Positions 1-64,000 of a stretch of 64,000 nt of DNA are shown piece after piece. Origin of the DNA: Nakamurella leprariae (GTDB taxonomy: Bacteria; Actinomycetota; Actinomycetes; Mycobacteriales; Nakamurellaceae); assembly GCF_016918035.1 (NCBI RefSeq), contig NZ_JAERWK010000008.1:310001-374000 (forward strand), given 5' to 3'. The number at the start of each line of letters is the position of its first letter. Within the stretch, counting starts at the first letter, position 1. Both the position numbers and the translations under genes were made by a program. The notes under the pieces were generated by a model. It searched no databases, was not told the DNA's origin, and saw only the letters and a program-made list of their open reading frames with translations.

Positions 1-413
1 ACAACACGGTCTGCGCGTTCGCCATCGGCTTCGCGCCGGACAACAACACGCTGGTGGCCTGCCGGACCGTGCGGTCGGCGGCCCAGGCCCGGCTGCTGAT
101 GGTCGAACCGGAGCAGGACGCGGCCGCCGAGCCGACGCCGGACGCACCGCAGCCGTCGACCGTGACCACCACCAGCCCGACCCCGGCCGCGGCGACGGGC
201 ACCCCGGCGCCGACCACGCCGAGCCCGGCCCCAGTCAGCAACACCCCGGTCACCAGCAGCCCGAGCACCAGCACGCTGACCACCGGCACCTCGACCACCG
301 GCACCTCGACCACCAAGGCGGCATCGAGCGCCGCGACCACGACCGGCAGCGCCCCGGTCAGCGGTCCGGCGGCCGCCACCACCGGGTCCACGCCGACCAC
401 CCGCACGTGGTGA
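1..413 (+). CDS. C-terminal part of an unknown protein with a Pro/Thr/Ser-rich tail (cut by window edge)
   Basis: The frame is open from the left edge (first full codon at base 3) to the TGA at 411-413, so the true start lies outside the window. About 40 ordinary residues, with Cys in VCAF and VACRT, are followed by roughly 95 residues of Ala, Pro, Ser and Thr with short repeats such as TTGTSTTGTS. Such tails are typical of actinobacterial exported or wall-spanning proteins, but no signal or domain is visible here. I do not recognise the family. The 236 bases after it, to base 649, hold no convincing gene. Confidence 0.55.
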   Translation, partial: NTVCAFAIGFAPDNNTLVACRTVRSAAQARLLMVEPEQDAAAEPTPDAPQPSTVTTTSPTPAAATGTPAPTTPSPAPVSNTPVTSSPSTSTLTTGTSTTGTSTTKAASSAATTTGSAPVSGPAAATTGSTPTTRTW

Positions 414-649
414 CCCGGGTGACGGTCACCGAACGGGAGTGCATGGCCGACGCCTGGGGCGAGATCCCGGACGTCCTCGGCGGACGCTGGGCGGCATCGA
501 GGGGGCGACCCGTCCGCTCCCCGATCCCCCGGCGCCGGGGCGGTCTGGCCCACGTGCTGGTCGAGCCGCCGCCCACCGACCTGCTGGGCGCGGTCGGACC
601 AGCCGTCTGCTGCGGCGCGGGCTGACCACCCCGGCGGTCTCCGGCTCGG

Positions 650-1267
650 TCAGCGCGGCTGGATGGCGCGCCCGGCCGGCCGGACCGGTGGGTCCACCCG
701 ACCGGTGAAGACCACGACGGCCGCACCGATCATCACCAGGCCGGCGGCCAGCGTCAGCCAGGGGCCCACCGCGGCACCGGCCTCGCCCGGGTCGAACACG
801 CCGGCGTCGCCCGGCGCGATCCCACGCCATCCGCCCCAGCCGGCCCCCATCACGCCGCAGAGCACCAGCAGCGCCGCGGGGATGCGCAACGGTCGGGCGG
901 TGCCGCCGGTGCCCGGCGGCCGCACCCGGGCGACCGCCAGCCCCAGCGCGGCGAGGATCCCGATGGCGCCGAACAGCACGCCGATCATCCCCGGCCGGTA
1001 CGAGCCGGCCCCGGCCAACGCGTCGTTGAGGTTGGAGCCGGCCAGCTGACTGTCGCCGCTGATGCCACCCCAGCCGGACAGCACGGCGCGGCCGCCGTCC
1101 ACGGTCGGCGCGGAGATCCACGGCAGGAACGACGCGATCACCGTGGCCAGCGCGCCCACCGCGGCGACGCCGGCGACGGCCCGGCGGCGGGCCGTCCAGG
1201 CGGCGATCGACGCACGCGACGGTGCCGCGGCAGCGGACTTGGCGGACCTGACCAACGGAACCAGCAC
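650..1267 (-). CDS. Small integral membrane protein, four predicted helices, unknown function
   Basis: About 205 residues. Hydrophobic segments are visible near residues 30-48 (VAGVAAVGALATVIASFLPW), about 95-115 (IGVLFGAIGILAALGLAVA), about 130-150 (IPAALLVLCGVMGAGWG) and about 175-195 (LTLAAGLVMIGAAVVVF). A polar loop containing SGWGGISGDSQLAG lies between the first two. This is the layout of the many four-helix membrane proteins of unknown role in actinobacteria. The GTG at 1267 is chosen because it precedes the basic, hydrophobic N-terminus; no strong ribosome site is visible, so the start is uncertain. It is divergent from the gene at 1419. Confidence 0.55.
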   Translation of the reverse strand: MLVPLVRSAKSAAAAPSRASIAAWTARRRAVAGVAAVGALATVIASFLPWISAPTVDGGRAVLSGWGGISGDSQLAGSNLNDALAGAGSYRPGMIGVLFGAIGILAALGLAVARVRPPGTGGTARPLRIPAALLVLCGVMGAGWGGWRGIAPGDAGVFDPGEAGAAVGPWLTLAAGLVMIGAAVVVFTGRVDPPVRPAGRAIQPR

Positions 1268-1418
1268 CCCCGGGACGGTCGACGCGACGAGTGCCGGGAG
1301 AGGAACCCGGCCGGCGCGGCCGACCCTACCGACGGCCGGTGGGCACGAGCTGTGCCCGCGCGCCGGCGACCCTGGGCCCGGTGGGACGCCGACGGCCCGG
1401 TGCCTACCATCGACGCCC

Positions 1419-2144
1419 GTGACCAGCGAGCCGACTCCGACCGAGCCCACGGCGACCGAACCCACGGCGACCGAACCCACGGCGACCGAACCCACGGCAC
1501 CGGTGGCCACCGGCGCCGTCGTCATCCTCGACCACGACCTGCTCACCGCCGGCGACCTGGAGATGCAGGCGTACGCCCGGCACCTGGCCGACGGCCTCCC
1601 GGTGGACGTCCAGGTGCACGTGGTGGGCGGCATGCGCGGCGTGCTGGAGTCCCGCCGCGAGCTGATGCCCGCGCAGGTGGACCTGGCGGCGGCCCAGTCC
1701 GGCCGGGCCGTCGTCGATGCGCTGGCTGCTACGGCCGGGGTGCCCGAGGACCGTCGTCCCGCGGCGCGGGCGAGCGCGCTCCGCGACCTGGCCGCGTCGT
1801 CGTTCGTCCTCGATCGGGCCGACGGCCTGGACGAAGTGCTCGCCGCGGTCGGCGACGCCCCCGTGCTGCTGGTGATCGACTCCGCCGAGCGAGGACCGGT
1901 CGCGGAGGTGCTCGGCGCCCTCCGGCTCACCGGTCGCATCGAGCTGGTCGCCGGGCACCGGCCCACCCCGAGCGACCTGGTGATCGCCGCGGCCTGGACC
2001 AGGGAGCTGGCCGAGGCCACCGCGGCGGGCGCCACCACGGTCGTGGTCGATCGGTTCGGACGGGAACTCGGGGTCCCGACCGCCCACGTGGCCGGGCTGA
2101 GCCGCGTGCTCCCGGTCGCTGCGGAGTGGCGCGACCGGCTCTGA
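1419..2144 (+). CDS. Hypothetical protein with N-terminal TATEP repeat
   Basis: About 241 residues from a GTG start. The first 25 residues are a low-complexity TEPTA repeat encoded by 15-bp DNA repeats. The rest alternates hydrophobic strands (VVILDHD, VDVQVHVVGG, VLLVIDSA, IELVAGH, TTVVVDR) with helices, which suggests an alpha/beta nucleotide-binding-like fold. No catalytic motif is recognised. The disordered acidic N-terminus could be a linker or simply a misplaced start. It is divergent from the membrane protein ending at 650. Confidence 0.5.
   Translation: MTSEPTPTEPTATEPTATEPTATEPTAPVATGAVVILDHDLLTAGDLEMQAYARHLADGLPVDVQVHVVGGMRGVLESRRELMPAQVDLAAAQSGRAVVDALAATAGVPEDRRPAARASALRDLAASSFVLDRADGLDEVLAAVGDAPVLLVIDSAERGPVAEVLGALRLTGRIELVAGHRPTPSDLVIAAAWTRELAEATAAGATTVVVDRFGRELGVPTAHVAGLSRVLPVAAEWRDRL
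1446..1500. repeat. 15-bp tandem repeat inside the coding region
   Basis: Three perfect copies of CCCACGGCGACCGAA plus a partial fourth. The unit is a multiple of three, so copy-number change would add or remove the five residues PTATE without a frameshift. Confidence 0.8.
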
Positions 2145-2226
2145 CGAGCAGGTTCACCGGAACGTGCGCGTCCGGCCCCGGCCGACGCTGCAAGGATGCC
2201 GGTGATCGACTCGAGAGGAGCACCTG

Positions 2227-3324
2227 GTGCAGCGGAGGACCGGACGGCCGGAGTGGACTCGGCGTTGGGGCCGGCGACCGAGGGCCGTGGTGGCCGCACT
2301 GGCGCTGGCGGCGACGGCGACGGCGTGCGCGACCACCCCGGGCCAGGCGGTGCTCGCCTCCCCCGGCTGGGGCGCGGAGTCGACCGAGACCAGCCGGACG
2401 ACTCCGACCACGTCGACCCGGAGCACTCCCACGACGAGCAGCACCACGACGAGCACCCCGACGAGCACGACGGCCGGATTCGCCGACGACGCAGTGACCG
2501 TCGCGTTCGACGAGACGATCCAGTGGACCGATGGGCTGTCCGTGTCGGTGACCGCGCCAGCGGCGTACACCCCGAGCGACTCCGCCGTCGGCAGTGAGGA
2601 CGCAGCGGCGGCCGTCCGGGTCACCATCAAGGTGGTCAACAACAGTGCGGTGGTCTGGGACCCCGGCTACAGCCGGGTGGTGGCGACCGCGGCCGGCGCG
2701 GAACTCGAGGACATCTACGACACCGCCAACGGCATCACCCAGCTTCCCTACACCCAGGTGCTGCCCGGGCACGAGCTCTGGTTCGCGTTCGGCTTCGCGC
2801 TGGCCGACACGGACGATGCCGAGGACCTGCAGGTCGCCGTCTCACTGGGCTACGACTACGACGACGGCGTGTTCTCCACCACGGCCACCGGTGGTCCCGA
2901 CCGCACCGCCCGCGCCGGCGAACCGTCGTCCGAGTACCTCCCGGTGGTGGAAGCGTTCGGCACCCCGTTCGAGTGGGAGAACGGGCTGAGTGTGGCCGTG
3001 TCGGCGCCGGCACCGTTCACGCCCACCGAGTCGGCTGTGGGCGATGAAGGTCCCGGCGAGGCAGTCCGGGTCGACGTGACCGTCACCAACGGTTCGCAGG
3101 AGGAGTTCGACCCGTACCTGCTGTTCGTCACCGCCCTGAGTGGCAAGCTGGAGGCGACCGAGATCTTCGACGGAGCCGGGGGTCTCGAGAGCACGCCCTA
3201 CACGGCCGTGGCGCCGGGAGCGACGGTCACGTTCCCGATCGGCTTCAAGGTCGCTGATCCGGCCGACCTCGTGGTGCAGGTCAGTCCCGGGTCGGACTAC
3301 GAGCCGGCACTGTTCACCGGCTGA
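2227..3324 (+). CDS. Secreted lipoprotein with two tandem DUF4352-like domains
   Basis: 365 residues. GTG start with a GAGGAG ribosome site 7 nt upstream. A basic N-terminus (RRWGRRPR) and hydrophobic stretch end in ATATAC, a weak lipobox with Cys near residue 35. A Ser/Thr-rich linker follows (about 45-85). Two homologous domains of about 120 residues come next. Each has the order W-x-x-GLSV-V-AP-x-x-[YF]TP-x-[DE]SAVG, then AVRV, a hydrophobic strand, PYT-V-PG and GF-[AK]-AD. The pattern resembles the immunoglobulin-like DUF4352 fold of surface lipoproteins. It probably sits on the outer face of the membrane; ligand unknown. The internal duplication is the main unusual point. Confidence 0.65.
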   Translation: MQRRTGRPEWTRRWGRRPRAVVAALALAATATACATTPGQAVLASPGWGAESTETSRTTPTTSTRSTPTTSSTTTSTPTSTTAGFADDAVTVAFDETIQWTDGLSVSVTAPAAYTPSDSAVGSEDAAAAVRVTIKVVNNSAVVWDPGYSRVVATAAGAELEDIYDTANGITQLPYTQVLPGHELWFAFGFALADTDDAEDLQVAVSLGYDYDDGVFSTTATGGPDRTARAGEPSSEYLPVVEAFGTPFEWENGLSVAVSAPAPFTPTESAVGDEGPGEAVRVDVTVTNGSQEEFDPYLLFVTALSGKLEATEIFDGAGGLESTPYTAVAPGATVTFPIGFKVADPADLVVQVSPGSDYEPALFTG

Positions 3325-3390
3325 CCGGGCATCACGTCCGCCGAGCCTGCATCGGCATCCCAGCAGCGTCATCACGGCGATGACGGGAGG

Positions 3391-4160
3391 AACGGCGCGA
3401 TCGAGCCGCGGCACACCGTGGTGTCGCTGCGGCGCACCCGTCTGGTCACCGGCGCCGCCGTGTCGATCGACCACACCCGCCGCACCGTCACCGCCGTCGG
3501 TCACGACGGGCACACCTTCGAGCTGACCTACGACCGAGCTGACCTCCGACCTCGACCTGGTGACGGTCGGACTGGCGACCCGCACGGCGATGATCGGGAG
3601 CGCCATCCCCGGGCTCATCGACGGGGCCATCGGTCTCAAGCACGTCGAGGAGGCGGTGGAGATCCGCGACCGGCTGCTCACCGCGTTCGACCGGGCGGCC
3701 ATGCCCCCGGCCGGACCGCCGCGTGACCGGCTGCTCACCGTGACATTCGTGGGCGGCGGGTTGGCCGGCGTCGAGGGATTCGCCGAGAGTCTGGCGCTGG
3801 CCACCGAACTGCTGCGGTGCTACCCGGAACTCGACGCCGATGAGCTGTCGTTCCACCTGGTCGAGGCGCAGGGTCGCGATCTGCCGGAGGTCACGGATCT
3901 CGATGGTCTCCCCCGGCCGACGGGTCGTCGAGCACCTGCGTCGGAGAGGCGCCCACGTGCACCTGGACCTGCAGCTGACCTCGGCAGTCGATGGCACGTG
4001 GTGCTGTCCACCGGCGATGATCTCCGCCCGGCGACCGTACGCACCGTCGGTGTGGCTGTGGACGACCAACCAGTCCCCGCGTGCTGCGTGCATGTGCCGG
4101 TCCTCCCGGGTGCGTGCGTGGACCACGGACGGCGAGCCAGGTTCCGCGCCCGTCGGTGAC
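3391..4160 (+). pseudogene. Decayed type II NADH dehydrogenase (NDH-2)
   Basis: Homology moves between three forward frames. Frame 1 (about 3391-3535) encodes IEPRHTVVSLRR and VTAVGHDGHTFELTYD. Frame 2 (about 3545-3905) encodes IPGLIDGAIGLKHVEEAVE, then LLTVTFVGGGLAGVEGFAE (the NADH-binding Rossmann motif) and LSFHLVEAQGRDLPEV. Frame 0 then carries VVEHLRRRGAHVHLDLQLT and, after another shift, SVWLWTT. These match consecutive blocks of actinobacterial NDH-2. The FAD-binding N-terminus and the membrane-anchoring C-terminus are absent. Several frameshifts, small deletions and the lost ends mean it cannot make an enzyme. Confidence 0.72.
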
Positions 4161-4329
4161 CCGCTCGACCGGAGCCGGGAAGAGTCGGAAGTCCCGGCTG
4201 CGTCGGCGGATCCGCTCCGGCGATCGCCGGCCGCCGACCCGGCCCGCGGGCCGGCGCCGGTCCCGACCTAGGCTGGCCCGACGCCACCCAGCCGACCGCC
4301 GACCACCCTCTGGTGCCCAGGAGGCGCAG

Positions 4330-5229
4330 TTGACCGACGACCGTGCCGCCGTGCCGCCGACGCCCGACGGCAGTGCCGTCGAGCGCCCGACCCACCGGCT
4401 GATCCACCTGTCCGACACGCACCTGACCGAGATCGGGGTCAAGTACAACGGCGTCATCGACGCCGACGCCGCCCTGGCCACCGCAGCCGGTCTGGTCCGC
4501 GGTGCGCTGGACGCCGGGGTGACGATCGACGCCGTCATCGCCTCCGGCGATCTCACCGACACCGGCGATCCCGATGCCTACCGCCGGCTGTCCACCGCAC
4601 TCGGGGACCTGGGCCTGCCGGTGATCTGGGCGGTGGGCAACCACGACGTGCGGGTCACGCTGCACGAGCAGCTGCTCGGCCGCTCCGACACCGAACCGGT
4701 GCTGCAGGTGCACCGGATCGGCGGGCTGCGGATCGTGGTGCTGGACTCCACCGTCCCGGGCCGGGGCGACGGTGTGCTGGCCGCCGATCACCTGGCCGCC
4801 CTGGGCGACGAGCTGGCCACCCCGGCCGACGACGGCACCGTGGTGGTGCTGCACCACGCGCCGCTGCCGGCGCCGTCGCCGCTGCTGGAGTACTTCGCGC
4901 TGCACCGGGCCTCTCGCGCGGCGTTGCGGGACGCGGTGGCCGACACCGATGTCCGGCTGGTCCTGGCCGGCCATCACCACCTGGCCCGCTCCGGCATGCT
5001 CCGCCAGGTGCCGGTGGCCGTGGCCGGCTCGGCCGCCATCCGGACCGACCCGCTCGCCCCGCGCGGGACCGAGCGGACCGTCGCCGCCGGATCGCTGAAC
5101 CTGGTCGAGCTGTTCGCCGACGGCCATGCGGTCTCGGTGATCCCGTTCGACGAGGCCCTCGGCGCCGGCCAGGCGTTCCATCTCGACCAGGCCGGGACGG
5201 ACGCGGTGATCCGGCGGCACCTGGCCTGA
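4330..5229 (+). CDS. Calcineurin-like metallophosphoesterase, cyclic-nucleotide phosphodiesterase (CpdA/Icc) type
   Basis: 299 residues from a TTG start, chosen because AGGAGG lies 5 nt upstream. The dinuclear-metal motifs are in order: LSDTHL (D-x-H), ASGDLTDTG (GD), VGNHD (GNHD), LHHAP and AGHHH. This is the set of the class III cyclic-nucleotide phosphodiesterase and related family. In actinobacteria such enzymes act in the cytoplasm on cyclic nucleotides or other phosphodiesters, and the actual substrate cannot be read from sequence. It stands alone between two pseudogenes. Confidence 0.85.
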   Translation: MTDDRAAVPPTPDGSAVERPTHRLIHLSDTHLTEIGVKYNGVIDADAALATAAGLVRGALDAGVTIDAVIASGDLTDTGDPDAYRRLSTALGDLGLPVIWAVGNHDVRVTLHEQLLGRSDTEPVLQVHRIGGLRIVVLDSTVPGRGDGVLAADHLAALGDELATPADDGTVVVLHHAPLPAPSPLLEYFALHRASRAALRDAVADTDVRLVLAGHHHLARSGMLRQVPVAVAGSAAIRTDPLAPRGTERTVAAGSLNLVELFADGHAVSVIPFDEALGAGQAFHLDQAGTDAVIRRHLA

Positions 5230-5299
5230 GGTCCGCCGCGGTCGCTGCTGTCGGCTGCACGCCCGGTCCGGACCGGTCCCGTCCACCCGCCTCGCGCCC

Positions 5300-5612
5300 C
5301 TGCTCCGACACCATCTCGACGACTTCGGACCGGTCGACGGCATCACCCTCCCGGACACGCCGCTCTCTGGTGCACGGTGTCGAGCACGGCCAAGACCCGC
5401 GCAGCGGGAGCCCGGACGAGGCGCTGCCGGACCTCGTCGGGCGCGGGCGCACCCCGTTGACCATCGGCGAGGGCGTCAGTTGGTTGCCGCAGGCGCCGGA
5501 GCAGCTGGAGCCCAGCCACGGCTTCACGACCTGGTGCTGGGCCGGCAACCGGCACACGAGACTGGGCTTCGCCTCGGCGTGGCGGCTCGAGCGTGACGTA
5601 GGTCACTGTCGC
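5300..5612 (+). pseudogene. Degraded DUF5701-family gene remnant
   Basis: One frame encodes DDFGPVDGITLPDTPL (about 5318-5365). The next continues LVHGVEHGQDPRSGSPDEAL and LVGRGRTPLTIGEGVSWL, and later WCWAGNRHTRLGFAS. From memory these are the conserved C-terminal blocks of DUF5701 proteins (function unknown). A frameshift falls near 5367. The conserved block normally preceding WCWAGN is missing, so there is also an internal deletion. No start is present. Confidence 0.55.
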
Positions 5613-5704
5613 GATCGTGCGCGACGGTGTCGAGGCACGGATGGCCGCTCCGTCCCCGAGGCGCCAGGCGATCACACTGGTCGCCCAGACCCGAGGAGCA
5701 TCCG

Positions 5705-6112
5705 ATGGCCAAGTACCTGCTGTTGAAGCACTACCGCGGCGCCCCGGCTCCGGCGAACGACGTTCCGATGGACCGCTGGACGCCCGAGGAGATCTCGGCG
5801 CACGTGCAGTACATGAGCGACTTCGCCGCCCGGCTCACCAGCACCGGCGAGTTCGTCGACGGCCAGGCCGTCGCGCCCGAGGGAGCGTGGGTCCGCTCCG
5901 ACGGTGCCGGCCGGCCTCCGGTCACCGACGGCCCGTTCGCCGAGACCAAGGACCTGATCGCGGGCTGGATGATCATCGACGTCGACGACTGGGACCGCGC
6001 CGTCGAGCTCGCCGGCGAGCTGTCCGCCGCGCCCGGCGCCGGCGGCAGACCGATCGACGAATGGCTGGAGGTGCGGCCGTTCCTGGCCCAGCCGACGAAC
6101 TTCGGGGAGTGA
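5705..6112 (+). CDS. YCII/DGPF-domain protein linked to an ECF sigma factor
   Basis: 135 residues, with GAGGAG 6 nt before the ATG. MAKYLLLKHY opens a ferredoxin-like fold; VTDGPFAETKD is the DGPF signature that names this YCII-related group, followed by IAGWMIIDVDDWDRAVELA. It ends 9 nt before the sigma factor, so the two are almost certainly co-transcribed. DGPF proteins are the standard genomic partner of ECF42 sigma factors, but their biochemical role is not established. Confidence 0.88.
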   Translation: MAKYLLLKHYRGAPAPANDVPMDRWTPEEISAHVQYMSDFAARLTSTGEFVDGQAVAPEGAWVRSDGAGRPPVTDGPFAETKDLIAGWMIIDVDDWDRAVELAGELSAAPGAGGRPIDEWLEVRPFLAQPTNFGE

Positions 6113-6121
6113 CTGCACGCG

Positions 6122-7273
6122 ATGGTCGCCGGCGTGGACGAGTCGCTGCTGCGCAGCCTGATCCCACGCGTGATCGGCGTCCTCGTCCGCCGCGGCATCG
6201 ACTTCGCGGCGGCCGAGGACGCCGTGCAGGATGCCCTGCTCGAGGCGATCCGGGTCTGGCCCGACGACACGCCGCGGGACCCACCGGCCTGGTTGGTCGC
6301 GGTGGCGTGGCGACGGTGGCTGGACACGGTGCGGTCCGACGCTGCACGACGGCGGCGGGAGGACGTCCTCGACGCCGCTCCGATGGCCGAGCCCCCGCCG
6401 GACGTCGACGACACCCTGCAGCTGTACTTCCTGTGCGCCCATCCCTCGCTGACCCCGTCGTCGGCGGTGGCGCTGACGCTGCGGGCCGTGGGTGGGTTGA
6501 CCACCCGGCAGATCGCCCAGGCATACCTGGTGCCCGAGACGACCATGGCCCAGCGGATCAGCCGGGCCAAGCGCACCGTGTCCGCGGTCCGGTTGGACCG
6601 ACCCGGCGAGATGGCCACGGTGCTGCGGGTGCTGTACCTGGTGTTCAACGAGGGGTACTCAGGTGATGTCGATCTCGCGGCAGAGGCGATCCGGGTGACC
6701 CGACAGCTCGCGACTGCGGTCGACCACCCGGAGACGTCCGGCCTGCTCGCGCTGATGCTGCTGCACCAGGCCCGCCGGGCGGCGCGCACGGCGCCCGACG
6801 GTAGCCTGGTGCCGCTGCCTGAGCAGGACCGCAGCCGCTGGGACACCACCGCCATCGCCGAGGGTGTCCAGATCCTGCAGGCGGCGCTCGCCCGGGACCG
6901 GCTGGGCGAGTACCAGGCCCAGGCCGCGATCGCGGCGCTGCACGCCGACGCGCTGACGGCGGCCGAGACCGACTGGGTGCAGATCGTCGAGTGGTACGAC
7001 GAGCTGGTTCGCCTGACCGACAGCCCGGTCGTCCGGCTCAACCGGGCCGTCGCGGTCGGTGAGGCCGACGGCGCTCGCGCCGGCCTGGCCGCGCTGGCCG
7101 AGCTCGATCCGGCCCTGCCCCGGTGGACCGCGGTGGCCGCGTACCTGCACGAGCGGGACGGCGACCCGGCGACCGCCGCCCGGCTGTACGTCGAGGCGGC
7201 CGCCGCGGCGCCGGATCTGGCCGAGCGGGACCACCTGACCCGGCAGGCCGCCCGGCTGCACCGGCGGGGGTAG
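6122..7273 (+). CDS. ECF42-type RNA polymerase sigma factor with long helical C-terminal extension
   Basis: 383 residues. The sigma-2 region is near residues 10-80 (FAAAEDAVQDALLEAI, PPAWLVAVAWRRWLD). Sigma-4 is near 105-160 (LTPSSAVALTLRAVGGLTTRQIA, then VPETTMAQRISRAK as recognition helix). A C-terminal extension of about 200 residues, rich in Ala/Leu helices with NEGYSG and RLNRAVAVGE blocks, corresponds to the TPR-like DUF6596 domain of ECF42 factors. These lack a classical anti-sigma partner, and the extension is thought to control activity. It is downstream of, and paired with, the DGPF gene. Confidence 0.88.
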   Translation: MVAGVDESLLRSLIPRVIGVLVRRGIDFAAAEDAVQDALLEAIRVWPDDTPRDPPAWLVAVAWRRWLDTVRSDAARRRREDVLDAAPMAEPPPDVDDTLQLYFLCAHPSLTPSSAVALTLRAVGGLTTRQIAQAYLVPETTMAQRISRAKRTVSAVRLDRPGEMATVLRVLYLVFNEGYSGDVDLAAEAIRVTRQLATAVDHPETSGLLALMLLHQARRAARTAPDGSLVPLPEQDRSRWDTTAIAEGVQILQAALARDRLGEYQAQAAIAALHADALTAAETDWVQIVEWYDELVRLTDSPVVRLNRAVAVGEADGARAGLAALAELDPALPRWTAVAAYLHERDGDPATAARLYVEAAAAAPDLAERDHLTRQAARLHRRG

Positions 7274-7462
7274 CTCGCCGTCACCCGTGACGCGGCGAGC
7301 ACCGGAGCGCCACGGCACACCTGCCGGGGCGGAGGTGGTGGAACCTGAGGCGCGGCCCGCGCAACCGGGGCGCAGACGCGGCCCGCCCGCCGCCACCGCG
7401 CCCCTGATCTCCTTCCGCGCCCCGGATCCGCGGCGCAACCGCACACTCACGGCGCCGACCCG

Positions 7463-7597
7463 ACCCCCACTTGCCCAGCCGCGCCCCACTTGCCCAGCCG
7501 CGCCCCACTTGCCCAGCCGCGCCCCACTTGCCCAGCCGCGCCCCACTTGCCCAGCCGCGCCCCACTTGCCCAGCCGCGCCCCACTTGCCCAGCCGCG
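7463..7597. repeat. Seven-copy 19-bp tandem repeat
   Basis: The unit CCCCACTTGCCCAGCCGCG recurs with an exact 19-nt period; CACTTG falls at 7468, 7487, 7506, 7525, 7544, 7563 and 7582. Copies are virtually identical. It fills the convergent gap between the sigma factor (ends 7273) and the prepilin peptidase (ends 7614). The rest of the gap (7274-7462) holds no recognisable gene. Because 19 is not a multiple of 3 and there is no ribosome site, it is very unlikely to be coding. Confidence 0.93.
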
Positions 7598-7613
7598 CCC
7601 CGGTCCCGCCCGG

Positions 7614-8315
7614 TCAGACCACCGCCGTGCTGAGCGCCGGGAAGGCCAGCACCAGCCAGGTCCCGGCCAGCAGCCAGGGCCCGAAGGCGATGGCCGAGCC
7701 CATCCGCCACCGGCGCAGCAGCACGCCGCCCACGGCGACGGCCGCGCCGAGCACGAACCCCAGGACCACGCCCAGCAGGGCCGTGCCGGCCGACCAGTAC
7801 CCGGTGAGCAGGGCCAGCGACGGCATCAGCTTCACGTCACCCAGACCCATGGCCCGCGGCGCCACCCGGGCCAGCAGCCAGAAGGCTCCGGTGATGACCA
7901 GTGCGCAGACCACCGCGGTGAGCAGGTCGCCGCTGCCCGGCGCGAGCAGCTCGGTGCCCAGCACGACGACCACCGCGCCGGCTGCGGCCGGCCCGGTGAG
8001 CGCATCGGGCAGCCGGTGGTGCAGCAGGTCGACGGTGGCCAGCGCGAGCAGCATCAGGCCGGCGAACGCCACCGCGGGCAGCCGCACCGATCCGGCCGCG
8101 GTCAGCAGCGACGCCACGGCCAGGCCGGCGCCGCCGAGCTCGAGCGGCCCCGGCGGCACCACCGCGCCGCGGCGGAGCCGGGCCAGCAGCCGGCGTACCC
8201 CCAGTCCGGCCAGCGCCCCGACCGGGACGGCCAGCAGCGCCGGGACCAGGGACGCGTCAGCGGGCACCGCGGGAGGGTGCCACGGGACGGCCCGGTGATC
8301 AGCAGTTGTCCACAC
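7614..8315 (-). CDS. Prepilin/type IV leader peptidase, A24 family
   Basis: About 233 residues with six to seven hydrophobic helices. The two catalytic aspartates of A24 aspartyl peptidases are visible in TVDLLHHRLPD and GLGDVKL (the GxGD motif). It is shorter than PilD because it lacks the N-terminal methyltransferase/zinc domain, the usual actinobacterial form, which would process Flp/Tad-type prepilins at the membrane. The GTG at 8315 is used; GTG at 8267 is an alternative and neither has a clear ribosome site. It is last in the alaS-ruvX-mltG-aroE order, as in mycobacteria. Confidence 0.85.
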   Translation of the reverse strand: MWTTADHRAVPWHPPAVPADASLVPALLAVPVGALAGLGVRRLLARLRRGAVVPPGPLELGGAGLAVASLLTAAGSVRLPAVAFAGLMLLALATVDLLHHRLPDALTGPAAAGAVVVVLGTELLAPGSGDLLTAVVCALVITGAFWLLARVAPRAMGLGDVKLMPSLALLTGYWSAGTALLGVVLGFVLGAAVAVGGVLLRRWRMGSAIAFGPWLLAGTWLVLAFPALSTAVV

Positions 8316-8383
8316 AGATCGACCGGGCGGCCCGGACGACCGCCCGTCGGGGACGGTCCGTCGTCGGAGGGAAGGCCGGTCCG

Positions 8384-9268
8384 TCAGCCGATCGGCAACG
8401 GCAGGTCACTGCCCGACGCGCCGCGCAGCCCGTCGCGCATGGCGGCGGCCGGCGCCGGCACGTCGGTGATCAGCTCGAACTGCCGCAGTCCCTGGTGCAG
8501 CAGCATGTCCAACCCGGTGACCGTGACGCGCCCCGGTTCGCCGGCGGCGGCCAGCGCGGTCGGCCACGGGTGGTAGACGACGTCGAGCAGCACCGGCACC
8601 CCGGCCAGCAACGCGGCCAGGTGATCGGCCGTCCCGGCCGGCACCGTGGACACCACCAGGGTGGCGTTGCGGGCGGCGTCGTCCAGGTCGGCCTCGGTCC
8701 AGCCGACCGTGGTGACCGGCAATCCCAACGTGCGAGCCAGCTCCGCGGAGGCGGCCACGCTGCTCGGCCGGCGGCCGGCCAGCGTCACCTCACGCGACTG
8801 CAGTTCGGCCAACGCGGCCAGTACGGCCGCCGCGGTCCCCCCGCCCCCGAGGACCAGCACCCGTTCGACCGGACCCGACCCGCCGACGCCGGCGGCCCGG
8901 AGCGAGCCGATGACGCCGTCGACATCGGTGTTCTCGGCGAACCAGCCGCCGTCCAGCCGGCGCAGCAGGGTGTTGGCCACCCCGAGCACCTCGACCCGGT
9001 GGCTGCGGCCGGACGCCACGGCGGCGGCGGCCGCCTTGCCCGGCATCGTCACCGACAGACCGGCCCACTCCCGGCCCAGCCCAGCGACCAGCGCGGGCAG
9101 CGCCTCGGCCGTGCACTCGATCGCGTCGTACCGCCAGTCCACCAGCCCGGCGGCCTCGTACCCGGCGCGGTGCATGGCCGGTGAGAGCGAGTGCGCGATC
9201 GGCGATCCCAGCACGGCGGCCCGGCGTGGTTCTCCCGCCCGGCTCACCGGCGGCTCAGCCGAAGACAC
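8384..9268 (-). CDS. aroE: Shikimate dehydrogenase
   Basis: Reduces 3-dehydroshikimate to shikimate with NADPH in aromatic amino acid synthesis. 294 residues. The substrate-binding N-terminus has VLGSPIAHSLSPAMH, with the catalytic Lys in LSVTMPGKAAA; NTDVDG follows, then the nucleotide-binding loop VLGGGGTAAAVLAAL. The GTG start overlaps the mltG stop by 14 nt, so translation is probably coupled; a second in-frame GTG eight codons later is possible. Confidence 0.92.
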   Translation of the reverse strand: MSSAEPPVSRAGEPRRAAVLGSPIAHSLSPAMHRAGYEAAGLVDWRYDAIECTAEALPALVAGLGREWAGLSVTMPGKAAAAAVASGRSHRVEVLGVANTLLRRLDGGWFAENTDVDGVIGSLRAAGVGGSGPVERVLVLGGGGTAAAVLAALAELQSREVTLAGRRPSSVAASAELARTLGLPVTTVGWTEADLDDAARNATLVVSTVPAGTADHLAALLAGVPVLLDVVYHPWPTALAAAGEPGRVTVTGLDMLLHQGLRQFELITDVPAPAAAMRDGLRGASGSDLPLPIG

Positions 9269-10670
9269 CGTTGGCCCTGGCCCGTTCCACGCACGCCTCG
9301 TGCTCCTGCACCGTCACGCTGAAGCACGAGGCTCCCGTCTCGTCGATCTTCACGAAGAACAGCCAGGGCCCGGGCAGCGGGTCCATGGCCGCGGCCAGCG
9401 CGTCCGGCCCCGGCGACGAGATCGGCGTCGGTGGCAGGCCGTCGGCCCAGTAGGTGTTCCACGGGCTGGGGTTGGCCCGGTCGGCCGCCGAGGTGGCGAT
9501 CTGCGCCCGGTCCAGCGCGTAGTTCACCGTCGAGTCCATCTCCAGCTTCATCGGCACGGCCAGCCGGTTGACGATCACCCGTGCCACTTCGGGCATGTCG
9601 GCGACGATGCCCTCCCGCTCGACCACCGAGGCCATCACGACCAGGTCGTACGGGGTGGTGCCGAGGGCGGCCGCGCGGTCCGCGAGATCGGTGCCGTACC
9701 AGCCCGCCTGCGATCCGCTGATCACCGACCGCAGCGCCTCCAGAGCCGTGGATCCGGGCGCGATGTTGTAGTCACCGGGCAGGATCAACCCCTCCAGGCG
9801 CCGGGCCGGGTCGGGTGAGGTCTGCACGGCCTCAACCGCCCAGGACGGCACCCCGAGTTCGACCGGGTCCGCGGTGCGGGCGACCTCCCACAGCTCGTCG
9901 GTGGTGAAGCAGTCGGCCGGATCGGCCCCGTCCAGCTGGACGCACGCCGCCGCGGTGATCTGGCTGATGTAGCCGGCCACCGGGTCGGCGCCGGGCACCG
10001 TGACGTCGGCCAGCTGCCGACCGGGGACCAGCCGGACCTCGCCGACCCGGTTGTCCGCGGCGACCAGGTCGTCCGCCGCGGCCTGGGCGGACGCGTGCTG
10101 CCGGACCTTGTAGTAGCCCGGCTGCAGCGCCTTGACGTCGGCGTCGGTGCCGGCCACGGCCAGGAACGCGTCCGGGCTGGCCACCACCTGGGCCGCGGTG
10201 AGGGTGTCGGCGATGTCGGTCAGGCCGTCGCCGCCCTGCACCCGGACCACCGTCCAGGTGTCGCCGGTGCCGGCCCAGTCGGCCGTGCTGGTGGCGTCGT
10301 CCCGCCAGATCCGGAACCCGACGAACAGCCCGGCGACGATGGTCACCAGCACCAGGACGGCGATGACGGTCGACCGGGACCGCGACCGCCGGCGCCGGGT
10401 CGCCGCGGTGGCACCGCCCAGCGCCAGCACCGGATGCGGGTCGTCCGCGTGCGGATCACCGTGCGGGTCGTGATGCGGTTCCTGGTGCGGGTCGGCGTCC
10501 GAGTCGCGGGACGCGTCGGTCCGCGACTCGGGGTGCGGGTCCTGGTGCCCGTCCCCGGGCCGTGGCGGGGCGCCGGCGCCGCCCTGGGCGTGGCTGCCGG
10601 CCAGCACGGCCCGGAGACGCTCCAGGTCCATCTCCCTGTCGTGCCTCGGGGTGGGACGGTCGCCGGTCAT
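9255..10670 (-). CDS. mltG: Endolytic murein transglycosylase MltG (YceG-like)
   Basis: 471 residues. A cytoplasmic N-terminus of about 100 residues is rich in His/Asp/Pro. One membrane helix follows (STVIAVLVLVTIVAGLFVGF), then a LysM-like region and the YceG lytic domain. The domain carries LEGLILPGDYNI with the catalytic Glu, VVMASVVEREG, MKLEMDSTVNYAL and WNTYWADGLPPTPISSPG. It cleaves nascent glycan strands outside the membrane to set their length. It starts at ATG 10670 in a 4-nt ATGA overlap with ruvX. The His/Asp-rich cytoplasmic stretch (HPDPHQEPHHDPHGDPH-like) is unusual and could bind metal. Confidence 0.92.
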   Translation of the reverse strand: MTGDRPTPRHDREMDLERLRAVLAGSHAQGGAGAPPRPGDGHQDPHPESRTDASRDSDADPHQEPHHDPHGDPHADDPHPVLALGGATAATRRRRSRSRSTVIAVLVLVTIVAGLFVGFRIWRDDATSTADWAGTGDTWTVVRVQGGDGLTDIADTLTAAQVVASPDAFLAVAGTDADVKALQPGYYKVRQHASAQAAADDLVAADNRVGEVRLVPGRQLADVTVPGADPVAGYISQITAAACVQLDGADPADCFTTDELWEVARTADPVELGVPSWAVEAVQTSPDPARRLEGLILPGDYNIAPGSTALEALRSVISGSQAGWYGTDLADRAAALGTTPYDLVVMASVVEREGIVADMPEVARVIVNRLAVPMKLEMDSTVNYALDRAQIATSAADRANPSPWNTYWADGLPPTPISSPGPDALAAAMDPLPGPWLFFVKIDETGASCFSVTVQEHEACVERARANGVFG

Positions 10671-11275
10671 CGCGGGTCCTCCCCCACGAACCCCGAACCG
10701 GGGTCGGCACCGGCGTCACGGTCCAGCGCGGCGAGCGTGTCCAGCCGCTGCTGCAGGATCTGGACGGCCGCCTGCTGGTCGATGACCGGTCGGCGGGCCT
10801 TGCTGGACAGGCCGCGCTCGGCGAGCACCCGGTTCGCGGTGACGCTGGTGAACCGTTCGTCCACGTACACGACCGGGACCGGGGCCGGCCGGGTCGCCAG
10901 CCGACGCACCAGCGCGGCGCCCCAGCCGCGGGCGGCGCCCACCGCCCGGCCGTTGGCACCGGCCAGGGTCCGCGGCAGTCCGACCGCCACTTCCACCACC
11001 TCGTGTTCGTCGACCAGCGCGACCACGGCGTCCAGATCGGCGCCCCCGGATCGGTCACGGGGCAACGTCGTCACCGGCACGGCGACCGTCCCGTTCGGGT
11101 CACTCCGGGCCACGCCCACCCGAACGCTACCCACGTCGACGCCGAGCCGGACCCCGCGACGCGCCGCCGGCGGCGCCGCCGGGACCGGTTGCGGGGCCGC
11201 CGCCCCGGTGGGAGCGCCGGTCGGGGCGGGGGGGTCCGGGGGGACGCCGTCCGAGGCGTCCATCGGGTCGGTCAC
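10667..11275 (-). CDS. ruvX: Holliday junction resolvase-like protein (YqgF/RuvX)
   Basis: 202 residues. An RNase H-like fold begins after a Pro/Ala-rich N-terminus of about 40 residues with [28 protein letters not shown] and [11 protein letters not shown] carry the other acidic residues, followed by [10 protein letters not shown]. In bacteria YqgF acts on Holliday junctions and/or pre-16S rRNA end processing. Its GTG start overlaps the alaS stop in GTGA, so it is translationally coupled to alaS. Confidence 0.88.
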
Positions 11276-13947
11276 GACGCCCGGGCGGCCAGATCGTCCC
11301 GGAGGGCGGTGATGGCCGCGGGCACCCCGGAGGCGTCCGTGCCACCGCCCTGGGCCAGGTCGGGCTTGCCGCCGCCGCGACCGCCGACCGCGGGGGCGAA
11401 CGCCTTGACCAGGTCACCGGCCCTGACGCCGACCTGCACCGCGGGCGGGCTGACGGCCACGACGAACGACACCGCGCTGCCCTCGCCCGGGGCGAACAGG
11501 GCCACCACGGCGGGCCGGTCCTGCATCCGGCCGCGGAGCTCGGTGGCCAGCGTGCGGACGTCGTTCGCGCCGGTGCCGGCGGGCAGGGCGGCCGCGACCA
11601 GCGAGACACCGCCGACGACCTGCGCGTCGTCGACCAGCCGCCCGGAGGCGGCGGCCAGCTGGGCGGTGCGCAGCGACGCGAGCTCCTTCTCGGCCGACCG
11701 CAGCCGCTCGGTGAGCGCCTCGACCCGGCCGGGCAGCTCGGCCGGCTGCACCTTGAGCAGGCCGGCCAGCTGGGAGACCAGGGTGCGCTCGGCGGCCAGT
11801 CGGTGGAACGCCTCGATGCCGACGGCGGCCTCCAACCGGCGCAGGCCTGAGCCGACCGACGACTCGGCGGTCAGCGCGATCGGGCCGATCTGGCTGGAGT
11901 GCTCGACGTGGGTGCCACCGCACAGCTCGACCGACCAGGGGCCGCCGATCTCCACGATGCGGACGATGTCGTCGTAGGTCTCGCCGAACAGCGCGATGGC
12001 CCCCATGGCCTGCGCCTCCTGCTGGGTGCCGTACATCACCCGCACGCCGAGGTCGGCCCGGACCGCACGGTTGGCCGCCTCCTCCAGCTCGGCGCGCTGG
12101 TCCGGGGTGAGCGCCGCGTCCCAGGCGAAATCCAGCCGCAGGTAGCCGGGCTTGTTGTAGGAGCCGGACTGCAACGCCTGCGGACCGAGCACCTGCCGCA
12201 GGGCCGCGTGCACCACGTGGGTGCCGGAGTGGGCCTGCCGGGCACCGAGCCGCCACTCCGGGTCGACCGTGGCCAGCACCGAGGAGCCGGCCACGAGTTC
12301 GCCGTCGGTGACCCGCACCTTGTGCACGATGAGCTTGCGGTCGACCTTCTGCACGTCGATGACCTCGCCGCGCCCGGTGGCGGCCTCGATCCAGCCGGCG
12401 TCGGAGTCCTGGCCGCCGGACTCGGCGTAGAGCGGGGTGCGGTCGAGCACGATCTCGACGATCTGGCCCTCGCCGGCCCGGTCGGCCAGGTTGCCGTCCA
12501 CGACGATGCCGCGGACGGTGCCCTCGGTCTGCAGCTCGGAGTAGCCGGTGAACTCCGGCACGCCCTGATCGAGCAGGCCGCGGTACACGGACAGGTCGGC
12601 GAACCCGCCCTTGCGCGCCTTGGCGTCAGCCCGGGCGCGATCCTTCTGCTCCTGCATGAGCCGCTCGAACTCGCCGACGTCGACGGTCAGCCCGGCCTCG
12701 GCGGCCATCTCCAGGGTCAGGTCGATCGGGAAGCCCTGGGTGTCGTGCAGGGTGAACGCGGTGCTGCCGGGCAGCACCGTCGTCTCCTCGGCGCGCAGCT
12801 CGTCCCGCGCGACCTCGAACAGCTTGGAGCCCGAGGCGATGGTGCGCAGGAAGGCCTGCTCCTCGGTGCGGGCGATCCGCTCGATCCGCTCGAAGTCGCT
12901 GGTCAGCTCCGGGTACGACTCGCTCATCAGGTCGCGGACGCCTGCGACCAGCGTCGGCATCACCGGGTCGGTGACGCCCAGCAGCCGGGCGGCGCGGACG
13001 GCCCGGCGGATGAGCCGGCGCAGCACGTAGCCGCGGCCCTCGTTGCCCGGGGTGACGCCGTCGGCGATGAGCATGGTGCCGCTGCGGGCGTGGTCGGCGA
13101 TCACCCGGAAGCGGACGTCGGAGGTGTGCTCGGCGCCGTACCGCACGCCGGACAGCCGCTCCATCGTCGCGATGATCGGTCGCAGCAGGTCGGTCTCGTA
13201 GACGTTGTCGACGCCCTGCAGCAGGAACGCGAGCCGCTCGACGCCCAGACCGGTGTCGATGTTCTGCTGCGGAAGCGGTCCGAGGATGGGGAAGTCCCCC
13301 TTCCCCGCACCGTCGGACTCGCCGCGCACGTCCTGCATGAAGACCAGGTTCCAGATCTCCAGGTACCGGTCCTCGTCGGCCACCGGGCCGCCCTCGACGC
13401 CGTACTCCGGGCCGCGGTCGTAGTAGATCTCCGAGCACGGGCCGCACGGGCCGGGCACGCCCATGGACCAGAAGTTGTCGTCCATCCCGCGCCGCTGGAT
13501 CCGCTCCGCGGGCAGGCCCGCGATCTCCTGCCACAGCCGGATGGCCTCGTCGTCGGACTGGTACACGGTGACCCAGAGCCGCTCGGGGTCGAGGGCGAAG
13601 CCCCCCTCGTCCAGCGGCGCGGTCAGCAGCGTCCAGGCGTGCTCGATGGCGCCGGCCTTGAAGTAGTCGCCGAACGAGAAGTTGCCGGCCATCTGGAAGA
13701 ACGTGTTGTGTCGGGTGGTGACGCCGACGTTGTCGATGTCACCGGTGCGGACGCACTTCTGCACGCTGGTCGCCCGCGGGTACGGCGGCGTGCTCTGGCC
13801 GAGGAAGTAGGGCTTGAACGGCGCCATGCCGGCGATGGTGAAGAGCACCGTGGCGTCCTGGCTGATCAACGACGCCGAGGGCACGACGGTGTGTCCGGCC
13901 CGTTCGAAGTGGTCCAGGAAGCGGCGCCGGATCTCATGAGTCTGCAC
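11272..13947 (-). CDS. alaS: Alanyl-tRNA synthetase
   Basis: Charges tRNA-Ala. 891 residues, full length. The class II catalytic core at the N-terminus shows [20 protein letters not shown] and [20 protein letters not shown]. The editing domain has [16 protein letters not shown] (HxxxH) and [16 protein letters not shown] (C-x3-H zinc site). A C-terminal C-Ala domain ends in [15 protein letters not shown]. The GTG at 13947 gives the family-typical N-terminus [11 protein letters not shown]. First gene of a tightly packed run alaS-ruvX-mltG-aroE. Confidence 0.97.
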
Positions 13948-14016
13948 GGGGAGGGGTTCTCCAGGGGTGGGGTCGCGACGGGGGCCGCGAGGTCGGGAGG
14001 CGGAGGCGGACCCGGC

Positions 14017-14391
14017 TCAGGCGGTGCGGCGGGCCTGTCGGCGGGCGGCCCGCTGCTCGGCGGGGGTCGACGGGCGCGCCGGCGGCACCGCCTCGGGCAC
14101 CGGGTCCGGTCCGGCCAGCTCGGGGCCGACCATGACCACGGCGCCGGTGTGGTTGTCGATCATGGGGCGGTAGCTGGCCTGGCGGTTGACCGCCCCCTGT
14201 CGCACGTCGGCCGCGAACGAGCCGACGGCGTTGCCCAGCTCGGCGATGGCGTCCGCGACGTCGGCGGCGATCGCCGACGGTGTCAGCTTGGCCGCCATGG
14301 CCTGCCGCGCGGCCTCCTTGGCCCGCCGGGTCCGTCGCATCGACAGCGCACCACACGCGACGCCGGCCGCGAACCAGTAGCTCCGCTTCAC
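14017..14391 (-). CDS. Small DUF6167-like membrane-associated protein
   Basis: 124 residues. GTG start with GGAAGGGGA about 6 nt upstream. A short hydrophobic N-terminus (YWFAAGVACGALSM) is followed by a basic RRTRRAKEAARQ stretch and a helical region. It then has SYRPMIDNHTGAVVMVGPEL and a polar Ala/Arg-rich end. A gene of this kind commonly sits between rarA and alaS in actinobacteria. Function unknown; the family name is from position and size rather than an identified signature. Confidence 0.6.
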   Translation of the reverse strand: MKRSYWFAAGVACGALSMRRTRRAKEAARQAMAAKLTPSAIAADVADAIAELGNAVGSFAADVRQGAVNRQASYRPMIDNHTGAVVMVGPELAGPDPVPEAVPPARPSTPAEQRAARRQARRTA

Positions 14392-14608
14392 CCGCCGTGT
14401 CCCCTTCCCCGTCCGGCCGGACGGGGATCCGACGGCCGCCCCGCCTGCGGGAGGCGGTGCGGGACCGAGCGGCAGGTCCCCGACCAGCATCGATGTCGCG
14501 CCCCCGGACTCCGGCGGGGTTCCGATCGAGTCGGACGATCGCCGTCGCCGGGCGCAGGGGTGAGGGTACCCGGCGGACCGGCGACCAGTGGCTGGTCGGC
14601 AGGGCACG

Positions 14609-14628
14609 CGGCCGGTCCCCACCGGCCG
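14609..14628 (-). terminator. Hairpin after rarA
   Basis: CGGCCGGT and ACCGGCCG form an 8-bp stem with a CCCC loop, 14 nt beyond the rarA stop. There is no T-tract. A second perfect hairpin (14407-14426, CCCCGTCC-GGCC-GGACGGGG) lies just before the ribosome site of the next gene. Confidence 0.45.
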
Positions 14629-14641
14629 GCGGGCCGGACGG

Positions 14642-16111
14642 TCAGCCCTCGGTCCCGAGTCCGCTGGAGCCGTTCGGCGGTGTTCCGCGCACCGCGCTGC
14701 GCAGCTTCGGCAACCGCTCGGCGACCGCGCGCTCGGCCCCCCGCGGCACCGGTCGGTAGTAGTCGCGCCCGACGAGAGCATCCGGCGGGTACTGCTGGGC
14801 GGCCAGGGCGTCGGGCCGGTCGTGCGGGTACACGTACCGCTGGGCGTTGCCCAGCTTCGCGGCACCCGGGTAGTGCCCGTCCCGCAGGTGCGGCGGCACG
14901 CTGCCGGCCAGCCCGGCCCGCACGTCGGCCATGGCCGCGTCGATGGCCATGACGACCGCGTTCGACTTGGGCGCGGTGGCCAGGTGGATGGTGGCCTGGG
15001 CCAGCCCGATCCGCGCCTCCGGCAGCCCGACGAGCTGCACGACCTGGGCCGCGGCCACCGCCACGGGCAGTGCGGTCGGGTCGGCCATCCCGATGTCCTC
15101 GCTGGCGTGCACCATCAGCCGGCGCGCGATGAAGCGTGGGTCCTCCCCCGCCTCGATCATCCGGGCCAGATAGTGCAGCGCGGCGTCGACGTCGCTGCCC
15201 CGGATCGACTTGATGAACGCACTGATCACGTCGTAGTGCTGGTCGCCGTCCCGGTCGTAGCGGACGGCGGCCCGGTCCACCGCGGCCTCCACCGCCGGCA
15301 GGTCGACCTCGGGGACCGCCGCCCCGGCCTCGTCGGCTGCCGGTTCTGGTGTCGAGGCCGCCGCCAGCACCGAGTCGGCCGCGGCCTCCAGCGCGGTGAG
15401 CGACCGACGGGCGTCGCCGCCGGCCAGGGCGACCAGGTGGGCCTTGGCCTCGTCGGCCAGGGTGACCCGGCCGGCCAGCCCGCGCGGGTCGGTGACCGCC
15501 CGGTCCAGCACCTCGGCGATCTCGGCGTCGGTGAGCGGCTGCAACTGCAGGACCAGCGAGCGTGACAGCAGCGGCGAGACGATGGAGAAGAAGGGGTTCT
15601 CGGTGGTGGCCGCGACCAGCACCACGGTGCGGTCCTCCACCGCCCCGAGCAGCGAGTCCTGCTGGGTCTTGGAGAACCGGTGGACCTCGTCGATGAACAG
15701 CACCGTCTGCTCGCCGGAGGTGCGCAGCTCGCGGCGGGCCGCCTCCAGGACGGCGCGGACCTCCTTGACCCCGGCCGACACCGCCGACAGCTGGGCGAAG
15801 CGGCGGCCGGTCGACCCGGCGACCAGGGTGGCCAGCGTCGTCTTGCCGGTGCCGGGCGGGCCGTAGAGGACCAGCGACGAGGGCGCGCCGCCCTCGACCA
15901 ACCGGCGCAACGGCGACCCCGGCCCGAGCAGATGCTGCTGCCCGGCCACCTCGTCCAGCGACCGCGGCCGCATCCGGGCGGCCAGCGGCTCGCGAGGATC
16001 GACCGGCCGGGTCGGCGACCACGCCGCCGCACCGACCGGTCCGTCCACGGCCGTCCGCCCGCCCCGGGCGGGCGCCGGGTCGGAGAACAGGCCGGGTTCG
16101 GGGTCGGTCAC
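14642..16111 (-). CDS. rarA: Replication-associated recombination ATPase RarA (MgsA)
   Basis: 489 residues. AAA+ ATPase of the clamp-loader clade: [18 protein letters not shown] at the N-terminus, Walker [13 protein letters not shown], Walker [17 protein letters not shown], sensor 1 ATTENPFFS, and the arginine-finger region after it. The C-terminal tetramerisation part has [18 protein letters not shown] and [10 protein letters not shown]. It acts at stalled replication forks. The GTG start gives [11 protein letters not shown]. Last backbone gene before the long accessory insertion. Confidence 0.93.
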
Positions 16112-16165
16112 CGGGGCAGGCTACCCAGCGGGGCGGACCGTCCTCAGGTGATCCGACGTCTCCGA

Positions 16166-17605
16166 TCAGCGCGCCCCCGCGCCGGCCAGCACCGTGCCGT
16201 CCCCCGCTCGGGACCGCAACTCGCCGTCGAACACGATGCGGCCGCGGGCCAGCACCAGGTCGATGGCCCCGGTGACGGTGAAGCCCTCGTACGGCGTCCA
16301 CCCGGCGTTCGACTGCATGTCGGCCACGTCGACGGTCCAGCTGCGCGTCGGATCGAAGGCCACGATGTCCGCGTCGTACCCGGGGGCGATCGCCCCCTTG
16401 CGGTCCTGCAGTCCGTAGCGACGGGCTGGATTGATCGTCATCGCGGCGATCGCCGCGTCGAACGCGGCCGGCGACCGGCGGAACGCCTCGGCCAGCACCA
16501 GCGGGTAGATGGTCTGCACCCCCGGGGCGCCCGAGTGGTTGTCGAACACGTTGCGGTGCCGCTTGAACGCTTTGGGCCACGGCGCGTGGTCCGAGCTGAT
16601 CACATCGACCTGCCCGGCCTCCAGCCGCTGCCACAGCCCCTCCCGCGCGGCGGCGGTGCGCAAGGGCGGGTTGATCTTCAGCTGGGTGCCCTGGCGAACC
16701 ATGTCCTGCTCGTCGAGCAGCAGGTAGTGCGGGCAGGTCTCCATGGTGACGTCGGCCCCCTCGGCCGCCCACCGGTTCACCAGGTCGACCGACCGCGGCA
16801 GGCTGGTGTGGCACAGGTGCACCGGCGCACCCGCGGACCGAGCGATCTCCAGAGCGGTCAGCACCCCCAGGGTCTCGGCCACCGGCGGTCGACTGCGCAT
16901 GTGGGCCAACGGGTCATCGCCCTCGTCCCGCAGCTGGCCGAGCAGGTGGCGGATGATCTCATCGTTCTCGGCGTGCACGCACACCGTGGCCCGGTTGGCC
17001 GCCGCGGCGGTGAACACCTCCAGCAGGTCCCCGTCCGGGACCCGGGGGAAGCGGAACGAGTCGGTGTTGAACAGCGAGACCTTGAAGCCGGCGGCGCCGG
17101 CCGCCACCATGGCGTCCATCTCGCGCCAGCCCCCGGCGGGCAGCGCGGTCCCCAGCATCGCCATGTCGACGTGCGCCTCACGCTCGGCGAGTTCCCGCTT
17201 GACCAACCACTTCTCCCGGTCGGCGATCGGACCGGTGCCGTCGTAGGGCATCTCGACGATCGTCGTCACCCCTCCCGCGGCGGCGGCCCGCGTCGCGGCC
17301 GCGATGCCCTCGCCGCCGTGGCTCAGGCAGTGCACGTGAGCGTCGACCATGCCGGGCACCAGGTAGGCCTGTCCGGCGTCGGTCAGCCGGTCCACCGGAA
17401 CCGCCCCGGGTTCGGCGACGGCCAGGATCCGGCCGCCGGAGATGAGCACGTCGCTCAACCGCCAGCTGCCGTCCGGCCGACGCGCCCGGCCGCGGACGGC
17501 GTGCGACACGGGAGCCATCGCGACCGGCGCCACCGGAACCCCGCTCTCCACGTCGTCGGACGGTCCGTCAGCGGCTGGATCGGCGGTCGGCAGTTGCACA
17601 GTCAT
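16166..17605 (-). CDS. Cyclic amidohydrolase (allantoinase/hydantoinase family)
   Basis: 479 residues. Metal-dependent amidohydrolase that opens cyclic amide rings. Visible ligands: H90 and H92 in MVDAHVH, the likely carbamylated K175 in GFKVSLF, His in CVHAEND, His in HLCHTSLPRS and Asp in SSDHAPW. TCPHYL is typical of the hydantoinase/allantoinase/dihydroorotase group. Blocks such as GVTTIVEMPYD favour allantoinase-like over dihydropyrimidinase, but the substrate is not settled. The ATG at 17605 follows a weak purine site; the frame stays open upstream. It is divergent from the MFS gene, with a shared-operator candidate between them. Confidence 0.85.
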   Translation of the reverse strand: MTVQLPTADPAADGPSDDVESGVPVAPVAMAPVSHAVRGRARRPDGSWRLSDVLISGGRILAVAEPGAVPVDRLTDAGQAYLVPGMVDAHVHCLSHGGEGIAAATRAAAAGGVTTIVEMPYDGTGPIADREKWLVKRELAEREAHVDMAMLGTALPAGGWREMDAMVAAGAAGFKVSLFNTDSFRFPRVPDGDLLEVFTAAAANRATVCVHAENDEIIRHLLGQLRDEGDDPLAHMRSRPPVAETLGVLTALEIARSAGAPVHLCHTSLPRSVDLVNRWAAEGADVTMETCPHYLLLDEQDMVRQGTQLKINPPLRTAAAREGLWQRLEAGQVDVISSDHAPWPKAFKRHRNVFDNHSGAPGVQTIYPLVLAEAFRRSPAAFDAAIAAMTINPARRYGLQDRKGAIAPGYDADIVAFDPTRSWTVDVADMQSNAGWTPYEGFTVTGAIDLVLARGRIVFDGELRSRAGDGTVLAGAGAR

Positions 17606-17996
17606 GAACACATCCCGGGCGAGTTGGAACGGAGCGGAGCGAGCATGGGGCGGACCACCGGCGATCGACCGGTGCCGCGCGTCCGGGCAGTGCCGTCGGC
17701 GATCGACGAGCACCGGGCCCGCTGGTCATTCAAGGCCGAGAGACCCCGATGGGGAACGAGTCCCGCGCAGACGGAAACGCAACGTTGACACGGTTCCTGC
17801 GCAGCGGGAATGACGACGGCGGTCCCGCGCATTCTCGCTTCCTGAGATCGGTGTTACGCCCTTGGAACGGTTCCGGCGCCGCGGGTCGATCCACGCAGTT
17901 GCGGTGTTTCGATGACCGACAACGCTCGGACGGCTCCCCCGAACGGGGTCGAGCCGCCTGAGTGACCACCACGCTCCGCTGTCGAGAGAAGGACCG
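17606..17996. other. Divergent promoter region of hydantoinase and MFS genes
   Basis: 391 nt without a gene. It contains a TTGACA at 17785-17790 with a poor -10 (GAATGA) 17 nt later. TTCC-N9-GGAA sits across the spacer, and the operator candidate lies at 17853-17874. The TTGGAACGG half of that operator recurs at 17624-17632, close to the hydantoinase start. Confidence 0.4.
17853..17874 (-). promoter_or_regulatory. Operator candidate, site A of shared motif
   Basis: Read on the minus strand: GGAAC-C-GTTCC, 5 nt, then CGTAAC. The 11-nt inverted repeat and the 5-nt spacing match sites B and C. The distal hexamer agrees with GTTAAC only in its last four bases (TAAC). It lies 123 nt upstream of the MFS start and 248 nt upstream of the hydantoinase start. 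Confidence 0.5.
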
Positions 17997-19400
17997 TTGC
18001 CCCCGTCCCCCGAGAACCGCCAGACCGCGGCACCGACGCCGCCGGCGCCGCCGGTCGACACCGAGTCGCTCGCCACCGGCGCCGCGCTCTCAGCCACCGG
18101 GATCGACGCGCCGCCCGATCCGGATGCCGATCCACCCGGGTGGCAGCTCGACCCGGCCGTCGTCGCGGTCCAGCGCCGCACCGTCCGGCTGCTCATGCTC
18201 ACCCAGACCTTCGGCTCCTTCGGCATGGGCGCCAGCGCCTCGGTCGGCGTGCTGCTCGTGGAGGACATCGTCGCGGACGAGGCCCTGGCCGGCCTGGCCC
18301 GGACGTGCCTGACCCTCGGCGCCGCCGCGCTGGCCATCCCGTTGGCCGCCCTGGCGGTGCGACGAGGGCGGCGCATCTCGCTCGGCCTGGCCTGGGTCAT
18401 CGGCGCCGTCGGTGCGGCGCTACTCATCCTGGCCGCCCTGACCGACAGCGTCGCCCTGGTCGTCATCGGGATGGCGCTGTTCGGCTCCGGCACCGCCGCC
18501 GGTCTGCAGGCCCGCTTCTGCGCCGCCGACCTGGCCGTCCCGGCGCGTCGTGGCCAGACACTGTCCCTGGTGGTCTGGATCGGGACCCTGGGCAGCGTGG
18601 TGGGCCCGAACCTGGGCATTCCCGGCGCGTGGGTGTCCAGCATCCTCGGGCTCCCCGAACTGGCCGGCACCTTCGTCATCGCCGCGACGATGCTCGGCCT
18701 GGCCGCTCTGGTGACCCTGGTGTTCCTGCGGCCGGATCCGTTGCGCATCGCCCAGTCCCACGTCCACCACCCGGCGGGCACCGGGCAGCCGTCGCACACG
18801 CGGTCCTCCCTGCGGCACACCCTGTCGGTGATCTGGGCGCTCCCGACGGCCCGGTTCGCGCTCATCGCCGTCGTGCTGTCGCACACCAGCATGGTCAGCC
18901 TGATGACCATGACTCCGGTCCACATGGACCACAGCGGCAGCACCATCACCCTGGTCGGCCTGACCATCAGCATCCACGTCATCGGCATGTTCGCCTTCGC
19001 GCCGCTGGTGGGGCGGGCCAGCGACCGGTGGGGCCCGGTCCCGGTCATCGTGGCCGGGCAGATCATGTTCGTGCTCGCCGCCGGTGCAGCGATCGCAGCC
19101 GGGCCACACTGGTCGCCCACCGCACTGAGCCTGTTCCTGCTGGGCACCGGCTGGTCGTGCGGCACGGTGCCGGGCTCGGTGATGCTCTCGTCCAGCGTCC
19201 CCAGCGAGATCCGCACGCACACCCAAGGTGTCGTCGATGCGTCGATGAACGGTGTGGCCGCCCTGGCGGCCCTGGTGGCCGGTCCGACCTACGCCCTGGT
19301 CGGGTTCGCCGGACTCGGGGTCATGGTGCTGGCACTGGCCGCGGTCGTGCTGCTGGCCGCAGTGCGATTCACCGCCGGCCGGCGATCGGCACCCGCCTGA
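17997..19400 (+). CDS. MFS transporter, 12 predicted helices
   Basis: 467 residues from a TTG start with GAGAGAAGGA upstream. A polar Pro-rich N-terminus of about 60 residues precedes the first helix (LLMLTQTFGSFGMGASA). Twelve hydrophobic segments follow, with the basic cytoplasmic motif VRRGRRISLG between helices 2 and 3 and GRASDRWGPV in the equivalent second-half loop. The major-facilitator fold carries small solutes by proton coupling; substrate and direction cannot be told. Divergent from the cyclic amidohydrolase and next to two degraded importer genes, so it may import that enzyme's substrate. Confidence 0.82.
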   Translation: MPPSPENRQTAAPTPPAPPVDTESLATGAALSATGIDAPPDPDADPPGWQLDPAVVAVQRRTVRLLMLTQTFGSFGMGASASVGVLLVEDIVADEALAGLARTCLTLGAAALAIPLAALAVRRGRRISLGLAWVIGAVGAALLILAALTDSVALVVIGMALFGSGTAAGLQARFCAADLAVPARRGQTLSLVVWIGTLGSVVGPNLGIPGAWVSSILGLPELAGTFVIAATMLGLAALVTLVFLRPDPLRIAQSHVHHPAGTGQPSHTRSSLRHTLSVIWALPTARFALIAVVLSHTSMVSLMTMTPVHMDHSGSTITLVGLTISIHVIGMFAFAPLVGRASDRWGPVPVIVAGQIMFVLAAGAAIAAGPHWSPTALSLFLLGTGWSCGTVPGSVMLSSSVPSEIRTHTQGVVDASMNGVAALAALVAGPTYALVGFAGLGVMVLALAAVVLLAAVRFTAGRRSAPA

Positions 19401-19473
19401 GTCCGGAGTCGGCCGGATCCGGACCGATCGCTCCCTGAGGTCCCCGCCTTCCAACAGAACGGACGACACGCTC

Positions 19474-19608
19474 ATGAGCAGCCGGACGGCCACCGCTCCG
19501 GACACCGCCACCGACAGTACCGTCGCTGCATCCGAGCAGCCGCATGGCGTTCCTGCCGTCGAGTTCCGTCTTCAGCGGCCGGTCAACTTGGACGAGCTGC
19601 GCAGATGA
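19474..19608 (+). pseudogene. Short orphan N-terminal fragment
   Basis: A 44-codon frame starting MSSRTATAPDTATDS and ending VNLDELRR before TGA. It runs straight into the solute-binding-protein fragment in another frame. It looks like the N-terminus of an unidentified protein joined by deletion to that fragment. It could also be an unremarkable short frame. Confidence 0.3.
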
Positions 19609-20012
19609 TGCAGCAGATGGCGGGTGAGGCCGGCTTCCGGGTCGAGTCCGACCTGCACCATCCGGCGATGTACTACGACGCCGCCTGGCTCGAGATCCCG
19701 CTGGGGCTGACCGGCTGGGCGTCCCGACCAACCGCGTCACAGTTCCTGTCGCTGTTCACCTCGGACGCGGTGTGGAACACCGGGCGCTGGACCAACCGGG
19801 AGTTCGACGCCCTGGTCGAGCAGTACGAGTCGACGGTCGATGAGGCCGAGCGCACGGACGTGGCCAACCAGCTGGCCACCCTGGTGCGGGACGAGGTGCC
19901 GCAGATCATCGCCTCCTGGCCGCAGGTCGCGATCGCCATGACGAATTCGGTGCACGGCATGCCCGCCGACGCCTCCTCCTACGTCGAGCTGTCCGGCGCC
20001 TGGAAGGAATGA
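19599..20012 (+). pseudogene. C-terminal fragment of a family 5 (dipeptide/oligopeptide) solute-binding protein
   Basis: The frame encodes QMMQQMAGEAGFRVESD, GWASRPTASQFL, NREFDALVEQYESTVDEAER and EVPQIIASWP. This is the normal last quarter of SBP_bac_5 proteins, which hold peptides or other solutes for ABC import. Signal peptide, lipobox and about three-quarters of the protein are missing. It still overlaps the following permease remnant by ATGA, showing the ancestral operon. Confidence 0.72.
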
Positions 20013-20650
20013 GAAGAGCCGCCACCTGGTCTCGCGCCGTGCTGCGCTCTCCGGTGCCGTACTCACTGGTCACCCTGGTGCTGGTGTCGATCGGCATCGT
20101 CGTGCTCGCCCAGGTGCTGCCCGGCGACATCGGCCGGACGACCCTGGGGCCGTAGGCATCGCCGGACCAGGTGGCGGCCCTGAACACCGACCTCGGCCTG
20201 GACCGACCGGTCTAGGAGCGCTACCTGGAATGGCGCGGTGGCTTCGTCACCGGCCGACTGCAGCGCGTCGCCGGTGCTGGGTGTCCCGGTCGTCGGCGTA
20301 CTGCTCGACGCGCTGGGCAAGTCGCCGGCTCTGGCCCTGGTCGCCTTCGTGATCAGCGCCCCGGTGGCCCGGTGGAGCTGGGCACCTGGGTCGTTCGGCG
20401 GCCGGGCAGCCAGGTGGACCACGCCGTCAACCTGCTCAGCGTCGGCGCCAGACGAACACCGGACATCGTCGGTGGTGTCGTGCTCATCGCGCGCTTCACG
20501 GTGAGCACTGCGGATCGTCCCGTCCTGCCGAGCCTGGCGGTGGCGCCGACCGTTGTCGGGTACCTGGTCCGCATCGTCCGGGCCAGGTACCCGCAACGTG
20601 GTGGAGTCCGACTCCATCCGCACGGCGCTTCAATTCCCCGAACCCGGAAC
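20009..20650 (+). pseudogene. Degraded ABC permease (DppB/OppB type)
   Basis: Starts MRRAATWSRAVLRSPVPYSLVTL-like, with a first membrane helix and VLAQVLPGDIGR. In-frame TAG codons at 20153-20155 and 20213-20215 interrupt SPDQVAALNTDLGLDRPV. Homology then continues in other frames: VLLDALGKSPALALVAFVIS (frame 0), DHAVNLLSVG and VVGYLVRIVRA (frame 2), and NVVESDSIRTAL (frame 0). At least two nonsense and three frameshift changes, with an internal deletion. The 20651-20841 stretch after it has no recognisable homology. Confidence 0.75.
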
Positions 20651-20841
20651 CCACCACCCCTCAGGAAGCGGTGACCCGATGAACCTCGTGCCCACCGACA
20701 CCAGTGAGCCGGTGCCGTCGGCCGGTGCCGTCGGCCGGCGCCACCGCATCGGTGCCCCCCAGCGGATGCAGCCGGGACGACCCAGCTCGACCGACTCCCG
20801 TCGCTGTCGGCCGACCGGTTCGGTCCTCACCGCCGCGACAA

Positions 20842-20877
20842 CGCCGCCCGGCTCCCGGGGTGGGGAGCCGGGCGGCG
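20842..20877 (-). terminator. Strong hairpin after the ABC operon
   Basis: CGCCGCCCGGCTCCC (20842-20856) pairs perfectly with GGGAGCCGGGCGGCG (20863-20877) over a 6-nt loop. It starts 22 nt past the stop of the solute-binding protein on the minus strand. No T-run, as is common in GC-rich actinobacteria. Confidence 0.75.
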
Positions 20878-20899
20878 CCGGCGGTGCACAGGTTCGGGC

Positions 20900-22084
20900 T
20901 CAGCCGGTGAAGACCTTCTTGAACAGGTCCATGGCCCAGGTGCTGTAGTCGGCGTACTCGGCGAACGGCGGGCTGGGATTCACGGTGATCTCGGACAGCG
21001 GCGGCTGACCCGGCACCGCCGGGGCGCCCGGCATCAGGCCCGGCTGCCCCTGCGCGGCGATGAGGGTCTGCGCCTCCGGGGTCAGCCACCAGGACGTCAG
21101 CAGGTCCGAGGCGATGGCGTTGGGAGCGTTCTTGACCGTGCCGCGATAGAAGACGCCGTCACTGACGCCGTCCTCGAACTTGGCCACGAACCCGACCGGC
21201 AGGTCGTCGACGGCCAGGAACGCCTCGCCGCGGATGTAGTTGCCCAGGCCCAGCGCGATCTGGCCGGTCGAGACCGCCGTGAAGACATCGCGTTCCGACG
21301 GCAGGATGACCGGCTCGTTGGCCTTGAACTCGTCCAGCCAGGACTCCTCCAGCTTGCCGTCGTGGATGGCCGCGGCGACGAAGCCGGTGGCTCCGGCCGC
21401 CGGATCACCCATGCCGATCCGGCCCTTCCACTTCGGGTCGAGCAGCTCCTCGAAGGAGGTGGGCACCTCGTCGGCGGACACCTCGTCGGTGTTGTAGCTG
21501 AGCGTGTACAGGTAGGTGTTCCCACCGAACAGCGTGTCCCCGGCCGGCTTGTACTCCTCGGGCAGGTCGGCCGCCAGCAGCGGCTGTTGCTCGGCCAGGT
21601 AGTCGTTGTCGGTCAGGTACACCGCGTCCGCGCCGGACACGCTGACGTTGTCGGCGACGTACTGCCCGGTGGTCTGCTCGCTGGCGACCCGGTTCTGCAG
21701 TTCGGCGCCGAAGATGGTGACGTGGTCGACGGTGATCTCCGGGTACCGGGCGCTGAACGCCTCGTACAGCGACGCGGAGCTCGTCGCGGTGACGCCGTAG
21801 ACGGTGATCGTCGTCTGCCCGGCGTCCACCGCCTGCTGGTACAGACCGTCGAGGAACTCGGCGTTCTCCTGCCCGCCCAGCGCCTCCAGGGCGGCGTCGT
21901 CGAAGGTCGCCGTGGCATCGGCCGGGCCGCTGCCGGTGCCCCCGGCCGCCGCGGTCGGCTCGGACGAGCCGCAGGCGGCCATGGCCAGCAGGGCGACGCC
22001 GGACAGCGCCAGCACCGCTCGGGTCCTGGCCCGCCGGTGCGGCGATCGGGTGCGCGGTGTTCGGACGAGCGGTGGACGGATCAT
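20900..22084 (-). CDS. ABC transporter solute-binding lipoprotein, iron/thiamine/phosphonate class
   Basis: 394 residues. ATG with GGAG 8 nt upstream. Basic n-region, hydrophobic core and lipobox LLAMAACGSS place it on the outer face of the membrane. The mature part has EFLDGLYQQAVDAGQTTITVYG, FSARYPEITVDHV, LYTLSYNTDEV, FEELLDPKWKGRIGMGDP and GLMPG. This order is typical of the AfuA/FbpA and 2-aminoethylphosphonate-type binding proteins. No obvious ferric-iron tyrosine pair could be assigned, so an organic or phosphonate ligand is as likely as iron. Third gene of the minus-strand importer operon. Confidence 0.83.
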   Translation of the reverse strand: MIRPPLVRTPRTRSPHRRARTRAVLALSGVALLAMAACGSSEPTAAAGGTGSGPADATATFDDAALEALGGQENAEFLDGLYQQAVDAGQTTITVYGVTATSSASLYEAFSARYPEITVDHVTIFGAELQNRVASEQTTGQYVADNVSVSGADAVYLTDNDYLAEQQPLLAADLPEEYKPAGDTLFGGNTYLYTLSYNTDEVSADEVPTSFEELLDPKWKGRIGMGDPAAGATGFVAAAIHDGKLEESWLDEFKANEPVILPSERDVFTAVSTGQIALGLGNYIRGEAFLAVDDLPVGFVAKFEDGVSDGVFYRGTVKNAPNAIASDLLTSWWLTPEAQTLIAAQGQPGLMPGAPAVPGQPPLSEITVNPSPPFAEYADYSTWAMDLFKKVFTG

Positions 22085-22194
22085 GAGGGTCTCCAGGGTG
22101 GGAACGGACGCGACGCATCGCCGCGTGGGGCCGGCACCCGATCGGGATGCCGGTGCGGTGGACGGGCGGACGCCGGAATCCCGACGCCGCCGGC

Positions 22195-23310
22195 TCAGGA
22201 GGTGAAGACCGCGACCGCCTCCGGCGGCAGGGTCACCGACAGCGAGGCTCCGGGCGGCAGGGTCGGCGCGGCGACGCCGGAGAAGGTGCGGGCCAGCACG
22301 TGGGCGCTGCCGACGGCCATCCGGTACTGGACGCCCTCGCCGAGGAACGTCGACTGGACCACCCGCCCGGTCGAAGTGTTCGGTGGCACGTCCCCGGGTG
22401 CCCCCGCACCCGCGACCATCACGGCTCCGGCCCGGATGCCCACCGTCACCGCTGCGCCGGCCGGCACGGTCTCGGGGTGCACCGCCGACAGCACCGTCTT
22501 CAGCGAGGGCACGTCGACGGCCAGCACACTGCCGCTGCCGGTCCCGGACCGTACGAGCCCGCGGACGGTGCCCTCGAACAGGTTCTCCACCCCGAGGAAC
22601 CGCGCCACCTCCGCGTTCACCGGGCGGCTCATCACCGCGGCCGGGGTGTCGAGCTGCACCATGATCCCGCCGAGCATCACGGCGATCCGGTCGGACAGCG
22701 CGAACGCCTCGGACTGGTCGTGGGTGACGTAGATCGACGTCTGCCCGTCCGAGCGGACCCGCTGGATCTCGTCCCGCATGGAGATGCGCAACTGCGCGTC
22801 CAGGTTGGACAACGGCTCGTCGAAGAGCAGCACCTTGGGGTCGGCGACCATGGCCCGCGCCAGTGCCACCCGCTGCTGTTGCCCACCGGACAGCGCGGTG
22901 GCCGACCGGCGGGCGGCGTGGACCAGCCCCACGATCTCCAGCGAGTCCAGCACCCGCTGCCGCACCTCGATGACGCCGACGCCCTGACGCCGCAACGGGA
23001 AGGCGACGTTGTCGAACACGCTCATGTGCGGCCAGATGGCGTAGCTCTGGAACACCATGCCCAGCGACCGCTTGTTCGGCGGCACCTCGATGCCGTCCGC
23101 CACCGACGTGACCACGGTGTCGCCGATCCGGATGGTGCCGCCGTCGGGTGGTTCCAGGCCGGCGATGGCGCGCAGGGTGGTCGTCTTGCCGCACCCGCTG
23201 GGGCCGAGCAGCGTGAGGAACTCCCCCTCGCGCACGGTCAGGTCGAGTGCGTCGAGCACGGTGGCGTCGCCGTACCGCTTGGTCAGTTCATGGATGACGA
23301 TGCCGGACAC
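22195..23310 (-). CDS. ABC importer ATPase with C-terminal TOBE domain (FbpC/PotA type)
   Basis: 371 residues from GTG 23310. Walker A GPSGCGKTT near residue 40, Q-loop in VFQSYAIWPHMS, signature LSGGQQQRVALARAM, Walker B VLLFDEPLSNLD, H-loop YVTHDQSEAF. A C-terminal regulatory TOBE region (from about residue 240) has AEVARFLGVENLFEGTV and AAVTVGIRAGAV. It powers the adjacent fused permease. The order permease, ATPase, binding protein on one strand indicates a complete importer. Confidence 0.9.
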   Translation of the reverse strand: MSGIVIHELTKRYGDATVLDALDLTVREGEFLTLLGPSGCGKTTTLRAIAGLEPPDGGTIRIGDTVVTSVADGIEVPPNKRSLGMVFQSYAIWPHMSVFDNVAFPLRRQGVGVIEVRQRVLDSLEIVGLVHAARRSATALSGGQQQRVALARAMVADPKVLLFDEPLSNLDAQLRISMRDEIQRVRSDGQTSIYVTHDQSEAFALSDRIAVMLGGIMVQLDTPAAVMSRPVNAEVARFLGVENLFEGTVRGLVRSGTGSGSVLAVDVPSLKTVLSAVHPETVPAGAAVTVGIRAGAVMVAGAGAPGDVPPNTSTGRVVQSTFLGEGVQYRMAVGSAHVLARTFSGVAAPTLPPGASLSVTLPPEAVAVFTS

Positions 23311-23376
23311 TGGGTCTCCGTTCGCAGGACTGGGACGGCGCCAGGGCACGGCGCGGGCGGGCACAGGATCCGGGCG

Positions 23377-25206
23377 TCACTTCAGCGCCGGTTCGCGTTC
23401 GGGCAGCTCGTCGGGCGACGGCGGGACCACCGGCAGGAGCGCCCCGGTGACCACCGCCTCGGGCGACTCGAGCCGGATGGCGGTGCGACGGTCGAGCAGC
23501 CGGGTCACCAGCCGGCGCCCGAGCACGCTGAGCGCGAACAGCACCAGCACCGTGACCAACAGGACGCAGAAGATGGCGGCCGCCATCGGGGCGGCGCTGT
23601 CCACGTAGTACTTGAAGGCCAGACCGGAGATCGTGGTCACCTTGGTGTTGCCCAGCAGCAACGGAATCTCCAGGTTGCCGGCGATGGCCAGGCCGGTGAC
23701 GAACCAGCCCGAGATGAAGCTCGGCGCGATCAGCGGGATGAGGATGCTGGTGAAGGTCCGCACCGGGCCGGCTCCGCCGATCCGGGCGGCGTCGATCAGC
23801 TGGCGGTCGATCTGCAGGATCGAGTTCTCCAGGAACCGGATGGCGATGGGCAGACTGGCGATGACCAGGGCGATCATCATCGCCGTCGCGGTCCCGTAGA
23901 TCGGATGCAGGGCCGGGATGGCCAGCAACGTCCCGAGCAGGGCCAACGACCCGACCAGACCTGGTGTCGCCCAGGGGATCCAGGTCGGGACCTCCAGGGC
24001 GCGCTTCCACCTCGTGGGCCGGACCCGCAGCGCCGCGGTGATGACCGCCCCGATGACGACGGTGACGAAGCCGCCGACGACCATGAAGAGCACGGTGTTG
24101 CCGATGGCCGAGACGGTGACCGGGCTGTCCAGCAGTTTGCTGTAGTTGCGCCAGGAGAACGAGTCGTACCGGCCGAACACGGTGTTGAAGGAACTCAGCA
24201 CCAGTTGCACGGTCGGCAGCACGAACGCCAGCAGCGCGAAGAGCACGATGGCGACGTCGAAGAGCCAGCCGATCCGCGGGAAGGACCATGCCGCCCCCCG
24301 CGTCGACTTGCCACCCACGGTGGTGTAGTCCCGGCCGCGCAACAGCCTCATCTGGGCCCAGACCAGGAACGCCAGCAGTGCCACCATGCCCAGGGCCAGG
24401 CTGGCTGCCGCCGCGTAGTTGGCGGGGAAGTTCGTGACGTAGCCGTAGATCTCGGTGGAGAACACCCGGATGCCGGCCTGCGTCCCGATGATCTGCGGCG
24501 TGTCGAAGGCCTGCAGGCTGCTGATGAAGCCGATGAGCAACGACCCCGCGATGGCCGGGCTCAGCAACGGCAGATAGATCCGGAAGAAACTGCCGGCCCG
24601 GCTCGCGCCGAAGACCTCGGCCGCCTCCTCCAGCGAACGGTTCATCGCCATGGACGGGCCGATGAGCAGGAAGTACGAGAACGCCGACAGCTTGATGCTC
24701 ATCACGAAGATGAGCCCCGGCCAGGAGCTCACCGAGAACACCGACTCGTCGGACCCGGTCAGCGCACTCCAGACCTTGTTGACCAGACCGACGTTGTCCG
24801 CGCCGAGCATGGCCCAGCTCAACGCGAAGAACAGCACCGGCGTCGCCAGGATGACGACCATCATCGGCGTGATCAGCCGGCGCAACCGCGTGGTGGTCCG
24901 GGTGGCCACGAAGACGAAGAACAGGGCCAGCAGCGTGCCGCCGACGGAGGACCCCACTGCGAAGATCATCGAGTCCATCAGCGGCTTGGCCAGGTCGGAT
25001 TCGGTGAAGGCCGTGACGATGCCGTCGAGCGTCCACTCGCCCGGCAGGCCGGGCAGGGCGGTGCGGAAGGCCATCACCACCAGCGTCACGAACGGCACCA
25101 CGAAGGCACCCACGATGCCGACGGTCAGCGCGATCCAGGGCAGGGCCTTGAGCCATGCCCGACCGGACATGATGCGCCGGCCACGGGTCGACGTCGATGC
25201 GCTCAT
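23377..25206 (-). CDS. Fused ABC permease (two BPD_transp_1 halves, FbpB type)
   Basis: 609 residues with about 12 membrane helices. Both halves carry the EAA-type coupling loop: EEAAEVFGASRAGSFFRIYLP in the first half, DAARIGGAGPVRTFTSILIP in the second. One polypeptide thus supplies both membrane subunits, as in FbpB-type iron and related importers. ATG 25206 gives MSASTSTRGRR; an internal ATG at GRRIMSGRAW is possible. First gene of the operon, 213 nt downstream of operator candidate B. Confidence 0.9.
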   Translation of the reverse strand: MSASTSTRGRRIMSGRAWLKALPWIALTVGIVGAFVVPFVTLVVMAFRTALPGLPGEWTLDGIVTAFTESDLAKPLMDSMIFAVGSSVGGTLLALFFVFVATRTTTRLRRLITPMMVVILATPVLFFALSWAMLGADNVGLVNKVWSALTGSDESVFSVSSWPGLIFVMSIKLSAFSYFLLIGPSMAMNRSLEEAAEVFGASRAGSFFRIYLPLLSPAIAGSLLIGFISSLQAFDTPQIIGTQAGIRVFSTEIYGYVTNFPANYAAAASLALGMVALLAFLVWAQMRLLRGRDYTTVGGKSTRGAAWSFPRIGWLFDVAIVLFALLAFVLPTVQLVLSSFNTVFGRYDSFSWRNYSKLLDSPVTVSAIGNTVLFMVVGGFVTVVIGAVITAALRVRPTRWKRALEVPTWIPWATPGLVGSLALLGTLLAIPALHPIYGTATAMMIALVIASLPIAIRFLENSILQIDRQLIDAARIGGAGPVRTFTSILIPLIAPSFISGWFVTGLAIAGNLEIPLLLGNTKVTTISGLAFKYYVDSAAPMAAAIFCVLLVTVLVLFALSVLGRRLVTRLLDRRTAIRLESPEAVVTGALLPVVPPSPDELPEREPALK

Positions 25207-25547
25207 GGTGCTCCTGGTGATCCTGGAGGGCGGGACCGAGGCGGGCTGGCGGGCCGTGCGACTCGGCGAACTGGGACGGCCGGTCGGCACGGCCGCCGAG
25301 CGGGACGGCCCGCGATCGGTGCGTCGCGGTGAGCGGGCCGACAGCGGCGACGGTGCCGGCCGGATCCTGCTCGGGCCCGACCGTACGCCCGGACCGTTCC
25401 GGCCGACAGGTTTGACGACGGAACGTTCCGCGGGGTTAACCTGACTCTCACCATCTGAGAACCGGTTGGCCGGGACCGATGTCGGCGAGGGCCGATGTCA
25501 GTACCAGGCACGACGACGACGGCGCGGTCGCGGTCATCGCCATCGGA
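25207..25547. other. Promoter region of the ABC importer operon
   Basis: 341 nt with no gene. It holds operator candidate B (25420-25440) and a near-copy of its palindrome, GGACCGTTCC, at 25391-25400, 29 nt away. AACCGGTT lies at 25460-25467. I could not pick a convincing -10/-35 pair. Confidence 0.4.
25420..25440 (+). promoter_or_regulatory. Operator candidate, site B of shared motif
   Basis: GGAACGTTCC (part of the 12-nt palindrome CGGAACGTTCCG), then 5 nt, then GTTAAC (within GGTTAACC). It lies upstream of the ABC importer operon and matches site C at 13 of the 16 positions from GTTCC to GTTAAC. Confidence 0.6.
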
Positions 25548-26855
25548 TCAGAACTCCTGCAGGTTCTCCCGGAAGGTGGCGTGTGGGTAGCCCGTCCGGA
25601 CGACACCGCGACGGCGCAGCTCGGGGATGAGCCGGTCGACGATGCTGGCCATGTACTCCGGCTGGATGTGGGCGCCGAACAGGAATCCGTCACCGCCGAC
25701 CTCCTGCATGATCTCCTCCATCTGGCCGGCGACGGACTTGACGGTCCCGATCATCGGGAAGCCCATGATGCCCGGACTCGTCTTCGAGGCCAGCACCTCT
25801 CGCAGGGTGGCACCCGGCTTCGCGGTCGACAGGAACTCGCGCAGCGAACTCTGCGAGCCGTTCGTGGTGAGCTCCGGCATCGGCGCGTCGATGTCGATCC
25901 TGGAGAAGTCGATCCCGGTGATGTTGGAGATGCCGGCCAGCTGGCCGTCCAGATCGGCGGCGCGGTGCCGGGCCCGCGTGTCGGCGGTCGCCTGCGCCTC
26001 CGAGTCGGTGTTGCCCAGGATCGCCCCGGTCGCGAACATGACCTTGACGGTGTCGGGGTCCCGGCCCACCGACCTCGCGTGCTCCTTGACGTCCTGGTAG
26101 TAGTCCTTCATGTCCTCGACGGACGTGCAGCTGGCGATGATCACCTCGACGTTCTTGGCCGCGAACTGCCGACCGCGCGGCGACCCGCCCGCCTGGAACA
26201 GCACCGGCGTGCCCTGCGGACCCGCCGGCGCGTTGAGCGGCCCGCGCGACGAGAAGAACTTGCCTTCGTAGTTGATCGGCTTGACGTCCTTGGCCGTGTA
26301 GGCGATGTTGCGCTCCGCGTCGAACACGGCGGCGCTGGCCGGGAACGAGGCCCACAGCTGCTTGGTGATCTCGACGAACTCGTCGGCCAGGTCGTACCGC
26401 ATGTCGTGCTCGGGCTGCTGCAGACCGTAGTTCGACCAGGCGAGCTGGGTGGTCGCGGTGACGATGTTCCAGCCGATCCGACCCTTGGTCAGGTGGTCGA
26501 GGGTGGTCATCAGCCGCGCCAGCAGCCACGGGTGGTAGAAGCCGGTGGTCAGGGTCGGCACGATGCCGATGTGCTTGGTGGCCATGGCCAGGTACGGGAC
26601 GAGCGGGACGGGGTCCAGCTTCGGCGCCATGATGCCGCGGTTCAGGTAGAACTCGGGATTGCCACCGAACGCCTCCGGGACCATCGACGAGTCCTCGAGG
26701 ATCATGAAGTCGAATCCGCCCCGTTCGAGCGTGCGGATGGCGTCCTGGAACTGGTCCGGCTGCCAGGGTTCGTACCCGACACCGGACCCCGGCGCGTTCC
26801 AGCCGTTCAGACTGAAGCCGGCCCCGTTGAACCAGCCGAGGTGGAAGAGGCTCAT
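25548..26855 (-). CDS. NtaA/SnaA/DszA-family FMN-dependent monooxygenase (luciferase-like)
   Basis: 435 residues. Bacterial-luciferase fold of the two-component monooxygenase A subunits, which use reduced FMN from a separate reductase to oxygenate and often cleave C-N or C-S bonds. Characteristic blocks: MSLFHLGWFNGAG, LERGGFDFMILEDSSM, TGFYHPWLLARLMTTLDHLT, GRIGWNIVTA, NYGL, DEFVEITKQLW, FFSSRGPLN, PVLFQAGGSPRGRQFAAK. No reductase gene is nearby, so a general flavin reductase would be needed. ATG 26855 matches the family N-terminus. Divergent from ubiD; operator candidate C lies between them. Confidence 0.88.
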   Translation of the reverse strand: MSLFHLGWFNGAGFSLNGWNAPGSGVGYEPWQPDQFQDAIRTLERGGFDFMILEDSSMVPEAFGGNPEFYLNRGIMAPKLDPVPLVPYLAMATKHIGIVPTLTTGFYHPWLLARLMTTLDHLTKGRIGWNIVTATTQLAWSNYGLQQPEHDMRYDLADEFVEITKQLWASFPASAAVFDAERNIAYTAKDVKPINYEGKFFSSRGPLNAPAGPQGTPVLFQAGGSPRGRQFAAKNVEVIIASCTSVEDMKDYYQDVKEHARSVGRDPDTVKVMFATGAILGNTDSEAQATADTRARHRAADLDGQLAGISNITGIDFSRIDIDAPMPELTTNGSQSSLREFLSTAKPGATLREVLASKTSPGIMGFPMIGTVKSVAGQMEEIMQEVGGDGFLFGAHIQPEYMASIVDRLIPELRRRGVVRTGYPHATFRENLQEF

Positions 26856-27366
26856 GTGCCCAACTGCCTTTCTGAGAATGAATGGGGCCCGGCGGGCGGG
26901 TCGGAGCGCTCGGCGCGGCCGGGAATCGGCCGGCACGATCCGGCTCTCGCACGGATCGCGAGCGGTGCGCTGCTGAACGCGCACCTGATGTCCCGGTTCA
27001 TGCAAACACCCACGCGGCACGCCGGACACCGGTCGGGCCGGAACTGTTCCACAGCGTTAACAGCATTCTCGATCGACGGGAGTGGGTGCACTGCGAACAG
27101 GGCAAACACTGCCGCCGCTGTGCGTCCGCACGTCGACCGGGGGACCTGAACAGGCCCGCGGGGCGGCTGCACCGGGTCCGCTCGACCCCGCGGACCTGGT
27201 GCGACGTCGATCAGCACCGCACAATGACGGCGTTCCGGCCGCGGATCGAGAATGCGTCACCCCTCGCGCCGGCTCGGATCCCCTCGTTCGTCCGGTCGTC
27301 ACCGTCGCCGCCGGAACCACCGTCCTGGCCCGCTGCCGGGACCATGTCCTCGCCCGGAGGTGCCCG
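26856..27366. other. Divergent control region between flavin monooxygenase and ubiD
   Basis: 511 nt without a supported gene. The open frames here are extensions of ubiD or of shadows. It contains operator candidate C at 27040-27061. The ubiD leader would be long if transcription starts near that site. Confidence 0.4.
27040..27061 (+). promoter_or_regulatory. Operator candidate, site C of shared motif
   Basis: GGAAC-T-GTTCC, 5 nt, then GTTAAC. It sits 185 nt upstream of the monooxygenase start (minus strand) and 306 nt upstream of ubiD (plus strand). It has the same arrangement and spacing as site B. Confidence 0.6.
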
Positions 27367-28749
27367 TTGTCCAGTGAGCCGCCCTCGTTGCGGACCTTCC
27401 TGGCGGAGATGGCCGCGTGCGACCAGGTCGTCACCATCACCGACCCGGTGACGCCGGAATTCGAGATCGCCTCGTACCTGGTCCATCTGGATCCCGGTCC
27501 GGTGGTGCGGTTCGACCACGTCGAGCATCCGGGCGCCGTCGTGCAGGCCGTGGTGGGCAACGTGCTGGGCAGCCTGGACCGGGTCGCCGCGGCGATGGGC
27601 GTTCCCAGGGACCGGATCCAGACGGCGCTGTTGGAGGCCATCGCCGCACCCGGCGCACTGCACGAGGTCACCGACGCGCCCGTGCAGGAGCGCTCCGGCC
27701 CGCTGGACTGGGCGGACCTGCCGGTTCCCACCTTCTTCGAGCGCGAGCAGGGGCCTTACCTGACCGCCGGGGTCATCATCGCCCGCGACCCGATCACCGG
27801 ACGCGGCAACGCCTCCTTCGCCCGCGTGCGGCCACTCCCGGACGGCCGGGCCCTGGTGGGGATCGCACCGAACCACCACCTCAACCAGATGGCCCGGCGC
27901 GCCCCGGACGGCCGCCTGCCGATCGCGGTGGTGCTGGGCGCGCACCCCGCCGTCCAGCTCGCCGCCTGCCTCTACCTCGGGCTGGGCCAGGACGAACTGA
28001 CCTACGCATCGCCGTTGCTGGGTCAGCCGCTGCGCGTGACCCGGTGCAGCACGGTCGATCTGCTGGTCCCCGCGGACGCCGAGATCGTGCTGGAGGGCGT
28101 CCTGGACGTGACCGCGACGGTCGTGGAGGGCGAGGTCTCGGAGTACCACGGCATGTACGAGGACTACGGCCCGGCGGCCACCGCGGAGCTGTCCACCTGG
28201 ACCTCCCGCGCCGACCCACTGCTGCAGGTGATCCTGCCGGGCTGGCACCGGGAGCACGCCTACCTGGGCGCGGTGCCGATCGCCGCCGGGCTGCGCGCCG
28301 CCGTGGCCCGGACGGTCCCCACCGTGGGCGAGATCGCCGTCACCGAGGCCGGTTCGGGTCGGCTCGCCGCCGCGGTGCAGGTGGCGGACCCGCGGCCCGG
28401 GCAGGCCAAGCAGGTCATGGCCGCCTGCTGGGGCACTCTGAGCATGCTGAAGCAGGTGACCGTGGTGGACACCGACATCGACGTGTGGGACCCGATCGCC
28501 GTGGAGTGGGCCCGGATCTCGCGGTGCCGGATCGACCGCGACCTGGTGCTGCTGCCCGACGCCCGTACCGACCGGTCCGAGCCGCTGGAGTCCGGCGGCA
28601 CGGTCACCAAGGTCGGCTACGACGCGCTGGCCCGCCCCGGGGACCGGGTGGAGGGCTGGGAGCGGGCCCGGCCGCCGGCCCACGTGGTGGCCGAGGTCGG
28701 GCGGCGGCTGGCCCGCACGACCGCCGACCGGAACGGAGACCGACGATGA
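27367..28749 (+). CDS. UbiD-family prenylated-FMN-dependent decarboxylase
   Basis: 460 residues. TTG start chosen because GGAGG lies 6 nt upstream and SLRTFLAEM follows, as in the family. Reversible decarboxylation of aromatic or alpha,beta-unsaturated acids using prenylated FMN. Typical blocks: NASFARVRPL near the cofactor-binding Arg, NHHLNQMARRA, PIAVVLGAHPAVQLAA, VEGEVSEYHGMYEDYGPA with the acidic catalytic residues, QVILPGWHREHAYLGA, and VVDTDIDVWDP. It is divergent from UbiD of ubiquinone synthesis, fitting a catabolic decarboxylase. First gene of a four-gene operon whose last gene supplies the cofactor. Confidence 0.88.
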   Translation: MSSEPPSLRTFLAEMAACDQVVTITDPVTPEFEIASYLVHLDPGPVVRFDHVEHPGAVVQAVVGNVLGSLDRVAAAMGVPRDRIQTALLEAIAAPGALHEVTDAPVQERSGPLDWADLPVPTFFEREQGPYLTAGVIIARDPITGRGNASFARVRPLPDGRALVGIAPNHHLNQMARRAPDGRLPIAVVLGAHPAVQLAACLYLGLGQDELTYASPLLGQPLRVTRCSTVDLLVPADAEIVLEGVLDVTATVVEGEVSEYHGMYEDYGPAATAELSTWTSRADPLLQVILPGWHREHAYLGAVPIAAGLRAAVARTVPTVGEIAVTEAGSGRLAAAVQVADPRPGQAKQVMAACWGTLSMLKQVTVVDTDIDVWDPIAVEWARISRCRIDRDLVLLPDARTDRSEPLESGGTVTKVGYDALARPGDRVEGWERARPPAHVVAEVGRRLARTTADRNGDRR

Positions 28750-29549
28750 CCACCCTCGGCCGGGGCCTGGACGTGCTCTCGCACATCGCCACCAACGGTC
28801 CGACCACCGCCGACGACATCGCCGCCGCCGTCGGGCTGCCGCTCAGCACCACCTACCGCTACATCACGGCGCTGCGGACCGGCGGGTACGTGGCCGACTA
28901 CGAGGGCCACTTCGACCTCGGGGTGCAGGCGCTGCGGATGCTGCGGCCCGAGGCGCTGCACCGCTGCCTGGCGTCGATCTGCGGGCCGGTCATGTTCGAC
29001 CTGGTCGCGGCGACCCAGGAGACCGCACTGCTCACCGTCCGGGACGGGTGGAGCGCCACCTGCATCGAGCTGGTGGAACCGCGCCGCGCCGTGAGGTTCT
29101 CGTTCCGGCGCGGGGTGTCGCTGTCGCTGCACAAGGGCGCGTCGGCCAAACCGCTGCTCGCGTTCCAGGACCCGGTGTTCATCCGCCGGTACCTGGACGC
29201 CCGGGTGAGCTGGATCGAGGACCAGGACCCGGAGGCGGTGTGGAACGACCTCACCGAGGTCCGGTCCCGCGGATTCGCGGTCACCGTGTCCGAACTCGAC
29301 TCCGGCAGCGTCGGGGTCGGCGTCCCGGTGTTCTGGGACGGCGAGGTCGGCGCGTGCGTCAGCGTCGCCGGGCCGGCGGTCCGGATGGGAGAACGACGCA
29401 TCCGGGAGATCGTCGGCCGGGTGCGCGACGCCGCGGTCGAGCTGGGCACCTTGCTGTCCGCCGAACCGGCGGGTTCCGGCCCGAACGGCACCCCCGACGC
29501 GGCAGCTCGCCGCGTCGGTCCGTCTCTGCTCTCGCAGGAAGTGGGATGA
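28746..29549 (+). CDS. IclR-family transcriptional regulator
   Basis: 267 residues, ATGA overlap with ubiD. Winged-helix N-terminus: GLDVLSHIATNGPTTADDIAAAVGLPLSTTYRYITALRTGGYV (residues about 6-50). The C-terminal effector domain has ETALLTVRDGWSATCIE, SLSLHKGASAKPLLAF, RGFAVTVSELDSGSVGVGVPVF and a final CVSVAGPAVRM. IclR proteins bind short inverted repeats and respond to small aromatic acids or purine/allantoin metabolites. Being inside the operon, it is the natural candidate for binding the GGAAC/GTTCC sites A-C. Confidence 0.88.
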   Translation: MTTLGRGLDVLSHIATNGPTTADDIAAAVGLPLSTTYRYITALRTGGYVADYEGHFDLGVQALRMLRPEALHRCLASICGPVMFDLVAATQETALLTVRDGWSATCIELVEPRRAVRFSFRRGVSLSLHKGASAKPLLAFQDPVFIRRYLDARVSWIEDQDPEAVWNDLTEVRSRGFAVTVSELDSGSVGVGVPVFWDGEVGACVSVAGPAVRMGERRIREIVGRVRDAAVELGTLLSAEPAGSGPNGTPDAAARRVGPSLLSQEVG

Positions 29550-30838
29550 GCACCATGTCCGAGCAGTCCGGAACCGATCTCGACCAGTTCCGTCCGGTGC
29601 TCGACCGGCTCGGCGGTGCGCTCGAGGAGCTGGCCGGCTACGTCGACCCGGACCACGGCGGGTGGACTCGTCGCGTCCTGAGCGAGCCCTACACCGCCTC
29701 CCGGTCCTGGGTGCGGGACGCCATGCGGGACGCGGGCCTGACCGTCCACGTCGACGAGGCCGGCAACACCATCGGTGTGCTGCCGGGCCGGCGCGGGTCC
29801 GGGCCGGCCCTGGCCACCGGGTCGCACACCGACACGGTGGCCAACGGCGGGCGCTTCGACGGGGTGGCCGGGGTGGTCGGGGCACTCGAGGTGGTGCACC
29901 GGCTGCGGGAGACCGACACCCGCCTGGACTCCGACCTGATGGTCATCGACTTCCTCGGGGAGGAACCCAACGAGTTCGGCGTGAGCTGCATCGGGAGCCG
30001 AGCCATCGCCGGCACCGTCTCCCGGGACTACCTGGACCACGAGCGCGACGATGGGCTGAGCCTCGGCTCGGCGCTGCAGCAGCGGGGCATGGACCCGAGC
30101 ACGGTGATGGACATGGCCTGGGCGCCCGGCCGGATCAGCGCCTTCGTCGAGCTGCACATCGAGCAGGGCCCGGTGCTGGAACGGGTCGGTACCCAGATCG
30201 GGGTGGTCACGGCGATCGCCGGCATCGAGCGGGTCATCGCCACCTTCCTGGGGCGGGCCGACCACGCCGGCACGGCGGCCATGGCCGATCGCAAGGACGC
30301 CCTGGTGGCGGCGGCCGAGGCGGTCCTGGCCGTCGAACAGATCGGCTGCGCGGGCGAGCAGGCCACCGGAGCGGCAGTGAGCACCGTCGGCCGGCTCGAG
30401 GTGGAGCCCGGTGCGCTCAACGTGGTGCCGTCCCTGGCCCGGTTGTGGACCGAGCTGCGCAGTCCGGACCCCGGCTGGCTGGGAACCGCGCGGCGCGACG
30501 TCGTGGAACAGTTCAAGCTGATCGCCGAGCACCGTCGGCTCGAGCTGGACCTGGACTGGCTCAACGACCAGGATCCGGTGCCCACCGCCCCGTCGATGCA
30601 GGACGTCATCGCCGTCACCGCCGACCACCTCGGGTACAGCTGGCGGGCCATGCCCAGCGGCGCCGGTCACGACAGCGCCCACATCGCCGCGATGGCGCCG
30701 ACCGGGATGATCTTCGTGCCGTCGCGCGACGGGCGCAGCCACTGCCCCGAGGAGTGGACGGACCTGGCCGACCTCGGCCGCGGTGTGCACGCCCTGGCCG
30801 CGACCCTGGTCCGGCTCGACCGGCGGGGCTCGGCATGA
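29546..30838 (+). CDS. M20-family Zn hydrolase (N-carbamoyl-amino-acid hydrolase / allantoate amidohydrolase type)
   Basis: 430 residues, ATGA overlap with the IclR gene. Metal ligands in order: His in ATGSHTDTV, Asp in GGRFDGVAGVVGAL, Glu in DFLGEEPNEFG, His in LHIEQGPVLE, and the final His in SGAGHDSAH. The dimerisation lid has GRADHAGTAAM. The family removes carbamoyl or amidino groups from linear ureido compounds, the products of hydantoinase or allantoinase. It fits a partnership with the cyclic amidohydrolase at 16166 although 12 kb away; exact substrate unknown. Confidence 0.87.
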   Translation: MSTMSEQSGTDLDQFRPVLDRLGGALEELAGYVDPDHGGWTRRVLSEPYTASRSWVRDAMRDAGLTVHVDEAGNTIGVLPGRRGSGPALATGSHTDTVANGGRFDGVAGVVGALEVVHRLRETDTRLDSDLMVIDFLGEEPNEFGVSCIGSRAIAGTVSRDYLDHERDDGLSLGSALQQRGMDPSTVMDMAWAPGRISAFVELHIEQGPVLERVGTQIGVVTAIAGIERVIATFLGRADHAGTAAMADRKDALVAAAEAVLAVEQIGCAGEQATGAAVSTVGRLEVEPGALNVVPSLARLWTELRSPDPGWLGTARRDVVEQFKLIAEHRRLELDLDWLNDQDPVPTAPSMQDVIAVTADHLGYSWRAMPSGAGHDSAHIAAMAPTGMIFVPSRDGRSHCPEEWTDLADLGRGVHALAATLVRLDRRGSA

Positions 30839-31452
30839 CCGGCACGCCCGCGCTCCCCCGCCTGATCGTGGGCATCTCGGGAGCCTCTGGTGCCGTGTAC
30901 GGGATCCGCCTGCTGGAGGTGCTGCGCCGGTACGGGCTGGCCGAGAGTCACCTGCTGGTCAGCCGGTCCGGCCGCGCCACGATCACCATGGAGACGGACC
31001 GGACGGTGACGGAGGTCGCCGCGCTGGCCGACGTCCGATACGACAACGCCGACATGACGGCGGCCATCGCCAGCGGCTCGTTCCGGGTGGCGGGCATGGT
31101 GCTCGCGCCGTGCAGCATCAAGACGCTGTCCGGGATCGCCAACAGCTACGACGACACGCTGATGGTCCGCGCCGCGGACGTCTGTCTCAAGGAGCGGCGT
31201 CCGGTCGTCGCGCTGCTGCGGGAGACCCCGCTGCACCGCGGGCATCTGCGCATCATGAGCGAGGCGGCCGAGGCGGGAGTGATCATCATGCCGCCGGTGC
31301 CGGCGTTCTACACCCGTCCGCAGACGCTGGACGACATCATCGACCACACCGTCGCGCGGACGCTGGACCACTTCGGACTTGATCTGCCGGGCATCCCCCG
31401 CTGGGGTGAGCCGGCCCCTGATGCCGCACAGAACGGAGCAGCCCGGTCCTGA
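30835..31452 (+). CDS. UbiX-family flavin prenyltransferase
   Basis: 205 residues, ATGA overlap with the M20 gene. Prenylates FMN with dimethylallyl phosphate to give the UbiD cofactor. Seen: IVGISGASGAVYGIRLLE (flavin-binding N-terminus), the SRSG loop, LAPCSIKTLSGIANSYDDTLMVRAADV, and VALLRETPLHRGHL followed by IIMPPVPAFYTRP. Presence in the same operon as ubiD shows the decarboxylase is prFMN-dependent. The stop codon lies in the loop of the terminator. Confidence 0.92.
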   Translation: MTGTPALPRLIVGISGASGAVYGIRLLEVLRRYGLAESHLLVSRSGRATITMETDRTVTEVAALADVRYDNADMTAAIASGSFRVAGMVLAPCSIKTLSGIANSYDDTLMVRAADVCLKERRPVVALLRETPLHRGHLRIMSEAAEAGVIIMPPVPAFYTRPQTLDDIIDHTVARTLDHFGLDLPGIPRWGEPAPDAAQNGAARS

Positions 31453-31469
31453 CCGGACCGGGCTGCTCC
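31435..31469. terminator. Bidirectional hairpin that contains the ubiX stop codon in its loop
   Basis: GGAGCAGCCCGGTCC (31435-31449) pairs perfectly with GGACCGGGCTGCTCC (31455-31469). The 5-nt loop TGACC begins with the ubiX TGA. It serves ubiX on the plus strand and the small gene at 31486 on the minus strand. Confidence 0.8.
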
Positions 31470-31485
31470 ACTGCGCGCAGGGTGA

Positions 31486-31674
31486 TCAGACGGCGACGTG
31501 CCGTTTGCCGTGGTTCGTCACCCAGGTGTTCGCGTGGTCCTCGTCGCTCCTGCGGCTCGAGGCGCCACACGAGCACTCGCCCCAGAACTGACCTGCGTCC
31601 TGCTTCATCTGGGCCGAGTACTCGTGGCTGGTGTCGTTGGACGGGTTGTCACCTTTGAAGATCTTGTTGGTCAC
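31486..31674 (-). CDS. Small conserved-looking protein (62 aa), unknown function
   Basis: GTG start with AGGAGG 6 nt upstream, the best ribosome site in the neighbourhood. The sequence begins VTNKIFKGDNPSND and includes WGECSCGASS with two cysteines, then DEDHANTWVTNHGKRH with several His. Cys plus His could form a small metal site. No family recognised. It ends at the shared terminator with ubiX. Confidence 0.6.
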   Translation of the reverse strand: MTNKIFKGDNPSNDTSHEYSAQMKQDAGQFWGECSCGASSRRSDEDHANTWVTNHGKRHVAV

Positions 31675-31750
31675 TGCGCCTCCTTGCGCTGGGGTACCGG
31701 CAGCCCGTTCGGCCACATGGTCACCCGACACCGCGGAGCCCGCATGTTGA

Positions 31751-32125
31751 TCATGGAACGGCGGGTCGGCCCAGTTCGGTGAGCACCTCGGCCAGCCGGC
31801 TCAGCAGCAGCTCGACGTCACCGTCGCGGACGTTGAGGTCATCGCCCAGCATCCACCAGGCCTCGTCAGGATCCAGCCCGCTCACGATGCGTTCGCGAAG
31901 CTCGCCGTAGCGCTGTCGAGTGGCTCGGTCGTCGATGCGGTCCGGCACGAGGACCGCTTCGCGGATCGGTGATCGATGCTCTTCGGCGAACATCTCGCCG
32001 AACGAGATGATCGTCCGACCATCCGGCAGACGGTGCAACCAGGCGGGATGCCCGGCGATGTCCACGGGCTCGATCTCGATCGGCTCGAGGTCGGTGAAGG
32101 GGGTCGGATCCGGCGGCTGGCTCAT
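31751..32125 (-). CDS. Hypothetical soluble protein (124 aa)
   Basis: ATG start. Recognisable stretches are DIAGHPAWLHRLPDGRTIISFGEMFAEE and DEAWWMLGDDLNVRDGDVELLLSRL. The composition is that of a normal acidic cytoplasmic protein. No family, motif or signal is recognised, and there is no operon partner in close range. Confidence 0.5.
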   Translation of the reverse strand: MSQPPDPTPFTDLEPIEIEPVDIAGHPAWLHRLPDGRTIISFGEMFAEEHRSPIREAVLVPDRIDDRATRQRYGELRERIVSGLDPDEAWWMLGDDLNVRDGDVELLLSRLAEVLTELGRPAVP

Positions 32126-32200
32126 GCCGGATCTGTGCCCGCACGGACCGGCCGCCAACCGGAACACACGCAGCACCGGTCGACGCCGGCCCGGCAATGC

Positions 32201-32239
32201 CGAACGGGCCGGTCCCCTCGTGAGGGACCGGCCCGTTCG
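32201..32239 (-). terminator. Hairpin after the aldehyde dehydrogenase gene
   Basis: CGAACGGGCCGGTCCC pairs perfectly over 16 bp with GGGACCGGCCCGTTCG around a 7-nt loop (32217-32223). It begins 15 nt past the stop on the minus strand. Confidence 0.8.
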
Positions 32240-32253
32240 AGCTGGACGCAGGA

Positions 32254-33795
32254 TCAGACGTTGAGCTTGACGTTGATCTGCTTGGTCTGGGTGAACGCCT
32301 CGATGGCGCCCTCGATGGAGAACTCGCGGCCGATGCCGGACATCTTGTAGCCGCCGTAGGCCTGGCCGATGACCTGGCCGCCGCCCTGGTTGACCTGGAC
32401 CCAGCCGGACTCGATCCGGTTCGCGGTGTCCAGCGCCGCGGTCAGGTCCTGCGACCAGACGTAGGCGGCCAGGCCGTAGGTGGAGTCGTTGGCCATGGCG
32501 ATCACGTCGTCGCGATCGGTCCACGGGATGGCCACCAGCACCGGCCCGAAGATCTCCTCCTGGGCCACCCGCCAGTCGTTGCCCACCCCGGCCAGGATGG
32601 TCGGCCCCTGGTAGAAGCCGTCCAGGTCGTCGGCGGTGAAGTCCTCGCCGTCCAGCAGCACCCGCACGTTCGGCTGCGACTTGCCGTCCTTGATGTAGTT
32701 GACGACCTGGTCGTACTGCTTCTGGTTGATGATCGAGCCCATGTCGGTGGCCTCGTCCAGCGGGTCACCGACCTTGAGCGCGCGCACCTTCTCGGTCAGC
32801 TTCTCCAGGAACGCGTCGTAGACGTCCGCGTGCACGAACAGCCGCGAACCGGCCGTGCAGGACTGCCCCTGCCGGGTGAACCGCATCGCGGTGAGCACAC
32901 CGGTGGCGGTCTCGTCGATCAGCTCGGACGTGCAGGCGTCCGGGAAGACGATGTTCGGGCTCTTGCCGCCCAGCTCCAGCGACACGTGGGCCAGCCGCTT
33001 GGCCGCCTTCTCCCCCACGCCGATGCCGACGCGGGTCGACCCGGTGAACGACACCTTGTGCACGCCCGGGTGCGTCACCAGCGCCTCGCCGATGACGTGA
33101 CCGCGGCCGGTGACCACGTTCAGCACGCCCGGCGGCAGGAACTCGTTGCAGATCTCGGCCAGCAGCAGGATGGTCAGCGGCGCGTCCTCGGCCGTCTTGA
33201 GTACCAGGGTGTTGCCCGCGGCCAGCGCGGCCGGGGTCTTCATGCCCGCGATCATCAGCGGCGAGTTCCACGGCAGGATGCCGGCCACCACGCCCAGCGG
33301 CTCGCGCCGGGTGTACTGCAGCTGGTCGTCGCCGGCCGGCAGCACGGTGCCCTTGAACTCGCCGGCCACGCCACCGAAGTAGCGGAACAGGTTGACCAGG
33401 GTGTTCGCCTCCGGCCGGGCCTGGGTGCGCAGCGCGTTGCCGGTGTCGGCGGCGGTGAGCACGGCCAGGTCCTCGACCCGCGCCTCGAGCGCGTCGGCGA
33501 TCTTCAGCAGCGCCTTCTGCCGCTGCGAGAAGTGCAGCTTGGCCCAGGCCGGGAACGCGGCCTGCGCGGCCTGCACCGCCCGGTCGGCGTCGGCCTCGGT
33601 GCCCTCGGGCACCCGGGCCAGGACGACGCCGCGCCGACCGGGCGAGACCACGTCGGCCCACTCGCCGCTCAGCGAGGGGACCCACTCGCCGCCGATCAGC
33701 ATCGGGCGGTCGGGCACGGGCGCGGCCCCGGTCGGGTCGATGGCGGCCGGACTGCTGGCTGTGGAGCCGGAGGTCGCGGTCGGGGTGCTGGTCAT
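32254..33795 (-). CDS. NAD(P)-dependent aldehyde dehydrogenase
   Basis: 513 residues. ATG with GAGGAG 6 nt upstream. Cofactor and active-site motifs: ILPWNSPLMIAGMK, VSFTGSTRVG, general base Glu in LELGGKSPNIVF, catalytic Cys in FTRQGQSCTAGSRLFV, and EIFGPVLVAIPW. It oxidises an aldehyde to a carboxylate (or CoA ester in some relatives); the substrate is not evident. An N-terminal Ser/Thr/Ala-rich stretch of about 25 residues precedes the domain. It is followed, in transcription order after mmsB-like and symporter genes on the same strand, by a terminator, suggesting a small oxidation unit. Confidence 0.9.
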   Translation of the reverse strand: MTSTPTATSGSTASSPAAIDPTGAAPVPDRPMLIGGEWVPSLSGEWADVVSPGRRGVVLARVPEGTEADADRAVQAAQAAFPAWAKLHFSQRQKALLKIADALEARVEDLAVLTAADTGNALRTQARPEANTLVNLFRYFGGVAGEFKGTVLPAGDDQLQYTRREPLGVVAGILPWNSPLMIAGMKTPAALAAGNTLVLKTAEDAPLTILLLAEICNEFLPPGVLNVVTGRGHVIGEALVTHPGVHKVSFTGSTRVGIGVGEKAAKRLAHVSLELGGKSPNIVFPDACTSELIDETATGVLTAMRFTRQGQSCTAGSRLFVHADVYDAFLEKLTEKVRALKVGDPLDEATDMGSIINQKQYDQVVNYIKDGKSQPNVRVLLDGEDFTADDLDGFYQGPTILAGVGNDWRVAQEEIFGPVLVAIPWTDRDDVIAMANDSTYGLAAYVWSQDLTAALDTANRIESGWVQVNQGGGQVIGQAYGGYKMSGIGREFSIEGAIEAFTQTKQINVKLNV

Positions 33796-33931
33796 GCTCG
33801 TCTCCTCGTGCTGGGGGCCGGTGGCACACCGTTCCGTGGGATTCCCGTCCCCGGCCCGTGGTTCCGGTCCGCACATCGGCGTGCGGCCGGTCCGATCAGA
33901 TCGTTCGCGTCAGGAAATGATCTCGCGCTGC

Positions 33932-34846
33932 TCAGGCAGTCTTCCAGCCGGCCAGCTCGCCGTCCGGGTTCGCGTACCTGGTCACGATGGTGCAGTCCAG
34001 GTCGCCGAGCCCGTCGGCGACCGCCCGGCCGAGCAGCTCGGCGGCGACCCCGGCCCCGCGCAGCGGCACCCCGGTGGTCTCGCCGGCGGCCAGCGCCAGG
34101 TTGATGTCCTTGTTCGCCAGCGCGGCCGAGAACCCGGCGGCGAAACCGTTGTTGGCCGCGGCCGTCGGCACCACGCCCGGCACCGGGTACCAGGTCCGGG
34201 CCGCCCACGAGTCGCCGCTGGACGCGGTGACGATGCGCTGGAACACCTGGTGGTCGAGGCCGAGCCGGTCGGCCAGCTGGGAGCCCTCGGCCAGGCCGAC
34301 CAGGTTCACCAGGCACATCATGTTGTTGACGATCTTGGCCGCCTGCCCGGTGGTCGGGCCGCCGGTGGGCACCACGGCCCCGGCCATCGGCTCGAGCAGC
34401 GGCACCACCCCGGCCACCACGTCGGCGTCGCCGCCGACCATGAACGACAGCGTGCCGGCGGCCGCGCCGCTGATGCCGCCGGAGACCGGCGCGTCCACGA
34501 ACCCGAACCCGGCCTCGGCGGCCAGCTGGTGCAGCTGCCCCGCGGTGGCCACGTCGATGGTCGAGGAATCGACCAGCACCGCGCCGGCCGGCGCGTTGGC
34601 CAGCACCCCGTCCGGCCCGGTGAACACCGAGAGCACGTGCTCACCCTTGGGCAGCATGGTGACGACCAGGTCGGCCCCGGCCACGGCCTCGGCCACCGAC
34701 CCGGCCGGCTCGACACCGTGCCGGGCCGCCGCGGCGACCGCGTCCGGGGAGACGTCGAAGCCCTGCACCCGGTGCCCGGCCGCGAGCAGGTGCGTGGTCA
34801 TCGGGCGACCCATGTTGCCGAGCCCGATCCAGCCGATCACTGCCAT
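33932..34846 (-). CDS. 3-hydroxyisobutyrate dehydrogenase-family beta-hydroxyacid dehydrogenase
   Basis: 304 residues. Rossmann motif IGWIGLGNMGRPM at the N-terminus, substrate-binding VDAPVSGGISGAAAGTL, catalytic Lys in GQAAKIVNNMM, and LANKDINLALA near the C-terminus. The family reduces or oxidises short beta-hydroxyacids (3-hydroxyisobutyrate, tartronate semialdehyde, others). With the neighbouring aldehyde dehydrogenase it could convert a hydroxyacid to a semialdehyde and then to an acid. Not enough to assign valine catabolism. Confidence 0.85.
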   Translation of the reverse strand: MAVIGWIGLGNMGRPMTTHLLAAGHRVQGFDVSPDAVAAAARHGVEPAGSVAEAVAGADLVVTMLPKGEHVLSVFTGPDGVLANAPAGAVLVDSSTIDVATAGQLHQLAAEAGFGFVDAPVSGGISGAAAGTLSFMVGGDADVVAGVVPLLEPMAGAVVPTGGPTTGQAAKIVNNMMCLVNLVGLAEGSQLADRLGLDHQVFQRIVTASSGDSWAARTWYPVPGVVPTAAANNGFAAGFSAALANKDINLALAAGETTGVPLRGAGVAAELLGRAVADGLGDLDCTIVTRYANPDGELAGWKTA

Positions 34847-34883
34847 GAACTGAAGACTCCTCGTGAGGTGGAACCAGTGAGCA

Positions 34884-34923
34884 ACGGCCGGCCGGGACGG
34901 ATGGTGTCGTCCCGGCCGGCCGT
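34884..34923 (-). terminator. Hairpin after the MHS symporter
   Basis: ACGGCCGGCCGGGAC (34884-34898) pairs perfectly with GTCCCGGCCGGCCGT (34909-34923) over a 10-nt loop, 23 nt beyond the symporter stop. Confidence 0.7.
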
Positions 34924-34945
34924 GTGGTGCTGCGGAACCGGAGCG

Positions 34946-36370
34946 TCAGACGCGGGCCGCGCGTTCCTCGGCGAGCCGGCGGCGGTCCTCGGCGTCGATC
35001 GACTCGAGGTCGATGCCCTTGGTCTCGCGCAGGCTGACCACGGCGACCAGGGTGATGACGCAGGTGATCGCGATGTAGACGCTGATCGGCACGGACGAGC
35101 CGGTCTCGTTCAGCAGCCAGGTGGCGATGATCGGGGCCAGCGATCCGGCGACGATCGAGGTGACCTGGTACCCCAGGGAGACACCGGAGTAGCGCATCCG
35201 GGTCGGGAACATCTCGGACATGATCGCCGGCTGGCTGGCGTACATCAGACCCTGGATGAGCAGGCCGAGGATGACCGCCATCAGGACCAGGAAGTCGTTG
35301 CCGGTGTCGAACAGCGGGAAGGCGACGAAGCCCCAGCCGATGCCGAGGGCGGCACCGAGCGCGTAGACCGGCTTGCGGCCGACCCGGTCGCTGGCCCGGC
35401 CGATGAGCGGGATGGCGATGGCGTGCACGACGTGCGCGATCAGCATCAGGTACAGGATCGTCGAGGTGCTCGTCTCCACGTGCTCACGCAGGTAGGTGAT
35501 CGAGAAGGTGACGACCATGTAGTAGAGGACGTTCTCGCCGAACCGCAGGCCCATGGCGGTGAAGACGCCACGCGGGTAGCGCTTGAACACCTCCTTCACG
35601 CCGTACGCCTCGGACTTGTCCTGCTCCAGCTCCTGCTGCATCTCCTGGAAGATGGGCGCGTCGCTGATCTTGGTGCGGATGTAGTAGCCGACGCCCACGA
35701 TGACCGCGGACAGCCAGAAGCCGATGCGCCAGCCCCAGCCGAGGAAGTCGGCGTCGGAGAGCGTGGACGACAGGATCAGCAGCACGACGGTGGCCAGCAG
35801 GTTGCCCAGCGGCACCGCGGCCTGCGGGAAGCTGGCCCAGAAGCCGCGCGACTTGCTCGGCGAGTGCTCGGCCACCAGCAGGACGGCGCCGCCCCACTCG
35901 CCACCGACCGCGAAGCCCTGCAGGAAGCGCAGGATGACCAGCAGTGCGGGCGCCCAGTACCCGACCTGGTTGAAGGTGGGCAGGCAGCCCATCAGGAAGG
36001 TGGTGACGCCGACCAGGATGATCGCGACCTGCAGCAGGTGCTTGCGCCCGTACTTGTCGCCGAAGTGACCGAAGACGATGCCACCGATGGGCCGCGCCAC
36101 GAAGCCCACCGCGTAGGTGACGAACGCCTTGATGATGCCGTCCAGCGGGTTCCCCGTGTTGACGAAGAAGATCTGCCCGAACACCAGCGTCGCGGCGGTG
36201 GCGTACAGGAAGAACTCGTACCACTCGACGACCGTGCCGGCCATGGAGGCCGCAACGACGCGGCGCAGTCCCTTGTTGTCGGTGGGGTGCGGGGCGGAGG
36301 CCGCGGGTGCGGCACTGCCGCCGACCGGAGCGCTCCCCGCGCTCTGCGGAACATCTCTGTTCTGGGTCAC
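34946..36370 (-). CDS. MHS-family (metabolite:H+ symporter) MFS transporter
   Basis: 474 residues from a GTG start with AAGGA upstream. Twelve helices. Hallmarks of the MHS/ProP/ShiA group: SMAGTVVEWYEFFLYATAA in helix 1, GIVFGHFGDKYGRKHLL loop, RFLQGFAVGGEWGGA, and GRASDRVGRKPVY in the second half. It imports carboxylates, osmolytes or aromatic acids with protons at the cytoplasmic membrane. Divergent from a LysR gene, with an 8-bp inverted repeat between them, so it is probably induced by its own substrate. Confidence 0.9.
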   Translation of the reverse strand: MTQNRDVPQSAGSAPVGGSAAPAASAPHPTDNKGLRRVVAASMAGTVVEWYEFFLYATAATLVFGQIFFVNTGNPLDGIIKAFVTYAVGFVARPIGGIVFGHFGDKYGRKHLLQVAIILVGVTTFLMGCLPTFNQVGYWAPALLVILRFLQGFAVGGEWGGAVLLVAEHSPSKSRGFWASFPQAAVPLGNLLATVVLLILSSTLSDADFLGWGWRIGFWLSAVIVGVGYYIRTKISDAPIFQEMQQELEQDKSEAYGVKEVFKRYPRGVFTAMGLRFGENVLYYMVVTFSITYLREHVETSTSTILYLMLIAHVVHAIAIPLIGRASDRVGRKPVYALGAALGIGWGFVAFPLFDTGNDFLVLMAVILGLLIQGLMYASQPAIMSEMFPTRMRYSGVSLGYQVTSIVAGSLAPIIATWLLNETGSSVPISVYIAITCVITLVAVVSLRETKGIDLESIDAEDRRRLAEERAARV

Positions 36371-36403
36371 CGGTGTCCTTCTGGTGCGTCGTTGCGGTGT
36401 CGT

Positions 36404-36422
36404 CAGCACTGGGTCAGTGCTG
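36404..36422. promoter_or_regulatory. Inverted repeat in the LysR/MHS divergent promoter
   Basis: CAGCACTG-GGT-CAGTGCTG, a perfect 8-bp inverted repeat, 34 nt upstream of the symporter start. A second dyad, ATTC-N8-GAAT (36490-36505), fits the T-N11-A pattern of LysR sites and lies nearer the regulator start. Either may be the operator. Confidence 0.45.
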
Positions 36423-36532
36423 GAGGGGGCCCGACCCGCCGGTGTGGCGTGGGTCGCACCGCGACAGTGAACTCTGCAGGAACGCGCCATTCAAGTCGCG
36501 GAATCGCAGCCCCGGTGTGCAATCGTGCAGAT

Positions 36533-37576
36533 GTGACCAGTGTCGATCACCCGAACGATCCCGTCCGTCGTCCGGATCCGGGAACCGTGGGTGGCGGTCC
36601 GGACGTTGCGCCGACCGACGGCGCCGCGACGCCCTCGCCGCCCGTCCCGGTTCCCCCTCATCCGGTGCCCCACCCGTCACCGGACGACCTGCTCGTGTTC
36701 CTGGCGGTGGCCCGGTCCGGCCGGCTGACCACGGCGGCGACCCAGCTGGGCATCAACCACACCACCGTGGCCCGCCGGCTGACCGCGCTGGAACGCGACA
36801 TGCGGATGGGCAAGCTACTGGTGCGGTCGTCGTCCGGGTGGCAGCCCAGCGAGGTCGGCCGGCGACTCGTCGCGCACGCCGAGGCGATCGAGGCGGCCGT
36901 GCACCTGGCCACCGGCATCCGCGGCGAGTACCCGGCGCTGACCGGGGTGGTCCGGATGATCAGCCCGGACGCCTTCGGCGGCCTGGTCGTCGGCGGGGCC
37001 ATGGCCCGGTTGCGCCGCCGCCACCCCGGCATCCAGGTGGAGATGATCAACGTCGCCCGCCGGGCCCAACAGCACCGGGTGGGCCTCGACCTGGAGGTGG
37101 TGGTCGGCCGGCCGGCCGCCCACCGGGCCGAGGCCATCCACCTGTCCGACTACCACCTGGGCGTCTACGCGTCCCGCGCCTACCTGGCCGAGACGGGCGG
37201 GATCCCATCCGCGCTGGCCGATCTCGACGGCGCCCCCCTGGTCTACTACGTCACCTCGCTGCTGGAGGTGGATCTGCTGGACCGGCCCCGGCAGGCCATG
37301 CCGGCCGTGCGCAGCGCCATCGGCGCGACCAACGTGTTCGTGCACGTGGAGGCGACCCGGGCCGGCGCCGGCGTCGGGGTGCTCCCCTGCTACGTCGCCG
37401 ATCGCCATGACGACCTGGTCCGGCTGCTGCCCGACGAGCTCGATTTCACCGCCGACTACTGGCTGGTCGCCGCGCCCGAGGTGCTGCGCCGCCCGGTGGT
37501 GCGGGAGCTGGTCGACGCCCTGGTCGCCCAGGCCCGCACCATGCGGCTCGACCAGCGGGCCGGGTCTCCGTCATGA
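36533..37576 (+). CDS. LysR-family transcriptional regulator with long disordered N-terminus
   Basis: 347 residues from GTG 36533. About 48 Pro/Asp-rich residues precede the winged helix: DDLLVFLAVARSGRLTTAATQLGINHTTVARRLTALERDM. The effector domain includes VRMISPDAFGGLVVGGAMARLR and VEATRAGAGVGVLPCYVAD. LysR proteins usually activate a divergent gene, here the MHS symporter. Translation might instead begin closer to the domain, for example at a later GTG. Confidence 0.85.
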   Translation: MTSVDHPNDPVRRPDPGTVGGGPDVAPTDGAATPSPPVPVPPHPVPHPSPDDLLVFLAVARSGRLTTAATQLGINHTTVARRLTALERDMRMGKLLVRSSSGWQPSEVGRRLVAHAEAIEAAVHLATGIRGEYPALTGVVRMISPDAFGGLVVGGAMARLRRRHPGIQVEMINVARRAQQHRVGLDLEVVVGRPAAHRAEAIHLSDYHLGVYASRAYLAETGGIPSALADLDGAPLVYYVTSLLEVDLLDRPRQAMPAVRSAIGATNVFVHVEATRAGAGVGVLPCYVADRHDDLVRLLPDELDFTADYWLVAAPEVLRRPVVRELVDALVAQARTMRLDQRAGSPS

Positions 37577-37588
37577 CGGAGTGACCCG
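37561..37588 (+). terminator. Hairpin around the LysR stop codon
   Basis: CGGGT-CTCCGT and ACGGAG-TG-ACCCG form an interrupted 11-bp stem around CATG. The core CTCCGTCATGACGGAG is a perfect palindrome overlapping the TGA at 37574-37576. Confidence 0.4.
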
Positions 37589-37597
37589 GCACCGGAC

Positions 37598-37633
37598 GAT
37601 CAGGCGGGCGATCAGGCGGGCGATCAGGCGGCC
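37598..37633. repeat. 12-bp tandem repeat, three copies, reaching into the metallopeptidase 3' end
   Basis: GATCAGGCGGGC repeats three times (last copy one mismatch). The stop codon of the minus-strand gene (37624-37626) lies in the third copy. Confidence 0.75.
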
Positions 37634-38694
37634 GCGACCAGGCGGTGGATCAGCCGCATCTTCTCCAGCACCCTGGGCGGCAGCACGAACGGATACAGGT
37701 CCGCGTGCCCCATCGACCGGTTGATCATGTTCAGCGACCAGGCCAGCGGCAGCCACAGGTCGATGATGCGGTCGAAGCCGGCGTCCCCGGCCAGCGGCCG
37801 ATCGGCGGTGGCACCGGCCGGGGCGAAGCCGAAGGCGGCCGCGGTGTCGAGGGTGTCGCGGATGTGCAGGTAGTGCGCGAAGGTCTCGGCCCAGTCCTCG
37901 GCCGGGTGCATGGTGGCGTACGAGGACACGTGGTCGGACTCCCAGCCAGCCGGCGGACCCTGGCTGTAGTGCCGGTCCAGCGCGGCCTGGTAGTCGGCGT
38001 CGGCGTCGCCGAACAGCCGCGCGAACTCCTGCCGGGCCGGGCCGGTCTCGGCCAGCACGAAGAAGTAGTAGTGCCCGGTCTCGTGCCGGAAGTGCCCCAG
38101 CAGCGTGCGGTACGGCTCGTCCATCGACACCCGCAGCTGCTCACGGTGCACGTCGTCGCCCTCGGCCAGGTCCAGGGTGATCACCCCGTCGGCGTGCCCG
38201 GTGATCACGTGCTCCTGCGAGGAGGACAGCAGGTCGAAGGCCAGGCCACGCTCGGGGTCGGCCACCCGGTCGGTGATCGGCAGGCCCAGCTCGACCAGCT
38301 CCAGCACCAGCCGGCGCTTGGCCGCCTCGGCGTCGGCGAACTGCGGCAACAGCGGATCCCCGTCGGCCGGGCGGGTCCGGGTGAGCGAACAGGACCGGCA
38401 CAGTGCGGGATCTCCGGCCTCGTTCTCCAGGACCGGGACCAGCCAGTTGCACCGGGCGATGAGTTGGTTGGCGCACCGCTGCAGCACCGGGCCGGCGCTC
38501 CTGGAGTCGTCCAGCCGCAGCGGTTCCGGGCTACCGGGCGCCCGATCACCGGCTCCGGCCGTGGTGCCGTCCGCGTCCAGGATCTTGAACTCGCGCGACA
38601 ACAGGTCGAACCCGATCTCGTTGTCGCAGCCGAGACAGTGGGAGTTCTCGAAGGCCAACTGCTGACCGTCGTTCGGGCAGGCGAAATCACGCAT
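37624..38694 (-). CDS. Zinc-ribbon protein with putative zinc metallopeptidase domain (Peptidase_Mx type)
   Basis: 356 residues. The N-terminal zinc ribbon shows FACPNDGQQLAFENSHCLGCDNEIGFD and a further CRSCS. The central part holds LLGHFRHETGHYYFF, an HExxH motif with a Glu further on (HPAEDWAETFAHYLHI). The C-terminus is helical. This layout matches a family of putative zinc-binding metallopeptidases widespread in bacteria; the substrate is unknown. ATG 38694 starts directly at the zinc ribbon. Confidence 0.82.
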   Translation of the reverse strand: MRDFACPNDGQQLAFENSHCLGCDNEIGFDLLSREFKILDADGTTAGAGDRAPGSPEPLRLDDSRSAGPVLQRCANQLIARCNWLVPVLENEAGDPALCRSCSLTRTRPADGDPLLPQFADAEAAKRRLVLELVELGLPITDRVADPERGLAFDLLSSSQEHVITGHADGVITLDLAEGDDVHREQLRVSMDEPYRTLLGHFRHETGHYYFFVLAETGPARQEFARLFGDADADYQAALDRHYSQGPPAGWESDHVSSYATMHPAEDWAETFAHYLHIRDTLDTAAAFGFAPAGATADRPLAGDAGFDRIIDLWLPLAWSLNMINRSMGHADLYPFVLPPRVLEKMRLIHRLVAAA

Positions 38695-38808
38695 GGATGG
38701 CGGTCCTCGGGTGGCGCGGGGCGGGCTCCGGACCCGGCTCGCCGGGCCCACCGGACGGGCGCCACAGCCTAGCCCGATCGTGCCCCGGCCCGACCGCGCC
38801 GGCCGGGG

Positions 38809-39771
38809 TCAGACCTCGAGCTCCTCGGGCACCGGGACCGGCGCCACGTCGACCGACACGGTCAGCTCAGAGGACCGCGCCTCGGTGAAGATGACCCCTC
38901 GCAACGGCGTCACGTCGGCGTAGTCCCGGCCCCAGGCGACGGTGGCGTAGCGCTCGTCGACCAGCCCGCCGTTGGTGGGGTCGAAGGCCAACCAGGCGGT
39001 GCCCTGCTCCGGGGCTGAGCCCGGCGCCGCGTCCGGGCTCGTTCCCGGCGCCGCGACGGCGGCCCAGGCGTGACTGGCATCCACGCCGACCATGCGCTCC
39101 CGGCCCGGCGGCGGGTCCGTGGCCAGGTAGCCCGACACGTACCGGCCGGCCAGGCCGACCGAACGCAGGCAGGCCACCGCGAGGTGGGCGAAGTCCTGGC
39201 ACACGCCGGCCCTGGCCTGCAGCACCTCGGCCACCGTGCTGCGCACCGTGGTGGCGCCCGACCGGTACGCGAACTCCCGGTGGATGCGGGTGGTCAGGTC
39301 CAGCACGGCCTCGGCCAGCGGACGGCCGGGCCGGAACGACGCCGCCGCGAAGTCCCGGACCGCATCGTCGGCCGGACCGTCCAGCGTCACCATCGGCGAC
39401 GGCAGGCTGAACTCGACGGCCAGTGGATCGACCACGCCGCCGTCCGGCCAGCTCCCGGCCGGACGCGCCGACTCCCAGGCCCGCGCCGCACCCGGCGGGA
39501 GCGGCGGCGGCTGGACCACGACCAGCGACCGCCCGGTCACCTCCAGGCGGCGGTGCGCCTGGGTGACCGAGAAGTACAACCCGGTGTTGCCGTAGACGTC
39601 GACCGGGTCCGAGCGGTCGGCCGGCACCGGATCGACGGTGACCTGGTGCCGCAGGCAGCGTTGCCCCGGCAGGTCCCGGGGCCGCAGCACGCCCCGGCCG
39701 AAGGACACCGACACGTCGTCGGAGTAGTCGTACCGGGTGCGGTGCACGATCTCGTAGGCGCGGGTGATCAC
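38809..39771 (-). CDS. Transglutaminase-like cysteine protease with bacterial N-terminal domain
   Basis: 320 residues. The N-terminal Bact_transglu_N region begins YEIVHRTRYDYSDDVSVSF. The catalytic triad is visible: Cys in RAGVCQDFAHLAV, His in VDASHAWAAV, Asp in AFDPTNGG. The GTG start overlaps the stop of the ATP-grasp fusion gene (GTGA). The two form the widespread alpha-E/ATP-grasp/transglutaminase set, proposed to make or process a small peptide; the product is not known. Cytoplasmic, no signal. Confidence 0.9.
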   Translation of the reverse strand: MITRAYEIVHRTRYDYSDDVSVSFGRGVLRPRDLPGQRCLRHQVTVDPVPADRSDPVDVYGNTGLYFSVTQAHRRLEVTGRSLVVVQPPPLPPGAARAWESARPAGSWPDGGVVDPLAVEFSLPSPMVTLDGPADDAVRDFAAASFRPGRPLAEAVLDLTTRIHREFAYRSGATTVRSTVAEVLQARAGVCQDFAHLAVACLRSVGLAGRYVSGYLATDPPPGRERMVGVDASHAWAAVAAPGTSPDAAPGSAPEQGTAWLAFDPTNGGLVDERYATVAWGRDYADVTPLRGVIFTEARSSELTVSVDVAPVPVPEELEV

Positions 39772-42647
39772 CGGGCCGTCCCCGCCGCCGGGCCCAGCAC
39801 GTCGATCGACCGCATCGGCCGCTGCCGCCAGAACCATTGCGCGGCAACAGCATCGGCGGCCGTTCGCAGACTCCGGTGGGTGGCGTCGAGCAGCTCGCCC
39901 AGCGCGGCGCGGGTGCCGTCCGGGCCGACGGCGTCCAGGTCGGCCGGGCGGCTGCGGCGCAGCGTCGCCTGCACCTCCTCCAGCAGCCGGGAGGGGCGCG
40001 AGGTCGATGCCGAGCCGGGCAGCTCCCGCAGGTCGATGAGCGCCTGACCGATCTGGAACACCAGCGATCGCGGATTGCCCGGGTCGAGCAGCAGCATCTG
40101 CACCACGGTGCCGACCCGGACGTGCCCGCGGTACCGGCGGCGGTGGGTGACCACGGACTCGGCCGCGGTGAGCACCGACTCGGCCAGCGCTGCGGTCGCC
40201 GCCGGGGACCGGCCGGTCACCAGCGTCGCGCCCAGCAGCGCGGTCAGCTGCAGGCTGCGTTCCAGCCGTCGCCCGAGGTCCAGGAACCACCACCCGGGAT
40301 CGCGGACCATGTTCTCGGCGGCCAGGCCGGTCAGGGCCAGCATCGCGACGAGCACCTGCTCCCCCGTCGAGCGCAGCACGCCCGCCGCGTCCCGGTCGGC
40401 GGCGGCGGGGCCGGCCAGCGCGGCCAGCGCCCGGTCGGCGCCGCCCAGCACGGCCCAGGTGTCGCCCGAGAGTTGGTCACGCACGGCCCGGGCGGCGCTG
40501 CGCAGGCCCGCCAGCGAGTGCGCGACCGTCCCGTCGCGCGTCCCGTCCAGCAGCAGCGTGCGGAACCACGGGTCCGGATCGGCCCCGGCCGCCGGGGCCG
40601 GCAGCCCGGTGATGCCGGCCAGCGCGGACGCCAGCACCGACAGCACCCCGCCGGTCGGGTCGGCCGGGTCGGCGGCGCCGGTCTCGCCGGCCACGTCCCG
40701 GATCTCCTGGGCCCGGTCGGCAGTGGCGGTGAGCAGCCGGACGAGGTCCTCGGTGCGCTCGGCGTACCGGCCCAGCCAGAACAGGTCCTCAAGCACCCGG
40801 GGCGGTGCCAGCGCCTCCGGGCGCAGCGGTTCGACCAGCGGCGGCTCGTCCCGCCCCGACGGCGACAGCCGCTCGGCCCACCGCTCGGTCAGGTGGGGGC
40901 GGTGGTCGGTGCGGGCGCTGCGCACCCAGACGTCCTTGGCCACCCCGGTGGCGGACCGCACCGACTCCAGCGCCTCGACCAGCCCGCCGAGCACGGTGGT
41001 GGGCCCGGTGACCGGACCGGACGGAGTGCCCGCCGGAGTGGCCGCCGGAGCACCGCCGGTCACCCGCGCGCGGGTCGGCACGGCCGGCGGTGCGTGCAGC
41101 AGCGCACTGCCCAGACCGCCGGGCATGGTCGTGTAGCTGTCGTCGGCCGTGCCGGAGGCCACCGAGAAGAAGCGGAGCCCGATCGCCGCGGCGGCCAGGG
41201 TCGCCGTCGCGCCGCTGTCCGGCACCACGATCGGTGCCTCGGACGGCGGCACCCGCAGCTGGCCCACCCACCGCCGCGGCTCGGCCCGCAGCCGCCGCAC
41301 CAACCGTTCCCGATCGGTGCGGGACAGCGCGTCCGGGGCGATGCTGCGGCCCCGGCCCACCGGACGGAGCAGCATCGTGTCCAGGTGCGCCACGACATGG
41401 TCCAGCGCCGTCGGCTCGCCGCACCAGAACGTCGGCACCGACGGCAGGCTCAGCGGTTCGTCGAGCAGGGCCTCGGCCAGCCGGGGCAGGAACGGCAGCA
41501 GACCCGGGTTCTCCAGCACCCCGCTGCCCAGCGTGTTGACCACGGTGACCGCGCCACGCCGGCACGCCTCGGTCAGCCCGACCACCCCGAGCTGCGAGTC
41601 GGGACGCAGCTCGAGCGGGTCGGAGAAGCCCGCGTCCACCCGGCGGACGACCACGTCCACCGGTTCCAGCCGGCCCATCGAGCGCATCCACAGCCGCCCG
41701 CCGCGGACCAACAGATCGGCGCTCTCCACCAGCGGCACGCCCAGCTCGGAAGCCAGGAACGCCTGGTCGAACGCCGTCTCGGAGTGCGTGCCCGGACTGA
41801 GCACCACGATCCGCGGGTCCTCCACCGAGGTGGGGGCCACCGCGGTCAGCGCCAGGCGCACCGTGGAGAACCAGGACGACAGCCCCCGCGGGGCGTCCTG
41901 GCGGACCAGATCCGGCAACGCCCGGTCGAGCACCCGCCGGCCGGCCATCGCGTAGCCCGACCCGGACGGTGCCTGGGTGCGGTCGCCCAGCACCTGGAAC
42001 GAGCCGTCGGGGGCGCGGCACACGTCGGCCGCGCAGAACACCAGCTGGTGTGGGCCGGGGACGGTGATGCCGTGAGCCGCGCGTACGTACCCGTCGTGCC
42101 CGAACACCAGCTCCGGCGGCAGCAGCCCATCGGCCAGCACCCGCCGCCGCCCGTACAGGTCGGCCAGCAGCGCGTTCAGCACCCGGGCCCGCTGGGCCAG
42201 GCCCGGCTGCAGCACCGCCCAGTCGGCCGCGTCCAGCACCAGGGGCAGCGGGTCGAGCCGCCACCGGGCCGGCTGGGACGCCCGCTGCCGTCCGGCCGCG
42301 ACGTCGCCCGCGGCGTCGGGGCTGCCAGGATCGTCCAGGCCGCGCCGGCTCAGCGGCGGCAACGGCGTGTAGGTGACGCCGTCGTCCTCCAGCAGCCGCT
42401 CGACCACCTCGGCCGCCTGCCGCAGGCCCGCGGGGCCGAGCCGGTCGGCCGCCTCGGCCACCCGGCTCCAGCCGGGTGCCGGCGTCGGGTCACCGCCGGA
42501 GCCGACCGCCGGGGCGCCCGGCTGTCCGCTCAGTTCGTCGAACCCACCCCCGGCCGGCGCGTCCAGCGCCGCGGTCCGGGTCAGGTAGGCCTGCACGACG
42601 GACGGCCCCGGGGTCGCCGCACCGGCCGTCGTGGTCCAGGTCGTCAA
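39768..42647 (-). CDS. Fused circularly permuted ATP-grasp and alpha-E domain protein
   Basis: 959 residues from a TTG start with GGGAGG 6 nt upstream. Residues about 80-520 form the CP_ATPgrasp domain: PLPLVLDAADWAVLQPGLAQR, GHDGYVRAAHGI, LGDRTQAPSGSGYAMAGRR, IVVLSPGTHSETAFDQAFLA, TVVNTLGSGVLENPGLL. Residues about 600-950 form the helical alpha-E domain: DLFWLGRYAERTEDLVRLL, MVRDPGWWFLDLGRRLERSLQL, LDPGNPRSLVFQI. The two domains are usually neighbouring genes; here they are one polypeptide. Likely forms amide bonds with ATP; product unknown. Confidence 0.9.
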   Translation of the reverse strand: MTTWTTTAGAATPGPSVVQAYLTRTAALDAPAGGGFDELSGQPGAPAVGSGGDPTPAPGWSRVAEAADRLGPAGLRQAAEVVERLLEDDGVTYTPLPPLSRRGLDDPGSPDAAGDVAAGRQRASQPARWRLDPLPLVLDAADWAVLQPGLAQRARVLNALLADLYGRRRVLADGLLPPELVFGHDGYVRAAHGITVPGPHQLVFCAADVCRAPDGSFQVLGDRTQAPSGSGYAMAGRRVLDRALPDLVRQDAPRGLSSWFSTVRLALTAVAPTSVEDPRIVVLSPGTHSETAFDQAFLASELGVPLVESADLLVRGGRLWMRSMGRLEPVDVVVRRVDAGFSDPLELRPDSQLGVVGLTEACRRGAVTVVNTLGSGVLENPGLLPFLPRLAEALLDEPLSLPSVPTFWCGEPTALDHVVAHLDTMLLRPVGRGRSIAPDALSRTDRERLVRRLRAEPRRWVGQLRVPPSEAPIVVPDSGATATLAAAAIGLRFFSVASGTADDSYTTMPGGLGSALLHAPPAVPTRARVTGGAPAATPAGTPSGPVTGPTTVLGGLVEALESVRSATGVAKDVWVRSARTDHRPHLTERWAERLSPSGRDEPPLVEPLRPEALAPPRVLEDLFWLGRYAERTEDLVRLLTATADRAQEIRDVAGETGAADPADPTGGVLSVLASALAGITGLPAPAAGADPDPWFRTLLLDGTRDGTVAHSLAGLRSAARAVRDQLSGDTWAVLGGADRALAALAGPAAADRDAAGVLRSTGEQVLVAMLALTGLAAENMVRDPGWWFLDLGRRLERSLQLTALLGATLVTGRSPAATAALAESVLTAAESVVTHRRRYRGHVRVGTVVQMLLLDPGNPRSLVFQIGQALIDLRELPGSASTSRPSRLLEEVQATLRRSRPADLDAVGPDGTRAALGELLDATHRSLRTAADAVAAQWFWRQRPMRSIDVLGPAAGTAR

Positions 42648-42777
42648 GCGCCCTCCCGGAACCGCACTCGGGACTCCACCGACACCGCCATGACCGCATT
42701 GTCGCGCACCGCGGCCGCGCCCCCGTGCACGGATGGTGACCTTCCGCAGCCGGTCGGACGCGCAGCGTCGCCGGCGA

Positions 42778-43269
42778 TCAGTCCGCCGCCGTCTGCCGGC
42801 GGCGTCGTCGCAGGATGCGACGGTTGGCCGCGTCCCGGACCAGCAGCGTGCCGGTGGCCGCCGTCACGATCCCGCCCAGGTTGATGACCAGCTGCAGCAG
42901 CGACCCGCGGACCTGGTCCCACTCGTCGAGCATCGTGCCGACCGCCACCCATCCGGCCGCGGGCACCGTGGTCACCGAGATGGACACCCCGACCAGCGCG
43001 GTCGACTGGCGACCGAGCAACGACAGCACCCCGGCCGTCCCGGCCAGCACCGCCACCACGAACGACAGCACGTCGGGCGGCAGCAGCCGGCGCGGGATCC
43101 CACCCAGGCGGCGGCCGCAGTGGCCAGCATGGCGACCGCGAAGCCCACGACCAGGGTGACCAGCCCCCGACGGATGAGCCCGGGCCGGTGCCGGGCCAGG
43201 CCGACCGCGCAGCACGTCCGGCACCGAGGCGGTCAGTGCCGCCGGGACGAGCACCCGGACGTGGAGCAT
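42778..43269 (-). pseudogene. Truncated, frameshifted DUF389-family membrane protein
   Basis: The first codons (MLHVRVLVPAALTASVPDVL) match the N-terminus of DUF389 proteins. Homology then jumps, in a second frame, to RHRPGLIRRGLVTLVVGFAV from the middle of the family. It returns to the first frame at LSFVVAVLAGTAGVLSLLGR and continues to GTMLDEWDQVRGSLLQL and the C-terminus. A large internal deletion plus two frame changes. Normal DUF389 proteins have about ten helices and unknown function. Confidence 0.68.
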
Positions 43270-43278
43270 CCCGGTGGG

Positions 43279-45087
43279 TCAGGTGGTCGGCGGTGCGGCG
43301 GGCTTCTGCGGCTGTACGGCGGGCTGGACATCGACGCCGGCCTCACGGCGCTGCGCCGGGGTGATCGGTGCCGGCGCCGCGGTCAGCGGGTCGTACCCGC
43401 CGCCGGACTTGGGGAACGCGATGACCTCGCGGATGGAGTCCGCCCCGGCCAGCAGCATGACGATGCGGTCCCAGCCGAAGGCGATGCCCCCGTGCGGCGG
43501 CGCACCGAAGGAGAACGCGTCGAGCAGGAAGCCGAACTTCTCGCGGGCCTCGGCCTCGCTCAGCCCCATCACCGCGAACACCCGTTCCTGGATGTCCTGG
43601 CGGTGGATGCGGATGGAGCCGCCACCGATCTCGTTGCCGTTGCAGACGATGTCGTAGGCGTAGGCCAGTGCGCTGCCCGGGTCGCTGTCGAAGGTGTCCA
43701 GGTGCTCGGGCTTGGGCGAGGTGAACGCATGGTGCACGGCAGTCCACTGCGCGGAGGCCACGACTGCAACATCAGTGGTCTCACCGGCCGGCTCGAACAG
43801 CGGCGCGTCCACCACCCAGCAGAACGCCCAGGCCGACTCGTCGATCAGCCCGTCCCGACGGCCGATCTCGTTGCGGACCGCGCCCAGCAGCTCCTGGGTG
43901 GCCCGGCGCGTACCGGCCCCGAAGAAGATGGCGTCACCCGGCTGGGCGCCGACCGCGGCGGCCAGCCCGGTCCGCTCGTCCTCGGTGATGTTCTTGGCCA
44001 CCGGCCCGGCCAGGGTCCCGTCCGGCTGGATGGTGACGTACGCCAGGCCCGGGGCACCGCGCTGCTTGGCCCACTCCTGCCAGGCGTCGAACCCGCGTCG
44101 CGGGGTGGCCGCGCCGCCACGCTGCACCACGGCGCCGACGTACGGCTTGCCGGCGAAGACCCGGAACGGGGTGGCGGCGAAGTACTCGGTGAGCTCGGTC
44201 AGCTCCAGGTCCAGCCGCAGGTCCGGCTTGTCCGAGCCGTAGCGGTCCATCGCCTCGCGGTAGGTGATCCGCGGCAGCGGCAGGGTGATGTCGTGGCCGA
44301 TCAGCCGCCACAGCGACGAGACGATGGCCTCGGCCAGCTCGATGACGTCGTCCTGGTCCACGAACGACATCTCGATGTCGAGCTGGGTGAACTCGGGCTG
44401 CCGGTCGGCGCGGAAGTCCTCGTCCCGGTAGCACCGGGCGATCTGGTAGTAGCGCTCCATGCCGGCCACCATGAGCAGCTGCTTGAACAGCTGCGGCGAC
44501 TGCGGCAGGGCGTACCAGCTGCCCGGGCGCAACCGGGCCGGCACCAGGAAGTCCCGGGCACCCTCCGGCGTCGACCGGGTCAGCGTCGGGGTCTCGATCT
44601 CGACGAAGTCGCGGTCGTCCAGCACCGCCCGGGCCGCCCGGTTCACCGAGCTGCGCAGGCGCAGAGCCCCGGCCGGCTCGGCCCGGCGCAGGTCCAGGTA
44701 GCGGTACTTGAGCCGGGTCTCCTCGCCGACGCTGCCACCCTTGTCGGCGTCGTCGATCTGGAACGGCAGCGGCGCCGCCTCACCGAGCACGGTGAACGAG
44801 GTGGCCGTGACCTCGATCTCGCCCGTGGGCAGCTCGGGGTTGGCGTTGCCCTCCGGCCGGACGTCCACCGTCCCGACCACCTGGAGGCAGTACTCGGCGC
44901 GCAGCCGATGGGCCTGCTCGGCGAGCTCGCCCTCCCGGAAGACGACCTGGACCACGCCGCTGGCGTCGCGCAGGTCGATGAAGATCACCCCACCGTGATC
45001 TCGTCGGCGAGCCACCCAGCCGGCCAGCACCACGGTGCTGTCGGCGTCGGAGGCACGCAGGGAACCGGCACGGCGATCACGGAGCAC
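43279..45087 (-). CDS. aspS: Aspartyl-tRNA synthetase (AspRS/AsxRS)
   Basis: About 602 residues. Anticodon-binding OB fold at the N-terminus ([23 protein letters not shown]). Class II motif 1 region around [20 protein letters not shown], motif 2 [22 protein letters not shown], bacterial GAD insert in the middle, motif 3 [13 protein letters not shown]. Start: GTG 45087 gives [13 protein letters not shown] like relatives; a TTG at 45102 would add five residues. If GatCAB is present elsewhere the enzyme may be non-discriminating; that cannot be decided here. Confidence 0.96.
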
Positions 45088-45224
45088 AGCAGCGACGTCC
45101 AATCGGCGAGACGAGCCTGGTCAGCAGCGGCACGAGCCGCCCGGCGATCCTAGTCGCCGGGTGGAACCGCCGAACACGCCCGCGACCGGACCCCGCGCCC
45201 CGGGTCGCCCCGGGTCGGATCCTG

Positions 45225-45452
45225 TCACTCGGCGGGCAGGCTCGTCGCCGACGGCCGCCGGTGGTGACGCTGCACGTGGGCGCCGATCTCGGCGAGCCGC
45301 TCCGTCCGGGTCGCGGCCTGGCCGGTGGCCCAGTCCACGAAGGTGCGCTGGTCGTCCGGCCGCAACGCCTCGAACGCGGCCAGCGCGGCCGGGTCCCGGC
45401 GCAGCGCCTCGGCCATGTCCTCGGGAACGGCGACGCCCTTGTCGGTGATCAT
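45225..45452 (-). CDS. Small YdeI/OmdA-like helical protein
   Basis: 75 residues. ATG with GGGAGG 8 nt upstream. VPEDMAEALRRDPAALAAFEALRPDDQRTFVDWATG followed by a basic ATRTERLAEI helix matches the C-terminal OmdA-type domain of YdeI-like proteins. Only that short domain is present. Function poorly known; cytoplasmic. Confidence 0.65.
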   Translation of the reverse strand: MITDKGVAVPEDMAEALRRDPAALAAFEALRPDDQRTFVDWATGQAATRTERLAEIGAHVQRHHRRPSATSLPAE

Positions 45453-45564
45453 GCGGTGGACCTCCCGGAGTGGTGCGCGGCAGTCGGCACGGCCGAGTGT
45501 CCTCGCGTCCACCGCCGGCTGCCACCGGCCGCCGGTCCGCCCGGCGGGAACCCCCGCCGACCGT

Positions 45565-46329
45565 TCAGCGGGCCCAGCCGCGGGCCCGCTCGATCTCACC
45601 GGCGTCGGCCGCGGTCGGCGCGCGGAAGAACTCCTCCCGGTTGAACGCGCGGTAGGTCGGCAACCCGACCGCGGCGATGAACGGCTCGACCTGGCTGGCC
45701 TGCGCGCGCAGCGCCGCGATCTTGCGGTCGAGCAGCTCGTCGTCGCAGGTGAACCACACGGCCAGGTCAGCCTCGTCGACCCGCTCCGGTTCCAACCCGT
45801 CGACCATCATCACGCCGGCCGGCGCCGTCCCGCCGAACACCTCCTGGGTCCACCGGCGCGTCTTGGTGCCGTGCAGCAGCCGCGGCGGATCTGCCAGCGT
45901 CGAGAGCGCCAGGGTCGTCCAGCGGCAGACCGCGACGTGGTCCGGGTGGCCGGTGCCGCCGTCCGGCCCGAAGGTCAGCACGGTGTCCGGCCGGACCTCG
46001 CGCACCACCGCGGCGATCCGGTCGGCCGCCTCGGCGTCGTCGACCCCGGCGCACCCACCGTCCGGGTAGTCGAACCAGCGGTGGTCGGTGACCCCGAGGA
46101 TGGCCAGGCAGGCGGCCAGCTCGGTCGTCCGGACCGCCGCCCGGTCGGCCGGGGGCCGCGGGTCGTCGACACCGAACCCGGCCTCGCCCCGGGTGGCGGT
46201 GATGCAGGTGACCCGGCGCCCGGCGTCGACCGCCCGGGCCAGCAGCCCGGCCGCCAGGTAGGCCTCGTCGTCCGGATGGGCGAACACCCCGAGCACGTCG
46301 CCCAGGTCCCCGGTCAGGTCAGGCGCCAC
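45565..46329 (-). CDS. PIG-L (LmbE/MshB-like) N-deacetylase
   Basis: 254 residues from GTG 46329, chosen for its GAGGAGG site 7 nt upstream. Zinc motif VFAHPDDEAYLAAG near the N-terminus, the second ligand set in GPDGGTGHPDHVAVCRW, and ITATRGEAGFG. Family enzymes deacetylate N-acetylglucosaminyl compounds such as the mycothiol precursor or mycothiol conjugates, but this one cannot be assigned to MshB or Mca from sequence alone. Divergent from the TadG-like gene. Confidence 0.87.
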   Translation of the reverse strand: MAPDLTGDLGDVLGVFAHPDDEAYLAAGLLARAVDAGRRVTCITATRGEAGFGVDDPRPPADRAAVRTTELAACLAILGVTDHRWFDYPDGGCAGVDDAEAADRIAAVVREVRPDTVLTFGPDGGTGHPDHVAVCRWTTLALSTLADPPRLLHGTKTRRWTQEVFGGTAPAGVMMVDGLEPERVDEADLAVWFTCDDELLDRKIAALRAQASQVEPFIAAVGLPTYRAFNREEFFRAPTAADAGEIERARGWAR

Positions 46330-46533
46330 CGTCGTCCTCCTCGCCGCCCGGCACCGGACCGGGACGCACCCGCCCACGGTGGCAGAGGCGTCGTCCCGGC
46401 CCGGGACCCGGGGCCCCGACCGGGTGAGCGCTCCACGCACCGACCGGCGGCCGCCACCCGTCGGCGGCGAGGGCGTCCCCATCGGCGGGAACCGGCTCGA
46501 CCCGGCCGGCCGGCGCTCCTAGCGTTCGTCCAC

Positions 46534-46950
46534 GTGTCCCGAACCCGTGCCGCACGCGACCGCGGCTCGGTCACCCCGCTGATCATCGGCATGGCCGCCT
46601 GCCTGCTGCTGCTGTCGGTCGGGGTGACCGCGGCCGGATCGGCGTTCCTGGCCGGCCAGCGACTGCAACGGCTCTGCGACGGTGCCGCCGCGGCCGCCGC
46701 AGGCGCGGTCGACCGGCTGGTCTACGCCGATGGTGGGGTGCGGGCGGACCTGCCCATCGGCCCGGCCGCCGTCACCGCCGCCCGCGACCACCTGGCCGTC
46801 CGGGGTCCGGACGTCGCCGTGTCGATCACCGCGGTCGCCGGGGCGGTCACCGCCACCTGCAGCAACCAGGCGCCCATCGCGTTCGGCGCACTGTTCGGGG
46901 CGTCCACGCTGGACCGCACGGTCACCGCGTCGGCCCGCCCCGCCGTGTGA
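46534..46950 (+). CDS. TadE/TadG-like pilus-locus membrane protein
   Basis: 138 residues. GTG start; RDRGSVTPLIIGMAACLLLLSVGVTAAGSAFLAGQRLQRLCDGAAAAAA is a short basic N-terminus plus one long helix. This is the signature of TadE/G-like and Rv3654c-like proteins of actinobacterial Tad/Flp and secretion loci. The Cys in LCDGA and in TATCSNQ could pair outside. In relatives it is found upstream of a DEAD-box helicase, as here. Confidence 0.7.
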   Translation: MSRTRAARDRGSVTPLIIGMAACLLLLSVGVTAAGSAFLAGQRLQRLCDGAAAAAAGAVDRLVYADGGVRADLPIGPAAVTAARDHLAVRGPDVAVSITAVAGAVTATCSNQAPIAFGALFGASTLDRTVTASARPAV

Positions 46951-46990
46951 CAGGCGTGTCCGGACGCACAGCGCTCCCCCGGCCGGGGCA

Positions 46991-47020
46991 TCGACGTCGG
47001 CGCGGGTGTCCGGCTACACT
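46991..47020 (+). promoter_or_regulatory. Candidate promoter of the DEAD-box helicase gene
   Basis: TCGACG (46991-46996), 18-nt spacer, TACACT (47015-47020). Both are acceptable housekeeping-sigma hexamers for a high-GC actinobacterium. It would give a leader of up to about 100 nt before the assumed start. Confidence 0.4.
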
Positions 47021-47126
47021 GAATCGTTCTTGAAGTGCGTCGCAGGCGCCCATGTGGAAGTTCACTCATCCGGGCTGCGACCGACGTCCGTCATCCCGAC
47101 CGCCGTCCGCCACTTCAGCCTCGTCG

Positions 47127-49049
<1,923 letters not shown>

Positions 49050-49072
49050 GCTGCGGCACTGAGCAGCTGGTT

Positions 49073-49105
49073 CCGGCCGGTGACCCGATGGGTCACCGGC
49101 CGGAG
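49073..49105. terminator. Bidirectional hairpin between helicase and radical-SAM genes
   Basis: TCCGGCCGGTGACCC and GGGTCACCGGCCGGA pair perfectly over 15 bp with a 3-nt loop GAT. It lies 24 nt after the helicase stop and 18 nt after the convergent gene's stop. Confidence 0.8.
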
Positions 49106-49122
49106 CCGGCTCCGGGGCCGGG

Positions 49123-50199
49123 TCAGAACAACGACAGGGCCGGGGCATCGGTGGCGACGGCCGGCAGGCTGCCGTCCGGGAACGAGGACTCCTCGTCGCC
49201 GGGCAGGCCGCCCGGCCGATCGGGCAGTCGCAGTCCCCCACCGCCGATGCCGTGCGCGGCTGCGATCGTCCGGACCCGTTCGGTGAGCTGCGCCCGGTAG
49301 GCCCGCGGCAGGTTCGCCCCACCCGCGTAGAGCCGGGTGTACCGCTGGACCAGCTGCGGGTGCTCCCGCTGCAGCCAGGCGAAGAACCACTCGCGGGCCC
49401 CGGGCCGCAGGTGCAGCGCCACTGCGCTCACCCCGGTGACACCGGCCGCGGCCAGCTCGCCGATCAGCGCGTCCAGCTGTTCGGAGGTGTCGGTCAGGTG
49501 GGGCAGCACCGGCGCCACCAGCACACCGCACGGCAGGCCGGCGTCGCGGATCCGTCGGATCAGCTCCAGCCGCGCCTTGGGCGCCGGGGTCCCGGGTTCC
49601 AGCCGGTGTTGCAGGGCCGGATCGAGCAGCGCCAGCGAGACGCCCATGCCGACCGGCACGTCCCGCGCGGCCCGGCCCAGCAGCGGCAGGTCCCGGGCCA
49701 GGGTGGTGCCCTTGGTCAGGATGGAGAACGGCGTGCCGCTGTCGGCCAGCGCCTCGATCACCGGCGGCATCAGCCGGTAGCGGCCCTCGGCCCGCTGGTA
49801 CGGATCGGTGTTGGTGCCCATCGCGACCTGTTCGTGCTGCCATCGCGGCGTGAACACCTCGCGGCGCACCACTGCCCCGATGTTGGTCTTCACCACGATC
49901 TGCGCGTCGAAGTCGGCGCCGGGGTCCAGCTCCAGGTACGAGTGGGTCCGGCGGGCGAAGCAGTACACGCAGGCGTGGGTGCAGCCGCGGTACGGGTTGA
50001 CGGTCCAGCGGAACGGCATGGGTGACGAGCCGGGCACCTTGTTCAGCCCGGACCGGCAGTGCACCTCGTGGAAGGTGACGCCGGCGAACTCCGGCGTCCG
50101 GACGCTGCGCAGCCAGCCGGGCATCACCGACTCCAGGCGCCGCATCCCGGGCAGCGCCCCGACATCGTCCTCCCGCACCGCCTGCCGTTCCCATCGCAT
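49123..50199 (-). CDS. Rv2578c-family radical SAM protein (SPL-like)
   Basis: 358 residues. The FeS-binding motif CTHACVYC (C-x3-C-x2-C) is near residue 74 within NPYRGCTHACVYCFARRTH. Then IVVKTNIGAVVRREV, GTNTDPYQRAEGRYRLM, FSILTKGTTLARDL and GVSLALLD. The layout resembles the spore-photoproduct-lyase relatives of actinobacteria. Substrate unknown. ATG 50199 lies directly at the predicted transcription start, so the mRNA may be leaderless. A near-consensus LexA box overlaps its promoter, pointing to DNA-damage induction. Confidence 0.88.
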   Translation of the reverse strand: MRWERQAVREDDVGALPGMRRLESVMPGWLRSVRTPEFAGVTFHEVHCRSGLNKVPGSSPMPFRWTVNPYRGCTHACVYCFARRTHSYLELDPGADFDAQIVVKTNIGAVVRREVFTPRWQHEQVAMGTNTDPYQRAEGRYRLMPPVIEALADSGTPFSILTKGTTLARDLPLLGRAARDVPVGMGVSLALLDPALQHRLEPGTPAPKARLELIRRIRDAGLPCGVLVAPVLPHLTDTSEQLDALIGELAAAGVTGVSAVALHLRPGAREWFFAWLQREHPQLVQRYTRLYAGGANLPRAYRAQLTERVRTIAAAHGIGGGGLRLPDRPGGLPGDEESSFPDGSLPAVATDAPALSLF

Positions 50200-50206
50200 G
50201 CCGTCA

Positions 50207-50235
50207 TTCGTACATGCGTTCGAATGGAGCGTCAA
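50207..50235 (-). promoter_or_regulatory. Promoter of the radical-SAM gene, apparently leaderless
   Basis: On the minus strand: TTGACG (50230-50235), 17-nt spacer, TACGAA (50207-50212). The ATG begins 7 nt after the -10, so transcription should start at or next to the start codon. Confidence 0.65.
50208..50223. promoter_or_regulatory. LexA (SOS) box
   Basis: TCGAAC-GCAT-GTACGA on the minus strand: one mismatch to the actinobacterial SOS consensus TCGAAC-N4-GTTCGA. It covers the -10 and the proximal spacer of the radical-SAM promoter, an ideal repressing position. Confidence 0.75.
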
Positions 50236-50332
50236 GCCGACGCCATGTCGGTGACGCTGTGCGACCGGCCGAGTCGCGGCGCCGGGGATCCGCCCGAATA
50301 CTGATCACAACCGTCAGACCGGGGGATCGAGG

Positions 50333-51076
50333 ATGACTTCGTTGGTGCGTCAGGTGATCGCCGAGTTCGTGGGCACCGCGATCCTGGTGTTCTTCGCCGT
50401 GGGATCGGCGGTGTTCGGCCTGGACCGGATCGGCGCCTGGGGGGTGGCCCTGGCCTTCGGGTTCGTGCTGCTCGCCCTGGCCTACAGCATCGGTCCGGTG
50501 TCCGGCTGCCACGTCAATCCGGCCGTCACCCTCGGCGTACTGCTCCGCAAGGGCGTCAGCGCGGCCGAGGCCGGCGCCTACGTGGTCGCCCAGCTGCTCG
50601 GCGCGATCCTGGGCGCCGCGCTGATCAAGTTGGTCCTGGGCGTCGGCGACGTCACCGACCAGACCGGCGCGCTGGGCACCAACGGCTGGGGCGCCGACGC
50701 CGGCATCAAGAACGCCGGTGGCACCTTCCTGCTCGAGATCATCATGACCTTCCTGTTGGTCCTGGTCGTGCTCCAGGTGACGCACCGGGCCGCGGCGCCC
50801 GGATTCGCCGGCCTGGCCATCGGACTGGCGCTCACCGTGATCCACCTGGTCGGCATCCCGCTGGACGGCACCTCGGTGAACCCGGCGCGTTCGCTCGGAC
50901 CCGCCCTGTTCGAGGGCGGCACCGCGCTGAGCCAGCTGTGGGTCTTCCTGCTGGCGCCGTTGGTGGGTGGGCTGCTCGCGGCGCTGGTGCACCCGCTGCT
51001 CGTCGTCCCGGACCGGCCGGAGCGCGAGCTGTCCGACCCGACCGGCGCGGACGTGTCCGACAAGCGGCGCCGCTAG
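50333..51076 (+). CDS. aqpZ: Aquaporin (AqpZ-like MIP channel)
   Basis: 247 residues. Six helices and two half-helices with NPA boxes in [12 protein letters not shown] and [15 protein letters not shown]. The Arg after the second box is the selectivity-filter Arg. [18 protein letters not shown] is the first helix. It moves water, perhaps small neutral solutes, across the cytoplasmic membrane. The aromatic/His filter residues favour AqpZ over GlpF, though not tested by alignment. Its TAG overlaps the convergent hisS stop. Confidence 0.9.
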
Positions 51077-52344
51077 TCCACCAGCAGCGCGGTGACCGCG
51101 GCAACCACCTCGTCGGCCGGCACGGTCCACTGCTCTCCACTGCCGAGATCTCGCACCACGACGTTGTTCTCGGCCAGCTCGCGGTCGCCGACGACCAGCG
51201 CCACGACGGCGCCGGAGGCATCCGCCTGCTTCATCGCCGACTTCAGCGACCGGCCGCCGTAGGCCAGATCGGTCCGGATCCCGGCCTCCCGCAGCCGGCC
51301 GGCCAGCACCGCCACCACCGGCGTGCTGCCCGCTCCGATCGGCACCCCGAACACCTGGGCCCGGCTCGGGTCGCCGACCGTCACACCCTCGGCCTGGGCG
51401 GCCAGCAGGGTGCGGTCGACGCCGATGCCGAACCCGATGCCGGACAGCGCGGCGCCGCCCAGCTCGGCCATCAGCCCGTCGTAGCGGCCACCGCCGCCCA
51501 GCCCGGACTGCGCGCCCAGCTGCGGATGCACGAACTCGAACGTGGTGCGGGTGTAGTAGTCCAGCCCGCGGACCATCCGCGGGTTCAGCACGTACTGCAC
51601 GCCGAGGCGGTCCAGGATGGCCCGCACCTCGCGGAAGTGATCGTCGCTCTCCGGGGAGAGGTGGTCGAGCAGCAGCGGCGCGTCGGCCAGCAGTTCCTGC
51701 ACGTGCGGGCGCTTGTCGTCCAGCACCCGCAGCGGGTTGATCCGGGCCCGCTCCCGCGTCGGCTCGTCCAGCGGCAGGTCGGCCAGGAAGGCCTGCAGCC
51801 GCTCGCGGTAGGCGGGGCGGGACGCCGCATCACCGAGCGAGGTGAGCTCGAGCCGGTACCCCGACAGCCCGACCGCGCGGAACGCCTCGTCGGCCACCGC
51901 GATGACCTCGGCGTCCAACGCCGGGTCGTCCGAGCCGATGGCCTCGATGCCGACCTGCTGCAGTTGCCGGTACCGACCGGCCTGCGGTCGCTCGTACCGG
52001 AAGAACGGGCCGGCGTAGACCACCTTGATCGGCAGCGGGCCGCGGTCCAGCCGGTGTTCGATCACCGCCCGCATCACGCCGGCGGTGCCCTCCGGGCGCA
52101 GCGTGACCGACCGGCCGCCGCGGTCGGCGAAGGTGTACATCTCCTTGGACACGACGTCGGTGGACTCCCCCACCCCGCGCGCGAACAGGCCGGTGTCCTC
52201 GAACACCGGCAGCTCGATGGGCGCGTACCCGGCCCGGTCGGCCGCCGCGACCAGCGTGCCGCGCACGGCGGCGAACTGCCGCGAGACCGGCGGGACGTAG
52301 TCGGGAACGCCCTTGGGCGCCCCGAACGGCACCTGCTGATTCAT
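51073..52344 (-). CDS. hisS: Histidyl-tRNA synthetase
   Basis: 423 residues. Motif 1 near [29 protein letters not shown], motif 2 [18 protein letters not shown], the histidine-specific [13 protein letters not shown] and GGGGRYDGL, motif 3 [10 protein letters not shown]. The C-terminal anticodon-binding domain ends VTALLVD. ATG overlaps the stop of the upstream MBL gene in ATGA. Stop codon TAG shares CTAG with the convergent aqpZ stop. Confidence 0.97.
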
Positions 52345-53081
52345 CGGTCCACCGTCAGCTGGGTCAGGAACGGGTTGTCGATCCGCTCGTCGCCGATGGT
52401 GCTGGTCGGACCGTGCCCGGGCAGCACCACCGCATCGTCCGGGCGGGTCAGCAGCTTGGTGGTCAGCGACCGGGCCAGGGCCACCGTGTCACCACCGGGC
52501 AGGTCGGTGCGGCCGACGCCGCGGTTGAACAGCGTGTCCCCGGTGAACAGCACCTCGGGCCGGTCCGGTGCCGCGGGCACCCGGTACACCACCGAGCCGC
52601 CGGTGTGACCCGGAGTGTGGTCGACGACGACGGTCAACCCGGCCAGGTCCAGTTGGTCGCCGTCGGCGATCGAGCGGGTGTCCGGCGGGCGCAGTCCGTC
52701 CATCGACACCCCGGCCAGCCACACCTTGCCCTGCGGGCCGAGCGAGGACAGCGGGTCGTCGAGCATGGACCCATCGGCCGGGTGCAGGAACGCGGGGATG
52801 CCGTGCGACCGGCACACCTCGGCCGCCGAGTGCACGTGGTCGATGTGTCCGTGGGTGAGCAGCACCGCGACGGGCCGGATGCGGTGCTCGGCCAGCAGCG
52901 CCTCCAGGCGTTCGACCGCCTCCTGGCCGGGGTCGATCACCACCCCGTCCCGCCACTCCTGGTCAGGATCAGCACCGTCACCGGCATCCTCGGCGACACC
53001 CTCGTCCGGATCGTCGAGCGAGCGCGCCACCACCCAGCAGTTGGCCTGCAACGCTCCGGCCGGGAACCCCGCGATGAACAC
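52341..53081 (-). CDS. Metallo-beta-lactamase-fold hydrolase (glyoxalase II-like)
   Basis: 246 residues from a GTG start. Metal motif [12 protein letters not shown] (THxHxDH), then [25 protein letters not shown] and [15 protein letters not shown]. Similar to Rv2581c-type hydroxyacylglutathione-hydrolase-like proteins that sit beside hisS. Actinobacteria lack glutathione, so the natural thioester or other substrate is uncertain. An acidic insert ([21 protein letters not shown]) near residues 23-43 is unusual. Translationally coupled to hisS. Confidence 0.88.
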
Positions 53082-53298
53082 CCGGCCACCCTAACGGCCC
53101 GGATCAGCGCACCTGACGTCATCGGGCCGGCGCTGCTCACAGCCTGTCCTCATGCTCGTCCGCACCGGTCGGCGCAGGTCGGTCACCTAGACTTCGCGGC
53201 CGGACGCCCGGCTGCGAGATGTGCGGACACATCGCCGGACCGGGACGGCCGTGCCGCGAGCGCGGTCCGGTCAGACGAGCAGTGGTGGAGGTCCTTCC

Positions 53299-54267
53299 GT
53301 GCCCAACAACGTGCAGCGTCGCGAGGCCGCGAAGCGCAAACTGCAACGGCAGCTGGCGCGACGGCAGCAGCAGGCGCGGGCCCGGCGACAGCGGCTGATC
53401 ATCGTGGGCGTGGTGGCCGGGGTGCTGGTCGTGGCCGGCGGCGTCTGGCTGCTGACCCGGCCGTCGACCACCGACACCACCGCCAGCGGCGCGGACGGCA
53501 CCTCGCTGACCTCCACCAGCACCGAGCCGACCACCCCGTGCTCGTACCCCGCGTCCGGGACGGCGGCCAAGGAGGTCGCGGCACCCGGCAACCTCTCGCC
53601 GCTGAACTCCGGCACGGTCGACGTCACGCTGGAGCTGAACGACGGCGCCGTACCGATCACGCTGGACCGCACCGCCGCCCCGTGCTCGGTGAACTCGTTC
53701 CTGTCGCTGGCCTCGCAGGGCTTCTTCGACGACACCACCTGCCATCGGGTCACCGACTCGGGCCAGCTCAACATCCTGCAGTGCGGTGACCCGACCGGGA
53801 CCGGCACCGGCGGACCCGGCTACACCTTCGCCGACGAGCCGGGCAGCACCGAGGAGCTGAAGATGGACTCCGAGGGGCAGGTCACCATCCCGGCCGGCTC
53901 GGTCGTGGTGGCCAATGCCGGTCCCTACTCGTCGACCAGCGGCTCCCAGTTCTTCATCACCGGCACCGACGCCCGGCTGGGCACCGGCTACACCAAGTTC
54001 GGCACCGTCTCCGGCGACGGCCTGGCGGTGATCAGCTCGATCGTCGACCGCGGCACCGCGGACGGCAGCCAGGACGGTGCGCCGGCCGAGACCGTGACGA
54101 TCACCTCGGTGCAGGTGCCCGAGGGGTCGCTGGACGGCACCGGGGACTACCCGGAGCCCACCAGCCCGGCCCCCACCGACGCCGTGCCCACCGACGCCGT
54201 GCCGAGCGAGAACGCGCCCAGTGAGAGCGCCCCGGCGGAGAGCACCGAGCCGGCCCCGACCAGCTGA
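53299..54267 (+). CDS. Membrane-anchored cyclophilin-type peptidyl-prolyl isomerase
   Basis: 322 residues. GTG with GGAGG 7 nt upstream. Basic N-terminal helix (RREAAKRKLQRQLARRQQQ), one membrane helix near residues 34-52 (LIIVGVVAGVLVVAGGVWLL), then an outer cyclophilin domain: VNSFLSLASQGFFDDTTCHRV, GGPGYTFADEP, VVVANAGPYSSTSGSQFFIT and TKFGTV. A Pro/Ser/Glu tail of about 45 residues has repeated PTDAVP. Helps fold exported proteins. Position between MBL/hisS and relA is as in mycobacteria (Rv2582). Confidence 0.9.
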   Translation: MPNNVQRREAAKRKLQRQLARRQQQARARRQRLIIVGVVAGVLVVAGGVWLLTRPSTTDTTASGADGTSLTSTSTEPTTPCSYPASGTAAKEVAAPGNLSPLNSGTVDVTLELNDGAVPITLDRTAAPCSVNSFLSLASQGFFDDTTCHRVTDSGQLNILQCGDPTGTGTGGPGYTFADEPGSTEELKMDSEGQVTIPAGSVVVANAGPYSSTSGSQFFITGTDARLGTGYTKFGTVSGDGLAVISSIVDRGTADGSQDGAPAETVTITSVQVPEGSLDGTGDYPEPTSPAPTDAVPTDAVPSENAPSESAPAESTEPAPTS

Positions 54268-54279
54268 TCCCGTCCCGGG

Positions 54280-54447
54280 TCAGCGGGCGGCGGTCGCCAG
54301 CCGCTGCGCGGCGGTGTTCCGGTGGCCCGCCACCGGGAGCACCCCGTACGCCGCAGACACCGGTGGGCGGTTGATCCCCATGCCCACCAGGAACAGCACC
54401 AGCGGGCCGTCGTGGCGGTGGGTGCGGCGGCCGGGACGGCTGTCCAA
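54280..54447 (-). pseudogene. Truncated DUF4188-like gene (55 codons)
   Basis: TTG 54447 to TGA 54280. The frame reads RTHRHDGPLVLFLVGMGINR, which resembles the start of DUF4188 proteins (monooxygenase-like, about 150 residues), then PVAGHRNTAAQRL and stops. About two-thirds of the family is missing. It is divergent from the frameshifted MerR gene, its usual neighbour. Confidence 0.45.
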
Positions 54448-54465
54448 TGCCAGTGGGGTGTCCTG

Positions 54466-55160
54466 GTGTGGATCTCGGAGTTGTCACGGGTGTCCGGGAC
54501 GCCGGTCCCGACGATCGAGTACGACCTGCGGGAGGGGCTGCTGCCCGCGGGCGAGGCTCGATCGGCGACCCGGGCCGCACACGACGAGGGACACGTGGCG
54601 CGGCTCCGGCTCATCCGGGCCCTGGTCGACGTGGGCGGGCTGCCGTTGCAGCGTGTCCGGGACGTACTCGGCGTGCTGGACCAGCCGCCGGAGACGCTGC
54701 ACCACCTGCTGGGTGTGGCCCACACGGCGCTGGCCCAGCCGGTCGCGACGTCGGACACCGGCCCCGGCGGTCCCGCCCGACCACGGGCGGCCGACGTGCT
54801 GTCCGCCGCCAGGTGGACCCGGGTGCACCCGGAGTCACCGACCGTGGCGCTCCTCGATCGGGCCCTGGACGGCCTGACCGCCGCCGACCTGCCCGTCGGC
54901 GACGACGTGCTTCGCGGCTGCTGGGAAGCCGCGGAAGACGTGGCCCGACAGGAGGTCTCGGGATCCCGACCGATCCGGCCGCGGCGGTCGAGTACGTCGT
55001 GCTGGGCACCGTGCTGTACGAACCGCTGTTGCTGGCGCTGCGCCGGCTGGCCCAGGAACACTTGTCCGCGCAATGGTTCTCACCCGGTTCCGACCGGGCC
55101 GGCCGCGACCGGGCCGGGCCGGCTCAGGCCGGCTCCGCTCAGGCTGAGGTCAGCCGGTAG
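54466..55160 (+). pseudogene. Frameshifted MerR-family regulator
   Basis: GTG 54466 opens the MerR helix-turn-helix VWISELSRVSGTPVPTIEYD-LREGLLPAGE (normally KYYLREGLLP), then GHVARLRLIRALVDVGGLPL and LDQPPETLHHLLGVAH. The frame is lost near 54960. The expected C-terminus (PTDPAAAVEYVVLGTVLYEP, LRRLAQEHLSAQWF) continues in the other frame to TAG 55158-55160, overlapping the relA 3' end. A single frame change would restore it, so a sequencing error is possible. Confidence 0.6.
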
Positions 55161-57583
55161 ACGTCGTAGACGCCCTCGACCCCGCGCACCGCCCGCAGCA
55201 GGTGTCCCAGGTGCTTGGGATCGGCCATCTCGAAACTGAAGCGGGACACCGCCATCCGGTCCTTGGTGAGCGACAGGTTGGCGGCCAGGATGTTGACCTT
55301 CTCGTCGGCCAGCGTCTTGGTGATGTCCGACAGCAGCCGGGCCCGGTCCAGCGCCTCGACCTGGATCGAGACCAGGAAGACCGAGGCGGAGTGCGGATCC
55401 CAGCTGACCTCGACCAGTCGGGCCTGCTCGGCCTGGAGCGAGGCGGCGTTGGTGCAGTCGATGCGGTGCACCGAGACGGCGCCGCCCTTGGTGATGAAGC
55501 CGAGGATCTCGTCGCCCGGAACCGGGGTGCAACAGCGGGCCAGCTTGACCTGGATGTCGGACAGACCCTTGACCAGCACCCCGACGTCGCCGGACGTCGG
55601 CCGCGGCCGCCGGGTGATGGTGGCGGCCGACCGCTCGGCGATCGCCTCGCCGGCCTCCTCCTCGCCGCCCATGGCCGAGACGACCTTGGTCACCAGGGTC
55701 TGCGCGGAGATGTGGTTCTCGCCCACCGCCGCGTACAGCGCGGCGATGTCCTTGTAGCCCAGCTCGTGTCCGGCCGCGCTCAGCGCATCGTGCGAGATGA
55801 GCCGCTGCACCGGCAGTCCCGCCCGCCGGGCGGCCTTGGCGATGGCGTCCTTGCCGAGTTCCACCGCTTCCTCGCGGCGCTCCTTGGCGAAGTAGGCGCG
55901 GATCTTGTTCTTCGCCCGGGACGACTTGACGAAGTTCAGCCAGTCCCGGCTCGGCCCCGCGGTGGCCGCCTTGGACGTGAAGATCTCGACGATCTGCCCG
56001 TTGGACAGGGTGCGTTCCAACGCGACCAGCCGGCCGTCGACCTTGGCCCCGACGCAGCGGTTGCCCACCTCGGTGTGCACCGAGTACGCGAAGTCGACCG
56101 GCGTGGAACCGACCGGCAGCGTGTGGATGTCGCCCTTGGGGGTGAAGACGAAGATCTCCTTCGCCGTCATCTCGAACCGCAGGTTGTCCAGGAACTCGCC
56201 GGCGTCCCCGGTCTCCCGCTGCCAGTCGAGCAGCTGGCGCATCCACGCCACCTCGTCGACCGCGGTGACGGCACCGCTGTGCGTGCCCTTGGTCTCCTTG
56301 TACCGCCAGTGTGCGGCGATGCCGTACTCGGCGGTGTGGTGCATCTCGTGGGTGCGGATCTGCACCTCGAGCGGCTTGCCGCCCGGCCCGATCACGGTGG
56401 TGTGCAACGACTGGTACACGCCGTACCGGGGTTGCGCGATGTAGTCCTTGAACCGGCCGGGCATCGGGGCCCACAACGCGTGCACCACGCCCATCGCGGC
56501 GTAGCACTCGCGCACCGTGCCGACCAGGATCCGGACCGCGACCAGGTCGTGGATCTCGTCGAACTCGCGCCCGCGGACCTGCATCTTCTGGTAGATCGAG
56601 TAGTAGTGCTTGCCCCGGCCGACCACGTCGGCCGGGATCCGGGCGGCACCGAGCTCGGCGTTCAGCTGCTCGGTGACCTGGGCCAGGTACGTGTCCCGGG
56701 ACGGCGCGCGGTCAGCCACCAGGCGGACGATCTCGTCGTAGCGCTTGGAGTGCAGGATGGCGAAGGCCAGGTCTTCCAGCTCCCACTTGACGGTGGCCAT
56801 GCCCAGCCGGTGGGCCAGCGGGGCCAGCACCTCGAGCGTCTCGCGGGCCTTGCGCGCCTGCTTGTCCGGCGGCAGGAACCGCATGGTGCGCATGTTGTGC
56901 AGCCGGTCCGCCAGCTTGATGACCAGCACCCGCGGATCCTGGGCCATGGCGATGATCATCTTCCGGATGGTCTCGGCCTCGGTGGCGGAGCCGTACTTGA
57001 CCTTGTCGAGCTTGGTCACGCCGTTGACCAGGTGCTGCACCTCGTCGCCGAAGTCGCGGGACAGCTCGGCCAGCGAGTAGTCGGTGTCCTCCACCGTGTC
57101 GTGCAACAGGGCCGCCACCAGCGTGGTGGTGTCCATGCCCAGGTCGGCCAGGATGGTGGCCACGGCCAGCGGGTGGGTGATGTACGGGTCGCCGGACCGG
57201 CGGAACTGGCCGGCGTGCGCCTTCTCGGCCACGTCGTACGCCTGCTGCAGCACCCGGACGTCAGCCTTGGGGTGCAGACCGCGGTGCACCGCGATGAGCG
57301 GCTCGAGCACCGACCGGTTGGTCGCGGCCGGCCGCTGACCGCTCATCCGGCGGGTCAGCCGAGAGCGGATCCGCCGGGTGGCCGACGGGGAGCGGGAGCC
57401 GGACGGATCCGCGGCCGAGGGTACGGCCGGTGCGTCGGGCCGGGTCGCCGCCGGCGCACCGGCGGGCGGGTCGACCACGGCACCAGTGCGGTGCTCGGTG
57501 CCCGACCCGCCGTTCCGGGCGGCGACCGGGTCAGCCGCCGTCGTCGTGACGGGTCCCGTCCCGGCGGCGTCCTGCAGGCTCAT
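55139..57583 (-). CDS. relA: Bifunctional (p)ppGpp synthetase/hydrolase Rel
   Basis: 814 residues. ATG with GGGAGG 6 nt upstream. A disordered N-terminus of about 75 residues, then the HD hydrolase domain ([40 protein letters not shown]), the synthetase domain ([40 protein letters not shown]), the TGS domain ([27 protein letters not shown]), a zinc-finger-like CCTPVPGD region and a C-terminal ACT domain. Intact HD and synthetase residues indicate both activities. Controls the stringent response at the ribosome. Confidence 0.97.
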
Positions 57584-57725
57584 CCGCACCTCCCGGTCCA
57601 GCTCACGGCACGCACGCGCCCCGGACCCGTCCTGGGACGGATGGCCCGGCGTCCGGTCGAGTCTAGCCGGGTCCGCCCTGCTCCCCCGGCCCGTCGCGGA
57701 CTCCCGGCGTCGTGATCGACAGGGA

Positions 57726-58610
57726 TCAACCGCGGTCGGCGGCCGGTTGTTCCAGCAGCGCGGCGCGCAGCCGGTCCAGATCGGTCTCGGTGATCCCGAT
57801 GGCCTGCAGGTATCCGTCGAAGGACCCGAACGCGTCGAGCATGCCGTCCCGGGCGGCCTCCAGGTAGGAGGCCTGCACGCCCAGCAGCTCGCGCTCCGGC
57901 CGGCGCCCCGGGTAGGCCCGGTCCATGTACGCGCCCAGGTCGTCGGCGGCGTCGTCGGACAGCAGGAAGTCGGCCAGCACGTCGTCCCAGGACACCCCGA
58001 CCGCGGTGAGCACGGTGGCGACGGCCCAGCCGGTGCGGTCCTTGCCGGCGGCGCAGTGCACCAGCACCGCCCCGTCGGTGCTGCCCAGCTCCCGCAGCAG
58101 GTTGGCCACGGACTGCTGGGCCGGCTCGGCCGTGGACACCTGGCGGTTCCAGGCCCGCATCCAGTCACCGGCGGTGCGGCGCTCCACGGCGTCCACCTCC
58201 GCCGGGGTGGGGCCGGCGTCGTCGACGTCCTGACCGGGATCCCGGGAGGCGTCCTCGGCGGCCCGCTCGACCAGCTCCTCGGCGACCTCCTCGACGGCCT
58301 CCTCGCCCTCGTGGACGGGGGTCTCGTCCTCCTCCGGGTTGAACGGCTCGATCCGCACGGTGACCCCGTCGGGCACCACGTCGGCCTTGGTCCGGGCGAT
58401 CTCCTTGACCCCGCGGAGGTCGAAGACGGTGCGCACCCCGAGATCGAGCAGCGTCTGCTGGCCGTCGGGGTCCAACGCCTCGAGGGTGGCCGACCGCAGC
58501 AGCCGGCCGGACCGGACGACGGAACCGTCCGCGGTCCGGGTGCCGCCGAGGTCGCGGAAGTTCCAGGTGCCGGACGGGGCTGCGGTCAGCGAGGTGGCCA
58601 TGGGGTCCAT
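57726..58610 (-). CDS. Tyrosine/serine protein phosphatase (PtpB/LipA-like)
   Basis: About 294 residues. [27 protein letters not shown] is the N-terminal block of the family, and the active-site loop is [13 protein letters not shown] (HCxxGxxR type, with the KDR of the triple-specificity PtpB group). An acidic Glu-rich insert (about residues 105-135) separates them. Cytoplasmic, or secreted in pathogens; no signal here. ATG 58610 or 58601 could be the start. Inserted between apt and relA relative to mycobacteria. Confidence 0.86.
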
Positions 58611-58672
58611 CGTGCCCGGCCCGACACGGCGAGTGACCACTGGGTCGGCTGCGACGGACCGCCGGGCGGACG

Positions 58673-59242
58673 TCAGGCCCAGGAGCGCAGCGCCAGCACC
58701 GGGACGTCGCCCAGCGCGCGCCGCCCGGGGAACGCGGTGAGCTCCACGGCCACCGCCACGCCCGCGGGGATGCCGCCGGCCCGCCGCACCAGCCGGCAGG
58801 CGGCGCCGGCGGTGCCGCCGGTGGCCAGCACGTCGTCCACGACCAGCACCCGGGCCCTGTCCGGCACGTCGTGCGGATGGATCTCCAGCCGGGCGCTGCC
58901 GTACTCCAGCGCGTACTCCTCGGAGAGGATGTCGCCGGGCAACTTGCCCGGTTTGCGCACGGCCAGCACGCCGGTGTCCAGCACCATGGCCACGGCCGCG
59001 GCGAGCAGGAATCCCCGCGACTCCAGCCCGGCGACCAGGTCGATGTCCGGTTGGGCGCCGGCCAGTGCGTGCGCGAGCGCGGCCAGGGCGTCCCGGTCGG
59101 CCAGCACCGGGGTCAGGTCGCGGAACAGCACCCCGGGGATCGGGAAGTCCGCCTGCACCCGGGTCAGCCGGTCCAGCGCCGCCCCGGCCGCGGCCAGCGC
59201 GTCCGGGGTCGCCGCGCCGGGACCGGCCGGGTGGTTGCTCAT
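58673..59242 (-). CDS. apt: Adenine phosphoribosyltransferase
   Basis: 189 residues. Converts adenine and PRPP to AMP (purine salvage). FPIPGVLFRDLTPVLAD at the N-terminus, GLESRGFLLAAAVA, VRKPGKLPGDILSEEYALEYG, and the PRPP-binding loop VLVVDDVLATGGTAGAA. Sits 7 nt after secF, probably one transcript secD-secF-apt. Confidence 0.95.
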   Translation of the reverse strand: MSNHPAGPGAATPDALAAAGAALDRLTRVQADFPIPGVLFRDLTPVLADRDALAALAHALAGAQPDIDLVAGLESRGFLLAAAVAMVLDTGVLAVRKPGKLPGDILSEEYALEYGSARLEIHPHDVPDRARVLVVDDVLATGGTAGAACRLVRRAGGIPAGVAVAVELTAFPGRRALGDVPVLALRSWA

Positions 59243-59249
59243 CGGCCGG

Positions 59250-60662
59250 TCATCGAGGCCGGCGCGGCTGACCCGCCTTGCCGGTGGGCCGGCCGGTGCG
59301 TCCGGCCCCCTTGCCCTGCGGACGGGCCGGACGCACCCCTGGCTTGGGCGCCGCTCCGGCCTTGAGCCCGGCCGAGGCGGCGGCCGCCGCCGGGTTGCTC
59401 GCCGTGCCGGGGGCCCGTCTGGCCGGCACCGGAGTACCGGGACGCCCCGCGGCGGGCCCGGTGCGCGCGACGACGTCGCCGTCGGCGTCCACCGTGATGC
59501 CATCGGCCTTGCGCTTGGCCAGCACCTTGGCGGTGTGCGCCTTGATCTGCGGGTCCCGCAGCTTGAGGTCCACGGCCAGCGGCACGGCCACGAAGACCGA
59601 CGAGTACGCACCGACCAGCATGCCGATCAGCTGCACCAGGGCCAGGTCCTTGAGCGTCCCGGAGCCGAGGATGGCCACACCCGCCACCAGCAGACCGGCC
59701 ACCGGCAGCAGCGCGATGAGCGAGGTGTTGATCGACCGCATCAGCGTCTGGTTGATGGCCAGGTTGGCCGCCTCGGGATAGGTCCGCCGGGTCAGCGACG
59801 TGAGGCCCTTGGTGTTCTCCTGCACCTTGTCGTAGACCACGACGGTGTCGTAGAGCGAGAAGCCCAGGATGGTGAGCAGGCCGATGACCGTGGCCGGCGT
59901 CACCTCGAAGCCGACCAGCGAGTAGATGCCGGCGGTCACGACGAGGTCGTGCAGCACGGACACGACCGCCCCGGCCGCGACGCGTTTCTCGTAGCGGATC
60001 CAGAGGAACGCGGCGACCAGGACCAGGAACACCAGCACGGCGATGAGCGCCCGCTGCGAGATCTCCCCGCCCCAGGTCTCCGACACCGCGGAGTCCGAGA
60101 CGCCTCCCTCGGGCGAGTAGGCCGCGGTCAGCGCGTCCTTGGCCGCGACGACCTGCTCGGCGGTCAGCGCCTCGCTGCTGATCTGGATGCGGGAGCCGAC
60201 GGTCTGCACGGCGTCCGGCTCGACGCCGATGGCGTCGTTCACCACCCCGGCCACGTCGGTGGTCGACACGGTGGTGCCCTGATCGGGCTGGAACTCCAGC
60301 CGGGTGCCACCGGCGAAGTCGATGCCGAAGGTGAAGCCGCGGAAGATGATCAGCAGGATCGACGCGACGACGATGAAGCCGGAGAAGGCATAGTACCAGC
60401 GGCGGGGGCCGAGGATGTTGAACGCGCCGGTGCCGGTGGACAGCTTCGTGAAGAACCCGGCTCCGCGACCGAACTCCTTGCTCCCGGCCAGGCCGGCGTC
60501 GGTGCTGCCGGTGCCGGTGCTGGCGCCCTCGGTCAGGTCGGCGTCCAGCACCGCGTCGATCGCAGCCTGCGACGGGTCGGGGCCGGGCCGGCCGCGGGGC
60601 GGCAACGGATCCGGCAGCGGCATGCCCGGCGGCTCGGTGGGACCGGGTCGGAACTGCGCCAT
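59250..60662 (-). CDS. secF: Protein translocase subunit SecF
   Basis: 470 residues. Six helices. FAGGTRLEF after the first helix, the periplasmic P1 domain, then ATVIGLLTILGFSLYDTVVVYDKVQEN (SecF signature) and RSINTSLIALLPVAG. A long, Pro/Ala/Gly/Lys-rich basic cytoplasmic tail of about 95 residues is typical of actinobacteria. Works with SecD and YajC, using the proton-motive force to help complete secretion. ATG one base after the secD stop. Confidence 0.95.
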   Translation of the reverse strand: MAQFRPGPTEPPGMPLPDPLPPRGRPGPDPSQAAIDAVLDADLTEGASTGTGSTDAGLAGSKEFGRGAGFFTKLSTGTGAFNILGPRRWYYAFSGFIVVASILLIIFRGFTFGIDFAGGTRLEFQPDQGTTVSTTDVAGVVNDAIGVEPDAVQTVGSRIQISSEALTAEQVVAAKDALTAAYSPEGGVSDSAVSETWGGEISQRALIAVLVFLVLVAAFLWIRYEKRVAAGAVVSVLHDLVVTAGIYSLVGFEVTPATVIGLLTILGFSLYDTVVVYDKVQENTKGLTSLTRRTYPEAANLAINQTLMRSINTSLIALLPVAGLLVAGVAILGSGTLKDLALVQLIGMLVGAYSSVFVAVPLAVDLKLRDPQIKAHTAKVLAKRKADGITVDADGDVVARTGPAAGRPGTPVPARRAPGTASNPAAAAASAGLKAGAAPKPGVRPARPQGKGAGRTGRPTGKAGQPRRPR

Positions 60663-60663
60663 G

Positions 60664-62568
60664 TCAGGACACTCCCTTCGGGACACCGGCGGTCGCGGCC
60701 ACGCGAGCGACCGCGGCGCGCTGCCGGCGGCCGGCCGCGGCGACGCCGCCCAGCCCGGACAAGGTCGGCGAGGCGAACACCTTGGCGTCCGCGGCCAGCG
60801 CGACCAGCGGATGTGTCACCAGGAACACCACGACCAGGTCGAGCACGGTGGTCAGGCCCAGGGTGAACGCGAAGCCCTTCACCTCGCCGACGGCCAGCAC
60901 GTACAGCACCGCGGCGGACAGGAAGGAGACGGCGTCGGCCGACAGGATGGTGCGCTTGGCCCGGGACCAGCCGCGTGGCACGGCGGACCGGAAGGTCCGG
61001 CCGTCCCGGACCTCGTCCTTGAGCCGTTCGAAGTAGATGACGAACGAGTCGGCGGTGATGCCGATCGCGATGATCAGACCGGCGACGCCGGCCATGTCGA
61101 GGCTCAGCCCGATCCACCGGCCGAGCAGCACCATGATCGCGTAGACCAGCCCGAACGACAGGATCAGCGACAAGATGGTGATGACGCCGAGCAGGCGGTA
61201 GTAGATCAGGCAGTAGACGATCACCAGCAGGAGCCCGATCCCGCCGGCGATCAGACCGGCGCGCAGGTACTCGGATCCGAGCTGGGCGCTGACCGTGACG
61301 GACTCGGCTCGGTCGAAGGCCAGCGGGAGGGCGCCGAACTTCAGCGAGTTGGCCAGCGCGGTGGCCGTCTCCTGGTTGAAGGTGCCGGAGATCTCGGTGC
61401 CCTGCGTGGTGATGGCCTGGTTGATCCGCGGTGCGCTGAGCACCTGGCCGTCGAGGGTGATGGCGGTGAGGGTGCCGATGTTGCTGGCGGTGAAGCTGGC
61501 CCAGGTCGAGTAGCCGTCCGGCCGGAAGGTCATGTTGACCACCCACTGGCCGCTCTGCGAGCTCAGGCCGGCGGTGGCGTTCTCCACCTGGGTGCCGGTG
61601 ATCAGCGTCGGCCGCAGCACGTAGATCAGGTCGCCGGTCTCGTCGCAGGCCAGCAGCGGCTTGGCCGGGTCGTCCAGCCCGGCGTAGGGCGCCAGGTCGG
61701 CGCAGCCGATGGTGGACAGCACGGTCTGCGCGGACGCCTCCCAGGCCGAGAACGCGGCCTCGTCGGTGCCGGCCGGCTGGGTCGGGTTGTCCGGGTTGCT
61801 GCCCTCGGGCCAGGTGGGTCCGGCCGACGGCTCGGTCGACGGCTCGGCCGACGGAGTGGTGGCCGGACCGGTCGCGGCCGGCGCCTCGGTGGTCGCGGGC
61901 GCGTCGGTGGTCGCCGGATCGGTGGGCTGCGCGGCGTAGGCGGCGGCTGCGGCCGGGTGGGCGAAGCCGACCGGCGCCTCGGCGCTGGTCTCCGCAGGGG
62001 TCTCGGCCGGCTGCACGGTCTCGCTCGGCGACGGCGCCGGGGTCGACGAGGCCGGCGTGCTCGGAGCGCTGGTGTCACCGATGGCCGGGATGCTGGTCGG
62101 CGTGAAGGTCGAGCTGCTGGTGGCGCTGGACTCCGTCGGCTCGGGCTCGTCCCCCAGTCCGGCGTCGGCGGCGATCGCGGAGGCCGGCTGCGAGGTGCTC
62201 GGGTTGACGACCACCGGGCGGATGTTCAGCTGGGCGCTGCGGGTCAGGTTGGTCAGGTCCTCGGTGCCGGGGACGGTCACGACCAGCTGGCGGGACCCCT
62301 CGATCTGGACCTGCGCGCCCGCGACACCGGAGCCGTTGACCCGGGTCTCCATGATGGTGCGGGCCTGTTGCATCGAAGGCCGCGACGGGTCGGAGCCGTC
62401 CAGCGTGCGAGCGGTGAGCGTGATGCGGGTGCCGCCCTGCAGGTCGATGCCCAGCTTCGGCGTGTTCGCGCCCGGGGTCAGGAACACCAGCCCGTAGAGG
62501 CCGGCGGTGATGATCAGGAAGGCGAGGATGGACCGCCAGGGCCTGAACTGTCGTGCCGGTGATGCCAC
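60664..62568 (-). CDS. secD: Protein translocase subunit SecD with large Pro/Thr/Ser insert
   Basis: About 634 residues. First helix (ILAFLIITAGLYGLVFL), LGIDLQGGTRITL, ARTIMETRVNGSGVAGAQVQIEG and LVVTVPG of the P1 head. An insert of roughly 140 residues rich in Pro/Thr/Ala/Ser follows. The second half carries WVVNMTFRPDGYSTWASFT, DGQVLSAPRINQAI, then five helices with AGVAGLIIAIGITADSFVIYFERLKDE. GTG 62568 assumed; GTG 62607 is an alternative. Secretion motor component. Confidence 0.94.
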   Translation of the reverse strand: MASPARQFRPWRSILAFLIITAGLYGLVFLTPGANTPKLGIDLQGGTRITLTARTLDGSDPSRPSMQQARTIMETRVNGSGVAGAQVQIEGSRQLVVTVPGTEDLTNLTRSAQLNIRPVVVNPSTSQPASAIAADAGLGDEPEPTESSATSSSTFTPTSIPAIGDTSAPSTPASSTPAPSPSETVQPAETPAETSAEAPVGFAHPAAAAAYAAQPTDPATTDAPATTEAPAATGPATTPSAEPSTEPSAGPTWPEGSNPDNPTQPAGTDEAAFSAWEASAQTVLSTIGCADLAPYAGLDDPAKPLLACDETGDLIYVLRPTLITGTQVENATAGLSSQSGQWVVNMTFRPDGYSTWASFTASNIGTLTAITLDGQVLSAPRINQAITTQGTEISGTFNQETATALANSLKFGALPLAFDRAESVTVSAQLGSEYLRAGLIAGGIGLLLVIVYCLIYYRLLGVITILSLILSFGLVYAIMVLLGRWIGLSLDMAGVAGLIIAIGITADSFVIYFERLKDEVRDGRTFRSAVPRGWSRAKRTILSADAVSFLSAAVLYVLAVGEVKGFAFTLGLTTVLDLVVVFLVTHPLVALAADAKVFASPTLSGLGGVAAAGRRQRAAVARVAATAGVPKGVS

Positions 62569-62659
62569 TTCACGCCCATTTCGTCTCAGAACACGACGGC
62601 GGCCCACGGCGACGGTGTCACCGTGGGCCTCGACGTGCTCGTTGCCCGTGCCCGGACCC

Positions 62660-62690
62660 GACCGAGGACCGGTCACCCGGTCCGTCGGTC
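62660..62690 (-). promoter_or_regulatory. Hairpin in the secD leader
   Basis: GACCG-AC-GGACCGG and CCGGTCC-T-CGGTC (minus strand) form a nearly perfect 12-bp stem with a GTGA loop between yajC and secD. It could be a weak terminator, an RNA-processing site or an attenuator. Confidence 0.4.
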
Positions 62691-62760
62691 ACGGCCGCTC
62701 GTGCGGTCGCACCCGCTCCCTCCGGACCCGGTCCGGTGACGGAGCGTCCGCGAGCGTAGC

Positions 62761-63159
62761 TCAGTTGGTGTTGGAATCCCGTCGGGCCGGATCCTTGGTG
62801 AAGTCGAGCGGCGCGGCCGGCTGCGGCGGGACGACCGGCGGGACGACGCCGCCCTGGCCGAGGTCGGCCTCGGTCACGTCGGTGAGGTCGGTGGTCGGGC
62901 CCGGCACGACGATCTCGCGGACGGCGGCCTTGACCCAGGTGGTGCGCACGCCCGGCGCGAGCTCCAGCTCGATGGTGTCGTCGGCGACCGCGGTGACCGT
63001 GCCGTGCACGCCCGAGGTCGTCATCACGCGGGTGCCGGGGACCAGCTGGTCCTGCATCGTCTTGGTGGCGGCGATCTGACGCTTCTGCTTGCGCATGCCG
63101 CTGTACATCATGAAGCCCAGTGCTGCGAACAGCAGGATCGGCAACAACATCGCTTCCAT
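62761..63159 (-). CDS. yajC: Sec translocase accessory subunit YajC
   Basis: 132 residues. One helix (LLPILLFAALGFMMYSGM), a basic KQKRQIAATK turn, then the SH3-like LVPGTRVMTTSGVHGTVTAV and a Pro-rich end. GAGGAG 9 nt before the ATG. First of the yajC-secD-secF set, following ruvB as in mycobacteria. Confidence 0.93.
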   Translation of the reverse strand: MEAMLLPILLFAALGFMMYSGMRKQKRQIAATKTMQDQLVPGTRVMTTSGVHGTVTAVADDTIELELAPGVRTTWVKAAVREIVVPGPTTDLTDVTEADLGQGGVVPPVVPPQPAAPLDFTKDPARRDSNTN

Positions 63160-63327
63160 GAGCGAACTCTCCTCGGTACTCGTCCGGTGACCCCGACACT
63201 GACCCGGATCAGGAGCATCGGCGTTCGTACAGTCCCCGTCAGGGTATCGGAACCGGCCCGTCCGACGCCCGTCCAGCGCGCCCGAGGATGCCGTCTCCGT
63301 ACGCGGTCCGATGTCCCGCTCGAGCCA

Positions 63328-64000
63328 TCAGTCCTGGTCGAACAGCTCCGGCTGCCCGCTGCGCGACCAGTCGGGAGCGCGCAGGCCGAGGTGTTCCCAG
63401 GCCGCCGGCGTGGCCACCCGGCCCTGCCGGGTCCGGGCCAGCATGCCCACCCGGACGAGGAACGGTTCGCACACCTCCTCGACGGTCGTGGCCTCCTCGC
63501 CGACCGCGACGGCCAGCGTCGTCAACCCGACCGGACCGCCGCCGAACGAGCTGCACAGCGCGCGCAGCACGTCCCGGTCCAGCCGGTCCAGGCCGACCTC
63601 GTCGACGTCGTAGACGGCCAGCGCGTCCCGGGCCACCTGCCGGGTGATGGCCCCGTCGGCCCGGACGTCGGCGAAGTCCCGCACCCGGCGCAGCAGCCGG
63701 TTCGCGATGCGCGGGGTGCCCCGGGACCGGCGGGCGATCTCGGAGGCGCCGTCCGGTCGCAGATCGAGCCCCAGGATCGTCGCGCTGCGGGTGATCACCG
63801 AGGTCAGATCGGCCGCCGAGTAGAACTCCAGATGGGCGGTGAAGCCGAACCGGTCGCGCAGCGGGGAGGTCAGCCGGCCGGCCCGGGTGGTCGCCCCGAC
63901 CAGTGTGAACGGGGCGATCTCCAGCGGGATCGACGTCGCCCCCGGTCCCTTGCCGACCATGATGTCGACCCGGAAGTCCTCCATGGCCAGGTACAGCATC
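63328..64000 (-). CDS. ruvB: Holliday junction branch-migration ATPase RuvB, C-terminal part (cut by window edge)
   Basis: About 224 residues to the stop at 63328; Walker A lies outside. Seen: [19 protein letters not shown], sensor 1 [21 protein letters not shown] with the Arg finger, [18 protein letters not shown], and the winged-helix C-terminus ([17 protein letters not shown]) ending ELFDQD. Moves Holliday junctions with RuvA. Partial only because of the window boundary. Confidence 0.95.

Follow-up and report, generated by a model that had tools for sequence, protein, structure and literature searches.

A composite motif shared by three control regions of a Nakamurella leprariae gene cluster points to a probable local IclR-type regulon

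Are the uptake and breakdown genes of this locus, which lie in separate transcription units, controlled together through one shared operator, and if so, by which protein? The window analyzed here, the whole stretch of 64,000 nucleotides, contains the following cluster genes:

16166..17605, minus strand: hyd, cyclic amidohydrolase of the hydantoinase/allantoinase type; start ATG 17605 chosen by eye
17997..19400, plus strand: mfs, MFS transporter; the frame could start as early as 17997, though the true start may be later
20900..22198, minus strand: sbp, ABC solute-binding protein (SBP_bac_6); stretch scanned, coordinates not fixed to the true start
22195..23364, minus strand: abcA, ABC ATPase with a TOBE domain; 5' limit not a set start
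23377..25170, minus strand: abcP, ABC permease containing two BPD_transp_1 stretches; ATG 25170 picked by eye as the start
25548..26855, minus strand: llm, NtaA/DmoA family FMN-dependent monooxygenase (383.7 bits, cut-off 279.7); ATG 26855 chosen by eye
27367..28749, plus strand: ubiD, UbiD family decarboxylase; TTG at 27367, preceded by GGAGG, picked by eye as the probable start
28746..29549, plus strand: iclR, IclR family regulator
29561..30838, plus strand: M20 amidase, NCBIfam equivalog N-carbamyl-L-glutamate amidohydrolase ErtE; limits not a set start
30862..31452, plus strand: ubiX, UbiX family flavin prenyltransferase (243.1 bits, cut-off 188); limits not a set start

The first-pass annotation had placed iclR in the ubiD operon, and the start codon of iclR does overlap the ubiD stop codon (ATGA). 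The IclR protein carries both PF09339 (41.5 bits, cut-off 22) and PF01614 (80.2 bits, cut-off 24). No other regulator domain was found among the cluster ORFs scanned.

Layout of the shared element

The first-pass annotation described a palindrome, GGAAC/GTTCC with a gap of 0 or 1 nt, followed after exactly 5 nt by GTTAAC (CGTAAC in site A), at 17853-17874 (minus orientation), 25420-25440 and 27040-27061. On re-reading the sequence, the coordinates, the strands and the spacing were all confirmed in the three sites, and a recount of sites B and C from GTTCC to GTTAAC again gave 13 of 16 identical positions. The inner gap is 1 nt in sites A and C and 0 nt in site B. A fourth element, GAGA, had been overlooked, and the motif is longer than first described. 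When read on the other strand, GAGA lies exactly 5 nt ahead of GTTA in all three sites, and at the other flank the match extends to GTTCCG. The sequence common to the sites is 5'-GAGA-N5-GTTA(AC/CG)-N5-GGAAC-N(0/1)-GTTCCG-3', 31-32 bp in length:

17844..17875, plus strand: site A, full composite, between hyd and mfs, towards mfs (codon score -0.13/-0.11)
25419..25449, minus strand: site B, full composite, upstream of the ABC importer genes, towards the permease gene (codon score -0.07)
27039..27070, minus strand: site C, full composite, between the divergent llm and ubiD, towards the flavin-monooxygenase gene llm (codon score -0.04/0.09)
25391..25400, no strand assigned: GGACCGTTCC, palindrome copy with one mismatch, its centre 29 bp from that of site B

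The copy at 25391..25400 is possibly a weak second site next to site B. No such copy with a gap of 0-1 was found near sites A and C. In sites B and C, the starts of GAGA, TTAAC and GGAAC are spaced 10 bp apart. A GlnR-like box, considered from the TTAAC-N5-GGAAC layout, was set aside, the period being 10 rather than the 11 of GlnR boxes and the sites only three in number.

Rarity of the motif

The composite, a post hoc pattern derived from the three sites themselves, has three copies in the genome of 4.47 Mb, and all of them fall in this cluster, in a stretch of 9.2 kb. The reversed-pattern control gave no genome matches on either strand. A genome scan had been proposed as a check, and the composite matches were not scattered over coding DNA. 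All three lie in this cluster in non-coding sequence, with codon scores at or under the 2% quantile of coding DNA.

The palindrome GGAAC(N0-1)GTTCC occurs at 20 places in the genome. Of the 17 outside the cluster, none has the exact third box; 12 are coding by codon score, 4 are borderline and 1 is non-coding. In the window, three palindromes were observed against 0.07 expected, a count reached by 0 of 100 shuffles, and if palindromes were only as dense as the other 17 are, three within 9.2 kb would have a P of about 7e-6. The palindrome alone was discarded as proof because other 5-nt half-site palindromes are equally enriched in the window.

The three control regions were also compared directly, using widths (25 and 31 columns) and a gap position chosen once the sites were known. 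The best ungapped 25-column triple scored 59.7, higher than all 200 Markov simulations, and this score was reached by 11 of 200 random triples of real DNA. In the gapped 31-column search, sites A, B and C ranked first with a score of 82.7, compared to a maximum of 73.3 among 92 control triples of real DNA.

Near matches (three mismatches or fewer) were counted across the genome. There were 6 against 1 in the control with gap 0 (two of the 6 being sites B and C), 29 against 7 with gap 1 (three being the cluster sites), and 43 against 11 for GAGA-N5-GTTAAC-N5-GGAAC (again including the three cluster sites). All four two-mismatch matches outside the cluster (C36, C25, C31, C16) are coding by codon score. 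Scoring of the three-mismatch matches covered a minority, two of which were non-coding. Two places elsewhere are weak leads. The sole non-coding palindrome outside the cluster (C15:29175) has a third box three letters off. The other place (C7:23320), also non-coding, immediately precedes monooxygenase paralogues arranged in tandem, and its GAGA is at the wrong distance.

Four other genomes of the order have a single motif match each, all lacking GAGA, and the two matches checked for coding are both contained in long open reading frames. A search of the genome collections turned up no relative carrying the complete set of genes. Rhodococcus yunnanensis has abcP-abcA-sbp-llm in the same order as one operon, with an sbp counterpart 66% identical to that of the cluster; the stretch read contains only the importer and monooxygenase of the cluster genes, and no motif site was found upstream of the operon, by eye or by matrix.

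The likely binder and the alternatives

That one common operator marks one regulon is well supported, because the composite is rare genome-wide, it is placed in non-coding DNA, and gene content elsewhere provides independent evidence. This part of the earlier proposal of one regulator and one regulon stands; that IclR is the binder is what we infer. Judging from sequence, IclR is the likeliest binder of the three sites. The best explanation is that the sites are copies of one operator, probably bound by IclR (28746-29549) and controlling the cluster genes, which would make this a probable local IclR-type regulon.

The published IclR half-site consensus is RYGRAAC/GTTYCRY (PMC8222616). Box 1 matches RYGRAAC at 7 of 7 positions in sites B and C and 6 of 7 in site A. 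Box 2 matches GTTYCRY at 7 of 7 positions in site B and 6 of 7 in the others, and box 3 matches it at 6 (A), 4 (B) and 3 (C) of 7. The earlier description of an IclR-type inverted repeat holds for boxes 1 and 2, while the box spacing is atypical, as is the separation from the start codons. Distances to the predicted starts range from 138 to 313 nt, and from 138 to 264 nt for the downstream genes towards which the sites are oriented; most IclR sites have their centre between -20 and -80, and very few lie between -300 and -400. With 138-264 nt in between, the sites more likely serve activation, or repression of a promoter that has a long leader, than a block at the start codon.

An IclR dimer of dimers could read the four boxes, GAGA, GTTA, GGAAC and the inverted GTTCC. 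One inverted pair of DNA-binding domains would occupy GGAAC/GTTCC, and the remaining domains would occupy GTTA and GAGA, each about one helical turn further. Through site A, IclR would control mfs and hyd, and through site B, the ABC importer. Site C would give control of the monooxygenase and of the putative ubiD-iclR-M20-ubiX unit, and thus autoregulation. The signal to IclR may be the substrate or a pathway intermediate.

It is unlikely that the operator is real and single but bound by a regulator encoded elsewhere, either of the LacI type or a response regulator on 10-bp direct repeats. Response regulators also use a 10-bp repeat layout, which the spacing of GAGA, TTAAC and GGAAC in sites B and C fits. 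The site descriptions in PMC9953190 and PMC3377646 show GGAACGTTCC as part of the Streptomyces CebR2 palindrome TGGGAACGTTCCCA and of a CelR-related site in Acidothermus. However, no LacI or response-regulator domain was found among the cluster ORFs scanned, a LacI palindrome leaves GTTA and GAGA unexplained, and the three strict sites counted are fewer than one would expect of a global regulator. None of the three sites matches the 14-bp TGGGAACGTTCCCA: their palindrome flanks are CC..AA (A), AC..GC (B) and CC..AC (C), and two of the three have a 1-nt gap.

We regard as very improbable a reading in which an ECF sigma factor drives mfs, abcP and llm from promoters with GGAAC as the -35 element, the remaining similarity being secondary. 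The GGAAC boxes do face these genes, with GTC after 16, 17 and 18 nt (GGTC after 15 nt in A, TGTC after 16 in B and TGTC after 17 in C). Two Streptomyces sigma-E promoters among those listed in PMC6767563 contain GGAACGTTCC, with CGTC 17 nt after GGAAC in both, and the spacing of site C alone fits theirs. But CGTC, the sigma-E -10 element, is present in none of the three sites, the GGAAC-to-GTC spacing differs among them, and the conserved GAGA, GTTA and GTTCCG are left unexplained. The window also has many copies of GGAAC-N15-19-GTC, 23 compared to 14.0 expected, a number reached by 1 of 100 shuffles. Scarcely credible is a chance likeness, picked post hoc from three GC-rich intergenic regions: the equally enriched palindromes, the random triples reaching the 25-column score and the widths and gap set afterwards favor it, but the gapped score exceeds all 92 controls, the composite is rare and co-located, and GAGA is shared even though it lay outside the motif first picked.

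The pathway and known systems

The operator joins the separate transcription units into one proposed pathway and provides a testable regulon definition for an uncharacterized catabolic cluster. If IclR binds, the known range of IclR box spacing would be widened. We infer that a cyclic ureide or hydantoin-type compound is broken down, with an N-carbamoyl amino acid hydrolyzed in the last step. Hydantoinase, M20 hydrolase and UbiD occur together in 10 of 11 plasmid loci, and three related UbiD loci were tested, in Thalassospira, A. vitis and Ensifer, whose hydantoinases score above the ErtD cut-off. Since UbiD, hydantoinase and N-carbamoyl amidase recur together in distant bacteria, an as yet unassigned role for UbiD in cyclic ureide breakdown is suggested. 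More tentatively, an IclR-type protein might, through a four-box, 31-bp, non-canonically spaced operator, control an undescribed flavin monooxygenase/prenyl-FMN UbiD cyclic-ureide route. The monooxygenase and UbiD decarboxylase would prepare the cyclic ureide for the hydantoinase and the N-carbamoyl amino acid amidase, and the ureide could be related to ergothioneine or hydantoin-propionate breakdown. Literature searches did not find UbiD, UbiX and hydantoinase together, or ergothioneine, hydantoinase and catabolism together; in the literature searched, thiourocanate and ergothioneine appear together in one paper, and GGAACGTTCC appears in 12.

Compared to the ergothioneine-utilization (Ert) enzymes as modeled in NCBIfam, the M20 amidase passes ErtE (525.1 bits, cut-off 520). 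Hyd is nearest to two ErtD models but falls under both cut-offs (392.6/650 and 386.3/600). Neither thiourocanate hydratase nor thiohydantoin desulfurase was found among the 16 window proteins scanned, so that of the full Ert set (ErtD, ErtE, hydratase and desulfurase) only ErtE is recognized above its cut-off among them; the cluster has a flavin monooxygenase and UbiD in addition.

The ECF sigma-E promoters described in PMC6767563 share GGAAC, followed by GTTCC in two of those listed, but here CGTC is absent, the spacing is variable and extra boxes are conserved. The CebR2/CelR sites, as described in PMC9953190 and PMC3377646, also contain GGAACGTTCC, but each is a simple even 14-bp palindrome without a third or fourth box for a LacI-type protein, whose gene was not found among the cluster ORFs scanned. 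Three-box IclR-family operators with alternating boxes are known for PcaU, PobR and HmgR and in 32 predicted groups, with the geometries GRAAC-N3-4-GTTYC and GTT-11-AAC (PMC8222616). Here the inverted-repeat gap is 0-1 nt instead of 3-4 and the outer spacing is GTT-10-AAC, so that neither gap matches the published group 1 or group 2 spacing; GAGA is extra and the sites are distant from start codons. The alternating box direction, the RYGRAAC/GTTYCRY half-sites, the iclR gene adjoining the regulated genes and the small local catabolic regulon are alike, and the operator looks real and of an already known kind, probably serving a single local regulator of uptake and breakdown genes.

Structure and rarity of the shared element

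The first-pass annotation had proposed that three control regions share one composite operator, in which the palindrome GGAAC-N(0/1)-GTTCC is followed after exactly 5 nt by GTTAAC (CGTAAC at one site). Sequence inspection and a pattern search recovered all three sites exactly as described:

17844..17875, plus strand: site A, flanked by one gene for an amidohydrolase of hydantoinase type and one for an MFS transporter
25419..25449, minus strand: site B, with an ABC importer below
27039..27070, minus strand: site C, flanked by an NtaA/DmoA monooxygenase gene and, divergently, by ubiD, iclR, an M20 amidase gene and ubiX

Read with site A pointing at the MFS transporter, site B at the ABC permease and site C at the monooxygenase, the common alignment is GAGA-N5-GTTA(AC or CG)-N5-GGAAC-N(0/1)-GTTCCG. 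GAGA is a further conserved element, absent from the motif as first described. Four identical columns in a row arose by chance in 0.08% (12-nt flank), 0.19% (20 nt) or 0.68% (60 nt) of 100,000 random triples; two flanks were inspected.

The palindrome occurs three times in the window against 0.07 expected. Other half-sites are equally or more enriched (e.g. TCGAC 4, GTCGA 3 and GGTGA 3, each against 0.10 expected), so the palindrome alone is little proof. The whole genome (4,472,446 bases, 39 contigs) holds 20 palindromes, and only the three cluster sites carry SKTAAC at +5. Their codon scores do not exceed the 2% quantile of coding DNA (0.09); of the 17 other palindromes, 12 score above the 5% quantile (0.17), four at 0.11-0.15 and one at -0.04.

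A search of the control regions, which measure 391, 377 and 511 nt, for their best 25-column triple, with no motif supplied, gave exactly sites A, B and C. Its score of 59.7, at a width picked after the motif had been seen, exceeded 200/200 Markov simulations and was attained by 11/200 random real-DNA triples. An extended model, itself derived from the motif, adds the GTTCCG block and an optional 1-nt gap; it scored 82.7 on the actual control regions, a value attained by none of 92 real-DNA control triples (maximum 73.3, mean 59.9). Chance similarity of the sites ranks third among the rival explanations.

Genes of the cluster and their surroundings

The M20 enzyme narrowly exceeds the ErtE model cut-off (525.1 bits vs 520). 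The closest model for the hydantoinase is ErtD, with a score well under the ErtD cut-offs. Further ORFs follow the cluster:

32254-36490, minus strand: aldehyde dehydrogenase, 3-hydroxyisobutyrate dehydrogenase (298.6 bits, cut-off 291.6) and MFS symporter

This stretch has no motif copy. A 31% homologue of its symporter adjoins an Ensifer hydantoinase. The cluster is flanked by alaS- and rarA-like genes (11272-16111) and an aspS-like gene (43279-45102), housekeeping genes that are commonly close together in actinobacteria. This position would fit an acquired island.

Fifteen NtaA/DmoA-type matches at E<=1e-100 (loci L006-L020) are spread over contigs C1, C7, C13, C25, C27, C29, C31 and C32 of this genome. 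Four form a tandem array on C7, one of them with two in-frame TGA codons. A non-coding three-mismatch composite, with GAGA at the wrong spacing, lies directly upstream of the first array gene (L034:9309-9345, near 23320 of C7).

Occurrence in other genomes and plasmids

Among 397 genomes of the order, including this genome and 16 congeners, the composite was found in five: three copies here and one in each of four others, all four lacking GAGA. The reversed-pattern control gave 0 in every genome. The 16 congeners had neither the composite nor a monooxygenase match at E<=1e-100. The monooxygenase at E<=1e-150 was found in 1/397 order genomes, and UbiD in this genome alone at E<=1e-110 (1/394 class genomes) and E<=1e-95 (1/396 phylum genomes); in the rows shown only three candidates were scored per genome, and the genomes were a sample of larger groups, which leaves room for relatives that are weaker matches or lie outside the sample. 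R. yunnanensis, alone among 37 genomes of its genus, has the monooxygenase at E<=1e-150, in a consecutive run of homologues of the ABC permease, ATPase, solute-binding protein and monooxygenase (63, 57, 66 and 70% identity). That run lacks the motif, and UbiD had no match in the genome at E<=1e-20, an empty result that alone is no proof of absence.

A UbiD match at E<=1e-50 was present in 11 plasmid records, all of which were compared. Hydantoinase and M20 homologues occur in 10/11 stretches; seven plasmids are closely related Agrobacterium/Allorhizobium, which reduces the lineages with both to about four (Agrobacterium/Allorhizobium, R. jaguaris, Ensifer and Thalassospira). UbiX is also present in 10/11. 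The R. tropici stretch has neither hydantoinase nor M20, and carries a distant monooxygenase homologue. Three hydantoinases, from Thalassospira, A. vitis CG78 and Ensifer, were tested; each exceeds an ErtD model cut-off, and thiourocanate hydratase and thiohydantoin desulfurase are above cut-off in the Thalassospira UbiD locus. None of the 11 stretches has an IclR homologue; regulators beside UbiD, where annotated, are LysR-type. Thus, genes grouped by the motif are grouped elsewhere too, under other regulators.

UbiD co-occurs with a hydantoinase and with an enzyme of N-carbamoyl amidase type in alphaproteobacterial plasmid loci L025, L027, L058-L060 and L062-L066. The papers listed by the literature searches included none on a role for UbiD in such loci.

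The candidate regulator

The scan of cluster ORFs detected no regulator domain other than IclR; the ATG of the iclR gene overlaps the ubiD stop codon. We favour a local IclR regulon whose operator is extended, and infer both IclR as the binder and the direction of control. Binding by a different regulator is the leading rival explanation, and an ECF promoter reading of the sites comes second.

For the proposed IclR regulon, comparison was made with the IclR sites described in PMC8222616. Boxes 1 (GGAAC) and 2 (inverted GTTCC) agree well with the published half-sites, while box 3 (GTTA-type) is mixed. The spacings depart from the published ones by one nucleotide in one case and about three in the other, and sites A, B and C lie unusually far upstream. 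The protein has only a distant likeness to the BhcR (105.6 vs cut-off 350) and PcaR/PcaU (72.7 vs 284.75) models, far below both cut-offs. An activator role is possible for such proteins, as shown by BhcR (PMC11323563).
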